A DNA stretch of 50,118 nt from Deltaproteobacteria bacterium (GTDB taxonomy: Bacteria > Desulfobacterota > Desulfobacteria > Desulfobacterales > UBA11574), in contig JAFDHQ010000003.1 in NCBI GenBank assembly GCA_019308685.1, forward strand, positions 1-50,118, in the 5' to 3' direction. Positions 1-50,118 of the stretch are shown in pieces (positions within the stretch are counted from its first letter, which is position 1; every line of letters begins with the position of its first letter). The position numbers and the translations under genes are program-made. Under the pieces are notes generated by a model. That model did not search any database, was not told the DNA's origin, and was given only the letters and a program-made list of their open reading frames with translations.

Positions 1-139
1 AAAAGTCCAACTTCTGCGTTGTGCTGCATTTCGCAATCATTCAACGTACAAAAAGTACGCCTCATGATTACAAAATTTGCACGCCTTGAATTTGAACTTT
101 TTACGAAACCGTCTCAATCGGACTTTTTACGAGTTCATC
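1..139. repeat. Palindromic intergenic repeat, family A, copy 1
   Basis: AT-rich element running off the left window edge. It matches 39093-39201 (same orientation) and 44566-44709 (inverted) almost base for base. Its two halves are imperfect reverse complements with ends of the type GACGGTTTCGTAAAAAGT, so it can fold into one long hairpin. The outer part TCGGACTTTTTACGAGTT (about 118-138) is shared with the 44.6 kb copy. No reading frame is visible. It looks like a non-autonomous MITE-like element. Confidence 0.75.
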
Positions 140-218
140 ATTCTTTGAAGATTTTAGATGTTTGATTGCAGATGGATTGTTTCATCACATAAAATCTTCA
201 ACCTTCATTAGTTACCCT

Positions 219-907
219 TCACAGTGCTGCAAAAATCGGTTTGCTCTCTTTCATACCGACAAACTCAACCATGTTCGTATGTTCCATATCGGCCAGAAGG
301 TATGAAATTCTTTTAAGGTCAAGCCCGATTTTTTTATGGATATCTCTCACTGAGGTATGTCCATCTTTAACTGCTTGAAAAATCATATTTTTCTGATATT
401 CTCTCTCGAGCATCGAATCGAGTATAGATTCAAAAGTGTCCGTATCCCACCGGCGCCCGAACACATCTCCTTTTGTCGTGATCTTTAATTCTTTTCCGAG
501 CATCCATCTGAGTGTTTCTCCGGCCAGGGTCGACTCCGCTGCAGCAAGTTCAAAAGCAAACGCTTGGGTGTCGAATTTCCCCTGAGCCTTAACCGAATCG
601 ATTGCATTTGTAACAATTTCTACAAACCGCTGAGCTTCAGCCGAGGAAACCCAGGCCAGATGCAGCCTGTCTTTGCCGATACCGGCGATGTCCAACAATT
701 TTTGAGTTAAACGGATCTTCTTTTCGGCCTGAACATTACCCTCCAGGTAATGGCAATCACCGAAATGTCACCCGGCCCCGAACACATGACGCGCACGGCT
801 CTTATATTGGGTGGGTACTGCAATCGGGATACACCTGCCAGATCGGCACCGGCATACGCACACCAGTTACATAGAAAAGCAACTACTCTTGGCTCAAACT
901 CTTCCAT
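219..907 (-). pseudogene. mvhD: MvhD-type iron-sulfur subunit, Sec-containing, interrupted by internal deletion
   Basis: MvhD/FlpD proteins pass electrons between HdrA and a partner oxidoreductase. The N-terminal part (from ATG at 907, behind AAAGGTG) has the family CNWC motif and ends at VRVMCSG. The C-terminal part is in another frame and reads [17 protein letters not shown], then a normal MvhD tail to 219. UGA (768-770) stands where the intact paralogue at 23364 has Cys (SGCHPGDCHY), and a perfect hairpin follows it. About 20 residues between VRVMCSG and the UGA motif are missing. The joint GTGTTCGGG could be one arm of a 9-bp direct repeat that recombined, which would explain both the loss and the frame change. 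It is either a real pseudogene or an assembly collapse. It is the last gene of metF-hdrA-mvhD; loss of MvhD should uncouple that HdrA. Confidence 0.75.
734..752 (-). promoter_or_regulatory. bSECIS-like hairpin after UGA of mvhD
   Basis: CATTACC and GGTAATG form a perfect 7-bp stem around a TGGAG loop, 15 nt after the in-frame UGA at 768-770. Bacterial SECIS elements lie inside the coding region just downstream of the UGA and often carry G in the apical loop. The hairpin is intact although the gene upstream of it is deleted. Confidence 0.6.
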
Positions 908-994
908 AATTTTCACCTTTCACTTACTTTGGCTCATTATAAAAATTGCAAGCTATTATCTAACCCGGACGAAACGTGAAAGTTACTCAAATTT

Positions 995-1102
995 AAAGTG
1001 AACTAAAGTGAGCTAAAGTTTAGGAGTCGCTATGCTCCGGCTGTTTATATTTAATTAACAGAATTCCACAACTTTAGTCATTTTAGCTCACTTTAGTCAC
1101 TT
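995..1102. repeat. Long inverted repeat between hdrA and mvhD
   Basis: A left arm near 996-1020 (core AAAGTGAGCTAAAGTT) faces a right arm near 1070-1102 (core ACTTTAGCTCACTTTAGTC as its imperfect complement), separated by about 50 nt. It fills most of the 205-nt gap between hdrA (ending at 1113) and the mvhD start at 907. In RNA it would form a long stem, so it may tune expression of mvhD relative to hdrA or protect the transcript end. No T-run follows it. Confidence 0.5.
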
Positions 1103-1112
1103 CACACTCCAT

Positions 1113-4100
1113 TTACACTGCTGCACAAACCGAAGCCACGATTTGCCGATCCCGGAAATGGAGCATATCGATGGCCTGCTGAGGACACGAAGCAGCACAC
1201 AGCCCGCACCCTTTGCAGGAGGCCGAAATATTCTGTGCCCGATATCCCGTGCCTTCAATTTCATTAAGCAGTATGGCGTTAAACGCACAAACTTCCGTAC
1301 AAAGACCGCACCCGATGCATTTTTCAGCATCTACCTGAGATACCAGCGGAGAAATCTGAACCGTACCTTTTGCAAGTATCGTAACGGCTCTGCTTACCGC
1401 CGCCATGGCCTGGGAAATGCTCTCTTCTATGGCTTTGGGATAATGGGCCAGACCGCACAGAAAAATACCATCGGTTGCAAAATCAACAGGACGCAATTTG
1501 GCATGGGCTTCCATAAAAAAGTTTTCGGTATTGAGCGGAATTTTATAGAACTCGGAAATCTTATGGTTTTGAGCCGGCTCAATGGCCGTCGCCAGATTCA
1601 CGTAGTCTGCTTTTATCCTTAGATCCTTTTGCAAAATCGGATCAAACACATCGACTTGAAGACCATTTTCTATTTCCGAAACCTTGGGTTTATTATCCGG
1701 CGAATATCGTACAAACACCACTCCCATCTCTCTGGCTTTTTTATAAAGATACTCTTTTTCGCCATGAGTTCGAATATCACGATAAAGGATAAATACTTTT
1801 GTATCCGGGTTACTTTGTTTTATGGAAATCGCTTGTGATATGGAAGCCGTACAACAAATCCTGGAACAGTAAGGTCGGTTTTCGTCCCGTGATCCCACAC
1901 ACTGGATAAATACAACAATTTCTGCATTCTTTAATTTTTCAGGAGCATGTTCCAGATCATGCCAGCGGGTCACCCTGGGATTTTTACCGAAAAGGTATTC
2001 ATCCGTATCAGCCGCCTTTCCGCCGATTGCAACCATGACAACCCCGTGTTCCACGGTCTTTGTCTGGTTTCCTACAGCCACCTGGGTTTCAAAGTTGCCC
2101 ACAAACCCGGAGGCGCCGACCACCTCGGCGTTTCGCAACACCTCTATATTTGAATGCTGCTCAACTTTATCCACCAGATCGGAAAGGTATTCTTGAATGT
2201 CCTGTCCCTGCCAGGTCTTGGTAAGATCCCTTGCCGCTCCGCCGAGAACGGACGATTTTTCCACTATGACCGCCGGAAAACCCTGTTCCGCAAAACCCAG
2301 AGCCGTGGTCATACCGGCGACACCCCCACCGATAATCAGCACAGACGGATTAATATCCACCGAGATCTCGGGGATGGGTTCCAGCAAAGAAGCCCGGGCA
2401 ACAGCCATCCGAACCAGATCTTTGGATTTTTCCGTGGCATTTTCTTTGTCATCCGAATGCACCCATGTGCACTGGTTCCGGATATTGGCCATGTCAAACA
2501 GATATTCATTTAGGCCTGCATTACGTATGGTCTCCTGAAATAACGGTTCATGGGTTCGAGGAGTACATGCCGCCACAACAATTCGATTTAAGTTCTGTTC
2601 CTTGATCACTTCTGCCATTTTGTCTTGAGTGTCCTGGCTGCAGGTAAAAAGATTCTCCTCCACATACGCAACATTGGGCAGTCCCTTGGCATATTCAACG
2701 ATGGCCGGAACATCAGCAATTCCGCCGATATTGATACCGCAATTACACACAAAAATTCCGATGCAAGGTTCCTCGCCGGTGATATCCGTTTCATCCGGAA
2801 ATGCTTTCTCTGTGACCAGAGAGCCCCGTGCCGGCGCCAGATTCACACCGGCACTGCAAGCTGCGGCACTGGCTTCCATCACAGATTCGGGGATATCCTT
2901 GGGGCCCTGAAAAGCACCGCAGACAAATATGCCGTCTCTGGATGTTGCAAAAGGCTGTAGATCTTTGGTTTCGCAAAAATTTCCTTGGGTCAGATCAATT
3001 CCGAGGTCATTTGCAAGATCGATGGTTTCCTGCGATATTTCCATGCCTACAGACAATACGATCATATCGAAAATTTCTTTTTTCTCTTCTCCGCTTTCCA
3101 TCACATACCGGACCTCAAGGTCATCGGTTCCGGGAACCCGGTCTATGGTATGAACCCGCGACCGGATAAAGCGAACCCCATGCTTGTCTTTGGCATCGTT
3201 GTAATATTTTTCAAAATCTTTGCCCGGGGTACGCATATCCATGAAAAAGATGGCACAATCCAGATCATAATCCGCATGCTCTTTGGCAATTACCGCCTCC
3301 TTAACGGCATACATGCAGCACACGGAAGAGCAGTACGGATTGTCACAGCGGTTAAGATCTCTGGAACCGACGCATTGGAACCAGGCAATTTTCTTGGGCT
3401 CTTTTTTATCCGAAATTCGGGTAAGATGCCCCATAAATGGGCCTGTGGCGGAAAGGATTCGTTCAAATTCCGTGGAAGTGATAATATTGGGATGGTGGGC
3501 GTAATTGTAATTATCATACTTTGAAGGATCAAAAGGCTGAAAACCCGGTGCCAAAACAACAGAACCCACATTGATCGTTGTCGTTTCTTCCTGTTGAGCG
3601 TGCGTGTCAAGAGTGACGGCTTTCGCCTCACAGACCGTCACACATTGGTAGCATTCACAGCAGCCGCTGCAATTCAGACAGCGATCGGCTTCTTTTTTGG
3701 CGGATTCCTCATCCGCGCAAAGATTGACTTCTTCGAAACCCAAGATCCTTTTTTCCACCGGCAACGTCGGAGTTTTTAATCGATCTTTGGTGGGTTCGTC
3801 TTTGGGCGGCGCGACCCAGTTTGTCCCCATGGGTGGCTCCTCCTGCCATTCCGTGGGCAGTTCTTCACCCTTCAAATATTTGGCGATATATTTAGCGACT
3901 CTTTGGCCGGCCTCAACCGCCTCGATAACCGTGGCAGGACCGCTGATCACATCACCACCGGCAAATATATCCGGTATATTTGTCTGGAGAGTTTCAGGAT
4001 TAACCTCCAGAAGGTTCCATTTGGAAACTTTCAAGTCCTGTGCTTTGGCAAGATTGCCGAGATCGGGCTCCTGGCCGATGGCCGGAATGACATAATCCGC

Positions 4101-5588
4101 CTCAATGAAAAATTCCGAACCTTCGATGGGAATCGGTCTGCGCCGACCGGTGGTGTCTTTTTCCGTCAAACGGGTCCGAATACATTCGATTCCGCTAACC
4201 TTCTCGTTTTTACTGGAGATACTTACGGGAGCCGCCAGAAAATGAATCTTTACTCCCTCTTTCTCGGCCTCTTCCACTTCTTCGGGCTCAGCGAGCATTT
4301 CCTTTCGGGATCGGCGGTAAAGGATATGCGCCTCGCTGGCACCGATCCGAAGTGCCACCTGGGCGGCATCCAGTGCAGAATGGCCGCCTCCGATGACAAC
4401 TACCTTTCCCTCCAGTTTTTTTAAATTCCCCAGATGAACTTCTCGTAAAAAGGCGGTAACATCGGAAACACCCTGGGAAGTTTCTTCCCCGGGAATTCTG
4501 AGTTTCAGCCCTTTCCAGGCACCGATAGCCAGAAAAATAGCACTGGCGCCATGTTTCCGAAGCTCTTCAAGAGTGATATCTCTGCCAATAACGGTATCGG
4601 TATGAATTTGAATTCCGTATCGTTTGAGATTATCGATCTCTCCATCCAGTACCGTTCGGGGCAGGCGGTGTTCGGGAATGCCGTATCGCATCATTCCACC
4701 GGGTTCGGGCATGGACTCGTATACACTGACCGGGTATCCGTCTAATGCCAGAAAATAGGCGGCGGTCAGCCCGGCAGGACCAGAGCCGACAATGGCCACT
4801 TTTTCATTTCTGGACGTAATTTCCGGTACCGGGATATCACTTAGATCCACATGATCCGCGGCCACCCGTTTTAGTTCCCGTATGGAAATCGCCTCGTCCA
4901 CTTCAAGGCGACGGCAGCTTTTTTCACAACGATGGGGACAGATACGGCCAAGTATGCCGGGAAAAGGCAGATCCTGCATGATGATCTCCACAGCCTCCCG
5001 GTACTTACCCATCTTTACCATGGCCACATATCCCTGAACATTTAGATTCGCCGGACAGGCCATCCTGCATGGTGCCGTATCGATCTTCTCTATGGCAAAG
5101 GCGCCGGGAATGGCCTGGGCATAAGGTTTGTAAACCGCCTTGCGGTCCACCAGCTCCGTATCATATTCGCTGGGCCTGGTTACCGGGCAAACTTCTACAC
5201 AATCACCACAGGCAGTGCATTTATCCGTATCGATATAGCGGGGGGTTTTGTGGAGGGTTACCTGAAAGTTTCCATTCTGCCCGTCAATCTTTTCAATATT
5301 TGAACAGGTATGAAGTTCGATGTTTATATGCCGGCCGACCTCGACCAGTTTGGGTGAGATAATTCACATACTGCAGTCATTGGTGGGAAATGTCTTGTCC
5401 AGCTGAGCCATTACACCTCCAATGGCCGGAGATTTTTCCACCAGATGAACATAATAACCGGAATCCGCCAGATCAAGGGACGCCTGCATGCCGGCGATTC
5501 CGCCGCCAAGCACCATGACCGAACCGACGAGATCTTTTCCGTTTGTTTTAGTGGATGTATTTTCCTTCTGACGGTTTGTATGCTCCAT
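1113..5588 (-). CDS. hdrA: HdrA-type bifurcating flavoprotein with selenocysteine and GltD/NfnB-like insert
   Basis: Predicted 1491-residue selenoprotein. An in-frame UGA (5364-5366) encodes residue 75 of an otherwise continuous HdrA, in DCSM-U-IISPKL, where paralogues have Cys (DCSTC at 17.2 kb). Order: N-terminal FAD motif GGGIAG; CxxU; a [4Fe-4S] motif near 124-135; a GltD/NfnB-like NAD(P)H-FAD domain (about 170-575: [23 protein letters not shown]); a Cys-rich cluster near 640; HdrA core; a second HdrA-like half ([17 protein letters not shown]); two C-terminal [4Fe-4S] motifs. HdrA splits electron pairs at FAD; the insert suggests NAD(P)H as donor or acceptor. The upstream neighbour is metF and the downstream one mvhD, as in the MetF-Hdr-MvhD modules of acetogens. 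The start at 5588 is chosen because AAGGATGG lies correctly before it; ATG at 5597 is the alternative. Without Sec insertion the product is a 74-residue stub. Confidence 0.88.
5331..5348 (-). promoter_or_regulatory. bSECIS-like hairpin after UGA of hdrA
   Basis: CTGGTC pairs with GGCCGG (two G-U pairs) around a GAGGTC loop, starting 15 nt after the UGA at 5364-5366. The position and G-rich loop fit a bacterial SECIS. The stem is short and includes wobble pairs, so it is weaker evidence than the Cys-to-UGA alignment. Confidence 0.45.
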
Positions 5589-5611
5589 TTTTTCCATCCT
5601 TTATTTTCTAT

Positions 5612-5756
5612 CTAGTGTCCATCCAGAAATGGTAGATTTTGGTTTGCGGCAAGGCCCGAGCGAGTTTTCAACCGCAGGCATAGCAAGCTATGTCGAGGAT
5701 TGAAAACGAGCGAGAACGCCGCCGGGGGCCGAAAGATGCCGTTTATGGATGGACAT
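5612..5756. repeat. Palindromic repeat, family B, between metF and hdrA
   Basis: About 145 bp with terminal inverted repeats (AGTGTCCATCCAGAAATGG versus AATGTCCATCCATAAACGG in complement) and a self-complementary core with GCAGGCATA and TATGTCGAGGATT. Related cores occur at 23208-23351, 38063-38212 and 42490-42567. One end lies inside the metF 3' end and supplies its last codons and TAA. No coding potential is visible. Confidence 0.75.
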
Positions 5757-6618
5757 TATCTATTATCTCCGGAAGCTTGTGCTCCCATCCAATAGTTGCC
5801 ATGTTTACGCCGCTGAATCCTTCTTCTTTTAACGATGTAACCATTTCTGATGCAATCAGAGTACACTCTCGAACCTTGTCAGGGGATTTTCCGATACGGT
5901 CAATCAGAGAATCAGGGATAAAAACATTATCCACATTACGCATGATGTAACGGGCCATTCCTAAAGATTTGAGCAGCAACACCGTGGGAATGATTTTAAT
6001 TTTCTCTGTTTCCACCCGTTTCATGAACGGCTGGATGGCGGAAAGATCGAATAACGGCGGGGAGATGAAAAATTGGGCGCCGGCCTCAATTTTTTTGTTC
6101 ATCTCTTCAATCTCCAGTTCAATGGATTTTCCCTTGGCCCCTGCATCAACCGTGGATCCCACCAAGAACTCGGGGGAACCCGTTAGTTCGATTCCGGCCA
6201 TGTCCTTTCCTTGCTCGAGCCCGCGAATTGCGCTGAGTAACTCCAGAAGGTTGATGTCATATACGGATCTTGCCTGAAAGTGGTCTCCAAAGCTGGGATC
6301 TTCTCCGGTAACCGCCATAACGTTTGTAACACCGCATCCATAAGCTGCCAGAAGATCCGCTTGAAGAGCGATTCGGTTCCTGTCTCTGCAGTTGACCTGC
6401 ATGACAGTTTCCATTCCTTTTCCCTGCAGAATCATGGCCCCTCCAAGGGCACTCATGCGCATGACAGCGTTACTCATTTCAGGCACCACAAAGGCATCTA
6501 CCTCCCCCTTGACTTTCATGGCGTTCGTCACCATAGTGGAAACATCTATCCCTTTGGGGGGTTCCATTTCCGCAAGGATAGCAAATTCCCTTGCTTCGAA
6601 TTTGCGCTTTAAATGCAT
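5743..6618 (-). CDS. metF: Methylene-tetrahydrofolate reductase, MetF family
   Basis: About 291 residues of a TIM-barrel MetF protein: the start has FAILAEMEPPKG, and VMAVTGEDPS and GSTVDAGAKG lie in typical positions. It interconverts methylene- and methyl-tetrahydrofolate in the methyl branch of the Wood-Ljungdahl pathway, which acetate- or CO2-using sulfate reducers run in either direction. ATG at 6618 is chosen because AATCGGAGGAAAG precedes it; an in-frame start at 6651 lacks such a site. It is the first gene of a minus-strand operon with HdrA and MvhD, implying that electrons for this step are exchanged through a bifurcating complex (known for acetogen MetFV-HdrABC-MvhD; inferred here). 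The last residues (DNVHP, stop) come from the inserted palindromic repeat, so the native C-terminus may have been replaced. A sigma-54 promoter lies upstream. Confidence 0.9.
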   Translation of the reverse strand: MHLKRKFEAREFAILAEMEPPKGIDVSTMVTNAMKVKGEVDAFVVPEMSNAVMRMSALGGAMILQGKGMETVMQVNCRDRNRIALQADLLAAYGCGVTNVMAVTGEDPSFGDHFQARSVYDINLLELLSAIRGLEQGKDMAGIELTGSPEFLVGSTVDAGAKGKSIELEIEEMNKKIEAGAQFFISPPLFDLSAIQPFMKRVETEKIKIIPTVLLLKSLGMARYIMRNVDNVFIPDSLIDRIGKSPDKVRECTLIASEMVTSLKEEGFSGVNMATIGWEHKLPEIIDNVHP

Positions 6619-6700
6619 AGGCTTTCCTCCGATTTTCAACTTAAAAAACAAAAAACAGCTTATGAATCATTGAGTTTTCAGAGTTTACGGATGTAGTATG

Positions 6701-6716
6701 AGCAACAACTGTGCCA
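6701..6716 (-). promoter_or_regulatory. Sigma-54 promoter of metF-hdrA-mvhD
   Basis: Read on the minus strand it is TGGCAC, five bases (AGTTG), then TTGCT, matching the -24/-12 consensus with exact spacing. The -12 element lies about 85 bases before the chosen metF start. A sigma-54 activator gene is transcribed divergently from the same intergenic region, which makes it the obvious regulator (inference). Confidence 0.8.
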
Positions 6717-6826
6717 GGAGGATATAATTTTGATAAATATAAATAAATGACTATTATATCATATACATAGACAATTATTTGTTGCCATGACCGAAAATAT
6801 TTTAAGATTTGATTTCACGGGGCTAT

Positions 6827-6894
6827 TGTGCCAATTTGGCACATGTGTTATACATGTAGAGAGCAAATCAGTGATTGAGCAACAATTTGTGCCA
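6827..6894. promoter_or_regulatory. Upstream operator candidates with GTGCCA motifs
   Basis: At 6827-6843 there is a perfect palindrome, TGTGCCAA-T-TTGGCACA. At 6878-6894 the minus strand reads TGGCACAAATTGTTGCT, nearly a copy of the sigma-54 promoter at 6701 but with one extra base between the -24 and -12 boxes. Both lie 110-190 bases upstream of the metF promoter, the usual range for enhancer sites of NtrC-type activators. Function is inferred from position and symmetry. Confidence 0.5.
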
Positions 6895-6942
6895 TTTTAG
6901 AACAGTCCCTTTTGGGACAGAGACCGGAAAGGGGATGGTTGA

Positions 6943-8313
6943 ATGCAGAATCAAATAATTATTATTGATGATGATACCGATTACCTTGAAATCATCAAAG
7001 GGCAGTTGCTCAAGTCCGGTTTTAAAAATATATACACCGAAGACAATCCCATGGAAGCGGCGTCTCTTTTTGAAGAGGGAAACGTTTTCGATATCGCGCT
7101 GGTGGATATGACCATGCCGGAAATGGATGGACTGGAACTTCTTGAGATAATTAAAAACATAAGTCCAAGAACCGAATGCATCATGGCTACCGCCGTTAAC
7201 GAGGCCCGAATTGCAGTGGAATGTCTTAACAAAGGGGCTTATGACTATCTGGTAAAGCCTATCTCCCAGGGAGACCTTGTATTTTCCATGAAACGAGCCA
7301 TGGAAAAAAAGCGTCTAATTGATATTCTGGATATAGAAAAAAGCCAAACATTGCCCCAACTGGTGAACAAAAAACCTTTCAAACCGATTATCACCCGGTC
7401 TCAAAAGGTTCTAAGGGTTTTAAAGGAAGCGGAATTGCATGCCGGTAGTGATGTTCCTCTTTTAATTACCGGTGAGAGTGGTACGGGTAAGGAACTTCTG
7501 GCATGGGCAATTCATGCCGCAAGCCCCAGATCAGAATATCCCTTTACACCGGTCAATATGGCTTCACTCACCGGCAGCCTTTTTGAAGCTGAATTTTTCG
7601 GTCACACAAAAGGCGCTTTCACCGGTGCTCAAAATGGCCGCTCCGGCTATCTGGAATACACCAATCAAGGAACCATGTTTTTAGATGAAATCGGTGATCT
7701 CCCCATAGAGATTCAGGGTAAGTTTTTGCGCGTTTTACAGGATGGGGAATACCTTAAACTGGGGACCAACGTTCATCAGAAAGCGGACGTACGATTTATC
7801 GCGGCGACCAACAAAGATCTGGAAAAAATGATGGCCAAAAAAGTTTTTCGGAAAGATTTATATTATCGTGTCCGGGGGGGATGGCTTCATCTGCCTCCCT
7901 TGAGAGAAAGAAAAGAGGATATTCCGCTCTTGGCCGACAAATTTTTACAAGATTGCGACGGTTTCGCTAAAAATCAAAACATTGAAGAAGAAACCATGTG
8001 CCTGCTTATGGAGCATGACTATCCCGGGAATGTCAGGGAACTCAGATCGATAATCCAGTCCGCTGTAAATCTGGCACAGGGGAAACCCATCTTATCAGAT
8101 TTTCTTCCCGCGCATTTAAAAAAGCGCAAATCCATATCAACATGCCTGCCCCGCCCCGTGTCAGACCATATTGCACCCCTTGCACAAATTGAACAATCCC
8201 ACATTATTCGGGCGTATAAGCTGACAGGCCGAAACAAATCCCAAACCGCCAGGCTTCTTGGAATAGGTTTGAACACCCTCCGAAGAAAGCTTAAATCGTA
8301 TGGACTGATGTAA
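6943..8313 (+). CDS. NtrC-family sigma-54-dependent response regulator
   Basis: 456 residues with receiver, AAA+ and Fis-type DNA-binding domains in order. The receiver has the acidic triad region (IIDDD) and a phospho-acceptor in VDMTMPEMDG. The AAA+ part has the Walker A GESGTGKE, an intact sigma-54 contact loop GAFTGA and the arginine-finger region DLYYRV. The C-terminus ends in a helix-turn-helix (NKSQTARLLGIGLNTLRRKL). GAFTGA is needed to remodel sigma-54 holoenzyme, so it should be functional. No kinase gene adjoins it. It is transcribed away from metF across a region holding a sigma-54 promoter and GTGCCA palindromes, so it probably controls metF-hdrA-mvhD. The start follows GGAAAGGGGATGG. 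A short hairpin (GTCCC-TTTT-GGGAC, 6904-6917) lies in its leader. Confidence 0.92.
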   Translation: MQNQIIIIDDDTDYLEIIKGQLLKSGFKNIYTEDNPMEAASLFEEGNVFDIALVDMTMPEMDGLELLEIIKNISPRTECIMATAVNEARIAVECLNKGAYDYLVKPISQGDLVFSMKRAMEKKRLIDILDIEKSQTLPQLVNKKPFKPIITRSQKVLRVLKEAELHAGSDVPLLITGESGTGKELLAWAIHAASPRSEYPFTPVNMASLTGSLFEAEFFGHTKGAFTGAQNGRSGYLEYTNQGTMFLDEIGDLPIEIQGKFLRVLQDGEYLKLGTNVHQKADVRFIAATNKDLEKMMAKKVFRKDLYYRVRGGWLHLPPLRERKEDIPLLADKFLQDCDGFAKNQNIEEETMCLLMEHDYPGNVRELRSIIQSAVNLAQGKPILSDFLPAHLKKRKSISTCLPRPVSDHIAPLAQIEQSHIIRAYKLTGRNKSQTARLLGIGLNTLRRKLKSYGLM

Positions 8314-8341
8314 TAGTGGAATGATACCTGCCCAAAGGAAC

Positions 8342-8410
8342 AGGCTTTGGTTATCCCCAGCGGGGATTTGCTTTATTGAAAGTTCATTGACTTATTGAAA
8401 TTCCAAATAA
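8342..8410. repeat. Dispersed repeat, family D, copy 1
   Basis: Starts with GGCTTTGGTTATCCCCAG and continues through TTCATTGA and TTATTGAAATT. The same roughly 70-bp sequence with a few changes is at 11748-11816, again beside a sigma-54 regulator gene. It is AT-rich and noncoding. The rest of the gap to 8543 holds a terminator. Confidence 0.6.
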
Positions 8411-8462
8411 CAAATCCCAATAAACAAACAAATGTCAATGACCAAAATTCAAAAATCCAAAC

Positions 8463-8499
8463 AAAAAAACCTCCCGCCGATTTACCGGCAGGAGGTTTC
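8463..8499 (-). terminator. Rho-independent terminator of the H-protein-like gene
   Basis: On the minus strand AAACCTCCTGCCG and CGGCGGGAGGTTT form a long GC-rich stem with a TAAAT loop followed by a T-run. It lies about 45 bases past the stop at 8544. The plus-strand reading has a shorter T tail, so it may also stop transcription from the regulator gene. Confidence 0.85.
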
Positions 8500-8543
8500 C
8501 TATGATTGTTTTATTTTGGATACGGTCACGGCATTATTGCCGA

Positions 8544-9473
8544 TCAGGTCTTAAGAAAAACCTTTATAAACTTGGCCCAGTTTTTCCCTTCAAGTTCTTG
8601 AGAAATGTCTTCAACTGAGACACCACCATCTGCGGCCACCCGCAAATCGTCATTGGCCATGGCAAAAAGCTTTTCCCTTTCCCCATGGATAAAATTACGG
8701 GCCTCCTTGTCGTAATAGAGTCCTTTTAAGTTTTTACGCAGCCGGGTTGGCTCAAGGGTAAATAACCATCCTTTTTCATAGGGAGATTCGTTGATCAGGT
8801 CCGGTTGATCCCGTAGGTAATGGTTCACATTGGCGACAATGCCGTCCATTGGAGAGAGGAGTTTGGCAACGTCTCCATTGCGCCTGACTTGAAATCCTAC
8901 TTCTCCCTGTTTTACTTCCTGGCCAATATTCGGCAGCTCAATCCTCGAGAGTTTTCCGATAAGTTTTTGGGCAAAATCATCCAGCCCCACTCGAACACGC
9001 CCCCCATATTCCGGTTTGGCCCATGTGTGGCCGTCGTGATAATAGAAATCTTCTGCCAGTTCAAAACCGCTTTCCCGGCTTCTTGCATGAACCGGAAGCG
9101 TCTCAGCCTGAAGGCGTTCCTGCATCATCTGGTCAAAAGAACATGTGCCGCATTCATAAGCATTGGGGCATAATTTATGACCCACTTCCCCGGTGATCAT
9201 GTAACGACATTTGCGCCGATTAGCAGGAAGCTGCATCATTTTATCTGCCCAGGTTTCGGTGAATTTATCCGGTACTGCCGCCAACGGTTGTACGGCAACT
9301 TTTTCCTTATACCGGGCAACCCGATCATGCATACCATGGTCGTATACACAGGTAGAGCAATCAAAGTTGTGATCGCACAGTTTATAGGAAACGACCCCGG
9401 CCTCCATCCATACACATTTTTTCTTGCCTGGTGGTACAATTCTCATTGATTCCCTCTTTTTGGTGGCGCCCAT
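8544..9473 (-). CDS. H-protein-like domain protein with N-terminal Cys repeats and no lipoyl lysine
   Basis: 309 residues. The N-terminus carries two copies of C-x12-C-x5-C-x2-C (about 21-43 and 88-110), likely metal or Fe-S sites. Residues about 140-245 match the glycine-cleavage H-protein fold (HDGHTWAKPE, LPNIGQEVKQGE, SPMDGIV, SPYEKGW). Where H proteins have ESVKA with the lipoylated Lys, this has RRNGD, so lipoylation is not expected. No glycine cleavage genes adjoin it. Lipoate-binding H-like proteins are known partners of sulfur-oxidising Hdr-like systems; here a structural or electron-transfer adaptor for Hdr proteins is only a guess. AGGAGGG lies 8 bases before the start. It has its own sigma-54 promoter and a strong terminator, so it is monocistronic. 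Confidence 0.8.
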   Translation of the reverse strand: MGATKKRESMRIVPPGKKKCVWMEAGVVSYKLCDHNFDCSTCVYDHGMHDRVARYKEKVAVQPLAAVPDKFTETWADKMMQLPANRRKCRYMITGEVGHKLCPNAYECGTCSFDQMMQERLQAETLPVHARSRESGFELAEDFYYHDGHTWAKPEYGGRVRVGLDDFAQKLIGKLSRIELPNIGQEVKQGEVGFQVRRNGDVAKLLSPMDGIVANVNHYLRDQPDLINESPYEKGWLFTLEPTRLRKNLKGLYYDKEARNFIHGEREKLFAMANDDLRVAADGGVSVEDISQELEGKNWAKFIKVFLKT

Positions 9474-9537
9474 TTTATTCCCTCCTTTTACTATAATATT
9501 TGATCGGTTTTAATTTTTTTCTTTTACGGTTCTAAAA

Positions 9538-9553
9538 AGCAAACCCTATGCCA
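9538..9553 (-). promoter_or_regulatory. Sigma-54 promoter of the H-protein-like gene
   Basis: Minus-strand TGGCAT, five bases (AGGGT), TTGCT fits the -24/-12 consensus with one mismatch. It ends about 65 bases before the start at 9473. Two sigma-54 activators are encoded within 2.5 kb on either side. Confidence 0.65.
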
Positions 9554-9652
9554 ATGTGGAATCAGACACGGAACACCTATGGTAACTATTCGTTTTATAT
9601 ATAAAAAAAATTTTCCGGGTGCTTTGACTGAATGATAAACCCATAGAACATA

Positions 9653-9671
9653 TTGCCGAAATAATCGGCAA
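9653..9671. promoter_or_regulatory. Palindrome TTGCCGA-N5-TCGGCAA
   Basis: Perfect 7-bp inverted repeat with an AATAA spacer, about 110 bases upstream of the sigma-54 promoter at 9538 on the minus strand. A related half site (AATTGCCGAAA) is near 9730 and ATTTCGGCA near 9763. The distance suits an activator binding site; a weak hairpin is the alternative. Confidence 0.4.
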
Positions 9672-9782
9672 ACTTTATTTGACAAATCATCAAACTATAC
9701 ATAACCATCTATTTATTATACAAAATTATGAATTGCCGAAAAAAAAGACAGGATGTAAAATATTTCGGCATCCATTCAAGGC

Positions 9783-10343
9783 TCAATGAGGAGACTGCTG
9801 GAGGGATTTTCTAAGATACCATTGGAAAAGCTCAAAACAGGTGGGGCAAAAGTCAGTTTGTTTTAAGTCCGTATCCTCAATCCGAACCGAGGAATACATC
9901 ACACAACGCCGATCCCTGCAATGGGTCAAACCGAATGTGTGCCCCAGTTCGTGCACGGCCGTCTTTTCCACCCGTGCCAATAAAAGATCCGGATTGGAGG
10001 GCTGGTCATAAAACCGGGGATAAAGCCGGTGTAGGGATATTATTGAACATTTGCCCTGGATCTGTGCTAATCCGAAGACAAACCTAAGAATGGGCACATA
10101 CAAATCCACGGAAGTCACTCCGATCACCCGAAAGGTGTCCTGGAGACTTCGTTGAAGGAGGTGCTTTAATATCAGCTTTGAATTATACTGGCAACGGGTA
10201 TCATTATAGGCGTACCGAGGATTTTCCATATTCATTGAGATTCTGCAGTTTAGGCCACATCGATTTGAAATACATTTCGCGATGTGCTCGAGAATCTCTG
10301 GGTCCACCGAGCCTATGGGACAGATCGTAACGCAGCTTGACAA
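9783..10343 (-). CDS. amzA: Archaemetzincin-like zinc metalloprotease
   Basis: 186 residues. The signature HELGHTFGLTHC, then CVM in MYSS context and a C-terminal CPTC, matches archaemetzincins (HExxHxxGx3C-x4-CxM ... CxxC): the His residues and Glu build the catalytic zinc site and the four Cys hold a structural zinc. No signal peptide is visible, so it is probably cytoplasmic. The natural substrate of the family is largely unknown. No ATG is available; a TTG at 10343 fits, 6 bases after the stop of the sigma-54 regulator, whose 3' end contains AAAAGGAATC. This implies translational coupling and membership of the kinase-regulator-protease operon, an uncommon arrangement that suggests proteolysis is part of that signalling response. 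Confidence 0.85.
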   Translation of the reverse strand: MSSCVTICPIGSVDPEILEHIAKCISNRCGLNCRISMNMENPRYAYNDTRCQYNSKLILKHLLQRSLQDTFRVIGVTSVDLYVPILRFVFGLAQIQGKCSIISLHRLYPRFYDQPSNPDLLLARVEKTAVHELGHTFGLTHCRDRRCVMYSSVRIEDTDLKQTDFCPTCFELFQWYLRKSLQQSPH

Positions 10344-10349
10344 ATCGAT

Positions 10350-11702
10350 TTATGATTCCTTTTCAATCTTATATTTTGCAATTTTATTATAGAGCGTCTG
10401 GCGGTCAATTTCCAAAAGTCGCGCTGTTTTGCTGATGTTCCAATCTGTTTCTTCCAGAATTCTCTTGATATGCAATTCTTCCATCAACTTCAAGGAATCG
10501 GGCATTGTTTCAGGCTCTAATTGCTTGCGTGAAAACGGAAGGTCCTCTATCACGATTTTTTTGCCCCGCCCGATAACCAGCGCCCTTTCGATGACATTTT
10601 CCAGTTCTCTCACATTTCCGGGCCAGTTGTAATCCATCAGCAATTTCAAGGCCGAAGAGGAGATTTTTACCAACTCTTTATTCATTTTTAGACAATACCT
10701 GCGTATAAATGCTTTCACCAGCAGCGGGATATCATCCTTTCGCTCCCTCAACGGCGGTACAGGAATAGAAATGACGTTCAATCGGTAAAAAAGATCTTCA
10801 CGAAATTTATTTTCAGAAATTGCCTTTTTTAAATCTTGATGGGTCGCAGCTAAAATACGCACGTCTACTTTAATTTCTTCCTGACCCCCGAGACGTCTGA
10901 ACTCTTTTCGCTGCAAAACCCTTAAAAGATCCACCTGGGTTTTTAAACTGATATCACCGATTTCATCTAAAAAAAGAGTTCCTTTATCGGCCATTTCAAA
11001 GCGACCCTTTTTGGTATGCTCTGCACCGGTGAAGGCGCCCTTTTCGTAGCCGAATAGTTCACTCTCCAACAAGGTATCGGGCAACGCCCCGCAACTTACG
11101 GCAATAAACGGCATGTAACAGCGCTGACTGTTTCCGTGAATTGCCTGTGCGATCAGTTCCTTACCGGTGCCGCTTTCACCGGTTATCAGTACGGTGGAGT
11201 CGGTGGGCGCCACCTGCGAAATTAAATCGTAAATTTCTTGCATGGCGTCACTTTTACCTATGATTTCATCATATTCTGATTTTTCCTCCAGCTTTTGACG
11301 CAGTAAAATATTCTCTAAAACCAGCTCTCGATGGGCGACAATCTTCTTGATTTGCATTTCGATCTCGTCAGGGGCGAACGGTTTGACCAAATAATCAAAA
11401 GCGCCTTCCTTCATAGCCTGAACGGCGGTATCTACCGTAGCATAGGCGGTCATCATGAGTATCTCAGCATCTGTGTCCACGGGTTTACCTTTAAGTTGCT
11501 TCAATGTTTCCAATCCGTCCATACCCGGCATTTTCAGATCCAGCAAAATCACATCCCAGCTTTTTTCCATGGCAATGGCAATGGCATCTTTGCCGCTTTG
11601 GGCCAGGCCTACCTCATAACCATCCTCTTTAAGCCAGTCATAAAGCGCTTCTCGCATGGGTGCTTCATCATCAACCACAAGAATACGAGCCTTTTTGGTC
11701 AT
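10350..11702 (-). CDS. NtrC-family sigma-54-dependent response regulator
   Basis: 450 residues: receiver domain (about 5-120, phospho-acceptor in LLDLKMPGMDG, MMTAYATV switch region), AAA+ domain (Walker A GESGTGKE, GAFTGA, EDLFYRLNV) and a Fis-type helix-turn-helix (NISKTARLLEIDRQTLYNKI). It activates sigma-54 promoters when phosphorylated. The kinase gene lies about 155 bases upstream on the same strand and archaemetzincin follows, so these form one signalling operon. Nearby sigma-54 promoters are those of the H-protein-like gene (9538) and metF (6701). Its binding sites cannot be identified from this window. Confidence 0.92.
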   Translation of the reverse strand: MTKKARILVVDDEAPMREALYDWLKEDGYEVGLAQSGKDAIAIAMEKSWDVILLDLKMPGMDGLETLKQLKGKPVDTDAEILMMTAYATVDTAVQAMKEGAFDYLVKPFAPDEIEMQIKKIVAHRELVLENILLRQKLEEKSEYDEIIGKSDAMQEIYDLISQVAPTDSTVLITGESGTGKELIAQAIHGNSQRCYMPFIAVSCGALPDTLLESELFGYEKGAFTGAEHTKKGRFEMADKGTLFLDEIGDISLKTQVDLLRVLQRKEFRRLGGQEEIKVDVRILAATHQDLKKAISENKFREDLFYRLNVISIPVPPLRERKDDIPLLVKAFIRRYCLKMNKELVKISSSALKLLMDYNWPGNVRELENVIERALVIGRGKKIVIEDLPFSRKQLEPETMPDSLKLMEELHIKRILEETDWNISKTARLLEIDRQTLYNKIAKYKIEKES

Positions 11703-11747
11703 TGTCGATTCCTTCCATGTATAATAGTAAAAATCCTGGCACAGACC

Positions 11748-11816
11748 AGGCTTTGGTTATCCCCAGAGCGGATTTGTTTTGTTTGAAGTTCATTGAATTA
11801 TTGAAATTACAAATAT
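11748..11816. repeat. Dispersed repeat, family D, copy 2
   Basis: Matches 8342-8410 closely (GGCTTTGGTTATCCCCAG, then TTCATTGA and TTATTGAAATTAC). It fills the gap between the kinase and regulator genes. No frame is present. Copies in both places are in the same orientation. Confidence 0.6.
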
Positions 11817-11857
11817 CTGATTTCTGTATCGTATAACTATTGCTTTTGCATTTGGCT

Positions 11858-13933
11858 TCACAAAGGGGCTAACGGCAGGCTCATCTTGAAAGTACTTCCT
11901 TTGCCGGGCTTGCTTTCCACTTCTATGGTGCCATTATGCCGAGTAATAATGCCATATACCACCGACAAACCAAGGCCCACACCTTTTCCCTCTTCTTTGG
12001 TTGTAAAAAAAGGATCAAAAATTTTTTCCTTGTCTTCCTCGGTAATGCCGCAACCCGTATCGGAAACCATAACGTCTAAAAATCTATCATTCCCTGCTTT
12101 TCTGTTGGCCGTTACCGTCAGGGTGCCGCCATCAAGCATAGCGTCTGAAGCATTGTACATGAGATTTAATAGGGCCTGTTGAATCTGCTGAAAATCGCAT
12201 TGAACGTTGGGCAGATTCGGCGCAATGTTTTTTCTATGCTGAATATCTTTAATTTCCAAATCATGGGCAATAAGAACAAGAGTCCTATCAATAATGTCTG
12301 TAATGCGGGTGCTTTTAATTTTGATTTCAGACTGGCGGGAAAAGGCCAAAAGGTTTTTCACGATTTCGCCGCACCTGGCAGTTTCCGATTCCATGGTGAG
12401 CAAATATCGGGAAATGTCCTCAAGTCTTTCGGGAGAAAATTTATTCCGATCTTTAAGTTTAATCATTAAACGGATATAAGTAAGAACTGCCGCCAAAGGA
12501 TTGTTTATCTCATGAGCAATAGTAGCGGCCAATTTGCCCAAAGAGGCCAGTTTTTCTGTCTGTACAATCTGTTCTTGGGCATCTTTGAGATCCTCATAGG
12601 CCCTCTTTATATTTTCATATAAATTTGCATTGTCCACGGCAACGCCGATCTGGTTGCCGATAGCGGTCAAGAATTCAATATGCTCGGTTGTAAGCTCAAC
12701 CGGGTAATGGCTGCTGACGCACATGACCCCCATCATCTTCCCTTTGTTTGACAGCGGTATATAAGCGGTTGTATGCAGGCCCTCTTCGATCATGAAATCG
12801 ACATAGGGATCTTGGGATCGCAAATAGTTGTCCACCAATCTTGTTTCACCGTCAAGTAGGGTCTGACCCAAAAGTCCATCCCCGGGTTTACGATTTTTCA
12901 TAAAGGGTTTGGCTATTAATTGAGGTGAAAGCCCTTTATGCGCCACCAGTTTGAGGATCTTTTGTTTATCGTCTATCAAATAAATCCTGACACTGTCAGA
13001 CTCCAGCACCTCGAGAGTTTTTTCGATAGTGCTACTGATTATCTCATCGAGATTCAAACTGCTGCTAACGGTTTTAGAGATGGAATTTAAAATATCCAGC
13101 CGGATATTCCGCTTCTCGATTTGCTGTTGTGACATTTTTCTCTTGGTAATGTCTCTGATAATCAGCACATAGCCGGTAATCTTACCGGTTACATCCACCG
13201 TTACATTCGATGTAATCAACGCATAAAATTCTGAATCATTTTTACCCTTAAGACGGGTTTCAAACTCCACCACGAAACCCTCCTGGGCGACTCTTTTCTG
13301 GAGCTCAATGAAATCCTGTTTCTCTACAAAGAGGTTGGCAGTAGATTCTCGTGCCAAAACATCTTTTTGGGTCTTATATCCCAATATTTGAACCCCTGCC
13401 TGGTTAACCTCAACGATCCTTCCATGGGAGTTGGTGAGAATGATCGCATCACGGGAGCGTTCAAATATGGTTCGATATTTCTCTTCGGATTTTTGCAACT
13501 CTTCCAGACGATTGGCCAGCATCTCTTCCAGGTTGTCTACCAAATTGTCAATATTTTCCTGAATGTGCTGCCTTTTCGTAATGTCCGTCGCTCTTTCCAG
13601 GACATAAACGATCTCGCCCCGTTCGTTCTTGACCGGAATCGTTCTAACCAGCATATTGGCAACTCTGCCGCCCTTCATTATTACATTTTCTACATTCCAG
13701 TGTCCCCGGCCATCCCGATAGGTCTTTTCCACCAGACATTCTTCACATTTTTCCTCTCTGTTTTTCCATACCCTGTAACAGAACTCATTGGATTGCATAC
13801 CGAATTCATTTTTAAAAAGCTCGTTGGCCATTATGATCTGATAATTGCGGTTGATAGCGACGACATAATCCGTAGCGCTATCAATAAGTGTTCTATAATA
13901 TTTATGTTCTTGTAAAAACTCTTCAGTTTTCAT
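11858..13933 (-). CDS. PAS-PAS-GAF hybrid sensor histidine kinase
   Basis: 691 residues, no membrane segment visible, so probably a cytoplasmic sensor. The first PAS (about 10-125) contains C-x10-C-x2-C (CYRVW ... KCEEC). A coiled region follows, then a second PAS (about 150-265), a GAF domain (about 285-440), a HisKA dimerisation helix with the phospho-accepting His in ATIAHEINNPL, and a HATPase (DTGCGI, GVGLGLSVVYG). The downstream gene is its likely NtrC-type partner. The Cys triad recurs in the kinase at 33.8 kb and could bind a metal or sense redox state (inference). The ATG at 13933 has no clear ribosome site. Confidence 0.9.
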   Translation of the reverse strand: MKTEEFLQEHKYYRTLIDSATDYVVAINRNYQIIMANELFKNEFGMQSNEFCYRVWKNREEKCEECLVEKTYRDGRGHWNVENVIMKGGRVANMLVRTIPVKNERGEIVYVLERATDITKRQHIQENIDNLVDNLEEMLANRLEELQKSEEKYRTIFERSRDAIILTNSHGRIVEVNQAGVQILGYKTQKDVLARESTANLFVEKQDFIELQKRVAQEGFVVEFETRLKGKNDSEFYALITSNVTVDVTGKITGYVLIIRDITKRKMSQQQIEKRNIRLDILNSISKTVSSSLNLDEIISSTIEKTLEVLESDSVRIYLIDDKQKILKLVAHKGLSPQLIAKPFMKNRKPGDGLLGQTLLDGETRLVDNYLRSQDPYVDFMIEEGLHTTAYIPLSNKGKMMGVMCVSSHYPVELTTEHIEFLTAIGNQIGVAVDNANLYENIKRAYEDLKDAQEQIVQTEKLASLGKLAATIAHEINNPLAAVLTYIRLMIKLKDRNKFSPERLEDISRYLLTMESETARCGEIVKNLLAFSRQSEIKIKSTRITDIIDRTLVLIAHDLEIKDIQHRKNIAPNLPNVQCDFQQIQQALLNLMYNASDAMLDGGTLTVTANRKAGNDRFLDVMVSDTGCGITEEDKEKIFDPFFTTKEEGKGVGLGLSVVYGIITRHNGTIEVESKPGKGSTFKMSLPLAPL

Positions 13934-13961
13934 AAGGCATTGGTACGATAGGCCTTTATAA

Positions 13962-14106
13962 ATGAGTCTGTTGATTAATGGTCTTTTCGCACAATCTCCG
14001 CGTTATGCTCAAAAAATAATCCTCGGAATATCAAATATATGCCTGTGGTTATTTTTTTCGCATGCCTTGATCTTGAACGAAAATCCTCATTAATCAACAG
14101 ACTCAT
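13962..14106. repeat. Palindromic repeat, family C, copy 1
   Basis: A perfect 19-bp terminal inverted repeat (ATGAGTCTGTTGATTAATG at 13962-13980, complement at 14088-14106) encloses a core whose halves are imperfect complements. The right half (GGTTATTTTTTTCGCATGCC, then TTGATCTTGAACGAAAATCC) is found again at 40081-40198 with different ends. It lies just upstream of the kinase gene and has no reading frame. Confidence 0.75.
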
Positions 14107-14114
14107 AAATGTTA

Positions 14115-14136
14115 AATCGACAACTTTTTGTCGATT
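14115..14136. promoter_or_regulatory. Perfect hairpin AATCGACAA-N4-TTGTCGATT
   Basis: A 9-bp perfect stem with a CTTT loop in the gap between the hdrC-hdrB-hdrA operon end and the kinase operon. It could be an operator or weak terminator. The remaining stretch to 14335 is AT-rich and shows nothing further. Confidence 0.35.
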
Positions 14137-14335
14137 CTGCATAGTTTACTGTATTGGAATTCAAAGTTTAATGAAAAAATATTCAGGAACCAAAAAAACC
14201 TATAAAATTTGTAGATAACGATTTTTTTTTGAAATTTAATGATTTATTTTAAAAATACAGCATTCCAAAAGCATTTTCAAACCAATTCATGAATATCAAG
14301 CGGAATGAACGAAGCGAACTCGCTGATTATCCGGC

Positions 14336-17300
14336 CTATATCGGAAAAAGGAAAGATGAATCGGTCGGTTCCAGCAGGGCATCGATTTTAGCAAGAATCT
14401 GATCGTCGGTGCAGTGCTTTAATGTAATTGCCTTTGAAGGACATTCTGAAACACAAATGCCGCATCCGGCGCATGACGACGGAGGGATCTGGGATACACC
14501 GTCTTCATTTAGAAAAGGCGCACCATAAGGACATACGCGAACGCAGAGCAAACATGCGGAACATTTTTCAGGATCTACTTCGGCTTTTGCCGCGGAAATG
14601 GTCATTTCCTTTTTGCACAGAATCTTCATGGCCTGCTGCCCGGCGCTTTTGGCCATGGTTACGGACTCCTCAATAAACCTGGGGCTATGGGCTAATCCTG
14701 CCAGAAAAACTCCGGAAGTGGTAAATTCCACCGGCCTCAATTTTACATGGGCTTCCAGGAAAAAGCCTTCATTAACCATAGAAAGTTTAAGGAGCCGGGC
14801 GATCTGCTTGACGCCCTCGTTGGGTCGAATACCGGAGCTTAACACCACAAGGTCAGGCTCAACTCGAAAATTTCGATTCAAGCTTCTATCCGTAAAATCG
14901 ACGGTCAGATTTCCGTTATCATCATATACTTTTGGTTTTTCTTCGGGAATATACCGGAAAAAGAGGACGCCTTTTTGCCTGGCTTTTAAATAATAAAGTT
15001 CTTTGAATCCAAAAGTTCTCACATCTCGATACAAAATAATGATCTTGGCGCCGGGGTTAATCTCTTTCAATTGGATACTGTTTTTCACGGCCGCAGCACA
15101 GCATACTCTGCTGCAAAAAGGAAAATCAGGTCCCCGTGATCCAACGCACTGGATCATCACAATTCTGTTGAGTCGACTTGCCCAAGATGAATCCTCCACA
15201 AGCCGTTTTGAAAACTCCACCTGAGTAAGGACACGTTTGTTTTTTCCGTAAAGATATTCCGTAGGCTCATACGGCCGGCCCCCGGTTGCAACAATTACAG
15301 CCCCATACCGAATTGGTACGGGGCCATTTTCATTTTGAACCGTTCCATAAAATGCTCCCACATGTCCGTTATGAGAAATCAGTCTGCTTCTTAAATAAAC
15401 CGTAATGTTCGGATGATGGGTAATTCTTTCAATCAGATAACGGATCAGCTTAGGAGGGGAATTACCTTCCAGTGTAAATTTCAGATTTCTTGCAAAACCA
15501 CCCAACCGGTCGGTTTTTTCCACAAGATGAACATGAAATCCCTGATCCGCAACGGTCAGAGCAGCCGTCATCCCGGCCACACCTCCGCCGATAACCAATC
15601 CATGATTATCGGTCCGGTATGAACTGTCATACAAAGGTTCCAATTGTACGGCGCGGGCCACACTCGCTCGAATAAGCGCCTTTGACTTTTTGGTGGCTTT
15701 TTCAGGATCGTTCCCATGAACCCAGGCACATTGATCTCTGATACTTGCCATATCGAACAAATAAGGGTTTAAACCCGCCTTGCGCAACGTATCCTGAAAC
15801 AAAGGTTCATGGGTTTTTGGCGAACATGCAGCCACTACAATGCGGTTCAGGCGATGCTCTTTAATCAGTTGGATAATGGTTTGCTGAGTTTCGGTGGAAC
15901 AGGTGAACAAAAAATCGGTGGCAAAAGTCACCTGGGGCAAATTTTTTACGTAATCAAGGACGTTTTGTATATTCACGACACCGGCAATATTGGTTCCGCA
16001 ATGGCAAATCAGCACGCCAACGCGCGGTGTGATATCCATGGGCGCTTCATCCGGAACTTTTTCACATACAATTTCAGAATTTCTCGCAACATTAATTAAT
16101 ATGGAAGCCTCGGCCGCAGCCGCACCTGCCTGTATAACGGTTTCGGGAATATCTTTTGGTGATTCAATTCCGCCGCACACAAAGACTCCGGGTTTGGAAG
16201 TGGATACCGGTTCATCAAATTCGGTACTTAAAAATCCATATGGATTTGTAACGAGCCCTAGCTGTTTTGCAAGGTCGATAAAATCATCCGACGGTTTAAA
16301 ACCGGTGGAAAGAACGACCAGATCATACGCTTCTTCCTTTTTACGATTTAAACGATGATCAAATGTTTCAATGATCAAATTGTCATTTTCTGGGTTCAGG
16401 TAAACCACCGAAATCATGGATCGTTTGGTCCTCACGCCGTGCCGTTTACGGGCACGATCGATATATTGGTCAAAGCCTTTACCGTGGGCCCGAATATCCA
16501 TATAATAAATGGTTGTTTGGGTGTCAGGTTCATGGCTGCGGGTTAATACCGCCTGTTTTGCAGCGTACATGCAGCAGACCGAAGAACAAAAGGGTCTGTT
16601 TCGGGCAAGATCCCGCGACATGACACATTGAATCCAGGCCACCTTGCGTGGGATTTTACCATCCGACGGCCGCCGGATGTGTCCGCCATAGGGACCTGTG
16701 ACCGATAACATTCGTTCATACTGAAGGGAGGTGACAACGTTTTTATATCTTCCATAACCGTACTCTCCCTCCATTTCCGTTAACGCCGGTTCAAAACCGG
16801 TTGAGAGGATAACCGCACCGGCTTCAATTTGTAAAATCTCGGGTTTTTGATCGTATTCAACGGCTTCAGCCGGACAGATCTTTTTGCAGATGCCGCATTT
16901 TCCTTTGGTAAAGTAGAGGCAATTCTTGGCATCTATTGCATATTTTAAAGGGACTGCCTGGGGAAATGTCAGAAAAGCCGCCTTTCGTGTTCCCAGCTCC
17001 CCGTTAAAGGGATCCGGCACTTTTATGGGGCATTTTTCAGCACATTCTCCGCATGCGATGCATTTTTCTTCATTGATATATCGGGGCTGTTTTTCAATCC
17101 GTGCGGTAAATCGCCCGGGAGCTCCATTTAATTCCAGCAAGCGGCTTAAGCAAAGAATTTCGATATTGGCATGACTGGCGACATGGACCATTTTAGGAGA
17201 AAACATACAGGTTGAACAATCATTGGTGGGAAAGGTTTTGTCCAGACGCGCCATGGTTCCACCGAGAGTATGCGATTTTTCAACAAGATAGACATAAAAA

Positions 17301-17395
17301 CCCGTATCCGCCAGATCCAGGGCACACTGAATTCCTCCAATGCCTCCGCCAATAACGATAACTTTCCCCACCGGGTCTTTGAGATAAGATTCCAT
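14336..17395 (-). CDS. hdrA: Double HdrA-like flavoprotein (Cys form)
   Basis: 1019 residues made of two HdrA-like halves without GltD or REC insert. First half: FAD motif GGGIGG (about 15-20), DCSTC (about 58-62), [4Fe-4S] CIACGECAEKCP (about 111-122) and CGICKKIC (about 166), CVMSRD and CSSVCCMYA. Second half starts with ICHCGTNIAG, then GGGVAG (about 590), and CVGSRGP with CSRVCCAAA. Two C-terminal ferredoxin motifs end the protein (CSACLLCVRVC, CAGCGICVSEC). It should carry two FADs and several Fe-S clusters and act as the bifurcating subunit. The first gene downstream of hdrB, 5 bases apart. The Cys in DCSTC shows what UGA replaces in the 5.4 kb paralogue. Confidence 0.9.
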   Translation of the reverse strand: MESYLKDPVGKVIVIGGGIGGIQCALDLADTGFYVYLVEKSHTLGGTMARLDKTFPTNDCSTCMFSPKMVHVASHANIEILCLSRLLELNGAPGRFTARIEKQPRYINEEKCIACGECAEKCPIKVPDPFNGELGTRKAAFLTFPQAVPLKYAIDAKNCLYFTKGKCGICKKICPAEAVEYDQKPEILQIEAGAVILSTGFEPALTEMEGEYGYGRYKNVVTSLQYERMLSVTGPYGGHIRRPSDGKIPRKVAWIQCVMSRDLARNRPFCSSVCCMYAAKQAVLTRSHEPDTQTTIYYMDIRAHGKGFDQYIDRARKRHGVRTKRSMISVVYLNPENDNLIIETFDHRLNRKKEEAYDLVVLSTGFKPSDDFIDLAKQLGLVTNPYGFLSTEFDEPVSTSKPGVFVCGGIESPKDIPETVIQAGAAAAEASILINVARNSEIVCEKVPDEAPMDITPRVGVLICHCGTNIAGVVNIQNVLDYVKNLPQVTFATDFLFTCSTETQQTIIQLIKEHRLNRIVVAACSPKTHEPLFQDTLRKAGLNPYLFDMASIRDQCAWVHGNDPEKATKKSKALIRASVARAVQLEPLYDSSYRTDNHGLVIGGGVAGMTAALTVADQGFHVHLVEKTDRLGGFARNLKFTLEGNSPPKLIRYLIERITHHPNITVYLRSRLISHNGHVGAFYGTVQNENGPVPIRYGAVIVATGGRPYEPTEYLYGKNKRVLTQVEFSKRLVEDSSWASRLNRIVMIQCVGSRGPDFPFCSRVCCAAAVKNSIQLKEINPGAKIIILYRDVRTFGFKELYYLKARQKGVLFFRYIPEEKPKVYDDNGNLTVDFTDRSLNRNFRVEPDLVVLSSGIRPNEGVKQIARLLKLSMVNEGFFLEAHVKLRPVEFTTSGVFLAGLAHSPRFIEESVTMAKSAGQQAMKILCKKEMTISAAKAEVDPEKCSACLLCVRVCPYGAPFLNEDGVSQIPPSSCAGCGICVSECPSKAITLKHCTDDQILAKIDALLEPTDSSFLFPI

Positions 17396-17400
17396 AATTT

Positions 17401-18234
17401 TTACAGTAAACCCTTTGCTTTTAAAAGCGGCACAGGATCTGCAACATGCATCTTAAACCATTTTGGATTTCCTTTGTAATTAAAACTCAATCGGAGTAAT
17501 TCCGTAATATAAAATATTGGCGTTGGTGGTTCGGATCGATCTTTTTGAACGATATCCAGATTGGACTGGCACAACGGACAGGAGACCACAATGGCTTCGG
17601 CCCCGGCCTGTTGGGTTTTCTGCAAAATCCTTTTTGAAAGAGATTCCACGATTTCCCTGCGACCGATGCCGATGCTTGCACCGCAACATGTGGATTTATA
17701 AGACCAGTCAATGACCCGGGCGCCGGCTGCCGCAGAAATGTGATCCAGGGTTTGGGGGTTTTCATAATCTGCGTAGCCGGTAATTTTCGGAGGACGAACC
17801 ATCTGGCAACCGTAATAACAGACCACTTTCAGGCTGTCTAACGGTTTCAAAACGCATTGTTTTATCAATTTAATAATGGAAGGTTTTGCTAAAAAGCGCG
17901 TCATATCTAGAACCCGGGTATCTCCGGTAACATGCCAGGGGATATGAAAAATTTTTTTCTTTATCATTTTCTGGGAAAACAGGAGACGATTAAAGCACAA
18001 AGAACATGGACAAATAATATCAAGCCCCATTTTGTCGGCAGCGGCCAGATTCCTTGCGGGCAGAATCACGGACATGACCTCACTGAGGCTGTGGGCCGCC
18101 GTTGCCCCGCAACATGACCAATCTTCTATTTCAACCAGATCAATACCCAGCGTCTTAAAAACCGCGTAAATGGACTCGCAATAGTCGTTGGCCATTCCTT
18201 CCAGGGAACAACCCGGATAAAAAGATAATTTCAT
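17401..18234 (-). CDS. hdrB: Heterodisulfide reductase subunit B-like
   Basis: 277 residues with two CCG domains: YPGCSLEG, WSCCGA and CPCSLC in the first; YYGCQM, STCCGAS and CPLCQSN in the second. In HdrB these Cys residues hold two non-cubane [4Fe-4S] clusters that cleave disulfides. Sulfate reducers lack the methanogen CoM-CoB substrate, so the natural thiol is unknown. Its ATG overlaps the hdrC stop (TAATG), which indicates translational coupling, and hdrA follows after 5 bases. The three genes form one minus-strand operon hdrC-hdrB-hdrA. Confidence 0.92.
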   Translation of the reverse strand: MKLSFYPGCSLEGMANDYCESIYAVFKTLGIDLVEIEDWSCCGATAAHSLSEVMSVILPARNLAAADKMGLDIICPCSLCFNRLLFSQKMIKKKIFHIPWHVTGDTRVLDMTRFLAKPSIIKLIKQCVLKPLDSLKVVCYYGCQMVRPPKITGYADYENPQTLDHISAAAGARVIDWSYKSTCCGASIGIGRREIVESLSKRILQKTQQAGAEAIVVSCPLCQSNLDIVQKDRSEPPTPIFYITELLRLSFNYKGNPKWFKMHVADPVPLLKAKGLL

Positions 18235-18869
18235 TAAGAGATCTCTCCGCGAGTCTGAAAATAAGCTTTTTGAATTTCCTTGACCGCCTTGGACTTAGGC
18301 GCGGATAATTTTAACCTTCCTTTACGCAACAACGTCATGGCCAACTGAAGCTCTTGTTTAAAGGTTCCGTTCTTTATCTTTGCATGCAGAATATCCGGCT
18401 TTGAATAATATGCTCTCATCAATCGAAATTCGTTTACTCTTCCGGACTTGATGAGTTCTTCCAGAAAGGTATGATGAAATACGGCAAGGCTTTTTTCCTT
18501 GGGAGTTATGGATGAACGGGCCGCCATCATGCGCAAATGATTGATAATTTCCGCCACATCCACCTCGTTGGGACAATATGTGGTACACATTTCACAGGAT
18601 AAACACAGCCAGATGGTTGAGGATTTTAATAGTCTTATGCGCCATCCCAACTGAACATAGCGAATGATCTGGTGAGGCTTGATATCCATGAAACCACTGA
18701 TAGGGCAGGCATTGGTACAGCGTTCGCATTGATAGCATGCGGATACATTGACACCGGTTTCTCCTTGAATTCTGTTTAGAAAATAATCTCCCCGGTCCCC
18801 GATGAATTCTCTTTGCTCGCAGGAATCATATTCCGTTGCTGTCTCCGGATCTGAAATGCTATTATGCAT
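18234..18869 (-). CDS. hdrC: Heterodisulfide reductase subunit C-like
   Basis: 211 residues with two ferredoxin [4Fe-4S] motifs (CYQCERCTNACPISG and CLSCEMCTTYCPNEV) and a helical C-terminus, the usual HdrC layout. It carries electrons from HdrA to HdrB. ATG at 18869 is preceded by AAAAGGAC at a good distance; an in-frame TTG at 18920 would add 17 residues and lacks a clear site. A sigma-70-like promoter lies at 18949-18977 on the same strand. The mvhD at 19054 is transcribed divergently and may provide the missing partner. Confidence 0.92.
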   Translation of the reverse strand: MHNSISDPETATEYDSCEQREFIGDRGDYFLNRIQGETGVNVSACYQCERCTNACPISGFMDIKPHQIIRYVQLGWRIRLLKSSTIWLCLSCEMCTTYCPNEVDVAEIINHLRMMAARSSITPKEKSLAVFHHTFLEELIKSGRVNEFRLMRAYYSKPDILHAKIKNGTFKQELQLAMTLLRKGRLKLSAPKSKAVKEIQKAYFQTRGEIS

Positions 18870-18948
18870 CTTATTTGTCCTTTTAAAATTGTGGTGAATC
18901 CTTAAAAGGTTGCTTTTCAAGCTAACTATTTAAAATTTTATTGAAAAT

Positions 18949-18977
18949 ATATGAGACAAAATGGTATGTGATGTCAA
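18949..18977 (-). promoter_or_regulatory. Sigma-70-like promoter of hdrC-hdrB-hdrA
   Basis: Minus-strand TTGACA (18972-18977), 17 bases, TCATAT (18949-18954). The -35 is consensus and the -10 has weaker agreement. No sigma-54 boxes were seen here, so this operon seems controlled differently from the metF operon. Confidence 0.5.
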
Positions 18978-19053
18978 TAAAAAATAATAGATAGTTTATC
19001 TCTTTTTAAAAATTGAAACGCTCATCTTAGGTCTTTGATTCAAAGGAAATATC

Positions 19054-19485
19054 ATGAATGAAGTTTTCGAGCCGGTCATTATCGCGTTTTGCTGCAGTTA
19101 CTGAGGATATACGGCTGCGGACCTGGCAGGTTCCATGCGATTGCAATATCCCTCTGATATTAAAGTTATTATCATTCCATGCACCGGAAAGATAGATATT
19201 CTTCATATCCTCCATGCCTTTGAAAAGGGAGCGGACGGCGTCTATGTGGTAGGATGCATGGAAGGAGATTGCCATTATACGAACGGGAACCTCAGAGCAC
19301 GTAGCCGGATAAAACATATCCAGAAAATTCTTGATACCATCGGCATTGGGGGAGAAAGGGCGCAAATGTACAACCTTTCGTCAAACGATGGGCCGCGTTT
19401 TGCCGAAATCGCAGTTGAAATGGATGAAAAAATCCGAAAATTGGGACCCAACCCCATTAAACTGGCCCAAAATACGGCCGCATGA
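19054..19485 (+). CDS. mvhD: Selenocysteine-containing MvhD-type electron-transfer subunit
   Basis: 143 residues if UGA at 19102-19104 is read as Sec (residue 17). The frame from ATG 19054 (after AAAGGAAAT) reads FEPVIIAFCCSY-UGA-GYTAADLAGS; the paralogue at 23364 reads CNWCTYTAADLAGT, so UGA replaces the second Cys of the CxxC motif. The rest matches MvhD throughout (GADGVYVVGCMEGDCHY, NDGPRFAE). The [2Fe-2S] ligands of MvhD include this region, so Sec may tune or replace a cluster ligand. VhuD and HdrA are known selenoproteins in some methanogens. Compared with the usual CHPGDCH it has CMEGDCH. A reading from the internal ATG at 19135 would lose the CxxU part. It is divergent from hdrC and 262 bases ahead of the HdrA-GltD gene. 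Confidence 0.88.
19119..19134 (+). promoter_or_regulatory. bSECIS-like hairpin after UGA of mvhD
   Basis: GGA-CC and GG-T-TCC pair with one bulged U around a TGGCA loop, beginning 14 bases after the UGA. The loop G residues and the spacing match the other two candidates in this window. Confidence 0.5.
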
Positions 19486-19747
19486 AAAAAGAACGTCCGT
19501 CATACATTTATTCAACTATTCAACCATCTTCATTATCCCTGCCGGTGAAATGTGTTGATTTTTTCTAAATTTTCTTATATTTTTAAAAGTTATTCTTTAC
19601 ATTCTCAAAAATTATTTTAAATTTCAGTCCAAATCGGATAATTAATCATAAGAATTAACAGGCTATCGGTTTTATAATTGAAAACCTGCCGACTGATTTT
19701 CACGTTTTAATATTTTCTTTTCGAGAGTTTGTAAAAAGGGGGCGGAT
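19486..19747. other. Noncoding gap before the HdrA-GltD gene
   Basis: AT-rich with no credible frame. It contains a hairpin GGTTTT-N7-AAAACC near 19670-19690. The start of the next gene is preceded by AAAAGGGGGCGGAT. It probably holds a promoter, but none stands out. Confidence 0.4.
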
Positions 19748-22700
19748 ATGTCCATCAGGGTAGGTTTTTATGTCTGCCATTGCGGGATCAATATCGCAGG
19801 CAAAGTTCGGGTTGAGGAGGTGGCCGACTTTGCCCGAAAGCTGAAAAATGTGGTGATCGCCCGGGACTATAAGTTTATGTGTTCGGACCCGGGCCAGGAG
19901 ATGATTGAAAAGGACATTAGGGAATTTAACCTTAACCGGGTGGTGGTAGCCTCTTGCTCACCCAGACTGCATGAAAAGACCTTTCAAAGTGCCTGCCGCC
20001 GGGCCGCTCTTAATCCTTATTTTTTCCAGATGGCCTCTGTTCGCGAACAAGTGTCCTGGGTCACCGAGGATGAAGATGAAGCCACCCAGAAAGCGAAAAC
20101 ACTGGCGGCGGCGGCGATCAACCGGGTCAATTACCATGAGAGACTTGATGATCGTGAGGCAGTGGTACATCCCGATATCATGGTCGTGGGTGGCGGTATT
20201 TCGGGCATGCAGGCTGCTTTAGACATCGGCAATGCCGGGCATAAAGTATATCTGGTGGAAAAATCGACGACCATTGGCGGGCACATGCTTCAATTCGATA
20301 AGACATTTCCCACGCTCGACTGTGCCGCCTGTATCGGAACCCCAAAAATGGTTGACGTGGTCCAAAATCCAAACATCGAGTTGATCTCATACAGCGAAGT
20401 AACGGAGGTGTCGGGATTCATTGGTAACTACACCGTCAAAATCCGTCGTAAGCCGCGATATGTAAAGGAAGGTGTCTGTACGGGATGTGGGGAATGTGCG
20501 AATGTCTGTCCGGTGTCAGTCCCGAGTGAGTGGGATGAGGGGCTGGGTCATCGCGCAGCCATTTATAGGGCATTCCCACAGGCCGTACCCATTACCTTCT
20601 GTATAGATAAAAAAGATCGGGCCCCTTGTGCGATCGCTTGTCCGGCGGGCATCAATGTCCAGGGCTATGTGCAACTCATCAGCCAAGGCAAGTACCGGGA
20701 AGCAACCCGGTTAATTATGGAGCGACTGCCCCTTCCGGGGGTACTTGGACGAGTCTGCCCGCATCCTTGTGAATCTCAATGCCGGAGGTTGGAGGTGGAT
20801 GAGGCCATTGCCATCAGGGATTTAAAGCGCTTTGCCGCAGATCATACAAACCTGACAGAACTCGAACCGCCGGAAATTCAGGAATGTTCGGAGAAGGTAG
20901 CAGTGGTCGGCTCAGGTCCGTCCGGGCTGACCGTAGCATACTACCTGCGGTTAAAGGGCTATCAGGTAACTATTTATGAGGCGCTTGACGTCTTGGGCGG
21001 AATGCTTCGGGTGGGAATTCCGGATTTTCGTCTCCCTTCACAAGTTCTTGACCATGAGATCGATTATATTCTCCGCCTGGGTGTTAAGACGCGAACCGGA
21101 GTCCGGTTTGGATCTGATCTTACACTTAACGATTTGAAACAAGAGGGTTTCTCCGCTGTGTTTCTCGGAATCGGAGCTCATGATTCCCTGGATATGCACA
21201 TTCCCGGTGAGAAGGACACGCAAGGAGTTATGGATGCAGTTCGTTTTTTAAGGCAAGTAAATTTGGGGGATAAAACCTGCCCCGGCAGACAAGTTGTCGT
21301 GGTTGGCGGCGGAAATGTGGCCATTGATACGGCACGGGCGGCAAAGCGCCTGGGCGCCCGGGAAGTTACTGTGGTTTATCGCCGCTCGGAACGGGAAATG
21401 CCCGCCTATGCTGAAGAGATTGAAGGTGCTAAAAATGAAGAAATTCGTTTTTTCTTTCTCACCGCTCCGGTCAAAATTCTTGAAAAACAGGGTAAGGTTG
21501 ACGGCTTTGAATGTATCCGTACCAAACTGGGGCCACCGGATGCCAGCGGGCGCCGTCGCCCATTGCCGGTGGCAGGTTCCGAATTCGTGATTCCCTGTGA
21601 TGCGGTGATTCCGGCCATTGGCCAGAAAACCCATGCGCCCTGGGCCGACCGGGAGCCCGACCTTATATGGTCTCCGAGAAACACCTTGAAGGTAAACCTC
21701 CGGACAATGCAAACCAGTATTCCCTACGTGTTTGCCGGAGGCGATGCGGTCATGGGTCCGGCAACGGTGATAGAGGCCGTAGCTGCCGGTCACAAGGCTG
21801 TTGAGGCAATCCATCGCTATATTAACGGCGAAGATCTGGACCTTTATGCAAAACAGGTTGAAGTCCGGGAACAACCGGGCCGCGATTGGCAGGAAATTCC
21901 GGATGGGCTTTACCGGAAATCCCGGGCACATCCACAGCATCTAGACCCAAAGCTGAGTGCAACGTCCTTTGACGAAGTGGACCTTGGTCTTTCAGAAAGC
22001 GAGGCACAACGAGAAGCCAGGCGCTGCCTGAATTGCGGTCTCTGCTGTGAATGTATGGAATGCGTCCGGGTTTGTGAGGCAAATGCCATAGACCACCGTA
22101 TGAAGGAAAAAGAATTAGAGGTAAAGGTTGGGAGCATTATCATCGCCACCGGATACGACACCATAGATCCCACGCCCATGAAGCAGTTTGGATACGGCAA
22201 ATACCCAAATGTCTTTACCGCCCTTGAATTCGAGCGTCTCAGCAATGCGACCGGTCCCACCGGCGGTGAGATCCTTATCAGAGACCAAAACGGGGAACTC
22301 ACCCGAATTCCAAAAAGGGTGGCCATTCTCCACTGCATCGGCAGCCGGGATGTAAATTATCATGAATACTGCTCCCGGGTTTGCTGTATGTACGCCCTCA
22401 AGTATGCCCATCTGATCCATGAAAAAGTGGGCCACGATGCTCAAATTTTTAATTTTTACATTGACATGCGTTGCTTTGGCAAAGGTTATGAAGAGTTTTA
22501 CGAAAGGTGTCAGCGAGAAGGAACCCATTTCATCAGGGGCAAGGTGGCGGAGATTACCGATCAGGCGATCAAACCCGAAGAGCACGGCAAACTCATCACC
22601 ATTGCAGAAGACACTCTCCTGGGACGGAGCATACGGATTCCGGTGGATATGGTAATCCTGTGCAATGCGATTCAGGCCCGAAGCGATGCTCAAGAGGTTG

Positions 22701-23158
22701 GCAGGATTTTTGGAGTCAACCAGGGTGCAGACGGTTTTTTTCTGGAGGAACACCCCAAACTGGGTCCTCTGGACACTGCTACGGACGGAGTTTTTCTGGC
22801 CGGGGTCTGTCAGGGCCCCAAAGATATTCCGGATTCGGTTTGCCAGGCATCCGGCGCGGCTGTCAAAGCCCTGGCATTAGCTACTCGGGGCAAAGTGGAG
22901 ATTGCTCCGATCATATCGTGGATCGACCCGGACGTGTGCGCGGGATGCCAGACCTGTATTGATCTTTGTCCATATTCGGCTATAGAATATAACGTTCGCA
23001 AAGGCATCTCGGTGGTCAATGAGGCACTTTGCAAAGGGTGTGGGAGTTGTGCCGGATTTTGTCCCAGCGGTGCGGCACAGGTCAAACATTTCAATGAAAA
23101 ACAGATTTTTGCAGAACTCGAAGGAATCATTGATTCATTGAATTCAGTAGGAATTTAA
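19748..23158 (+). CDS. hdrA: HdrA-GltD/NfnB fusion flavoprotein
   Basis: 1136 residues. An N-terminal HdrA linker domain (CHCGINIAG) precedes the FAD motif GGGISG (about 146) and DCAAC. A [4Fe-4S] motif (CTGCGECANVCP, about 243) is followed by a GltD/NfnB-like NAD(P)H-FAD domain (about 292-700: PCAIACPAGINVQGY, GSGPSG, GGGNVAIDTARA), a CLNCGLCCECMEC cluster, the HdrA core (CIGSRD, CSRVCCMYA) and two C-terminal ferredoxin motifs (CAGCQTCIDLCP, CKGCGSCAGFCP). Unlike the 1113-5588 protein it has one HdrA half and no second FAD half. The GltD part suggests NAD(P)H as one bifurcation partner. It heads the plus-strand block with mvhD, frhB-like, hdrA-REC, hdrC and hdrB. Confidence 0.9.
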   Translation: MSIRVGFYVCHCGINIAGKVRVEEVADFARKLKNVVIARDYKFMCSDPGQEMIEKDIREFNLNRVVVASCSPRLHEKTFQSACRRAALNPYFFQMASVREQVSWVTEDEDEATQKAKTLAAAAINRVNYHERLDDREAVVHPDIMVVGGGISGMQAALDIGNAGHKVYLVEKSTTIGGHMLQFDKTFPTLDCAACIGTPKMVDVVQNPNIELISYSEVTEVSGFIGNYTVKIRRKPRYVKEGVCTGCGECANVCPVSVPSEWDEGLGHRAAIYRAFPQAVPITFCIDKKDRAPCAIACPAGINVQGYVQLISQGKYREATRLIMERLPLPGVLGRVCPHPCESQCRRLEVDEAIAIRDLKRFAADHTNLTELEPPEIQECSEKVAVVGSGPSGLTVAYYLRLKGYQVTIYEALDVLGGMLRVGIPDFRLPSQVLDHEIDYILRLGVKTRTGVRFGSDLTLNDLKQEGFSAVFLGIGAHDSLDMHIPGEKDTQGVMDAVRFLRQVNLGDKTCPGRQVVVVGGGNVAIDTARAAKRLGAREVTVVYRRSEREMPAYAEEIEGAKNEEIRFFFLTAPVKILEKQGKVDGFECIRTKLGPPDASGRRRPLPVAGSEFVIPCDAVIPAIGQKTHAPWADREPDLIWSPRNTLKVNLRTMQTSIPYVFAGGDAVMGPATVIEAVAAGHKAVEAIHRYINGEDLDLYAKQVEVREQPGRDWQEIPDGLYRKSRAHPQHLDPKLSATSFDEVDLGLSESEAQREARRCLNCGLCCECMECVRVCEANAIDHRMKEKELEVKVGSIIIATGYDTIDPTPMKQFGYGKYPNVFTALEFERLSNATGPTGGEILIRDQNGELTRIPKRVAILHCIGSRDVNYHEYCSRVCCMYALKYAHLIHEKVGHDAQIFNFYIDMRCFGKGYEEFYERCQREGTHFIRGKVAEITDQAIKPEEHGKLITIAEDTLLGRSIRIPVDMVILCNAIQARSDAQEVGRIFGVNQGADGFFLEEHPKLGPLDTATDGVFLAGVCQGPKDIPDSVCQASGAAVKALALATRGKVEIAPIISWIDPDVCAGCQTCIDLCPYSAIEYNVRKGISVVNEALCKGCGSCAGFCPSGAAQVKHFNEKQIFAELEGIIDSLNSVGI

Positions 23159-23207
23159 AATGGTGTTTTGTATTTTGTCACTTATACCAAACACCAAATA
23201 TCAAAAG

Positions 23208-23351
23208 AGAGACCTTTGAAAAACGTTCAATTTTGTTCAAGTTCAAGGAAGACGAAGATTTTAACCACAGGCATACATTGAGTATGTCGAGGATTAAAAT
23301 CTGAGTCTGACGCAGAAATTGGGCAAAAGGGGACGTTTTGCAAAGGTCTCT
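23208..23351. repeat. Palindromic repeat, family B core with different ends, before mvhD
   Basis: Ends are AGAGACCTTTGAAAAACGT and the complement of ACGTTTTGCAAAGGTCTCT. The core has CAGGCATACATTGAGTATG and TCGAGGATTAAAAT, like 5612-5756 and 38063-38212. Its right end touches the ribosome site of mvhD (TAGGAGGGAG at 23351). It may attenuate or uncouple expression between hdrA and the downstream genes. Confidence 0.65.
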
Positions 23352-23363
23352 AGGAGGGAGATC

Positions 23364-23786
23364 ATGGAAGGTTTTGAACCGACAATCATCGCTTTTGTGT
23401 GTAACTGGTGTACATATACCGCCGCAGATCTGGCCGGAACCTCAAGATTGGGTTATCCCGCCAACGTAAGATTGATTCGGGTGATGTGCACCGGCATGGT
23501 TGACCCCAAATATGTGATCAAGGCCTTTCTTGAAGGGGCCGATGCGGTTCTTGTGAGTGGGTGCCATCCCGGAGATTGCCATTACATTAACGGAAATTAC
23601 AAAGCGAGAAGACGGATCAAGCTTCTCAAAGAAATCCTTCCCCAATTCGGCTTCGACGATGAACGGCTCCGCTTGACCTGGATCGGGGCCAGCGATGGAA
23701 TCCAGTTTGCCGAGACCATTCGTAAAATGGTAACACAGATGAAGATCCTGGGACCCAACGAGGCCAAATTAAAGATTGTAATATAA
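23364..23786 (+). CDS. mvhD: MvhD-type iron-sulfur subunit (Cys form)
   Basis: 140 residues, full length for the family. The motifs are CNWCTYTAADLAG, VRLIRVMCTG, VSGCHPGDCHYINGN and a conserved C-terminal region. All cluster Cys positions are present, so it is the reference for the two UGA-containing paralogues. MvhD hands electrons from an upstream oxidoreductase (hydrogenase, formate dehydrogenase or FrhB-type) to HdrA. ATG at 23364 follows AGGAGGGAGATC; an upstream in-frame start at 23319 lies within the repeat and is less likely. The next gene (frhB-like) starts 41 bases later, implying that these two subunits work together. Confidence 0.93.
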   Translation: MEGFEPTIIAFVCNWCTYTAADLAGTSRLGYPANVRLIRVMCTGMVDPKYVIKAFLEGADAVLVSGCHPGDCHYINGNYKARRRIKLLKEILPQFGFDDERLRLTWIGASDGIQFAETIRKMVTQMKILGPNEAKLKIVI

Positions 23787-23827
23787 CTTTAGTATGTGTC
23801 TATACCCTAATTCGGAGAGATTTTAAG

Positions 23828-24970
23828 GTGAAAACAGCGAAAATCAAAGTAAAAGACGGAGACCTTTTGGCAACTCTGCGAGAGTTTTTTCGATCCATCC
23901 TCCAGTTGGAGGATATCAGTGCGATTCTGGTTCCACAACATCTCCCCATGAAGAATGTGGTAATGCCGACTCTGGTGACCGATCCTGAACAACTCAACGG
24001 CATCGATCCTCTGGCACCGGCGTTTCCCATCAATTCAGCCAAAATTGTTTCCCGGCTCACTCGTAAACCCATGGGACAAAAAGTGGCGGTTGTGTTGCGC
24101 CCCTGTGAGATAAGGGCATTTATCGAATTGGTGAAACTCAAGCAAGGCCGGACTGAAGAAGTGGTTCTGGTGGGAATCGACTGCCTGGGAGCATACAAGA
24201 ACCTCGATTATACTCAGATTGTCGGGGAACAAGAAACAGAATTCACTTCAAGATTTTACCGGAATGTCTTATCCGGGAAAGAAATCGCCGAAAACGGGTT
24301 TGACCTGAACCCGGCCTGCAAAGCATGCGAACACCCTGTTCCCGATGGTGCAGACATTTTAATCGGACTTTTCGGGGTCGATACAAACCACAGCCTGATG
24401 ATCCAGGCCCGGACTTTAAACGGAGAGGACCTCTATAGAAATCTTAATCTTTCACATGCAGAGGAACCACCGGAACGTACGGCGGCCGTTGCATCGCTGA
24501 TCGCTGAAAGAACCGCCTATCGTGATAAAATGTTTGCAGAAACTTCCGAGGTCACCAACAGCGTAGAGAAACTGAACATTTATCTTGCCAACTGCATAAA
24601 CTGTTACAACTGCAGGGTGGCCTGTCCGGTTTGCTATTGCAAAGAATGTGTTTTTGTTACAGATGTTTTTAACCATGAACCGATTCAGTACCTGCGATGG
24701 GCCAATCGCAAGGGTATCATCAAGATGCCCACCGATACCGTGTTTTATCATATTACCCGGCTGGCACACATGAGTACCGCATGTGTCGGGTGCGGACAGT
24801 GTTCCAATGCCTGTCCCAACAACATTCCGGTAATGGAGTTGTTTCGAACCGTTTCATTTCAAACACAAAAAGGGTTCGAATACGAACCGGGGAAGAGTAT
24901 TGAGGATGAACCTCCCTTGTCGGTGTTTCGGGAAGATGAACTCGCCGATGTTGTCGGAATCGGAAAATAG
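23828..24970 (+). CDS. FrhB/FdhB-like flavin and iron-sulfur subunit
   Basis: 380 residues of the coenzyme F420 hydrogenase/dehydrogenase beta-subunit family. The N-terminal part has RPCEIRAFIEL and GIDCLGAY. A Cys cluster (CINCYNCRVACPVCYCKEC, about 258-276) and a ferredoxin motif CVGCGQCSNACP (about 318) follow. Family members bind FAD and oxidise F420H2 or, in formate dehydrogenases, relay electrons. The substrate here is not clear: the partners are mvhD upstream and hdrA-REC 17 bases downstream, so it probably feeds the Hdr complex. No catalytic hydrogenase or formate dehydrogenase subunit is within the window. Confidence 0.85.
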   Translation: MKTAKIKVKDGDLLATLREFFRSILQLEDISAILVPQHLPMKNVVMPTLVTDPEQLNGIDPLAPAFPINSAKIVSRLTRKPMGQKVAVVLRPCEIRAFIELVKLKQGRTEEVVLVGIDCLGAYKNLDYTQIVGEQETEFTSRFYRNVLSGKEIAENGFDLNPACKACEHPVPDGADILIGLFGVDTNHSLMIQARTLNGEDLYRNLNLSHAEEPPERTAAVASLIAERTAYRDKMFAETSEVTNSVEKLNIYLANCINCYNCRVACPVCYCKECVFVTDVFNHEPIQYLRWANRKGIIKMPTDTVFYHITRLAHMSTACVGCGQCSNACPNNIPVMELFRTVSFQTQKGFEYEPGKSIEDEPPLSVFREDELADVVGIGK

Positions 24971-24987
24971 GTTAAGGATAGTTTTTT

Positions 24988-27900
24988 ATGAAGAAAAAAA
25001 TCGGTAAAGCATTGGTGGTGGGATCCGGAATCAGCGGTATCCGTGCGGCCCTGGATCTGGCGGAATTTGGCTATGGTGTCATTCTCATCGACCGGTTACC
25101 GCACATTGGAGGAATTTTAAGCCAGCTCGATTATCAGTTTCCGACCGACCGCTGCGGTATGTGCAAAATGCTTCCTCTGGTGGATCGAGATGCATCGTCC
25201 CAGTATTGCCTTCGCAAAGGACTTTTTCACGAAAACATCCAAATCCGTCTTTCCACAGAACTTACCTCTGTGGAAGGCGAACCAGGCCATTTTCAGGTGA
25301 CATTGCGTCAGAAGCCGAGACTTGTTGATCCTGTTCTGTGTGTGGGATGCGGTGAGTGTGTGAAAGTCTGCCCGGTGGAAGTTCCGGACTCTTTCCACGC
25401 CGGTATGACCACTCGAAAGGCCATCTACCTTCCGGTTCCACATGCTATTCCCAATCCGTACGTAATAGATATGGAGGCCTGTACCCGGTGCGGGGACTGT
25501 GAAGCGGTTTGTCCCACGGACGCCATCAAGGTCTCCGAGCACATACACAGAGACTTTCGGGTCCTGGTGGTGGACGACGAATTGATCGTCCGCGATTCAA
25601 TCAAGGAATGGCTGGAAGATGAAGGTTTTACCGTCAATGTAGCTGCATCCGGCCCGGAAGCCCTGGACATTCTGTCAAAACAATCCTATCAACTCATGCT
25701 CACGGATATTAAAATGCCGGGAATGGGCGGTGTGGAACTCCTTCAAAAAGCCAAGGAGGACTTTCCCGATATCTGCGTGATTATGATGACCGCCTATGCC
25801 ACGGTAGAAACTGCTGTGGAGGCCATGAAGATCGGAGCATCCGACTATCTCATAAAACCCTTTGAACCCGATAATCTTATTCAAATGGTTTTTCAAAAAT
25901 ACCAGGAGCACGAAGCCGCCAGTGAAGCACCCATAGAAGTCGGGGCTCTGGTTCTTTGTGGAGGTACAGCCTATTTTAATCCTTCCGAAGGCGAGAACAC
26001 CTTCGGGTATGGTGTTTATCCGAATGTGGTAACGAGTCTGGATTTTGAAAGAATTTTAAGTAGCGCCGCCCTGCAACAGGGTCGTCTGGTCCGGCCTTCC
26101 GACAGCAAACCCCTTCGCAAGGTGGCCTGGTTCCAGTGTGTGGGATCCAGAGACATTAAGATCGACGCCGACTTTTGCTCCTTTGTCTGCTGTATGCACG
26201 CAATTAAAGAAGCCCTGGTGGCCAAGGAAAGGGCTGAAGATGAACTGGAAGCGGCTATTTTTTACATGGATATGCGCACGTTTGGAAAGTCGTTTCAGCG
26301 CTACCGCTGCCAGGCGGAAACTAAGCACGGCGTTCGATTTGAAAGGGGGCGTGTCCATTCCATAATCCAGGATGAAGCCAGTGGAGATCTTATTGTCGGT
26401 CATGTAGATTATACCGGAACCCATAAAGAAGAGCACTTCGATATGGTTGTACTCTCCGTGGGCCAACGGCCGGCGCCAGGCACGGCTGAGCTGGCTGAAA
26501 TGGTTGGAATCTCTCTCAATCAGTGGGGATTCTGTAAGGCCGAACCTTTTTCAGAGACGCTGACCAGTCAGGAAGGAATCCTGTTGGGAGGTTCCTTTTC
26601 AGGTCTCAAGGACATCAATGATTCTGTAATCCAGGCTTCTGCTGCTGCTTTGGCTGCATCCCTTGTGATTCATACCACCGGTGGCAGCCTTCTTCTGGAA
26701 CCTAAATCCCATGAGCCTTTTCTCGACATTTCACAAGAACCGCCCAGAGTTATGGTGCTTGTCTGTACCTGCGGCGACACCCTTTCCAAGCTTTTCGATC
26801 CGCAGCAACTTGCCCGGCGCCTTAAGACTGATCCGGGTGTGGACCGGGTTTTCTTTCTTGAACAGACCTGTACCGCTGCGGGCTGGGAAAACCTTGTTGA
26901 ATTGGTGGAAAAACACAAACCCAACCGTATTCTGATCGGGGCCTGCATTCCCTATCTGTACTCGCGAAAAACCAGGGAACTGGGACGACGTGTGGGTTTG
27001 GTGCCCGGCCTCATTCATGTGGTCAATTTAAGGCTCATGGATCAACTGTCAAAACTCAAGGATGAAACTCCGTCAGCAGATGAAATAACAGCAATTATCC
27101 ATGAGCTATCGTCTATTTTGGGAATGGGTCTTGCCAGACTTAAATGGGCTGACCCTACTCCTGCGCCCAGGGTGAAGATTTTTCAGCAGGCTCTGGTGGT
27201 GGGCGGGGGAATCGCCGGAATGACCGCCGCCCTTGCCATCGCAGATCACGGCTTTCAAGTAGATCTGGTGGAAAAAGAAGAGATGTTGGGGGGTAATCTT
27301 ACTTGGTTGGAGCGAGATCTGGAAGGAAACATAACAGAGATTATTTTGGAGAAAACACGGCATAATTTGGAAAAACATCCCTTGATCCGGGTCCACACCC
27401 GAAGCCGGGTGCTCGGCTCCTATGGTCAGGTGGGGCGTTTTTATACCACTATTGAGGACAAAGCAAAAGGGACTTTCACCCTGGAACACGGCGTGACCAT
27501 TCTTGCAACTGGAGGAATGGAAGCGACAACCACCTCATATAACTACGACAAAAGCGAGGCCATTATCACCCAAAAGGAGCTGGAGCAAAAAATAAATGAC
27601 AATAAACTCCATCCGAGCCAACTCGAATCAGTGGTCATGATTCAGTGTGTGGATTCCAGAGAGGAGCCAAGGAATTACTGCAGCCGAATATGCTGTGATA
27701 CCTCTTTAAAAGATGCTCTATGTCTCAAGAGGCAAAATCCTGATATTGACATCTACATTTTTTATCGGGACATTATGGCCTATGGATTTGTCGAGTCCTA
27801 TTACACCCAAGCCCGCAAGGCAGGTGTGATCTTTATCCCCTATGATGTGGCTGAAAAACCCCGGGTAACGGTCACGGACGGATCTATTCAGGTAACCGCC

Positions 27901-28428
27901 TCTGAACCAATTATCGGTCAAAAAATACGGCTGGATGCGGATCTTGTTGTCCTCGCCACCGGCATTGTTCCCACACTTCCAAAGGACCTTGCAGAAGCTT
28001 TCGGCGTGACTGTCGATCAGGACGGTTTCTTTCAGGAGGCGGAGACGAAATGGAGACCCGTGGATTCGATCAAGGAAGGTGTTTTTGCCTGCGGTCTGGC
28101 ACATTCTCCCCGCAATATTGCAGAATCCATAGCCACTGCCAGAGCGGCGTCCCAGCGCGCTTTGAGGATTCTCTGCCACGAACACATGCCTGCCGGCAAA
28201 GTCGTGGCGGAGATTCATCACAGCCTATGCAGTTTATGTGAACAATGCATCGACGCCTGCCCCTATGGTGCCCGTACCTTAGATCTTGATCTGGAAAAGG
28301 TGATCATCAATCCCGCTATGTGCCAGGGATGCGGATCATGCGCCACGGTTTGTCCCAACAGCGCGTCGACGCTCGTTGGGTTTTCAGACCGGCAAATGCT
28401 CGATGTCATTGATTCTGCATTTGAATAA
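24988..28428 (+). CDS. hdrA: Double HdrA with an embedded response-regulator receiver domain
   Basis: 1146 residues. First HdrA half: GSGISG FAD motif, variant DRCGMC, [4Fe-4S] CVGCGECVKVCP and CTRCGDCEAVCP (about 165-180). A complete receiver domain then occupies about 190-310: VVDDE, phospho-acceptor Asp240 in LTDIKMPGM, MMTAYATV, and KPFEP with the conserved Lys. The HdrA core resumes (CVGSRD, CSFVCCMHA). The second half has VCTCGDTL, GGGIAG, CVDSRE and two C-terminal ferredoxin motifs (CSLCEQCIDACP, CQGCGSCATVCP). The junctions are clean and the frame is uninterrupted for 3.4 kb. The insert sits next to the place where paralogues carry a GltD domain. Phosphorylation may gate electron transfer (inference). 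The likely kinase is at 31641-33896. Expressed with frhB-like upstream and hdrC-hdrB downstream. Confidence 0.92.
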   Translation: MKKKIGKALVVGSGISGIRAALDLAEFGYGVILIDRLPHIGGILSQLDYQFPTDRCGMCKMLPLVDRDASSQYCLRKGLFHENIQIRLSTELTSVEGEPGHFQVTLRQKPRLVDPVLCVGCGECVKVCPVEVPDSFHAGMTTRKAIYLPVPHAIPNPYVIDMEACTRCGDCEAVCPTDAIKVSEHIHRDFRVLVVDDELIVRDSIKEWLEDEGFTVNVAASGPEALDILSKQSYQLMLTDIKMPGMGGVELLQKAKEDFPDICVIMMTAYATVETAVEAMKIGASDYLIKPFEPDNLIQMVFQKYQEHEAASEAPIEVGALVLCGGTAYFNPSEGENTFGYGVYPNVVTSLDFERILSSAALQQGRLVRPSDSKPLRKVAWFQCVGSRDIKIDADFCSFVCCMHAIKEALVAKERAEDELEAAIFYMDMRTFGKSFQRYRCQAETKHGVRFERGRVHSIIQDEASGDLIVGHVDYTGTHKEEHFDMVVLSVGQRPAPGTAELAEMVGISLNQWGFCKAEPFSETLTSQEGILLGGSFSGLKDINDSVIQASAAALAASLVIHTTGGSLLLEPKSHEPFLDISQEPPRVMVLVCTCGDTLSKLFDPQQLARRLKTDPGVDRVFFLEQTCTAAGWENLVELVEKHKPNRILIGACIPYLYSRKTRELGRRVGLVPGLIHVVNLRLMDQLSKLKDETPSADEITAIIHELSSILGMGLARLKWADPTPAPRVKIFQQALVVGGGIAGMTAALAIADHGFQVDLVEKEEMLGGNLTWLERDLEGNITEIILEKTRHNLEKHPLIRVHTRSRVLGSYGQVGRFYTTIEDKAKGTFTLEHGVTILATGGMEATTTSYNYDKSEAIITQKELEQKINDNKLHPSQLESVVMIQCVDSREEPRNYCSRICCDTSLKDALCLKRQNPDIDIYIFYRDIMAYGFVESYYTQARKAGVIFIPYDVAEKPRVTVTDGSIQVTASEPIIGQKIRLDADLVVLATGIVPTLPKDLAEAFGVTVDQDGFFQEAETKWRPVDSIKEGVFACGLAHSPRNIAESIATARAASQRALRILCHEHMPAGKVVAEIHHSLCSLCEQCIDACPYGARTLDLDLEKVIINPAMCQGCGSCATVCPNSASTLVGFSDRQMLDVIDSAFE

Positions 28429-28559
28429 AGGGCTTTGGATTGAAAATTGAGGATTGAAGATTGTCGATTTATGGAATCGCTTTGCTCTGGCTTTTTTAAT
28501 ACATTTGATAGAATACCTTCAATCATCAATGGAAAATCATCAATTAAAAAGGGGGGCAA

Positions 28560-29141
28560 ATGAACCCTTTGGAAAAATTAGAAAGCGAACAAAAATCTGA
28601 AACTGCACCTGCTCTGGTTATTGATTCACTGGCATCCATCCGGGATATGGTCAGCGCCTGCATCCAGTGCGGTACGTGTACGGGTTCTTGTCCCAATGCC
28701 TTTGCCATGGATCTCACTCCCCGTCAGCTGTGGTACAATGTCCTTAGAGGAGAAAAAGAAACAATTTTTCATTCAAAGACCTTCTCACTATGTTCCGTCT
28801 GCTATTACTGTACACTACGATGCCCACGGGGTCTTCCGCTTACCGAGGCGATGAGTGCACTCAAGCAGATAGCCGCAAAGGAGAATCTGGCGCCCTATAA
28901 GAAGAGCACCCGTTTTTACAAAAGTTTTTTGGAGAGCGTATATCGTCATGGCCGGGTCAGGGAGATGGAGTTGATGACACTCTATTTTATTTCCATGAAA
29001 AACCCCTTTCTGCCCCTTCAGTTTGCGCCCTTGGGAATAAAACTCATGGGCAAAGGAAAGATTTCTTTCGAGATTCCTTCAAAAGGAAACGGTGCGTTAA
29101 AAGCGATCTTTCGTAAGGTGGAAGAGTTAGAGCAGAATTAA
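28560..29141 (+). CDS. hdrC: Heterodisulfide reductase subunit C-like
   Basis: 193 residues with two ferredoxin motifs (CIQCGTCTGSCPNA at about 37 and CSVCYYCTLRCPRG at about 76), the first distinct from that of the 18.2 kb copy, then a helical tail. It moves electrons from HdrA to HdrB. The start follows AAAAAGGGGGGCAA. It lies 131 bases after hdrA-REC and 78 before hdrB, in the order hdrA-hdrC-hdrB, the reverse of the minus-strand operon. Confidence 0.92.
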   Translation: MNPLEKLESEQKSETAPALVIDSLASIRDMVSACIQCGTCTGSCPNAFAMDLTPRQLWYNVLRGEKETIFHSKTFSLCSVCYYCTLRCPRGLPLTEAMSALKQIAAKENLAPYKKSTRFYKSFLESVYRHGRVREMELMTLYFISMKNPFLPLQFAPLGIKLMGKGKISFEIPSKGNGALKAIFRKVEELEQN

Positions 29142-29182
29142 TATAATAATTTTCGCCAAGTTGAGCAGCGAAGCCGCGTTCT

Positions 29183-29205
29183 ATAAAATCGTAATACGAT
29201 TTTAT
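29183..29205. promoter_or_regulatory. Perfect palindrome just upstream of hdrB
   Basis: ATAAAATCGTA and TACGATTTTAT flank a single A (realistic RNA loop TAATA). It lies 5 bases before the GGAAGG ribosome site of hdrB, so it could be an operator or limit access to that site. Confidence 0.45.
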
Positions 29206-29219
29206 TGTGGAAGGCAAAT

Positions 29220-30089
29220 ATGAAATACCTATATTATCCGGGATGTTCTCTTGAGGGAACGGCGTTAGAATACAACTCCTCCACCAGAACCTTCATGCAG
29301 GAACTGGGAGCAGAACTCATTGAACTTGAAGACTGGACCTGTTGCGGTGCCAGTGCTGCCGAGGCCACAAGCCACCTTCTTTCTCTGGCGCTTCCGGCAC
29401 TCGTTCTCGCAAAGGCCGAGAACATGGATGGAGTTAAGGAAATTCTTGTTCCGTGCAGCGCGTGCTATCTAAACCTGAAAAAGGTCGAGGAAAAAATACG
29501 AAAGGATCGGGAGCTTCTTGACCAAATCAACATCATATTAGCCGAAGAAAAGCTTAACCTGCGCGGTCAAATGAAGGTCCGGCATCTCCTTGACGTGGTG
29601 GCAAATGACGTGGGTTCTAAAAAGATTTTTGCCCGCGTGAAAAAGCCGTTAACCGATCTTATCATCGCTCCCTATTATGGCTGCCAGTGCCTTCGCCCGT
29701 ACTCTATTTTTGACGATCCCGAAGATCCCTGCTCTATGGAAGGGATTATTAAAGCCTCGGGGGCAAATATCCATCAATGGAATATGGGGGGAAGATGCTG
29801 TGGCGCATCTCATATGACCACCAAGCCAGAGGTAGCCCTGGAACTCGTGGCCGCTATATTGAAAATGGCCCGGGGAGCAGATGCCATTGTTACGGTTTGT
29901 CCCATGTGCCAGATGAACCTGGAGGCATACCAGAAAAAAATATCAGGGATGTGCAAAGAGGATCTGAGCATGCCCATCCTTTATCTTCCTCAGTTTCTGG
30001 GGCTGGCCCTTGGCCTCTCGGAACAGGATTTGCGATTGGACATGAATCTATCCTTTACCAAAGCCTTCCGAAACAAAGTACTGTCATGA
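29220..30089 (+). CDS. hdrB: Heterodisulfide reductase subunit B-like
   Basis: 289 residues with two CCG domains: YPGCSLEG, WTCCGASAAE and CSACYLN in the first; YYGCQCLRP, RCCGASHMT and CPMCQMN in the second. These bind the two non-cubane [4Fe-4S] clusters of the disulfide-cleaving site. ATG at 29220 follows GTGGAAGGCAA at normal spacing; a TTG at 29205 would lie inside the palindrome. Its stop overlaps an ATG (ATGA) that opens a 36-codon frame. Confidence 0.92.
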   Translation: MKYLYYPGCSLEGTALEYNSSTRTFMQELGAELIELEDWTCCGASAAEATSHLLSLALPALVLAKAENMDGVKEILVPCSACYLNLKKVEEKIRKDRELLDQINIILAEEKLNLRGQMKVRHLLDVVANDVGSKKIFARVKKPLTDLIIAPYYGCQCLRPYSIFDDPEDPCSMEGIIKASGANIHQWNMGGRCCGASHMTTKPEVALELVAAILKMARGADAIVTVCPMCQMNLEAYQKKISGMCKEDLSMPILYLPQFLGLALGLSEQDLRLDMNLSFTKAFRNKVLS

Positions 30090-30196
30090 ACTTACAAATC
30101 AAACCTCCCCTTTTCTTTGAAACCTTCTGGCTTGAAGAGGAAAGGCCTGACGTTACACGGATGCTCGTCGGGAAATGGGTAGCCGGTTTATACTGA
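30086..30196 (+). CDS. Small 36-residue frame coupled to hdrB
   Basis: The ATG overlaps the hdrB stop as ATGA, which is how coupled genes are joined. The product has no recognised family; it is mostly polar with FFETFWLEEERPD and VGKWVAGLY. It overlaps the 3' end of the convergent Usp-REC-Usp gene by 44 bases, which weakens the case. It could be a chance frame. Confidence 0.25.
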   Translation: MNLQIKPPLFFETFWLEEERPDVTRMLVGKWVAGLY

Positions 30197-31472
30197 TGGT
30201 TGGACATGCCGCGGAAAGGGCAACCCGAAGGGCATTTGAACCGAGCAAAGCTTTTTCCGGATCAATCTCTTTGGAATGATGGGCCATAATGATTAAGTCG
30301 GCATTCCTCCACCTGGCGAATTTGAGGATCTCGACATATGGCCTCCCCTCCCATGATTCAAAAGAATATTCTACAACTCCTTCTAATTCCGAGCCATATT
30401 TGTTTTTCATTCTTTCCTTGGCGTCATTGATACTGTTTTCTATATTCGCTTGATCTATCATCAAAACATTCTCATCATGGATAACAGGCACCACGTGAAA
30501 GAGGTGGAGTTTGGCCTGGTATCGGCGGGTCATCCTGGAGGCAAAATCAAAGGCATGTTGAGCCCGTTCAGAAAAGTCCGTAGCCAGGACAATATTAGAA
30601 AACGTCACCTTTACCGATCGAAGAGCTTCAAAATCCTGGTATACCTGAAAGACCTTATCCACAAGGATCTCAGGGTCAAATGGTTTGAGGAGATAGTCAA
30701 GGGCTCCAATCTTCAAGGCTTCTATGGCCGTTTCTACGGTGGCGTAGGCGGTCATCATGATTACGGTAAGATCGGGAAAGGATTTATGGGCCCTTTTAAG
30801 GAGTTCAACACCGTCCATTCCCGGCATTTTGATATCCGTAAGCATCAGGTGATACGGTTGGGTCGACAGTTTATCCAGAGCCTCCGGACCGGATGCCGCC
30901 ATATCCACGGTATAGCCCTCATCTTCAAGCCATTCTTTGATTGAATCGCGAACGACGAGTTCATCGTCCACCACCAGAATTCGAAAATCCCGGCGCTCAC
31001 CAACAGCATCCTTGGTCCAGATCTTTGGAACCTGCTTGGGAACGATCATCACGGGACAGCGTGCCCGTTGGCTCACTTTTTGGAGGCTGCTGCCGGCCAT
31101 CCCCCATCTTGTCGGCAGATCTTCATCGGTTTCTTTTTCATGGGAACCCATGACAATCAGGTCAACGACTTTATTTCTGGCAAAACGCAAGATTTCGCTA
31201 TGAGGCATTCCTGCAACAACTTCGATGGTATAATTTTGAACCCCAAATTTTTCGATCTTTTCTTGATAGTAATGAGCTATTTCTTTTTTTGTTTCCTCTA
31301 CTTTGCCGGAAGGCAAAAGATGTCTCATTCCTCCCCATCCATTTGAGTCTATGCCGTAGGCGTGGAAAATATACAATTCGGCATTGCCTTGCTTGGCCAG
31401 AGCAAAAGCCATATCCGCAGCACGTTTACTGGCTTCTGTGGGAGATGCAGCGAAAAGAACTTTTTTAAACAT
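30153..31472 (-). CDS. Usp-REC-Usp signalling protein
   Basis: 439 residues: a universal-stress domain (about 1-150: VLFAASPTEASKRAA, VVDLIVMGSHEKE, CPVMIVP), a receiver domain (about 165-285: VVDDE, LTDIKMPGMDG, MMTAYATV, LKPFDP) and a second Usp domain (about 290-439: NIVLATDFSERAQHAF, NADLIIMAHHS). Usp domains usually bind ATP or nucleotides and form dimers; the REC adds a phosphorylation switch. No DNA-binding output is present. The REC is about 75% identical (my manual count) to the one inside HdrA at 24988. The kinase gene upstream is the likely partner. AAGGAGG precedes the start. Confidence 0.9.
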   Translation of the reverse strand: MFKKVLFAASPTEASKRAADMAFALAKQGNAELYIFHAYGIDSNGWGGMRHLLPSGKVEETKKEIAHYYQEKIEKFGVQNYTIEVVAGMPHSEILRFARNKVVDLIVMGSHEKETDEDLPTRWGMAGSSLQKVSQRARCPVMIVPKQVPKIWTKDAVGERRDFRILVVDDELVVRDSIKEWLEDEGYTVDMAASGPEALDKLSTQPYHLMLTDIKMPGMDGVELLKRAHKSFPDLTVIMMTAYATVETAIEALKIGALDYLLKPFDPEILVDKVFQVYQDFEALRSVKVTFSNIVLATDFSERAQHAFDFASRMTRRYQAKLHLFHVVPVIHDENVLMIDQANIENSINDAKERMKNKYGSELEGVVEYSFESWEGRPYVEILKFARWRNADLIIMAHHSKEIDPEKALLGSNALRVALSAACPTISINRLPISRRASV

Positions 31473-31563
31473 AGTTCCTCCTTGGATTTAGAAACGACTC
31501 AACTCAAAAAATGTGATTCGGGCAACCATTTACATAAATTTAAAACGTTTCTTTTTCTGAGGT

Positions 31564-31600
31564 ATTACTCGAATCTTGCACGAGTCGGAGGCTTTCATAT
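31564..31600. repeat. Short dispersed repeat, family E, copy 1
   Basis: GAATCTTGCACGAGTCGG then AGGCTTTCATAT; the same 37-bp sequence with few changes is at 35772-35808. Its GAATC and GATTC-type arms can form a small hairpin. Both copies lie just upstream of minus-strand genes (Usp-REC-Usp and tmcB). Confidence 0.55.
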
Positions 31601-31640
31601 ATAAGATCCAGTCATTAACCACCGGGTTTGCTTTGAATCC

Positions 31641-33896
31641 CTAAGCTTTTCTGTATTGCCGCTTGGGTTGATCCTCCCTCTTCAGCGACGGAAGACGAAT
31701 CGTAAAAACGGTCCCTTCCCCCAGCTTGCTGTCAACAGTGATAGATCCCTTATAGCGGTCGATGATACCGTAAACCATGGAAAGTCCGAGTCCAAGCCCC
31801 TTCCCTTCTGTTTTTGTGGAATAGAACGGATCAAAAATCTGGTGAATGTCTTCCTCAGCAATACCGCATCCGGTATCTTCTATTTTTATTTCGACCATCT
31901 CCGTTATCGGATCAAATGAACTTACCATGGTCAGGGTGCCGCCATCCGACATGGCGTCAATAGCATTAAAAATGAGATTGATAACGCATTGCTGGGTTTG
32001 ATTAAAGTCCCCCAAAACCTTTGGAATATTCGGATCAAAATCGGTTTTAATCTGGATATTCTGAAGCATGAGTTTGTGCTGGCTGAGCAGAATGCATTTT
32101 TCCAGAAGCTCGTTAATACTCATTTCGCTGAGTTCCAATTCAGATTTGCGTGAGAACGCCAGCAGATTGGAAACGATCTTGGAGCAGCGGCTGGTCTCAC
32201 TCTCAACTAGGGTGAGATGTTTTTGAAACTTTTCTATTCTTTTTTGGTCCAAATCCCCCCTTTTAATGATTTTGAGCATCAGGCGAATATAGTTCAAGAT
32301 TCCTGATAGGGGATTGTTGAGCTCATGGACGACGCTGGCGGACAGCCTGCCCAGAGAAATCATTTTGTGCTCGTGAATCAGTCGGGTTTGATCGGCAAAC
32401 TGCTGTTCCATTCTTCTGATTTCTCTTAAATCCCTGAAAAATCCCACCATGCCGATCTCTTCGTCTTGGTCAAACATAACCGTAGCCGAAAGCTGGACCG
32501 GGATCTTATCACCGGTTTTATTAATCATATATGTTTCAAAAAGAATAAGCCGGTTTTTCCCTCCGTATTCATCGGAAACCAGTTCTTTCCTGACCTCTTC
32601 CAACATCGCCGGCGGGAAAAGATCGTTAAAAGACATTTTCATGATCATTTCATATGCGGAATAACCCAGCAGTTTCTCGGCTTGCTGATTGAAAACGACA
32701 ATGGAACCATCTCTGTCCGAGGCGATGATGGCATCTATGGAACTCTGAATCAGGTTGTGTTCAAACTCAAAGAGTGTTTGGAGCTCTTGTTGCAGGCGCT
32801 TGACCTCGCGCATATCTTTAAAATAGCCTACCGTGGCAACTTCCTGACCTTCTTCATACAGCAATGTTGCGGAGAGCAGAATGGGTACGATCTGCCCATA
32901 CTTATCGACAATTTCCACTTTATAGTTAAGCAAACGGCCGCCCCCCCCGTGTTCAGGCCCGTAAATCATTCTCTTAATTTTTTTAGCCTCGCCCTCTTTG
33001 TAAAACCGGGTAACGTGAATTTTGGAAACTTCCTCCTGGGTGTAACCGAAAACGTTTTCAGCGCCTTTGTTAAAAATGATGATGTTGCCTTTACGGTCAT
33101 TGGCAATGATCGGGTCTATTGAGGTCTGGATAAGGTTGGTTTGAAAGTCATGCGCTTTTTTAAGCTTTCGTTCCATCTCCTTTCTCTGGGTTTGATCCAC
33201 ACAGATCCCTTCATACCCGATAACCTTCCCCTCTCGATCATAGCGGGCGTGGGCGGTTCGCAATACCGAGATCACTCTTCCATCCTTGCGCTTCAAATCA
33301 ACTTCATAGTCAATGACGTGACCGTCTCGTTCAATCAAATCCATGTATTTTCGGCGATCTTCAGGTTTCAGATAAAGGTCTCTGGCGATATCTACCTTAA
33401 GAAACTCCTCTTTGCTCGTGTATCCCAACATCTCCATAAGAGCCTGATTGGCATCAATAAACTTACCTTCCTTGCTGCTTATATGCACACCGACACGCAC
33501 ATGTTCAAACAATTTTTTGTAGTCTTCTATGGAGGCGCGAAGCATTTTTTCGCGCTCTTTTGTCTCTGTGATATCCTGATATATACAAAAATGCGATATG
33601 GTTCCTTTATCGGTTTGCAAAGGTAATTCGAAAATCTCGAAAGTTTTGTCGATGTGCGGAAAGTAGTTTTCCCAACGAAGGGTTTCTCCCTTAAAGACTT
33701 CTTTTGCCCTGCACCAGGAGCAGATATCGTCTTGATTCGCAATCACCTGATAACATTTCTTTCCAATGCCTTCTCCAAAGACGTTAATACTGGCCTTGTT
33801 CATAAATTGTACAGTGTAATCATCCCCGATGATATAAACGCCACACCCCATGGCATCTAAAATTGAAGCAAGCCGTTGGGTCTCTTGATCAATCAT
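31641..33896 (-). CDS. Four-PAS sensor histidine kinase
   Basis: 751 residues with no visible membrane segment. PAS1 (about 5-110) has CYQV then C-x2-C (ICSWC), like the kinase at 13.9 kb. PAS2 (about 125-240), PAS3 (about 250-370) and PAS4 (about 380-495) follow, then a HisKA helix with the phospho-accepting His in SVVHELNNPLSG and a HATPase (DTGCGI, GLGLGLSMVYG). No transcription-factor regulator adjoins it; the Usp-REC-Usp gene follows on the same strand. Because that REC and the HdrA-embedded REC are nearly the same, this kinase may phosphorylate both (inference). AAGGAGAG precedes the start. Confidence 0.9.
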   Translation of the reverse strand: MIDQETQRLASILDAMGCGVYIIGDDYTVQFMNKASINVFGEGIGKKCYQVIANQDDICSWCRAKEVFKGETLRWENYFPHIDKTFEIFELPLQTDKGTISHFCIYQDITETKEREKMLRASIEDYKKLFEHVRVGVHISSKEGKFIDANQALMEMLGYTSKEEFLKVDIARDLYLKPEDRRKYMDLIERDGHVIDYEVDLKRKDGRVISVLRTAHARYDREGKVIGYEGICVDQTQRKEMERKLKKAHDFQTNLIQTSIDPIIANDRKGNIIIFNKGAENVFGYTQEEVSKIHVTRFYKEGEAKKIKRMIYGPEHGGGGRLLNYKVEIVDKYGQIVPILLSATLLYEEGQEVATVGYFKDMREVKRLQQELQTLFEFEHNLIQSSIDAIIASDRDGSIVVFNQQAEKLLGYSAYEMIMKMSFNDLFPPAMLEEVRKELVSDEYGGKNRLILFETYMINKTGDKIPVQLSATVMFDQDEEIGMVGFFRDLREIRRMEQQFADQTRLIHEHKMISLGRLSASVVHELNNPLSGILNYIRLMLKIIKRGDLDQKRIEKFQKHLTLVESETSRCSKIVSNLLAFSRKSELELSEMSINELLEKCILLSQHKLMLQNIQIKTDFDPNIPKVLGDFNQTQQCVINLIFNAIDAMSDGGTLTMVSSFDPITEMVEIKIEDTGCGIAEEDIHQIFDPFYSTKTEGKGLGLGLSMVYGIIDRYKGSITVDSKLGEGTVFTIRLPSLKREDQPKRQYRKA

Positions 33897-33979
33897 GGTA
33901 TGTTTCTCTCCTTGTGGGGTGTCTGAAAATTTTCGTGTTCAATTTTCTTTTCAATCTCTCGTTGGCCCGAGCGGTGCGT

Positions 33980-34366
33980 TTATCTGGGATGACATTCGCT
34001 GCACATGATCGGTCCGGCCTTTTTTTCCTGGTGGCATCCCTTGCATTGCAAATGGTAAATGTTTACAAGGGAAATGGGGTTGTCGCCTTTATTAATGGTA
34101 TGGCATTCCGAACATTCCTGGCCTTCGGACGAATCATATTCAACGAGTTTCCCATCCTCATATACATGATGACACGTATTGCATTCATCAAGCTCTGCCT
34201 GTTCATTGTGCTGATCATGCAGAAACGGAACCCCCGGTCTCATCTTCTTCTCAAATGCGCTGTCTTCAACAGTTGTCACATCTTCCTGTGAATAGCCGGA
34301 CATCACCGCAAATATACAACCCAACAGAATTATTAACGTATATATTATCAAAGTCCTTTTTTCCAT
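33980..34366 (-). CDS. tmcA: Tetraheme cytochrome c3 TmcA
   Basis: 128 residues. An N-terminal signal peptide (LIIYTLIILLGCIFAVMS) exports it to the periplasm. Four CxxCH motifs (CNTCH, CSECH, CKGCH, CSECH) bind four hemes, and the composition is acidic, as in the acidic type II cytochrome c3 of the Tmc complex. It takes electrons from periplasmic cytochrome c3 and hands them to the membrane part. ATG at 34366 is chosen because the signal peptide starts there after ATCGGGGGAATC. It is the last gene of tmcD-C-B-A. Confidence 0.92.
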   Translation of the reverse strand: MEKRTLIIYTLIILLGCIFAVMSGYSQEDVTTVEDSAFEKKMRPGVPFLHDQHNEQAELDECNTCHHVYEDGKLVEYDSSEGQECSECHTINKGDNPISLVNIYHLQCKGCHQEKKAGPIMCSECHPR

Positions 34367-34412
34367 CAAGATTCCCCCGATTTTATGAGCCCGGCCCAAC
34401 TGAATTTACTCT

Positions 34413-35756
34413 TTATTCCGGTTTTTCCATGACTTTGTATATAATATCACCCAGAAAATGTAGTTCCATATCGAGGCCGAAGTGATGATTAATATCTTCA
34501 ATTCCGCCATGACAGTTATGGCAAGGGGCTATTATAACCTTTGCACCCCTGGCCTTTGTCGCAAATAACTGCTCTGCCTTGATCCTGTTCCCTTTAATCC
34601 GTGTCATCTTGTATTGAGGACCGGTGTTTATTACACCGCCTCCGGCACAACAACAATAATTATGTTCCCGATTGGGATGCATCTCGATAAATTCTTCACA
34701 AATGGCATTAACAACATAACGCGCCTTTTCATGAAGCCCTTTTCCCCGGACAATATTGCAGGGATCCTGAAAGGTCACCGGCTTATCATATTTTTTAGTG
34801 ATTTTTATCTTCCCCTCTTTTAATAATTCATAATAGAGTTCCACGGCATGTATAATGGGTATTGGCGGCATCTTCCATGCCAGCCAGCGGTTTCCCACAT
34901 CATATACCGATCGGAATGCATGTCCGCATTCTCCCATTACAATACGCTTGACCTTGAGGCGCATCGCCGTTTCAAAATGTGCCTTTTTTAACCGGCCCAT
35001 CATTTCATAGTCTCCGGTAAACATGCATAGATCGCTGTTGTCCCATCCGGGTGTTGCCGGCATGGTAAAATCAACTCCGGCTACATTCATGATAACCGCA
35101 GCCTGATATATGAGCTGTGCTCGAAATTTCGGTTCAGGAGCAATCACAGAGTAAAGAGTTTCAGCTCCTTCCTTTTCCAGGGGTATTCTTAAAGAAGATA
35201 TTTCATCCTGTGCTTCTTCTTCTTGCCAAAACAGACTGTCAATCCATTCATCTTCCTTTACCCACATCTGGTTTAAGCAGGCGGAATGGCTGTGCGCGGT
35301 ATCCTGTATGTACAGCGGGGTGACCCCCAGCATATGGCAGAGCCTTCGCACAATAGACATTAAGTAAGCAATGTCTATACCAAATGGGCAATACATGGCG
35401 CAGCGTCGGCACAGGTTGCATTCCGTGTATGCAATGCGGGAGGCATTTCTTATAAACTCAGGATCAACGTTACCCTTTTTCTTTAATATTTCCCATATGG
35501 TTTGTTTCACCTTACCCGCAGGAGAATATTTCGGATCGTTATCATGGGAAAGATAATAGTGGCAAGCCTCAGAGCAAAGTCCACAGTGGACACAGGTTTC
35601 AACATAGGCCTTCAGCCGGGCGCCGGTTTCCGACGCCAAAACCTTGTTGATAACCTGCTTGATCTTCTCCGGAGTCAAGCGTGCAATTCCCTTATCAATC
35701 CCCTCATCAACAACTTTATTAATTTCATCTTTTTTATTAATGGCTGGTTCAGCCAT
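34413..35756 (-). CDS. tmcB: Tmc complex cytoplasmic Fe-S subunit TmcB
   Basis: 447 residues. Two N-terminal ferredoxin motifs (CVHCGLCSEACH and CNLCRRCAMYCPFG) and two HdrD-like CCG regions (CGHAFRS and QDPCNIVRG; CCCAGGG and CHNCHGG). This matches TmcB, which is related to HdrD, DsrK and HmcF and faces the cytoplasm. The Tmc complex links the periplasmic cytochrome pool with a cytoplasmic or quinone acceptor. It follows tmcC by 84 bases, in which a family E repeat lies. Confidence 0.92.
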   Translation of the reverse strand: MAEPAINKKDEINKVVDEGIDKGIARLTPEKIKQVINKVLASETGARLKAYVETCVHCGLCSEACHYYLSHDNDPKYSPAGKVKQTIWEILKKKGNVDPEFIRNASRIAYTECNLCRRCAMYCPFGIDIAYLMSIVRRLCHMLGVTPLYIQDTAHSHSACLNQMWVKEDEWIDSLFWQEEEAQDEISSLRIPLEKEGAETLYSVIAPEPKFRAQLIYQAAVIMNVAGVDFTMPATPGWDNSDLCMFTGDYEMMGRLKKAHFETAMRLKVKRIVMGECGHAFRSVYDVGNRWLAWKMPPIPIIHAVELYYELLKEGKIKITKKYDKPVTFQDPCNIVRGKGLHEKARYVVNAICEEFIEMHPNREHNYCCCAGGGVINTGPQYKMTRIKGNRIKAEQLFATKARGAKVIIAPCHNCHGGIEDINHHFGLDMELHFLGDIIYKVMEKPE

Positions 35757-35771
35757 GTTATATTCTCCTTT

Positions 35772-35808
35772 TATTACCTGAATCTTGCACGATTCGGAGG
35801 CTTTTATA
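35772..35808. repeat. Short dispersed repeat, family E, copy 2
   Basis: GAATCTTGCACGATTCGG and AGGCTTTTATAT, matching 31564-31600. Located between tmcC and tmcB, immediately ahead of the tmcB ribosome site on the minus strand. Confidence 0.55.
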
Positions 35809-35840
35809 TTTCATGCAAAATTCAGGGATTAAATTGTTTC

Positions 35841-36500
35841 CTACCAATCCTTTGCATGCCTGACAGCACCGAATTCAGATCCCATGTACCCCCTTGTAAA
35901 GGGGAAAAAAATCATATGTATCAAACGTGTAAAAGGAATTGCCGCCAGCATGGTTTCTCCGGCTATGATGTGGAGAATTCCCATAATTCTAAAACCCGGC
36001 CACTGATGATATGTCCAGAAACCCGTGATAAAGGGTGCAGCAACAATAGCAAGTATTACATAATCAGAAATAGAGGTTAAGTACTTGACCTCCGGCAGAA
36101 CGATTCTTCTCACAAGAAAAAAAATACATGAAGCAATAGCCACTATCGTCAATACATCGGCAGCAGTGTCCGAAATATACCACCAGCTAACCCCCCACGA
36201 TTCTTTCCAGAGAATGATATGTGCGCTAAGAAAAATCGGGATAAAAATAATGCAGATATGAAATGTAAATGTGACGATGGTGAAAAACGGATTTTTCCTC
36301 CATTTTACAGTCCCAAAAGGGGTGATCCAATGCAGGATCGACCGAAGTCCAAATTTGAAACTCATATATTCATATACGAATACATCCTTCTTCCTGGCCA
36401 GCACGGCCATGGAGATCAGCCGGTACAAACACCCCGCAAAAAAGATAATAAAGGAGGCCCAGACCAGCGGGCCGCTAACAAAATTATAGATATCATGCAT
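35841..36500 (-). CDS. tmcC: Tmc complex membrane subunit TmcC
   Basis: 219 residues, hydrophobic, with about five transmembrane helices (for example LVWASFIIFFAGCLYRL and FTFHICIIFIPIFLSAHI). His residues in helices (HICI, HII, LHIIAG, RLIHM) fit heme b ligation as in NarI/DsrM-type cytochromes b. It anchors the Tmc complex. It lies 35 bases downstream of tmcD and upstream of tmcB. Confidence 0.9.
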   Translation of the reverse strand: MHDIYNFVSGPLVWASFIIFFAGCLYRLISMAVLARKKDVFVYEYMSFKFGLRSILHWITPFGTVKWRKNPFFTIVTFTFHICIIFIPIFLSAHIILWKESWGVSWWYISDTAADVLTIVAIASCIFFLVRRIVLPEVKYLTSISDYVILAIVAAPFITGFWTYHQWPGFRIMGILHIIAGETMLAAIPFTRLIHMIFFPFTRGYMGSEFGAVRHAKDW

Positions 36501-36535
36501 GGCTTTTTTCCCTTTTAGCCCGAGAGAGATCCGGG

Positions 36536-37819
36536 TTAGCCGGTAATTTCGGTGACCGTTAAAACCTGTCGAAAATACTTGCCGTCCTCGGAATCGCCCT
36601 CGATTCCTTTTATGAGAATCTTTTTAGAGTCAGGGCTGAAAACAGGATCCCACAGCGCTTCATACGATTTCTTAAGAGATTTGCCATCTATCACGATGGT
36701 ATAACGTCCATTTTTTTCGACTTTTGCAGCGACCCTTCTGCTGTCAGGGCTGAAAACAGGCTGCCAGACCATATTATATGTTTCCCCCCAAGCCCTACCG
36801 TCCACAGCAATGGTATACTTTCCGTCTTCTTTTCCGATGCAGGCAATCCTGCTTCCGTCCGGGCTGAAAACCGCATCAGTAACAAGATCACCAAAGGTGA
36901 GAGACCAGGGGTTACCGTCAACTGCAATGGTCCAGCGACCATATTTGGGTGCCACCACGGCAGCTATTTTTTTTCCGTCCGGACTGTACATATGGTGCCA
37001 GAGTTGATAAAAAGAGCGATCCCAAAACGAGTTGCCGTCTTGGGCAAGAGTCCATTTTCCCGCTATCCTTACCGGCGCAGTAACAGAACCGTTTGCCGGG
37101 CTGAATTGCGGCATCCAAACGGAAGAATATACCTTATCCCAAAGAACTCCGTCCACAGCAATGGTGTAATCATAAAGGGAAGTTCTCACTTCCGCGGCCA
37201 CGTGATCAGAATCATGGGAAAAGGCCAGGCCCCAAACGTTAACGAAATTTGCATCCCATGTCTTTCCGTCCACCACTGCGGAATAACAACCTTCCTGAAA
37301 TTGAAAAATATCCCCTTGTTTAATCGGGATGGTAGGGACGACACCGGCAACTCTTTTCCCATCATGGCTGATGGTGAGATTGCTCAGGTCTGAAAATCTC
37401 GCCTCCCATGATATATCGTTTGTCACGGCAAAGTATTCCATGTCTTTTTGAGCAGCTACGGTGATATTTTTGCCGTCCGCCCCGAATTTGGTATTCCATA
37501 AAAAATCAAAGGTGTTTTCCCAGGCAACGCCATCCACCGACACCGTCCATGCTCCCATATCCGACACCAATGCCGTCAACCGGTTATCAGGCCCAAATTT
37601 TAAATACCATACTTTATCAAACGTACTTTCCCAAAGCGTATCATTTTCACAAACTCTAAATTCCATGTCACCTGTTTTAACCACTGCTACGATACGTTCT
37701 CCGTCCGGGCTGGCATAAGGTTCCTCTACCCCGTCGAACATATTCTTCCACTTACCGGTATCCACAATTAACTTTTTTCCGGTTTCCCAGTCCCAGGTGC
37801 TTAAATTATGCATGACCAT
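36536..37819 (-). CDS. tmcD: Tmc complex protein TmcD, Trp-rich beta-propeller
   Basis: 427 residues made of about eight repeats with the pattern FSPDG..iaa.v..dgkyTIAVDGk.W...y..vW.p, that is WD40/TolB-like blades, very rich in Trp. TmcD of Desulfovibrio is a tryptophan-rich protein of the same complex. No signal peptide is visible. The ATG at 37819 follows AAGGAGC at slightly long spacing; ATG at 37813 is an alternative. It is the first gene of the operon here, whereas in Desulfovibrio vulgaris tmcA is first (known). Confidence 0.88.
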   Translation of the reverse strand: MVMHNLSTWDWETGKKLIVDTGKWKNMFDGVEEPYASPDGERIVAVVKTGDMEFRVCENDTLWESTFDKVWYLKFGPDNRLTALVSDMGAWTVSVDGVAWENTFDFLWNTKFGADGKNITVAAQKDMEYFAVTNDISWEARFSDLSNLTISHDGKRVAGVVPTIPIKQGDIFQFQEGCYSAVVDGKTWDANFVNVWGLAFSHDSDHVAAEVRTSLYDYTIAVDGVLWDKVYSSVWMPQFSPANGSVTAPVRIAGKWTLAQDGNSFWDRSFYQLWHHMYSPDGKKIAAVVAPKYGRWTIAVDGNPWSLTFGDLVTDAVFSPDGSRIACIGKEDGKYTIAVDGRAWGETYNMVWQPVFSPDSRRVAAKVEKNGRYTIVIDGKSLKKSYEALWDPVFSPDSKKILIKGIEGDSEDGKYFRQVLTVTEITG

Positions 37820-38062
37820 TTTCTTTTTGAATAGCTCCTTGTCTGATCTTAACTATACGGGTTTTGCATGTATTCTATCTTATATTAATTTTCAGAAAAA
37901 ACAATTTCAAAATTTGAGCCCACCATTTAAACCATGCTTTACCCATGTATTTATTAGATTTATTTTTATTAATATCAAACTATTAAATTCCTCCCTCTAT
38001 TTTAATTTTATTCTGTTCCGCAACGAGACCACACCGCTTTAAAAGAAAATTTTTACAATTAC
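37820..38062. other. AT-rich gap upstream of tmcD
   Basis: Very AT-rich, no credible frame. It must carry the tmc promoter, but no clear -35/-10 or sigma-54 boxes could be assigned. Confidence 0.4.
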
Positions 38063-38212
38063 ACTAGAAACCATCTCAAAAATAGGATTTTGGCTCAAGG
38101 TCAAGGCGGGACCGAGTTTAAACCCGCAGGCATACTCAAGTATGTCGAGGACTTGAAACGAGGGCCTAACACAGAGATTGGAGAAAAAGACTTTTTTGAG
38201 ATAGCTTCTAGT
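38063..38212. repeat. Palindromic repeat, family B core with third type of ends
   Basis: About 150 bp. The ends ACTAGAAACCATCTCAAAAA and the complement of TTTTTTGAGATAGCTTCTAGT are inverted repeats. The core carries GCAGGCATACTCAAGTATG and TCGAGGACTTGAAACGAGG, as in 5612-5756 and 23208-23351. No coding potential is visible. Confidence 0.7.
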
Positions 38213-38361
38213 ATGCATGCGACGCACAGACAGGCGAGGCCAAGCAATTTCTCTTGGCTTTTTAAAAAAAACATTTTTTCTTTAACTTTGATAAAAATTT
38301 TTATATATTTAATTTTGGCTGAATCAGAAGCGGATAGTAAATTATCTCTTGGAGGGTAGCT

Positions 38362-38997
38362 ATGGATTATAAAGACTCCGACCTTAAGGGTCAAGTAAAT
38401 TCAGAACCGGAAAACAATACTTTTTATGAAGAAGACTATTTGCAATGGGATAAGAAAAAAAAGTCAAAATTCGGTTCCAGGGCGTTCAAAATTCCTGAAA
38501 CAATCCCTTTCTCATGGTTTGGGGCATTTGTTTTAATTTTGATCATCCTGTTAATTTTGGTTTTGGGAGGGACATTAGGAACCGTGGTCGGCTTTGAAAA
38601 CAGGTTAAAAGAGCTTGAACAAAAAGTCGCTGGGTTTCAAGATATGAACGACAAAACAACACAGGTTCTGGAACAGGTACAAGCTCTCGAACCGTTCAAG
38701 GATCGTTTTGACCGATTGGAAGCTTCCATGACGTTAAGAATGGATCACGTCGCAAAAGGCTTGAATGATTTGCAGAAAAAGATAGCCCAAGTCAGGCCAA
38801 AAAAACCACAAGTCTTGAAACCGGCAAAGGCTGCCCCGAAAACGACAAAAAAACGTTACTACACGGTCCAATCCGGTGATACACTATACAGAATCAGTCG
38901 AACGAATGGTTTGACGGTGGAGAAATTACGGGCTCTGAATAAATTGTCTGACACAGCTGTCATCCATCCCGGTCAGGAATTGTTAGTAAGCCCTTAA
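38362..38997 (+). CDS. Membrane-anchored LysM-domain protein
   Basis: 211 residues: a charged N-terminal tail, one transmembrane helix (about 51-72), a coiled-coil stretch (about 75-135: ENRLKELEQKVAG and similar), a Lys/Pro-rich linker, and a C-terminal LysM domain (YYTVQSGDTLYRISRTNG ... IHPGQELLV). LysM binds peptidoglycan, so it is likely a cell-envelope protein with the LysM in the periplasm. No enzymatic domain is present. The start follows GGAGGGTAGCT. It is followed by a strong terminator and appears monocistronic. Confidence 0.88.
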   Translation: MDYKDSDLKGQVNSEPENNTFYEEDYLQWDKKKKSKFGSRAFKIPETIPFSWFGAFVLILIILLILVLGGTLGTVVGFENRLKELEQKVAGFQDMNDKTTQVLEQVQALEPFKDRFDRLEASMTLRMDHVAKGLNDLQKKIAQVRPKKPQVLKPAKAAPKTTKKRYYTVQSGDTLYRISRTNGLTVEKLRALNKLSDTAVIHPGQELLVSP

Positions 38998-39038
38998 CCC
39001 GGGCAACCCGAGCGCACGAATTCAACATATCATAAAAG

Positions 39039-39074
39039 ACAAAGGCAGGGGCAAACGACGACCCTGCCTTTGTT
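39039..39074 (+). terminator. Rho-independent terminator of the LysM gene
   Basis: ACAAAGGCAGGG and CCCTGCCTTTGT form a 12-bp stem around GCAAACGACGA, about 45 bases after the stop. Confidence 0.8.
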
Positions 39075-39092
39075 ATTCGATGGTTTACTGTT

Positions 39093-39201
39093 GACGGTTT
39101 CGTAAAAAGTCCAACTTCTGCGTTGTGCTGCATTTCGCAATCATTCAACGTACGATAAGTACGCCTCATGATTACAAAATTTGCACGCCTTGAATTTGAA
39201 C
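39093..39201. repeat. Palindromic repeat, family A, copy 2
   Basis: GACGGTTTCGTAAAAAGTCC at the left, with the same interior as copy 1 (CGTTGTGCTGCATTTCGCAA and so on), but the right terminal arm is lost after TTGAACT. It lies 46 bases from the 3' end of a small XRE regulator gene. Confidence 0.75.
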
Positions 39202-39246
39202 TGCTTGTCAAGAGCTTGCCGCCATGTAACGCAGGCGGATATGTTC

Positions 39247-39444
39247 TCAGTCACCAAACACTTTTGTTCTATCTGAAATTTTATACCCCAACGCCAGAAT
39301 AATCTTTCGTTTTGTTTCCATTCTGCATGGCATGCCCTGTTCGATCCGCGTAATGGTAATCGGGGATATATTGGCCTTTCTTGCGAGCTCGGCCTTGCTC
39401 ATCATGAGAGATTCTCTAATTTCTTTTAGTAAATTTTTACTCAT
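39247..39444 (-). CDS. Small XRE-family DNA-binding protein
   Basis: 65 residues, a single Cro/cI-type helix-turn-helix (MSKAELARKANISPITITRI) and KRKIILALGYKIS. It is very similar to the 64-residue protein at 45257. It probably acts as a dimeric regulator; no toxin partner is adjacent. A good sigma-70 promoter lies upstream (39485-39513). The ribosome site is weak. Confidence 0.85.
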   Translation of the reverse strand: MSKNLLKEIRESLMMSKAELARKANISPITITRIEQGMPCRMETKRKIILALGYKISDRTKVFGD

Positions 39445-39484
39445 TGGATATAATTGTTTATAAAAGGATCGATTTTTTAGTTAT

Positions 39485-39513
39485 ATCATAAACTTGTCAT
39501 TTGATTTTGTCAA
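39485..39513 (-). promoter_or_regulatory. Sigma-70 promoter of the XRE gene
   Basis: Minus-strand TTGACA (39508-39513), 17 bases, TATGAT (39485-39490), in an AT-rich setting. Confidence 0.65.
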
Positions 39514-39709
39514 GTAAAATTATATATAATTTATATATAATTCCATTGAATTAGAATATATTGTATTTTATTAACATAAGTTACCATATATTGTGTTCTT
39601 CATAATTATGATATTAAATAAAATCGAACGGTTCGATGAATATTTCATCACAAGAGACCCTAAAATAGAATATGGAGGCATGATTTTTTTTTGGAAAATA
39701 ATTGAGTTT

Positions 39710-40057
39710 TTAAGTTCCGGGAACAATAATACGGGAATCTTGTTTTTGCTGATACTTTTTGATCTCTTCCTGCATCTTTGCCAAGGCCGTTTTCATGGCT
39801 TCCGGGTATATCTCCATGGCTTCTTTTAGATTTCTGGCCGCCAGGGGGGTCTGAATCGGAAGCGGCCCTTCAGGGGTCATTAAATTCAGGTAACCCACAA
39901 AAATCTGTTTGCGACCTTTATCTTTCAAACCGTTGGGCTTGACCGGCGTCAAACGCCGTATGGAGGCCATGTCCAAATCGGTAAACGACTCTTCCAGGTA
40001 CAGGTTGTTCTGCTTTACCGATAAGTCCACATCGTTGAATTCTTTTTCATTTAACAT
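39710..40057 (-). CDS. Conserved-looking 115-residue protein of unknown function
   Basis: No family was recognised. The protein is hydrophilic and cytoplasmic, with a central segment (IFVGYLNLMTPEGPLPIQT) and a helical C-terminal end rich in Glu/Lys/Gln. ATG at 40057 is chosen because AAAGGAGACAAT precedes it; the frame is open to 40153 but that part lies in the upstream repeat. No operon partner: the convergent-strand side is noncoding and recQ is separated by the repeat at 40081. Confidence 0.7.
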   Translation of the reverse strand: MLNEKEFNDVDLSVKQNNLYLEESFTDLDMASIRRLTPVKPNGLKDKGRKQIFVGYLNLMTPEGPLPIQTPLAARNLKEAMEIYPEAMKTALAKMQEEIKKYQQKQDSRIIVPGT

Positions 40058-40080
40058 TATTGTCTCCTTTGAATAAATGT

Positions 40081-40198
40081 CTCGGAATATTAGACATATG
40101 CCTGCCTGTCCCGTAGGTCCGGCAGATCGTACTGGGATGGTTATTTTTTTCACATGCCTTGATCTTGAACGAAAATCCTCATTTATGGATGGACACTA
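40081..40198. repeat. Palindromic repeat, family C core with family B-type end
   Basis: Contains GGTTATTTTTTTCACATGCC, then TTGATCTTGAACGAAAATCC as at 13962-14106. Instead of that copy's 19-bp ends it finishes with ATTTATGGATGGACACTA, the end type of 5612-5756. The last three bases form the recQ stop codon on the minus strand. Confidence 0.65.
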
Positions 40199-42016
40199 TT
40201 TAATTTGACGGTCCCCGCAATACTTTCGAATAAGGCCGAGAAAAATCGATCCGTATTTTTCGCGTTTTACAATACCGACACCATGAATATCCAGGAAACT
40301 TTCCATGGTTTGAGGAAAATATGAAGCCATTTCAATCAAGGTTCTGTCTGAAAAAATGACATAAGGAGGAACCCCTGCGTCGTCAGCAAGATTTTTTCTC
40401 TTTTTCCGCAGGATTTCAAACAGATCTTTATCATGGTCCGGTGTGGATTTTATTTTTGATTCTTTTTCAACCTCCTTATCGTCATCTTGTTTTTTTAAAT
40501 AACCCAACACCGTTTCTCTGTTTTGAAAGACATCCCATGCCTTATCTGTAAGCTTCAGACTTCCATATTCCATATCCTGAGTCAGAAGCTTTTTGTGAAG
40601 AAATTGCCGCGCAAGGATCATCCACTCTTTTTTTGAAAATTCCTTTCCAATGCCGTAAGTAGATAATCTGTCATGACCGAATTTTAAAACTTTCCGTGCC
40701 CTTGAACCGCGTAACACATCGATGATATGACCCATTCCAAACACCTCACCGGTGCGCTTGACACATGACAGGAATTTCTGGGCCGGTACGGTGAGATCGG
40801 CCAGCTCTTTTTCTCCGGCCAGACAATTATCGCACATATTGCATTTTTCAATGGAATATTCTTCACCAAAATAATTGAGCAGCGGGACGCGACGGCAGTC
40901 ATCGGTTTCAACAAAGCGTAAAAATGCATTGAAATGGATGTGCGCCACCCGTTTTTCGGGCGCATTTTTCTTGTTGATAAAATGCGTAATTTTATGAATG
41001 TCGGCATAGCTGAACAATAGCATACAATGGGCCGGCAATCCGTCTCGTCCGGCTCTGCCGATTTCCTGGTAATAACTTTCCATATTCTTGGGCATATCGA
41101 AATGAACAACAAATCGAACATTGGGTTTGTTGATCCCCATGCCGAAAGCAATGGTCGCCACAATAATCTGTACATCGTCCCGGATAAACAGGCTCTGATT
41201 TTGTTTTCGCTCGATTTCGGTCAGACCGGCATGATACGGGCGTACGGAAAATCCTTTATCTTTTAGATCGGAATAAAGATCATCTACCTGCCGGCGGGTA
41301 AAACAGTATATGATCCCGGATTGCTCCGGAAATTTTCGGATAAACTCGATGGTTTGGTCTAAAGGGTTGTCTTTGGAAACAACTTGAAGAAACAGATTTT
41401 CTCGATTGAAACCCGCGACATATTCGCCGGAGTCTTCAAAACCGAGACTGGATTTAATGTCTTTTCGCACCCTCGGGGTTGCCGTCGCCGTCAGCGCGAT
41501 AGAAACCGCTTGGGGAAAACGCAGCCGGACACCCACCAACCGACGGTACTCCGGACGAAAATCATGTCCCCATGCGGATATGCAATGGGCCTCGTCAATG
41601 GCAAGGCAATCTACGGGTACAGATGAAAGCATCTCTAATACACTGGATTTCAACAATGACTCCGGTGCCACGTAAAGTAATTTCACTTTGCCTTGTTTAA
41701 CGCGTTCTACATTTCTACGATATTCGTAAGGCGTCAGCGAGCTGTTTAACAGTACCGCTGAAACCCCTGATTCCATTAACTGTTCCACCTGATCCTTCAT
41801 CAGTGAAATCAGCGGGGAAACAACAATGGTCAATCCTTTAAAGATAAGGGCCGGAATCTGGTAGCAGAGAGACTTTCCTCCGCCGGTCGGCATGATAACC
41901 AGGGTATCATTTTTTCGCAGTATGTTTCCAATCACATCTTCCTGCAAATAAATGAACCCGTCATAACCGAACACCGTTTTAAGGATTTTTTTTGCCTGAT
42001 CAATCATGGTCGACAT
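40196..42016 (-). CDS. recQ: ATP-dependent DNA helicase RecQ
   Basis: About 606 residues with the RecQ layout: helicase motifs I (MPTGGGKS), II (DEAH), III (TATATPR), VI (QEIGRAGRDG), the RQC zinc-binding Cys (CNMCDNC) and winged helix, and an HRDC-like C-terminal domain. It unwinds DNA 3' to 5' in recombinational repair. ATG at 42016 is plausible; GTG at 42025 and ATG at 42007 are alternatives, and none has a good ribosome site. The stop TAG coincides with the first bases of a palindromic repeat. Confidence 0.93.
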   Translation of the reverse strand: MSTMIDQAKKILKTVFGYDGFIYLQEDVIGNILRKNDTLVIMPTGGGKSLCYQIPALIFKGLTIVVSPLISLMKDQVEQLMESGVSAVLLNSSLTPYEYRRNVERVKQGKVKLLYVAPESLLKSSVLEMLSSVPVDCLAIDEAHCISAWGHDFRPEYRRLVGVRLRFPQAVSIALTATATPRVRKDIKSSLGFEDSGEYVAGFNRENLFLQVVSKDNPLDQTIEFIRKFPEQSGIIYCFTRRQVDDLYSDLKDKGFSVRPYHAGLTEIERKQNQSLFIRDDVQIIVATIAFGMGINKPNVRFVVHFDMPKNMESYYQEIGRAGRDGLPAHCMLLFSYADIHKITHFINKKNAPEKRVAHIHFNAFLRFVETDDCRRVPLLNYFGEEYSIEKCNMCDNCLAGEKELADLTVPAQKFLSCVKRTGEVFGMGHIIDVLRGSRARKVLKFGHDRLSTYGIGKEFSKKEWMILARQFLHKKLLTQDMEYGSLKLTDKAWDVFQNRETVLGYLKKQDDDKEVEKESKIKSTPDHDKDLFEILRKKRKNLADDAGVPPYVIFSDRTLIEMASYFPQTMESFLDIHGVGIVKREKYGSIFLGLIRKYCGDRQIK

Positions 42017-42025
42017 AAAAAGCAC

Positions 42026-42489
42026 AATTAAGGAACTGAGAGAATGGAGTTTGAGATATATCTCTTGTGAAACAAAAAGTCAAAGACAAGAAAGAATTGA
42101 AATTAAACCGAACAAAATCAAAAAGTTTTCCCATGTTGTGGTCATATTTCAAAAGCAAAACTTGCTGAGATGCTGAATACCAGCATGATAGATTTGCCGA
42201 AAACTCTCCAGGAATATGGACATAAAGACCGAGAAGGTTATGATGCTGAAGTGCGTATTGCTTGATGCTAATATTATTCTCATATTACAGCTTTGACTCA
42301 GGCTTTGCTCTCTAACAGATAAGACAGGTTTTGGATTGATGATTCCGAATCCCAATTGACACCTTTCATAGAAAGGTCATGGGAAAAAAGCAGAGCGACG
42401 CCCTGCCACTTTATTGATTATTTTTATCTGTCCATCCCTCTCTTACCTTGCAGAAAAAACTATGTTTTTCCATCAATTATTTTGCTCAA
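42026..42489. other. Noncoding stretch between recQ and the RelA/SpoT-domain gene
   Basis: No credible gene. A 31-codon frame (about 42171-42266, MLNTSMIDLPKTLQEYG) has no ribosome site. The rest is AT-rich. No tRNA or other structured RNA was recognised. Confidence 0.4.
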
Positions 42490-42567
42490 TTTCACTATGC
42501 CTGCGGTTGCAGAAAGCGCTCGGGCCTTGTCCTGAACCAAAATCTAACATTTCTGGATGGGCACTAA
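42490..42567. repeat. Palindromic repeat, family B, half copy
   Basis: On the minus strand it matches the left half of 5612-5756: TAGTGCCCATCCAGAAATG, then AAGGCCCGAGCG and AACCGCAGGCATAG. The first bases supply the TAG stop of the RelA/SpoT-domain gene. Confidence 0.65.
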
Positions 42568-43703
42568 CAAATTGAACGATCTTTTCTCCATCTTAAAACG
42601 GCTCTTAATCCTTCTTGTGCGACTCTTTTGCCTTGAAGTTCGTAGAATATGCCAAAATTTAAAGCATTTATTACATCAACGTTTCTCTCCTTGGCATTCG
42701 CAAAAGGTCCAATATTAAGAATTTCCTGAAAAATGGATTTAAATTCCAGTAGCCGATTTTTGGTGAGTAACTTCTGAAGTGTTTTGTGAGGTTTTTCCTC
42801 AGAATTGACGTCTCCGAGACGTTTTTCAATATAACTTAGCGTTCTGGGCGTAAACTTGAACCTTAAAATCTTTTTCAGGCTCTTCTCAATTTCTGATGAT
42901 GATAATTTCCGACAAGCCTCATCCTTGTCCATGTCAGTTGAAGAAAACTCATCGCCCAAGGAGATTCGAGCTATTCCGTTAACTTTGGCGATTCTTTTCA
43001 AACTGTATGCTTCAGCCAGACGACATAAATACTCAGCCTGAAGTGCGGCTACCTGGAGATAGGCGCTTAAATTGTAAAAGCCCATATGTATATGCTCGGG
43101 GAGATTTAAACCGATTCTACTGCGCACGTATCTATATTTGTGATCAATCTCGCTCCAGGCCTCCTCAAGAATCGTCCTCAATTGCAACTCGAATTGAAGA
43201 CCCTTCAATCCCGGCGGCGCATCTGAATTTTCGCCTAATTCTATCAGGTAATGAATAGATGAGTATCCGCTATATCTCAGATCTATGTCATCTGGTATCG
43301 AATCATCAGGGCTAACCGGCAGAATGAAGGATCTTTTTTGATCGGGGCCTTTTACAAAACTCAAGATGTCCTCTTCAGACAAAAGCTTAAGATATGACTC
43401 GACTTTTTCGATATCTGAAAGGCGCAGACAGATTATCCTGACTCCCAATAGATCACCGACTCTTGCCGGATAATTTTTTTCCGTAATTGACAGTACGCCA
43501 GCCTGAAGTTCTTTATTCAGCCGATTAATTTTCTCGATAAGTCTTAATTCATCTTTGATGCGATATATAATTGTATGCAGACTTTCTTTCGGTGACGAAG
43601 GATCTTCTTGGATCAGCTGAACAATATATTCCGCGAGTTTTTTATATTTTTCCTTTTCATTTAAAAACGATATTAAAATCGTTTCTCTCTGGTGTTTCTT
43701 CAT
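42564..43703 (-). CDS. RelA/SpoT-domain nucleotide synthetase-like protein
   Basis: 379 residues. An N-terminal RelA/SpoT synthetase fold (about 25-215: YRIKDELRLIEKI, ARVGDLLGVRIICL, YSGYSSIHYLIEL, ELQLRTILEEAWSEIDHKY) is followed by about 165 helical residues of no recognised family. There is no HD hydrolase, TGS or ACT domain, so it is not a long RelA/Rel. It may make (p)ppGpp or transfer pyrophosphate to another acceptor, as toxSAS proteins do; no antitoxin is adjacent. AGGAAAA lies before the start. The last codon and stop adjoin the repeat. Confidence 0.8.
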   Translation of the reverse strand: MKKHQRETILISFLNEKEKYKKLAEYIVQLIQEDPSSPKESLHTIIYRIKDELRLIEKINRLNKELQAGVLSITEKNYPARVGDLLGVRIICLRLSDIEKVESYLKLLSEEDILSFVKGPDQKRSFILPVSPDDSIPDDIDLRYSGYSSIHYLIELGENSDAPPGLKGLQFELQLRTILEEAWSEIDHKYRYVRSRIGLNLPEHIHMGFYNLSAYLQVAALQAEYLCRLAEAYSLKRIAKVNGIARISLGDEFSSTDMDKDEACRKLSSSEIEKSLKKILRFKFTPRTLSYIEKRLGDVNSEEKPHKTLQKLLTKNRLLEFKSIFQEILNIGPFANAKERNVDVINALNFGIFYELQGKRVAQEGLRAVLRWRKDRSIC

Positions 43704-44162
43704 ATGTCGATTTTCCTGAAGGGTTGAGGATAGCTCAGAGTATCAACTTTATAAATTCATGTTGTTTCCGGGGGTACTATTTTCTTCCGGGTTTGGTTCT
43801 GTTGGATATCAGATTCATCGGTTTTTTGATCTATCTTGCGCTGTCTCTTTAGTTCCCTCTTTGCTAATTCTTTTTGACGTTTTTTAAATTGATAATTTGA
43901 CCTTGCCAATTTGTTTCTAATTCATAGATCTAATTGAACAATTATAGCCGTAGTGTTCAGATTTGGTATCTTAAGTTTGAATTTTTTAAGATCGTTAAAG
44001 GTTATGATTGGTATATCTTGAAATTTTATCTCTTGCTGTAAAATAATTGATGAAAGACAGGCATTATGAATTTTCGATCTACAGGCTGGAATACAAGATA
44101 GAGGGGTTTGTAATTAGATAAGATCCTGATCTTTTTGTTGTTAAAGGACAAATGTTGCATAT
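43704..44162. other. Gap with a degenerate minus-strand frame
   Basis: Noncoding AT-rich sequence. A minus-strand frame without a Met (about 43920-44110) could encode IIPACRSKIHN-like and IPIITFNDLKKFKLKIPN stretches, which may be a relic gene. It has no start or ribosome site. Confidence 0.3.
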
Positions 44163-44525
44163 TCATACTCGACGAGCATTCTCATAAGTTTCTTCTTTAG
44201 TTTTGCAATCAATGCATAGAGTTGTAACCGGTCTGGCCTCAAGACGTTTAAAAGCAATTCCTTCCTCGCATTTATCACAAATTCCGAATGTGCCGTTTTC
44301 AATTCGTAAAAGAGCTTTACTTATTTTTACAGCAAGTTGTCTCTCTCGATCCCTAATGAGAAGCATAAGATTCCGTTCTGTATCAATTGTAGCACGATCT
44401 GCAGGATCTGGTAAATTCTCTTTCGGAGTGGTCATGCCAGAAACAGCATCACCTGCATGGATTAATAGTTCTTTCAACTGATTCGTCAGAATCTTTTTAA
44501 AATATTCAATATCTTTCTGTCTCAT
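44163..44525 (-). CDS. DksA/TraR-family zinc-finger protein
   Basis: 120 residues. The C-terminal CDKC...CIDC zinc finger and FGICDKCEEGI identify the DksA/TraR family; the N-terminal half is a helical hairpin with DPADRATIDTERN. DksA binds in the RNA polymerase secondary channel and acts with (p)ppGpp; the RelA/SpoT-domain gene lies one gene upstream, though separated by 460 bases. ATG at 44525 is used; a TTG at 44531 is the alternative. The family A repeat begins about 40 bases upstream. Confidence 0.88.
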   Translation of the reverse strand: MRQKDIEYFKKILTNQLKELLIHAGDAVSGMTTPKENLPDPADRATIDTERNLMLLIRDRERQLAVKISKALLRIENGTFGICDKCEEGIAFKRLEARPVTTLCIDCKTKEETYENARRV

Positions 44526-44565
44526 AATCAATTTTTTGAAATTTGTCAGTTTAAAATTTGATAAA

Positions 44566-44709
44566 CTCGTAAAAAGTCCGATTTAGACGGTTTCGTAAAA
44601 AGTTCAAATTCAAGGCGTGCAAATTTTGTAATCATGAGGCGTACTTATCGTACGTTGGATGATTGCGAAATGCAGCACAACGCAGAAGTTGGACTTTTTA
44701 CGAGACCGT
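44566..44709. repeat. Palindromic repeat, family A, copy 3 (inverted, complete)
   Basis: Full copy: outer TCGTAAAAAGTCCGA, then GACGGTTTCGTAAAAAGTT and the arms meeting at GGCGTACTTATCGTACGTTG. The right end is ACTTTTTACGAGACCGTC. The whole unit can fold into one imperfect hairpin of about 60 bp. Confidence 0.8.
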
Positions 44710-44769
44710 CAAAATTTAACAGACAAATTGTCACTATGCATATCGCCAAATAAAACTATAACCTTTAAC

Positions 44770-44841
44770 CAAAAAGAAAGCCCCTGGAATTGACCAGACC
44801 CCAGGGTCGAACATAAAGGAGGGTAAGACGGATTACCCTTC
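44770..44841 (-). terminator. Terminator downstream of the 79-residue gene
   Basis: On the minus strand CCCTGG and CCAGGGG form a stem followed by TTTCTTTTT (44770-44808). A second hairpin (GGGTAA-GACGGA-TTACCC) is at about 44820-44840. Confidence 0.55.
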
Positions 44842-44923
44842 ACACCGGAAAGAAGTGGGTGCTTTGGCAGGTTTGACGCCAACCCTATATGACAGTGGTG
44901 GAAGGATACCCATTTCTGATCAT

Positions 44924-45163
44924 CTATGATAAGGATGTTTGCAATTTTTTATTGAACAAGGAGCTTATTAATTGATATGTAACATTATCCATGGGTTCAA
45001 TCCCCCAGCCCAAATCCTCCAGCTCTCGGTTAGCATCGATTATAGTACAATATCTACCTTTGCCTATAATATTAAAAAGATCTTGCATGAGTCCTGGGAT
45101 TTCAATGGGCATAAACCCCTTTTTTTGAAAGCTCAGAAATAAATCACCTAATCTGCTTCCCAT
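44924..45163 (-). CDS. Small 79-residue protein of unknown function
   Basis: No family recognised. The sequence is mixed hydrophobic and charged, with LFLSFQKKGFMPIEIPGL and ANRELEDLGWGIEPMD. Both ends look genuine: AGGAGGCAAAAAG before the ATG and a terminator after the stop. It lies between the DksA-like gene and a small XRE regulator on the same strand. Confidence 0.65.
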   Translation of the reverse strand: MGSRLGDLFLSFQKKGFMPIEIPGLMQDLFNIIGKGRYCTIIDANRELEDLGWGIEPMDNVTYQLISSLFNKKLQTSLS

Positions 45164-45256
45164 CTTTTTGCCTCCTCAATAAACCCTTGTTTTAGGTCAT
45201 CACTCATACCAAGGGTAGTACTTTATACTCTTTCACAAATTGCAAATAATCTTTGA

Positions 45257-45451
45257 TTAATGAAATACTTTGTTTTTATCAGAAATTTTCAACCCCAAAG
45301 CCAAAAGGATTTTTCGTTTTGTTTCCATTCTGCAGGGTTTACCTTGCTCTATTCCTGTAAGGGTGAATGATGATATATTTGAATTTCTAGCAAGTTCGGT
45401 TTTGCTTATCATGAAAGATTCTCTAATTTCTTTTAAGGAGTTTGTGCTCAT
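45257..45451 (-). CDS. Small XRE-family DNA-binding protein, second copy
   Basis: 64 residues with a helix-turn-helix (ISKTELARNSNISSFTLTGI), closely similar to the protein at 39247-39444 (shared KPCRMETKRKI-type block). The AGGTGAAAAA site precedes the ATG. As with its paralogue, a family A repeat lies nearby (550 bases away), and it is not linked to a toxin. Confidence 0.85.
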   Translation of the reverse strand: MSTNSLKEIRESFMISKTELARNSNISSFTLTGIEQGKPCRMETKRKILLALGLKISDKNKVFH

Positions 45452-45476
45452 TTTTTCACCTAAAACATGTTTCGTA

Positions 45477-45752
45477 TTAAGTTTTTACCCGAATCGAGTC
45501 AAAATTCGATTTGAGTAATTTAGGATTTGCTTTAATTACCTGTTGATGATGATTTAAATTCCAAAAAAACCTTCTGATTTTGTCTATCCATTTCCGGCGT
45601 GCTGTCTTCCCAATTATAGATTCTGCAGGCATCAACCTGATCAGATTGAATAATACGGCCAATAAAAGGCATAAAAGGATCTCCGAGCGGACTTTGTTGA
45701 GTTTAAGGCCTGATGATAGCGAGTTGTGAAGGTTTAAATTCAAACCAAACAA
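45477..45752 (-). pseudogene. Transposase C-terminal fragment, IS1380-like
   Basis: About 90 residues. The pattern LNKVRSEILLCLLLAVLFNLIR, then RKWIDKIRRFFWNL resembles the C-terminal region of IS1380-type DDE transposases. There is no catalytic domain or complete frame, so it is a relic. Its end adjoins the cold-shock terminator. Confidence 0.4.
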
Positions 45753-45790
45753 AAGAGCATCCCCTCAATATTAGAAGGAATGCCCTTTTT
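45751..45790 (-). terminator. Terminator of the cold-shock gene
   Basis: AAAGGGCATTCC and GGGGATGCTCTTT pair imperfectly, followed on the minus strand by TTTTGTTTG. The plus strand also ends in a T-run, so it is probably bidirectional. Confidence 0.65.
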
Positions 45791-45805
45791 ACTCAGAACA
45801 TAAGA

Positions 45806-46006
45806 TTAAATCACAGTGACATTTGCAGCGGCAAGACCTTTTTGTCCTTGCTCTATATCAAAGGAAACTCGGTCGCCTTCACTGAGGGATTTAAAACCCT
45901 CTGCATTGATTGCAGAATGATGAACAAACACATCCGCTCCGTCTTCCTGCTCAATGAATCCGAACCCTTTATGGTCATTAAACCACTTAACAGTTCCATT
46001 GGTCAT
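45806..46006 (-). CDS. Cold-shock domain protein (CspA family)
   Basis: 66 residues with RNP1 (KGFGFIE) and RNP2 (VFVHHSA) motifs, full length for CspA. It binds single-stranded nucleic acid and melts RNA structure. ATG at 46006 is chosen because AAAGGAGG lies just before it. The 310-base region upstream to 46316 has no gene and probably holds the promoter and leader. Confidence 0.92.
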
Positions 46007-46316
46007 GATAACATCCTCCTTTCTAAAATTTTTCAACGTCACAAACTGGAGGGTGCCACTTTGACAAATGGATTTTTCCTTCAGAAAGAAACCGTCCCGC
46101 AGATTAAACCAGGACTTAATTGATTAGATATATTATAATCTTTATTTAGAGAGAAAGCAAGCTAATTATTTGTTTTTTCTAAAAAAAATGTGAATTACGC
46201 ATTTAAACGTGCAAAAACGAAATGTTACGCGAACAATATCGGAGACGGCTCTGTATGGTAAGGTTTGTGGTTTTATGAAAGAACTTTTTTTCATTGTTGT
46301 TGGATTAGAATTCTTT

Positions 46317-46934
46317 TTAGATCAGTTCTTCAACATGTGTCCGAACATCATCTCCCCTGATATTCGCCATTTTTACGTCCTGTCTTCTGCCGGCTCGTTG
46401 CGCATCGGTCTTCAGGTGTTTCAAGGAAAAACCGCTTATGGCGTTGACCACCGGTTTCAACATATCGTAAGGATCCTGACCTTCTGCCAGACCGCCAAGG
46501 TAATAGACCCACCCTCCTAATTTGGCCGCAATCCGTTCGATTCCGTCTCTGGCCGCCTCGTCCCAGTCGTACGCTACAATGAAGTGCTCAATATCAAGGC
46601 CTTTGAGAATGTTCGCCGCCTCGGGGGTAAGATAGGAACCCAATGTCGAAACCACCACCGGTTTGTCCTGGTTTTGGAGCAGATTATAGAAGGCGAAATA
46701 GTCACCGTAATTTCTTGAAAACGGATCTTTCCGCGTGAAATTGATCTGCCGGCAATAGTATCCGTATCCTTTCACGGTATCATCGTTCAAAAATCTGACC
46801 AATCCACTATCTGAGAACGCATTGAAGGCCCCATAATCCTTTTCAAAGCGTGGGAAGAAGCTGGCTATAAGCGCCCTACCTTGGTGCTGATCATCACTGT
46901 ATGGCGGGCTGTAGTTTCTTACCAGCTTTAAATT
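46317..46934 (-). pseudogene. DnaG-type primase TOPRIM fragment
   Basis: An open frame without its own start (stop at 46935-46937). The middle has the TOPRIM pattern of DnaG-like primases: VVVSTLGSYLTPEAANIL, then AYDWDEAARDGIERIA with the DxD acidic pair, and GLAEGQDPYDML. The zinc-binding N-terminus is missing. It runs over the HU relic in another frame at 46894-46934. Likely derived from a phage or integrated element. Confidence 0.55.
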
Positions 46935-47010
46935 TTACAATAGTTGAAGCCTTAATTTTAACTGCCTCACCGGTCTGGGGATTGCGCCCCTTACTGGCTT
47001 TTCTGCGGAG
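46894..47010 (-). pseudogene. C-terminal relic of an HU/IHF-family protein
   Basis: The frame reads [35 protein letters not shown], then stop; this is the DNA-clamp and C-terminal part of HU. It has no N-terminus or start and begins right at the groEL stop (47013-47015), so the join looks like a rearrangement. Confidence 0.65.
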
Positions 47011-47012
47011 GT

Positions 47013-48654
<1,642 letters not shown>

Positions 48655-48673
48655 TTAACCTCCATTTTAGTTT

Positions 48674-48961
48674 TTATTCGATGACGCCAAGCACGTCATC
48701 CTCGCGCATGATAAGGTATTCTTCACCCTTTATTTTTATCTCATTACCCGAATATTTGCCAAATAGAATCCGCTCGCCTTTCTGGACTTCAAGGGCTATT
48801 CTATTTCCCTTTTCGCTGAGTTTACCAATTCCGGCAGCAATCATTCTGCCTTCAATTGGTTTTTCCTTGGCCGTATCCGGGATGATGATCCCACCTTTTG
48901 TTTTTTCTTCTTCTTTAACCCGTTGAACTAAAATTCGATCCTGTAATGGTCTGAGTTTCAT
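48674..48961 (-). CDS. groES: Co-chaperonin GroES
   Basis: 95 residues, full length: [14 protein letters not shown] start, mobile-loop region [16 protein letters not shown], and [15 protein letters not shown] end. It caps the GroEL cage. AAAAAGGAG precedes the ATG. The promoter at 48995-49023 is sigma-70-like; no CIRCE repeat was seen. Confidence 0.95.
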
Positions 48962-48994
48962 GGTTCAAATTCTCCTTTTTGAAACAACAATCGA

Positions 48995-49023
48995 GTCATA
49001 AACCGAGGAAATTTTCTTGTCAA
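48995..49023 (-). promoter_or_regulatory. Sigma-70 promoter of groES-groEL
   Basis: Minus-strand TTGACA (49018-49023), 17 bases, TATGAC (48995-49000). It lies about 35 bases before the groES start. Confidence 0.55.
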
Positions 49024-49403
49024 TTCGAGTGATACTTAACACCAATGCCATATTGATCTTGTTTCCCGCCGGTCAGTTCTCGGCACGATTTGACTTCGCC
49101 CAGGGCGTTCCATCGAATGCCCTCAGGGTCTGTGGATCGATCGTTGTGATCAATGCAATTCAGAACACGGATGAGAACTGTGAAACCTACGCCGAGAGCC
49201 CGATCCGTCTCAAAATAGCTGCCGTCTCGGCTGAAGTTAAGCGTACGCTCCGCGTAGTAATCTTTTTTGTTGAAATAAGACCAAATTATTTCTCCATCGC
49301 AACCGTTACGTTTCTCATAGCGTTTATCCAAAAAAGCTACCGTGGTGTTTTCTCCTTCACAAAAAAATATGTTGCTCGAACCTGACTTCCAAAGCAATCT
49401 CAA
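49020..49403 (-). CDS. PilZ-like domain protein
   Basis: 127 residues. RTLNFSRDGSYFETD and, near the end, VKSCRELTGG with YGIGVKYH resemble the two conserved strands of a PilZ domain. The RxxxR signature of c-di-GMP binders is not clear. No ATG is available; the frame opens at TTG 49403. The 3' end overlaps the groES promoter. The start and activity are uncertain. Confidence 0.5.
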   Translation of the reverse strand: MRLLWKSGSSNIFFCEGENTTVAFLDKRYEKRNGCDGEIIWSYFNKKDYYAERTLNFSRDGSYFETDRALGVGFTVLIRVLNCIDHNDRSTDPEGIRWNALGEVKSCRELTGGKQDQYGIGVKYHSN

Positions 49404-49599
49404 ATGCGATTGATGGAATTAAGCCTGGCTTGGAAAGAATGATAAAGAATGTAATCTTCTGAAATAAGTCAACAAATGAAAGCGCGCAATGTGATTAACT
49501 GTTGCGAGGCTGGCTCCGGCTAAATTCAAACCGGCGTTAGTTAAAAAGTAGAAAAGAGAAATGTTGGGATAGTCTATTTATTTTATTAATATATGTATT

Positions 49600-50057
49600 T
49601 ATATCCATTTTGTCAAGCTGATTCAGAATAAAAAGCTGCAAAAATTGTCCGGTCCAGATGCGATATCAGCTTCGGCGTTGTCCAAACAGGTAGACGTTTC
49701 TCAATCGACGCTTTCGAAATGGTTGCGCATGGCCGGAGACGGACCATCGTATGGTTTTTCCAACAATGCTCACGAGTATTAAAAAATCCAAAACGTCCCA
49801 ACGATTGGAGTGCTGAAGATAAGCTCAAGGTCGTCGTGGAAGCTGCCTCGCTTGATGACGAGCAGCTTGGCGCATTTCTCCGCAAAAAAGGACTGCATCA
49901 GGCACATCTTGACCAATGGCGTTCGCAGATGCTCGATGTATCCAACAGTGCGCCATTCCGGGATCTTTCTCCCAAACAGATCGTACCCAAACTTGCGGAT
50001 CAGGTGACAACTCTCTTGACACCCGCCGGTCGGCAAAACAGCATAGAAGTAAAATAA
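49600..50057 (+). pseudogene. Transposase OrfA-like relic with frameshift
   Basis: The first frame has SASALSKQVDVSQSTLSKWL (helix-turn-helix) and stops at 49783 (TAA); the second, from about 49780, has NDWSAEDKLKVVVEAASLDD and LGAFLRKKGLHQAHLDQWR, a second helix-turn-helix typical of IS3-type OrfA. A one-base change near 49780 separates them. No start codon is visible upstream and no catalytic part within the window. Confidence 0.5.
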
Positions 50058-50118
50058 AGCGGATGAGACGAGGGATTTCAATTTCCGAGGATTAACACCG
50101 GAAGTTGGGTCCGTTTCT

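Follow-up and report, generated by a model that had tools for sequence, protein, structure and literature searches.

The window analyzed here, a 50,118-nucleotide stretch of contig JAFDHQ010000003.1 from a deltaproteobacterium of the order Desulfobacterales, encodes a type II HdrA that carries a response regulator receiver (REC) domain within its first flavin-binding module (HdrA-REC). The gene and its domains, the rest of the operon, and two genes downstream on the opposite strand are as follows.

24988..28428, + strand: HdrA(type II)-REC fusion, 1146 aa (ORF, Pfam, PDB sequence match, AlphaFold2 model, Foldseek)
24988..25302, + strand: module 1, first part of the FAD (thioredoxin-reductase-like) domain, aa 1-105
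25321..25533, + strand: inserted ferredoxin domain with two 4Fe-4S motifs, aa 112-182 (Fer4 matches)
25555..25920, + strand: receiver domain (REC), aa 190-311 (Pfam, residues, AlphaFold2 model)
25921..26688, + strand: module 1, rest of the FAD domain, aa 312-567, with E354 and K407 inside
26737..28359, + strand: module 2, consisting of an N-domain (aa 584-725), a second FAD domain, and a C-terminal ferredoxin domain (aa 1074-1124)
19748..23158, + strand: HdrA with an inserted GltD/NfnB-like NAD(P)H domain (HdrL type; Pfam Fer4_20 and Pyr_redox_2)
23319..23786, + strand: MvhD (FlpD; PF02662, E = 4e-53)
23828..24970, + strand: FrhB/FdhB-like protein with a 4Fe-4S domain (PF04432, Fer4_8)
28560..29141, + strand: HdrC (Fer4_17/Fer4_8)
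29205..30089, + strand: HdrB with two CCG domains (PF02754, E = 3e-21)
30153..31472, - strand: USP-REC-USP protein, with its own REC at 30633-30995
31641..33896, - strand: PAS-PAS-PAS-HisKA-HATPase histidine kinase, candidate local partner, beside the USP-REC-USP gene

The initial annotation had described a complete receiver lying inside HdrA in a single uninterrupted frame, and both points hold. Positions 25555..25920 are exactly codons 190-311 of the 1146-aa ORF, with no stop, and aa 192-301 match the Response_reg domain with an E value of 2e-32 and a score of 112 bits (cut-off, 30.2). All four of the motifs it listed (VVDDE, D240, MMTAYATV, and KPFEP) are present, and the domain has the acidic pair, the phospho-acceptor Asp (D240, codon 25705-25707), the Thr/Ser, and the Lys of a phospho-receiver (PF00072). 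The position assigned to the receiver needs some correction: it does follow the ferredoxin motifs, but it does not precede the Rossmann core, as the first half of that fold lies upstream (aa 1-105). In addition, the protein is a double HdrA, with a second module at aa 584-1146.

The best PDB sequence match of HdrA-REC is 5odc_A, the HdrA of Methanothermococcus (E = 1.7e-118). Residues 7-182 align with 5odc residues 145-310, and residues 316-509 align with 319-511, with REC occupying the eight-residue step between 5odc residues 310 and 319. At this point, the chain leaves the inserted ferredoxin domain and re-enters the thioredoxin-reductase fold, so that REC sits at the foot of the domain through which low-potential electrons are proposed to exit (PMC9012536). 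In module 2, residues 584-757 align with 5odc residues 2-168 (the N-domain) and residues 965-1144 with 467-649 (the C-terminal ferredoxin domain). Pfam matches to Rossmann/FAD domains fall near aa 7-41 and at aa 735-848, and Fer4 matches are confined to the inserted domain of module 1 and the C terminus; the second FAD domain has no inserted ferredoxin domain. Module 1 also contains a CGMC cluster motif at aa 56-59, and all 8 cysteines of its inserted ferredoxin domain are invariant among 63 full-length HdrA-REC orthologues. An AlphaFold2 model based on these orthologues has a pLDDT of 84.2 and a pTM of 0.82; its REC blocks have pLDDT values of ~75-90 and the strand and helix order of a receiver. 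Foldseek ranks 1 to 12 for this model are all HdrA or HdrA-like chains.

With a thioredoxin-reductase-like FAD domain and both inserted and C-terminal ferredoxin domains, the protein is a member of the HdrA family. Its second module, comprising an N-domain, an FAD domain, and a C-terminal ferredoxin domain, brings the number of thioredoxin-reductase (FAD) domains in the chain to two and thus makes it a type II HdrA, as described for methane-metabolising archaea (PMC12054007). Lys409 and Glu356 at the FAD N5 (M. thermolithotrophicus numbering) are considered markers of bifurcating HdrA (PMC12054007). Their equivalents, K407 and E354, are invariant among the 63 orthologues; HdrA-REC carries both FBEB marker residues and is predicted to bifurcate electrons.

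The neighbors are those named by the initial annotation, i.e., FlpD/MvhD (starting at 23319), an FrhB-like protein with a ferredoxin domain (23828), HdrC (28560), and HdrB (29205). HdrB, HdrC, and MvhD are thus co-encoded with HdrA, as in HdrABC-MvhD systems. The gene order hdrL (HdrA-GltD)-mvhD-frhB-like-hdrA-REC-hdrC-hdrB recurs throughout the order, with the HdrL-type gene upstream of hdrA-REC and the frhB-like, hdrC, and hdrB genes all conserved in relatives; judging from the homologues, the start of MvhD is perhaps ~15 codons further in. Because no catalytic subunit of a hydrogenase or formate dehydrogenase was found among the Pfam-scanned operon genes, the electron donor is probably NAD(P)H, entering through the GltD-like domain of HdrL. 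A small single-domain receiver (~150 aa, with a weak Response_reg match) is a recurrent first gene of these operons, upstream of hdrL (e.g., L031:15447-15887 and L028:338-814).

The remainder of the window is also rich in redox genes. A second hdrCBA cluster (14336..18920 with 10350..13933, both on the - strand) encodes a 1019-aa double-FAD HdrA without REC, a nearby paralogue of HdrA-REC; the genes that follow it, for a PAS-GAF kinase and a regulator of the NtrC type, make this another pairing of Hdr with two-component genes. The Hdr-rich region further includes a 309-aa GcvH-like protein of the lipoate-carrier type (glycine cleavage H; 8544..9473, - strand); GcvH-like carriers accompany Hdr-like systems elsewhere. 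Directly beside the PAS kinase are genes for a cytochrome, an HdrD-like protein, and a NarI-like membrane subunit (33980..37819, - strand), which we take to be Tmc-like by resemblance. A 1345-aa fusion of GltD, FAD, and ferredoxin domains (1113..5150, - strand) adds to the several large flavin/iron-sulfur fusions of this window.

Across the family, the HdrA-REC operon is often followed by a histidine kinase and a REC-HATPase protein. A kinase is encoded within 6.5 kb downstream in 49 of 58 REC-bearing loci but in only 3 of 9 REC-less ones (Fisher p = 0.003); counting same-strand kinases alone gives 39 of 58 versus 2 of 9 (p = 0.02). The REC-less control is a small one (9 loci), and the loci compared include related ones that are not independent. 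A single orthologous family of HAMP-PAS-PAS-HisKA-HATPase kinases is found in 34 distinct loci, its members sharing 49 to 69% identity with the L031 kinase across most of its length or across the part present, and is often accompanied by the REC-HATPase protein. NtrC-type regulators adjoin just a minority of the HdrA-REC loci. Both the HAMP-PAS-PAS kinase and the REC-HATPase families are absent from the window genome (95% complete), where the best matches show 28 to 44% identity and the closest match to the kinase 29 to 39%. The PAS kinase at 31641..33896, whose orthologues in two congeners (89% and 76% identity) also adjoin this operon, is a candidate cognate of the HdrA receiver; with the kinase family of the other loci missing from this genome, that assignment is a guess.

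The catalytic quintet D196, D197, D240, T268, and K290 is intact in 94 of 96 HdrA receivers, the exceptions being L104, with a D-to-G change, and L098, with a truncated or broken ORF, and it is invariant in all 63 full-length HdrA-REC proteins. By mean pairwise identity, REC (0.76) is conserved at least as well as the enzyme around it, the remainder of the module averaging 0.68 and the middle domain 0.55. Positional entropies were compared with those of the sister NtrC-type regulators and of REC-kinases: helix alpha4 scores 0.28 in the HdrA receivers (n = 96) versus 0.80 in the sister regulators (n = 11, a far smaller set) and 1.48 in REC-kinases, and the beta4-alpha4 loop scores 0.15, 0.22, and 0.88, respectively. 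In the kinase-docking helix alpha1, the values are 0.89, 0.88, and 1.65. The constraint on the beta4-alpha4 and alpha4 output face is the trace that would be expected of a phosphorylation-dependent contact with the enzyme.

The nearly always intact quintet, the linked kinases, and the invariant K407 and E354 together make control of HdrA by kinase-dependent phosphorylation, as the initial annotation had proposed, the best-supported reading of these sequences. We estimate a probability of roughly 60% that HdrA-REC is a phosphorylation-switched enzyme. The accompanying suggestion that such control would operate without transcription fares less well: the closest kin of the receiver are NtrC-type regulators, which makes parallel transcriptional control likely. 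Observations that count against the phosphorylation switch include the lack of the dedicated kinase and REC-HATPase families in the window genome and the loss of catalytic residues in one lineage, described below.

Information could also flow in the opposite direction, with the redox state of the clusters or the FAD altering phosphorylation or dephosphorylation of REC, so that HdrA would serve as a redox sensor or phosphate sink (a “trigger enzyme”) reporting to the kinase, the REC-HATPase protein, and an NtrC-type regulator. REC adjoins the low-potential clusters in sequence, and the operons hold signaling outputs besides the kinase (REC-HATPase, the upstream single receiver, and the NtrC regulator). 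However, the extreme conservation extends beyond the active site and alpha1 to the alpha4 output face, which fits an output into the enzyme, and few of the loci have an NtrC regulator next to them. We regard this direction of flow as unlikely.

Alternatively, REC might be a docking module for a partner (the kinase, the REC-HATPase protein, or another Hdr subunit) or an architectural spacer for the ferredoxin domain, its phosphorylation being incidental. The hyperconserved alpha4 face would suit a permanent interface, and a pseudoreceiver does persist at the same site in one lineage. In three loci from one family (L151-L153; genomes G446, G099, and G332), the domain is kept and still matched by Pfam (E values of about 1e-5 to 1e-4), D197 and T268 are lost, and K290 is lost in two. 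These proteins nest among REC-bearing ones in both the receiver tree and the enzyme tree, a pattern indicating that the phosphorylation chemistry was lost once with the domain retained. The fold therefore has some noncatalytic value, which keeps the docking idea alive, and REC can also serve without canonical phosphorylation. The docking idea is still rather improbable: incidental phosphorylation would not have preserved five catalytic residues in all but two of the receivers across at least 24 families, and the kinase linkage would be left without an explanation.

In a third alternative, REC would respond independently of any kinase, autophosphorylating from acetyl-phosphate and thereby reading the acetyl-CoA/acetyl-phosphate status of the cell. 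Many receivers accept acetyl-phosphate, and the absence of the family-specific kinase from the window genome could be read this way. The kinase genes linked in most loci and the conserved alpha1 docking helix speak against such feedback, and we consider it very unlikely.

The phylogenetic distribution of HdrA-REC was examined by searching GTDB genomes with a query limited to residues 1-188, i.e., free of REC, to guard against bias. The search of HdrA homologues for an internal receiver that the initial annotation called for returned the same architecture, with REC at the same site, in all of the best 80 loci. Full-length, co-linear orthologues are 92% identical within the genus and 53 to 68% identical in other families, and among the numbered genomes, the REC form extends to 31 genera in at least 24 families. 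Carriers include two symbionts of Olavius algarvensis, Delta 3 (L103) and Delta 4 (L088), and a cultured strain with a finished chromosome, Desulfonema magnum 4be13 (L057), in which no kinase gene occurs in the 7 kb downstream. An assembly or binning chimera confined to one genome, or a decayed local insertion of the receiver from the neighboring USP-REC-USP gene, might be suspected with the closest REC in the genome only a few kilobases away, a typical assembly trap; it can be dismissed, given the identical architecture and site in independent assemblies at 92 to 53% identity across the order, the finished D. magnum chromosome among them, and a receiver tree in which the USP receiver derives from that of HdrA and not the reverse.

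REC-less relatives were found in a phylum-wide sample (L133-L139, L141, L143-L147, L149, and L150). They have a clean empty site, where the ferredoxin motif CPTxAIDL runs straight into the VGAI(I/V)L strand. In an enzyme tree built without the REC columns, a single change separates REC-bearing from REC-less proteins (SH-aLRT, 85), and all HdrA receivers form one clade in the receiver tree (support, 100/97). These two trees indicate a single insertion of REC into HdrA, at an early point in the evolution of the family, and several independent insertions are not needed to account for them. The HdrA-REC form thus appears to be ancient and conserved in sulfate-reducing bacteria.

The sister of the HdrA-REC clade is a set of NtrC-type regulators (100/91), with the sister link itself supported at 89/74 in a tree that is based on 111 alignment columns and leaves many forks without resolution. 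These regulators have the REC-AAA-Fis architecture in Pfam and are encoded beside kinases, often near HdrA-REC operons. The window genome, which holds about 95 to 110 receivers including that of HdrA, encodes one regulator of the sister type, directly behind a kinase (contig C152). Derivation from an NtrC-type receiver is the best explanation for the HdrA REC, judging from this tree. HdrA-REC is not itself a member of the NtrC family, as only REC is common to the two and the output domains are those of HdrA.

The closest relative of the HdrA receiver in the window genome is that of the USP-REC-USP protein (75% amino acid and 77% nucleotide identity). Its position within the HdrA-REC clade indicates that a universal stress protein later acquired a copy of the receiver of HdrA; recent copying from the USP protein into HdrA would run opposite to the direction given by the tree. 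This arrangement, with REC between two universal stress protein domains, was seen in just two of the loci examined, the window and a close relative (L041/L021). A USP gene also lies in the same cluster as the degenerate pseudoreceiver HdrA of L151-L153.

The phosphorylation switch could work as follows. A working, NtrC-derived receiver, placed where the chain leaves the inserted ferredoxin domain, would have been kept as a switch; a partner histidine kinase would phosphorylate D240, and the resulting change in the alpha4 face would be transmitted to the adjacent hinge of the ferredoxin domain. Lying at the root of the ferredoxin arm, the switch domain could shift the distance or exposure of the two outlet clusters and so alter electron exit from the bifurcating FAD through these clusters, which normally reduce ferredoxin. 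Phospho-D240 would thus bias the low-potential branch, and the balance between the ferredoxin and disulfide outputs of an Hdr complex fed by NAD(P)H, MvhD, and FrhB could be set within seconds, with no new protein. Cryo-EM of Hdr complexes indicates conformational gating of electron transfer (PMC12350162), which is in favor of such a switch. The published mobile arm, however, is formed by the N- and C-terminal parts of HdrA and not by the inserted ferredoxin domain, which counts against gating at the ferredoxin hinge. For the specific version of this scheme, in which many sulfate reducers use a dedicated HAMP-PAS-PAS kinase, often linked to a REC-HATPase protein, to phosphorylate the HdrA receiver and gate the ferredoxin branch of bifurcation, we would put the chances at about even.

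Several known systems resemble HdrA-REC in part. Archaeal type II HdrA (PMC12054007) shares the two FAD modules per chain, the K409/E356-type residues, and the co-located hdrBC, mvhD, and fdhB/frhB genes, but no receiver is mentioned for any of its 28 classes, whereas HdrA-REC has one, comes from bacterial sulfate-reducer lineages, and has kinase genes coupled to it. The HdrA of the HdrABC-MvhAGD and Elp-Hdr complexes (5odc and 8rvy), the best match in sequence and fold, has the same inserted and C-terminal ferredoxin domains, but it is a single module without REC. In NtrC-family regulators (REC-AAA-Fis), which have the closest receivers by tree, REC is N-terminal and the output is a sigma-54 activator; in HdrA-REC, it is internal and has a predicted electron-bifurcating flavoenzyme as its output. 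Hdr locus VIII of Desulfobacterium autotrophicum HRM2 (hdrL/hdrA4/hdrBC; PMC2702500) is likely the same operon type, judging by its published gene order. A figure legend in that 2009 genome paper names genes for response regulators and kinases at its Hdr loci, and by its published description, the only basis of comparison here, the paper mentions no receiver inside HdrA (PMC2702500). Like the pseudo-receivers described previously (PMC12632262), L151-L153 show the REC fold signal without the catalytic residues; unlike them, they are nested in a clade of intact receivers and lie inside an enzyme.

Our search of the open-access literature turned up no account of an HdrA with a receiver; as this search covered open-access papers only and such proteins may already be named in GenBank entries, the architecture is only provisionally considered undescribed. 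The HdrA and REC families are both known, and it is their combination that is new. Response regulator outputs are mostly DNA binding, second-messenger turnover, and protein-protein contacts, and an enzyme of this kind is an unusual output for a receiver. If the proposed control is real, phosphorylation or beryllofluoride could serve as an experimental switch and open the gating of bifurcation to direct tests. Two-component signaling, through a receiver built into the catalytic core, would then be a means by which bacteria adjust core redox energy conservation posttranslationally. The bacteria in question are the dominant oxidizers of carbon in anoxic marine sediments.

Follow-up and report, generated by a model that had tools for sequence, protein, structure and literature searches.

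In a 50,118-nucleotide stretch of a Deltaproteobacteria bacterium contig (JAFDHQ010000003.1; hereafter the window), we identified an HdrA-like subunit with a predicted receiver (REC) domain beside its inserted ferredoxin domain, and a sister copy of the same receiver in a neighboring Usp-REC-Usp protein. On balance, we favor a reading in which a single two-component system acts on both HdrA and Usp-REC-Usp, and in which the HdrA REC would gate ferredoxin-linked electron flow. In sulfate reducers, Hdr complexes contribute to the balance among ferredoxin, NAD(P)H and sulfur carriers; to our knowledge, little is known about the regulation of electron bifurcation. If our reading is true, bifurcation would be under direct signal control in a group important in marine carbon and sulfur turnover.

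The genes from hdrL to hdrB (19748-30089, + strand) converge on tmcDCBA, the histidine kinase gene (hereafter kinase 31641) and the Usp-REC-Usp gene, all on the - strand (Table 1). TmcB and TmcC score above their NCBIfam equivalog cut-offs (842.7 against 735 and 336.7 against 240 bits). Response regulator, Usp and histidine kinase genes beside tmc have already been reported (PMC5109826). A promoter and terminator scan of 28300-38500 gave no clear excess over shuffled sequence (18 against 16.9 and 17 against 11.7). Elsewhere in the window, two more HdrA/HdrL-type systems without a REC (1113-5150 and 14336-18920, both -) lie beside sigma-54 regulators and a second kinase, 11858.

Table 1. Features of the window discussed in the text.
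Feature	Coordinates	Strand	Remark
HdrL (HdrA/GltD-like fusion)	19748..23158	+	opens the conserved hdrL-mvhD-frhB-hdrA-hdrC-hdrB operon
MvhD/FlpD	23319..23786	+	
FrhB/FdhB-like electron-input subunit	23828..24970	+	
HdrA-like subunit, 1146 aa	24988..28428	+	two fused HdrA halves
HdrA REC insert, aa 190-310	25555..25917	+	D240 phospho-acceptor; D196/D197, T268, K290
HdrC-like	28560..29141	+	
HdrB-like, two CCG domains	29205..30089	+	
Usp-REC-Usp, 439 aa	30153..31472	-	
Usp REC, aa 163-283, between two Usp domains	30624..30986	-	phospho-acceptor D213
Soluble four-PAS histidine kinase, HKa clade	31641..33896	-	HisKA box HELNNP; predicted kinase of both RECs
tmcDCBA transmembrane electron-transfer complex genes	33980..37819	-	same strand, upstream of the kinase and Usp-REC-Usp

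The first half of the HdrA-like ORF is a FAD/thioredoxin-reductase part with an inserted ferredoxin domain and the REC, and the second half comprises an N-terminal HdrA domain, a second flavin domain and a C-terminal ferredoxin. In an alignment to methanogen HdrA, aa 7-182 correspond to residues 145-310 of 5ODC and aa 316-509 to residues 319-511, so that about 133 residues stand in for about 8. PF00072 spans aa 192-301, and by this alignment the predicted receiver lies exactly where the inserted ferredoxin domain rejoins the flavin domain. The 5ODC HdrA fold is matched in four aligned stretches with invariant cluster cysteines. The ORF scores under the NCBIfam HdrA equivalog cut-offs (691.5 against 1100 and 539.9 against 1400 bits), and its predicted product is HdrA-like, not an HdrA equivalog. 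In Hdr complexes, the next electron carrier binds to the inserted ferredoxin domain, which is also the anticipated electron exit, and transfer is gated by conformational change of other parts (PMC12350162).

The subunit resembles HdrA of the HdrABC-Mvh, -Fdh and -Elp complexes (5ODC, 7BKB, 8RVU) in its flavin domain, its inserted ferredoxin domain and its N- and C-terminal Fe-S domains, as well as in its partners MvhD, an FdhB-like protein, HdrB and HdrC. It differs in consisting of two fused halves, the first without the N-terminal domain, and in carrying a REC past the inserted ferredoxin domain. Fused halves also occur in ANME HdrA variants and in HdrA/HdrL of Desulfobacterium autotrophicum. 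Among these proteins, an NfnB-like insert shows that the ferredoxin region tolerates inserts, and a tandem hdrL/hdrA locus VIII comes with hdrB and hdrC; the accessible parts of these sources (PMC9012536, which also gives the HdrA domain layout, and PMC2702500) describe no REC.

In 54 aligned HdrA-RECs, the sample on which residue intactness was scored, conservation of the active-site D, T and K is 95% or higher, and the catalytic residues are near-invariant in A2 as well. Conservation is 0.79 in the HdrA REC and 0.64-0.82 in the surrounding enzyme parts, against 0.44 and 0.42 in the two linkers that flank the REC. Because the domain is conserved between variable linkers and keeps its active site, its alpha1 helix (kinase docking) and its alpha4 helix (output face), it looks like a working switch on tethers.

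The HdrA REC and the Usp REC both exceed the PF00072 gathering cut-off of 30.2 bits (112 and 115.9) and retain the catalytic acidic pair, the phospho-acceptor Asp, the Thr/Ser and the Lys. An ungapped alignment gives 91 identical residues out of 121, in agreement with the approximate count in the first-pass annotation of this DNA, and 77% nucleotide identity, with the likeness breaking off sharply at either domain edge. Searched against its own genome, the HdrA REC returned 95 matches, the top one after itself being the Usp REC (75%) and the next reaching 54%. Over all 1,485 pairs among 55 RECs of the genome, identity averages 31% (sd 7); at 76% the two form the second-closest pair, behind one within hybrid kinases (83%). 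Rather than falling in distant clades, which the annotation had named as an outcome that would refute its reading, all 54 HdrA-RECs and all 10 Usp-RECs group in a single clade of the REC tree (SH-aLRT 80). The REC is too short for its trees to tell which of the two copies came first (AU p 0.68 and 0.52), and the AU test rejects neither a single clade of Usp-RECs nor a single clade of HdrA-RECs.

The Usp-REC-Usp protein matches PF00582 above cut-off (162.6 bits, two stretches) and PF00072 at aa 165-274. Although this REC had been described as standalone, it lies between two Usp domains, and alignment with REC-less Usp-Usp tandems shows it to be a clean insertion. Such tandems, encoded after hdrB in Pseudodesulfovibrio, Desulfomicrobium and other Desulfovibrionales and after tmcA in some tmc operons, align with both Usp domains at ~40-50% identity and differ in having no REC between them. 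Of 194 genomes of the order, 74 have HdrA-REC, for the most part within this six-gene operon, and it also occurs beyond the order in several other groups of the phylum, whereas full-length Usp-REC-Usp is found in 10 of the 194; presence in such counts is set by thresholds, and the genomes are mostly draft MAGs, in which an absence can be an assembly gap. The named collection holds 14 Usp-REC-Usp loci, all in Desulfobacterales-like MAGs. In four of these loci (L172-L175), one strand carries in succession hdrL-mvhD-frhB-hdrA(REC)-hdrC-hdrB, Usp-REC-Usp, an HKa-type REC-PAS-HK gene and a second kinase. Selenocysteine at TGA codons of some Usp-REC-Usp relatives was considered and rejected: the called ORFs end a few residues from the matched end, and the TGAs were therefore read as ordinary stops.

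How the two copies arose can be judged from their divergence and spread. Matches at codon positions one, two and three number 101, 109 and 68, each out of 121, and the third-position identity of ~57% is near the 57-68% between HdrA RECs of congeneric species. Because the third positions are only ~57% identical, the split is old; judged by these alignments, the two are old sister copies, and the earlier description of them as the same REC overstates their closeness. A recent duplication or gene conversion keeping the copies alike would agree with the 76% identity within one genome, and in a first tree one f59 Usp-REC did group with the HdrA-REC of its own genome. We nevertheless regard this as extremely improbable: besides the between-species level of third-position divergence, Usp-RECs of the genus are 88-94% identical across genomes but only 69-76% identical to the HdrA-RECs of the same genomes, and in the sample compared the synonymous identity of the two RECs is no higher within genomes than between them. 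Recent conversion was rejected on the third-position divergence and on the greater closeness of Usp-RECs to one another across genomes. The annotation had also suggested that the Usp copy donated the HdrA insert, a very improbable event in our estimation. The genes are neighbors with 76% identical RECs, but HdrA-REC is far more widespread than Usp-REC-Usp, and Desulfovibrionales hdr operons hold a REC-less Usp-Usp at the same operon position while their HdrA already has a (degenerate) REC; we rejected donation on these two grounds. The simplest history would be an early entry of the REC into HdrA, its decay in Desulfovibrionales and a later sister copy in the Usp-Usp of some Desulfobacterales, which makes donation by the Usp copy unlikely.

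Kinase 31641 exceeds the cut-offs for PF00512 and PF02518, and the four PAS repeats recognized in the first-pass annotation were confirmed, the first being weak and below the Pfam cut-off. It groups with REC-PAS-HK proteins (HKa; SH-aLRT 97; cores ~50-67% identical), whose gene lies just upstream of hdrL in many relatives. The kinase tree reads (11858,(HKc,(31641+HKa))), with starred support, where HKc partners the sigma-54 regulator RRc and 11858 partners RR 10350; the REC tree, (10350,(RRc,(HdrA+Usp))), has a matching order. The two RECs have the same kinase-docking helix alpha1, RDSIKEWLEDEG, which differs from those of the 17 other paired regulators listed, and the DHp helix of 31641, HELNNPLSGILNYIRLMLKI, closely resembles its counterpart in HKa but not the one in HKc. 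NtrC-family sigma-54 regulators with AtoS/ZraS-like kinases (RRc/HKc and RR10350/HK11858) supply the genome's closest RECs (50-54%) and closest kinases (46-47%); HdrA and Usp-REC-Usp differ from these regulators in having a redox enzyme or a Usp pair as output and no ATPase/DNA-binding domain.

Across the 194 genomes, HdrA-REC and HKa occur together in 66, HdrA-REC alone in 8, HKa alone in 11 and neither in 109 (phi 0.79; p 8e-31, a value that ignores tree structure), and with one genome per family the corresponding counts are 29/2/3/37 (p 3e-14, phi 0.86). The association of HdrA-REC with two other kinases is lower (phi 0.51 for HKb, 0.48 for HKc). HKa is present in all 10 Usp-REC-Usp genomes of this sample, and seven of the eight genomes with HdrA-REC and no HKa at threshold have HKb. 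A cultured carrier, Desulfospira joergensenii (L196), has both the operon and an HKa. Eth-SRB2 (L186) keeps HdrA-REC together with the orthologue of 31641 next to hdrB, and Usp-REC-Usp was not found in its genome; HdrA would therefore be the constant partner of the kinase. Mirror distances compared across the whole genome lacked the power to identify the cognate kinase, placing true partners at a median rank of 13 out of 33. Because known kinase-regulator pairs were not recovered, we treat this test as invalid and use only the well-supported local match between the kinase and REC trees.

Desulfovibrionales provide a natural contrast to this pairing. In their HdrA (L218-L235, for example L226:4915-8472), the identical insertion point holds a REC-like domain, which Pfam still detects in both of the two sequences checked, but nearly all of eight sequences have lost the phospho-acceptor Asp and also the switch Thr. 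HKa was not found in five Desulfovibrionales with a degenerate REC (L226, L228, L232-L234) or in three f112 genomes with diverged HdrA (36-37% match), where the best matches were 36-39% or absent; in five genomes outside the order with 59-69% identical HdrA-REC, the HKa-like match was 61-66%, one of them partial. As a REC fold without the phospho-acceptor Asp, the Desulfovibrionales insert resembles bacterial pseudo-receivers (PMC12632262), and HdrA differs from these in having intact and degenerate forms at the same place, in the same operon, in two lineages. The contrast between an intact receiver with a kinase and a degenerate receiver without one is an unusual aid. The first-pass annotation had raised the possibility that both RECs share a kinase and would then answer 31641. 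Co-occurrence, the matching trees, the identical alpha1, the gene neighborhood and the absence of HKa where the HdrA REC is degenerate all agree with this, and we infer, with good though indirect support, that kinase 31641 phosphorylates the HdrA REC and the Usp REC.

HKa may not be the sole input, since most relatives have a second pair beside hdrA, a HAMP/PAS kinase (HKb, ~760 aa) and a REC-HATPase protein, encoded after hdrA or hdrB. One example (L096:4916-7204, -) has two CxxCH motifs in its N-terminal sensor, as for c-type haem, and HKb is likely a redox-sensing second kinase of the Hdr operon. A genome search did not find HKb in the genus of the window. Given the CxxCH motifs and the lack of HKb in this genus, the signal of HdrA may be redox state, read differently between lineages.

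To the observed architecture, insertion points, intact catalytic residues, single REC clade, co-occurrence and gene neighborhood, our model adds a proposed phosphotransfer, an effect on electron flow and a role for the Usp protein. Kinase 31641, with its cytoplasmic PAS sensor, most likely acts on both receivers, phosphorylating HdrA at D240 and Usp-REC-Usp at D213. The HdrA REC would have been inserted long ago where the inserted ferredoxin domain, the anticipated exit of low-potential electrons, meets the flavin domain, and judged from this position it most likely gates ferredoxin-linked electron flow: once phosphorylated, it most likely shifts or shields the inserted ferredoxin domain, controlling the low-potential branch. 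With that domain repositioned by phosphorylation, ferredoxin-linked electron flow through HdrLABC-MvhD-FrhB would be turned up or down with no need for transcription. Some lineages would later have gained a copy of the REC between the two Usp domains of the Usp-Usp protein of the hdr operon, bringing that protein under the same signal; our guess is that Usp-REC-Usp ties this signal to nucleotide or energy status, here together with tmc. The fuller statement, that the kinase directly and reversibly controls bifurcation through the HdrA receiver and the Usp protein through the sister receiver, with a pseudo-receiver and no kinase in Desulfovibrionales, is one we advance more tentatively, as a possibility falling somewhat short of an expectation.

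Other arrangements of the same parts deserve consideration. The real kinase of HdrA-REC could be the HKb/REC-HATPase pair or HKc, with HKa merely a co-travelling neighbor, as the position of HKb immediately behind hdrA or hdrB in the majority of genomes, its CxxCH-bearing sensor and its own co-occurrence with HdrA-REC would suggest. We think this unlikely: the association with HKa is stronger, four genomes (G000, G148, G186 and G021) have no HKb match, HKb lies in a distant clade of the kinase tree, and the REC tree sets HdrA-REC beside RRc, whose kinase HKc stands next to HKa in the kinase tree. Alternatively, the HdrA REC might be a passive scaffold or phosphate sink that leaves catalysis unchanged. 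Desulfovibrionales, by retaining an acceptor-less REC fold in the same place, suggest that the fold alone is tolerated or useful, yet the strong conservation of the switch residues and the alpha4 output face in the intact lineages, and a kinase presence that tracks REC integrity, make passivity a rather unlikely account of the intact forms. Signal flow could also run the other way, with HdrA as a sensor whose redox state alters the REC and in turn acts back on the kinase, and Usp-REC-Usp as the output. The location of the REC at a redox domain and the grouping of the kinase with the tmc and Usp genes in the source genome are in keeping with this, but HKa tracks HdrA-REC in the absence of Usp-REC-Usp, which would leave no obvious output and renders the idea improbable.

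In general, receivers coupled to enzyme outputs are already known. In a search of open papers, we found no description of a REC within HdrA. Our preferred reading, in which HdrA and Usp-REC-Usp share one kinase, places a receiver at the predicted electron exit together with a co-occurring kinase, making post-translational control of bifurcation directly testable. The twin REC further suggests that one kinase can gain a second output when its partner's receiver inserts into a neighboring gene.

Several minor observations concern the same protein families. The first PAS of kinase 31641 contains a cysteine motif, GKKCYQV(...)CSWC, that resembles one in HKb and is possibly a metal or Fe-S redox sensor. 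Short standalone REC proteins of ~116-180 aa, which share 24-31% identity with HdrA-REC, are found repeatedly next to tmc and hdr operons in other genomes, adjoining tmcA in L090, L099 and L119 and lying upstream of hdrL in L098, L110, L114 and others. Finally, a 579-aa ORF (L117:41-1780, -) encodes two RECs followed by a FAD/4Fe-4S part 73% identical to HdrL, and would be either a further case of a receiver joined to an Hdr-type protein or the product of gene truncation.
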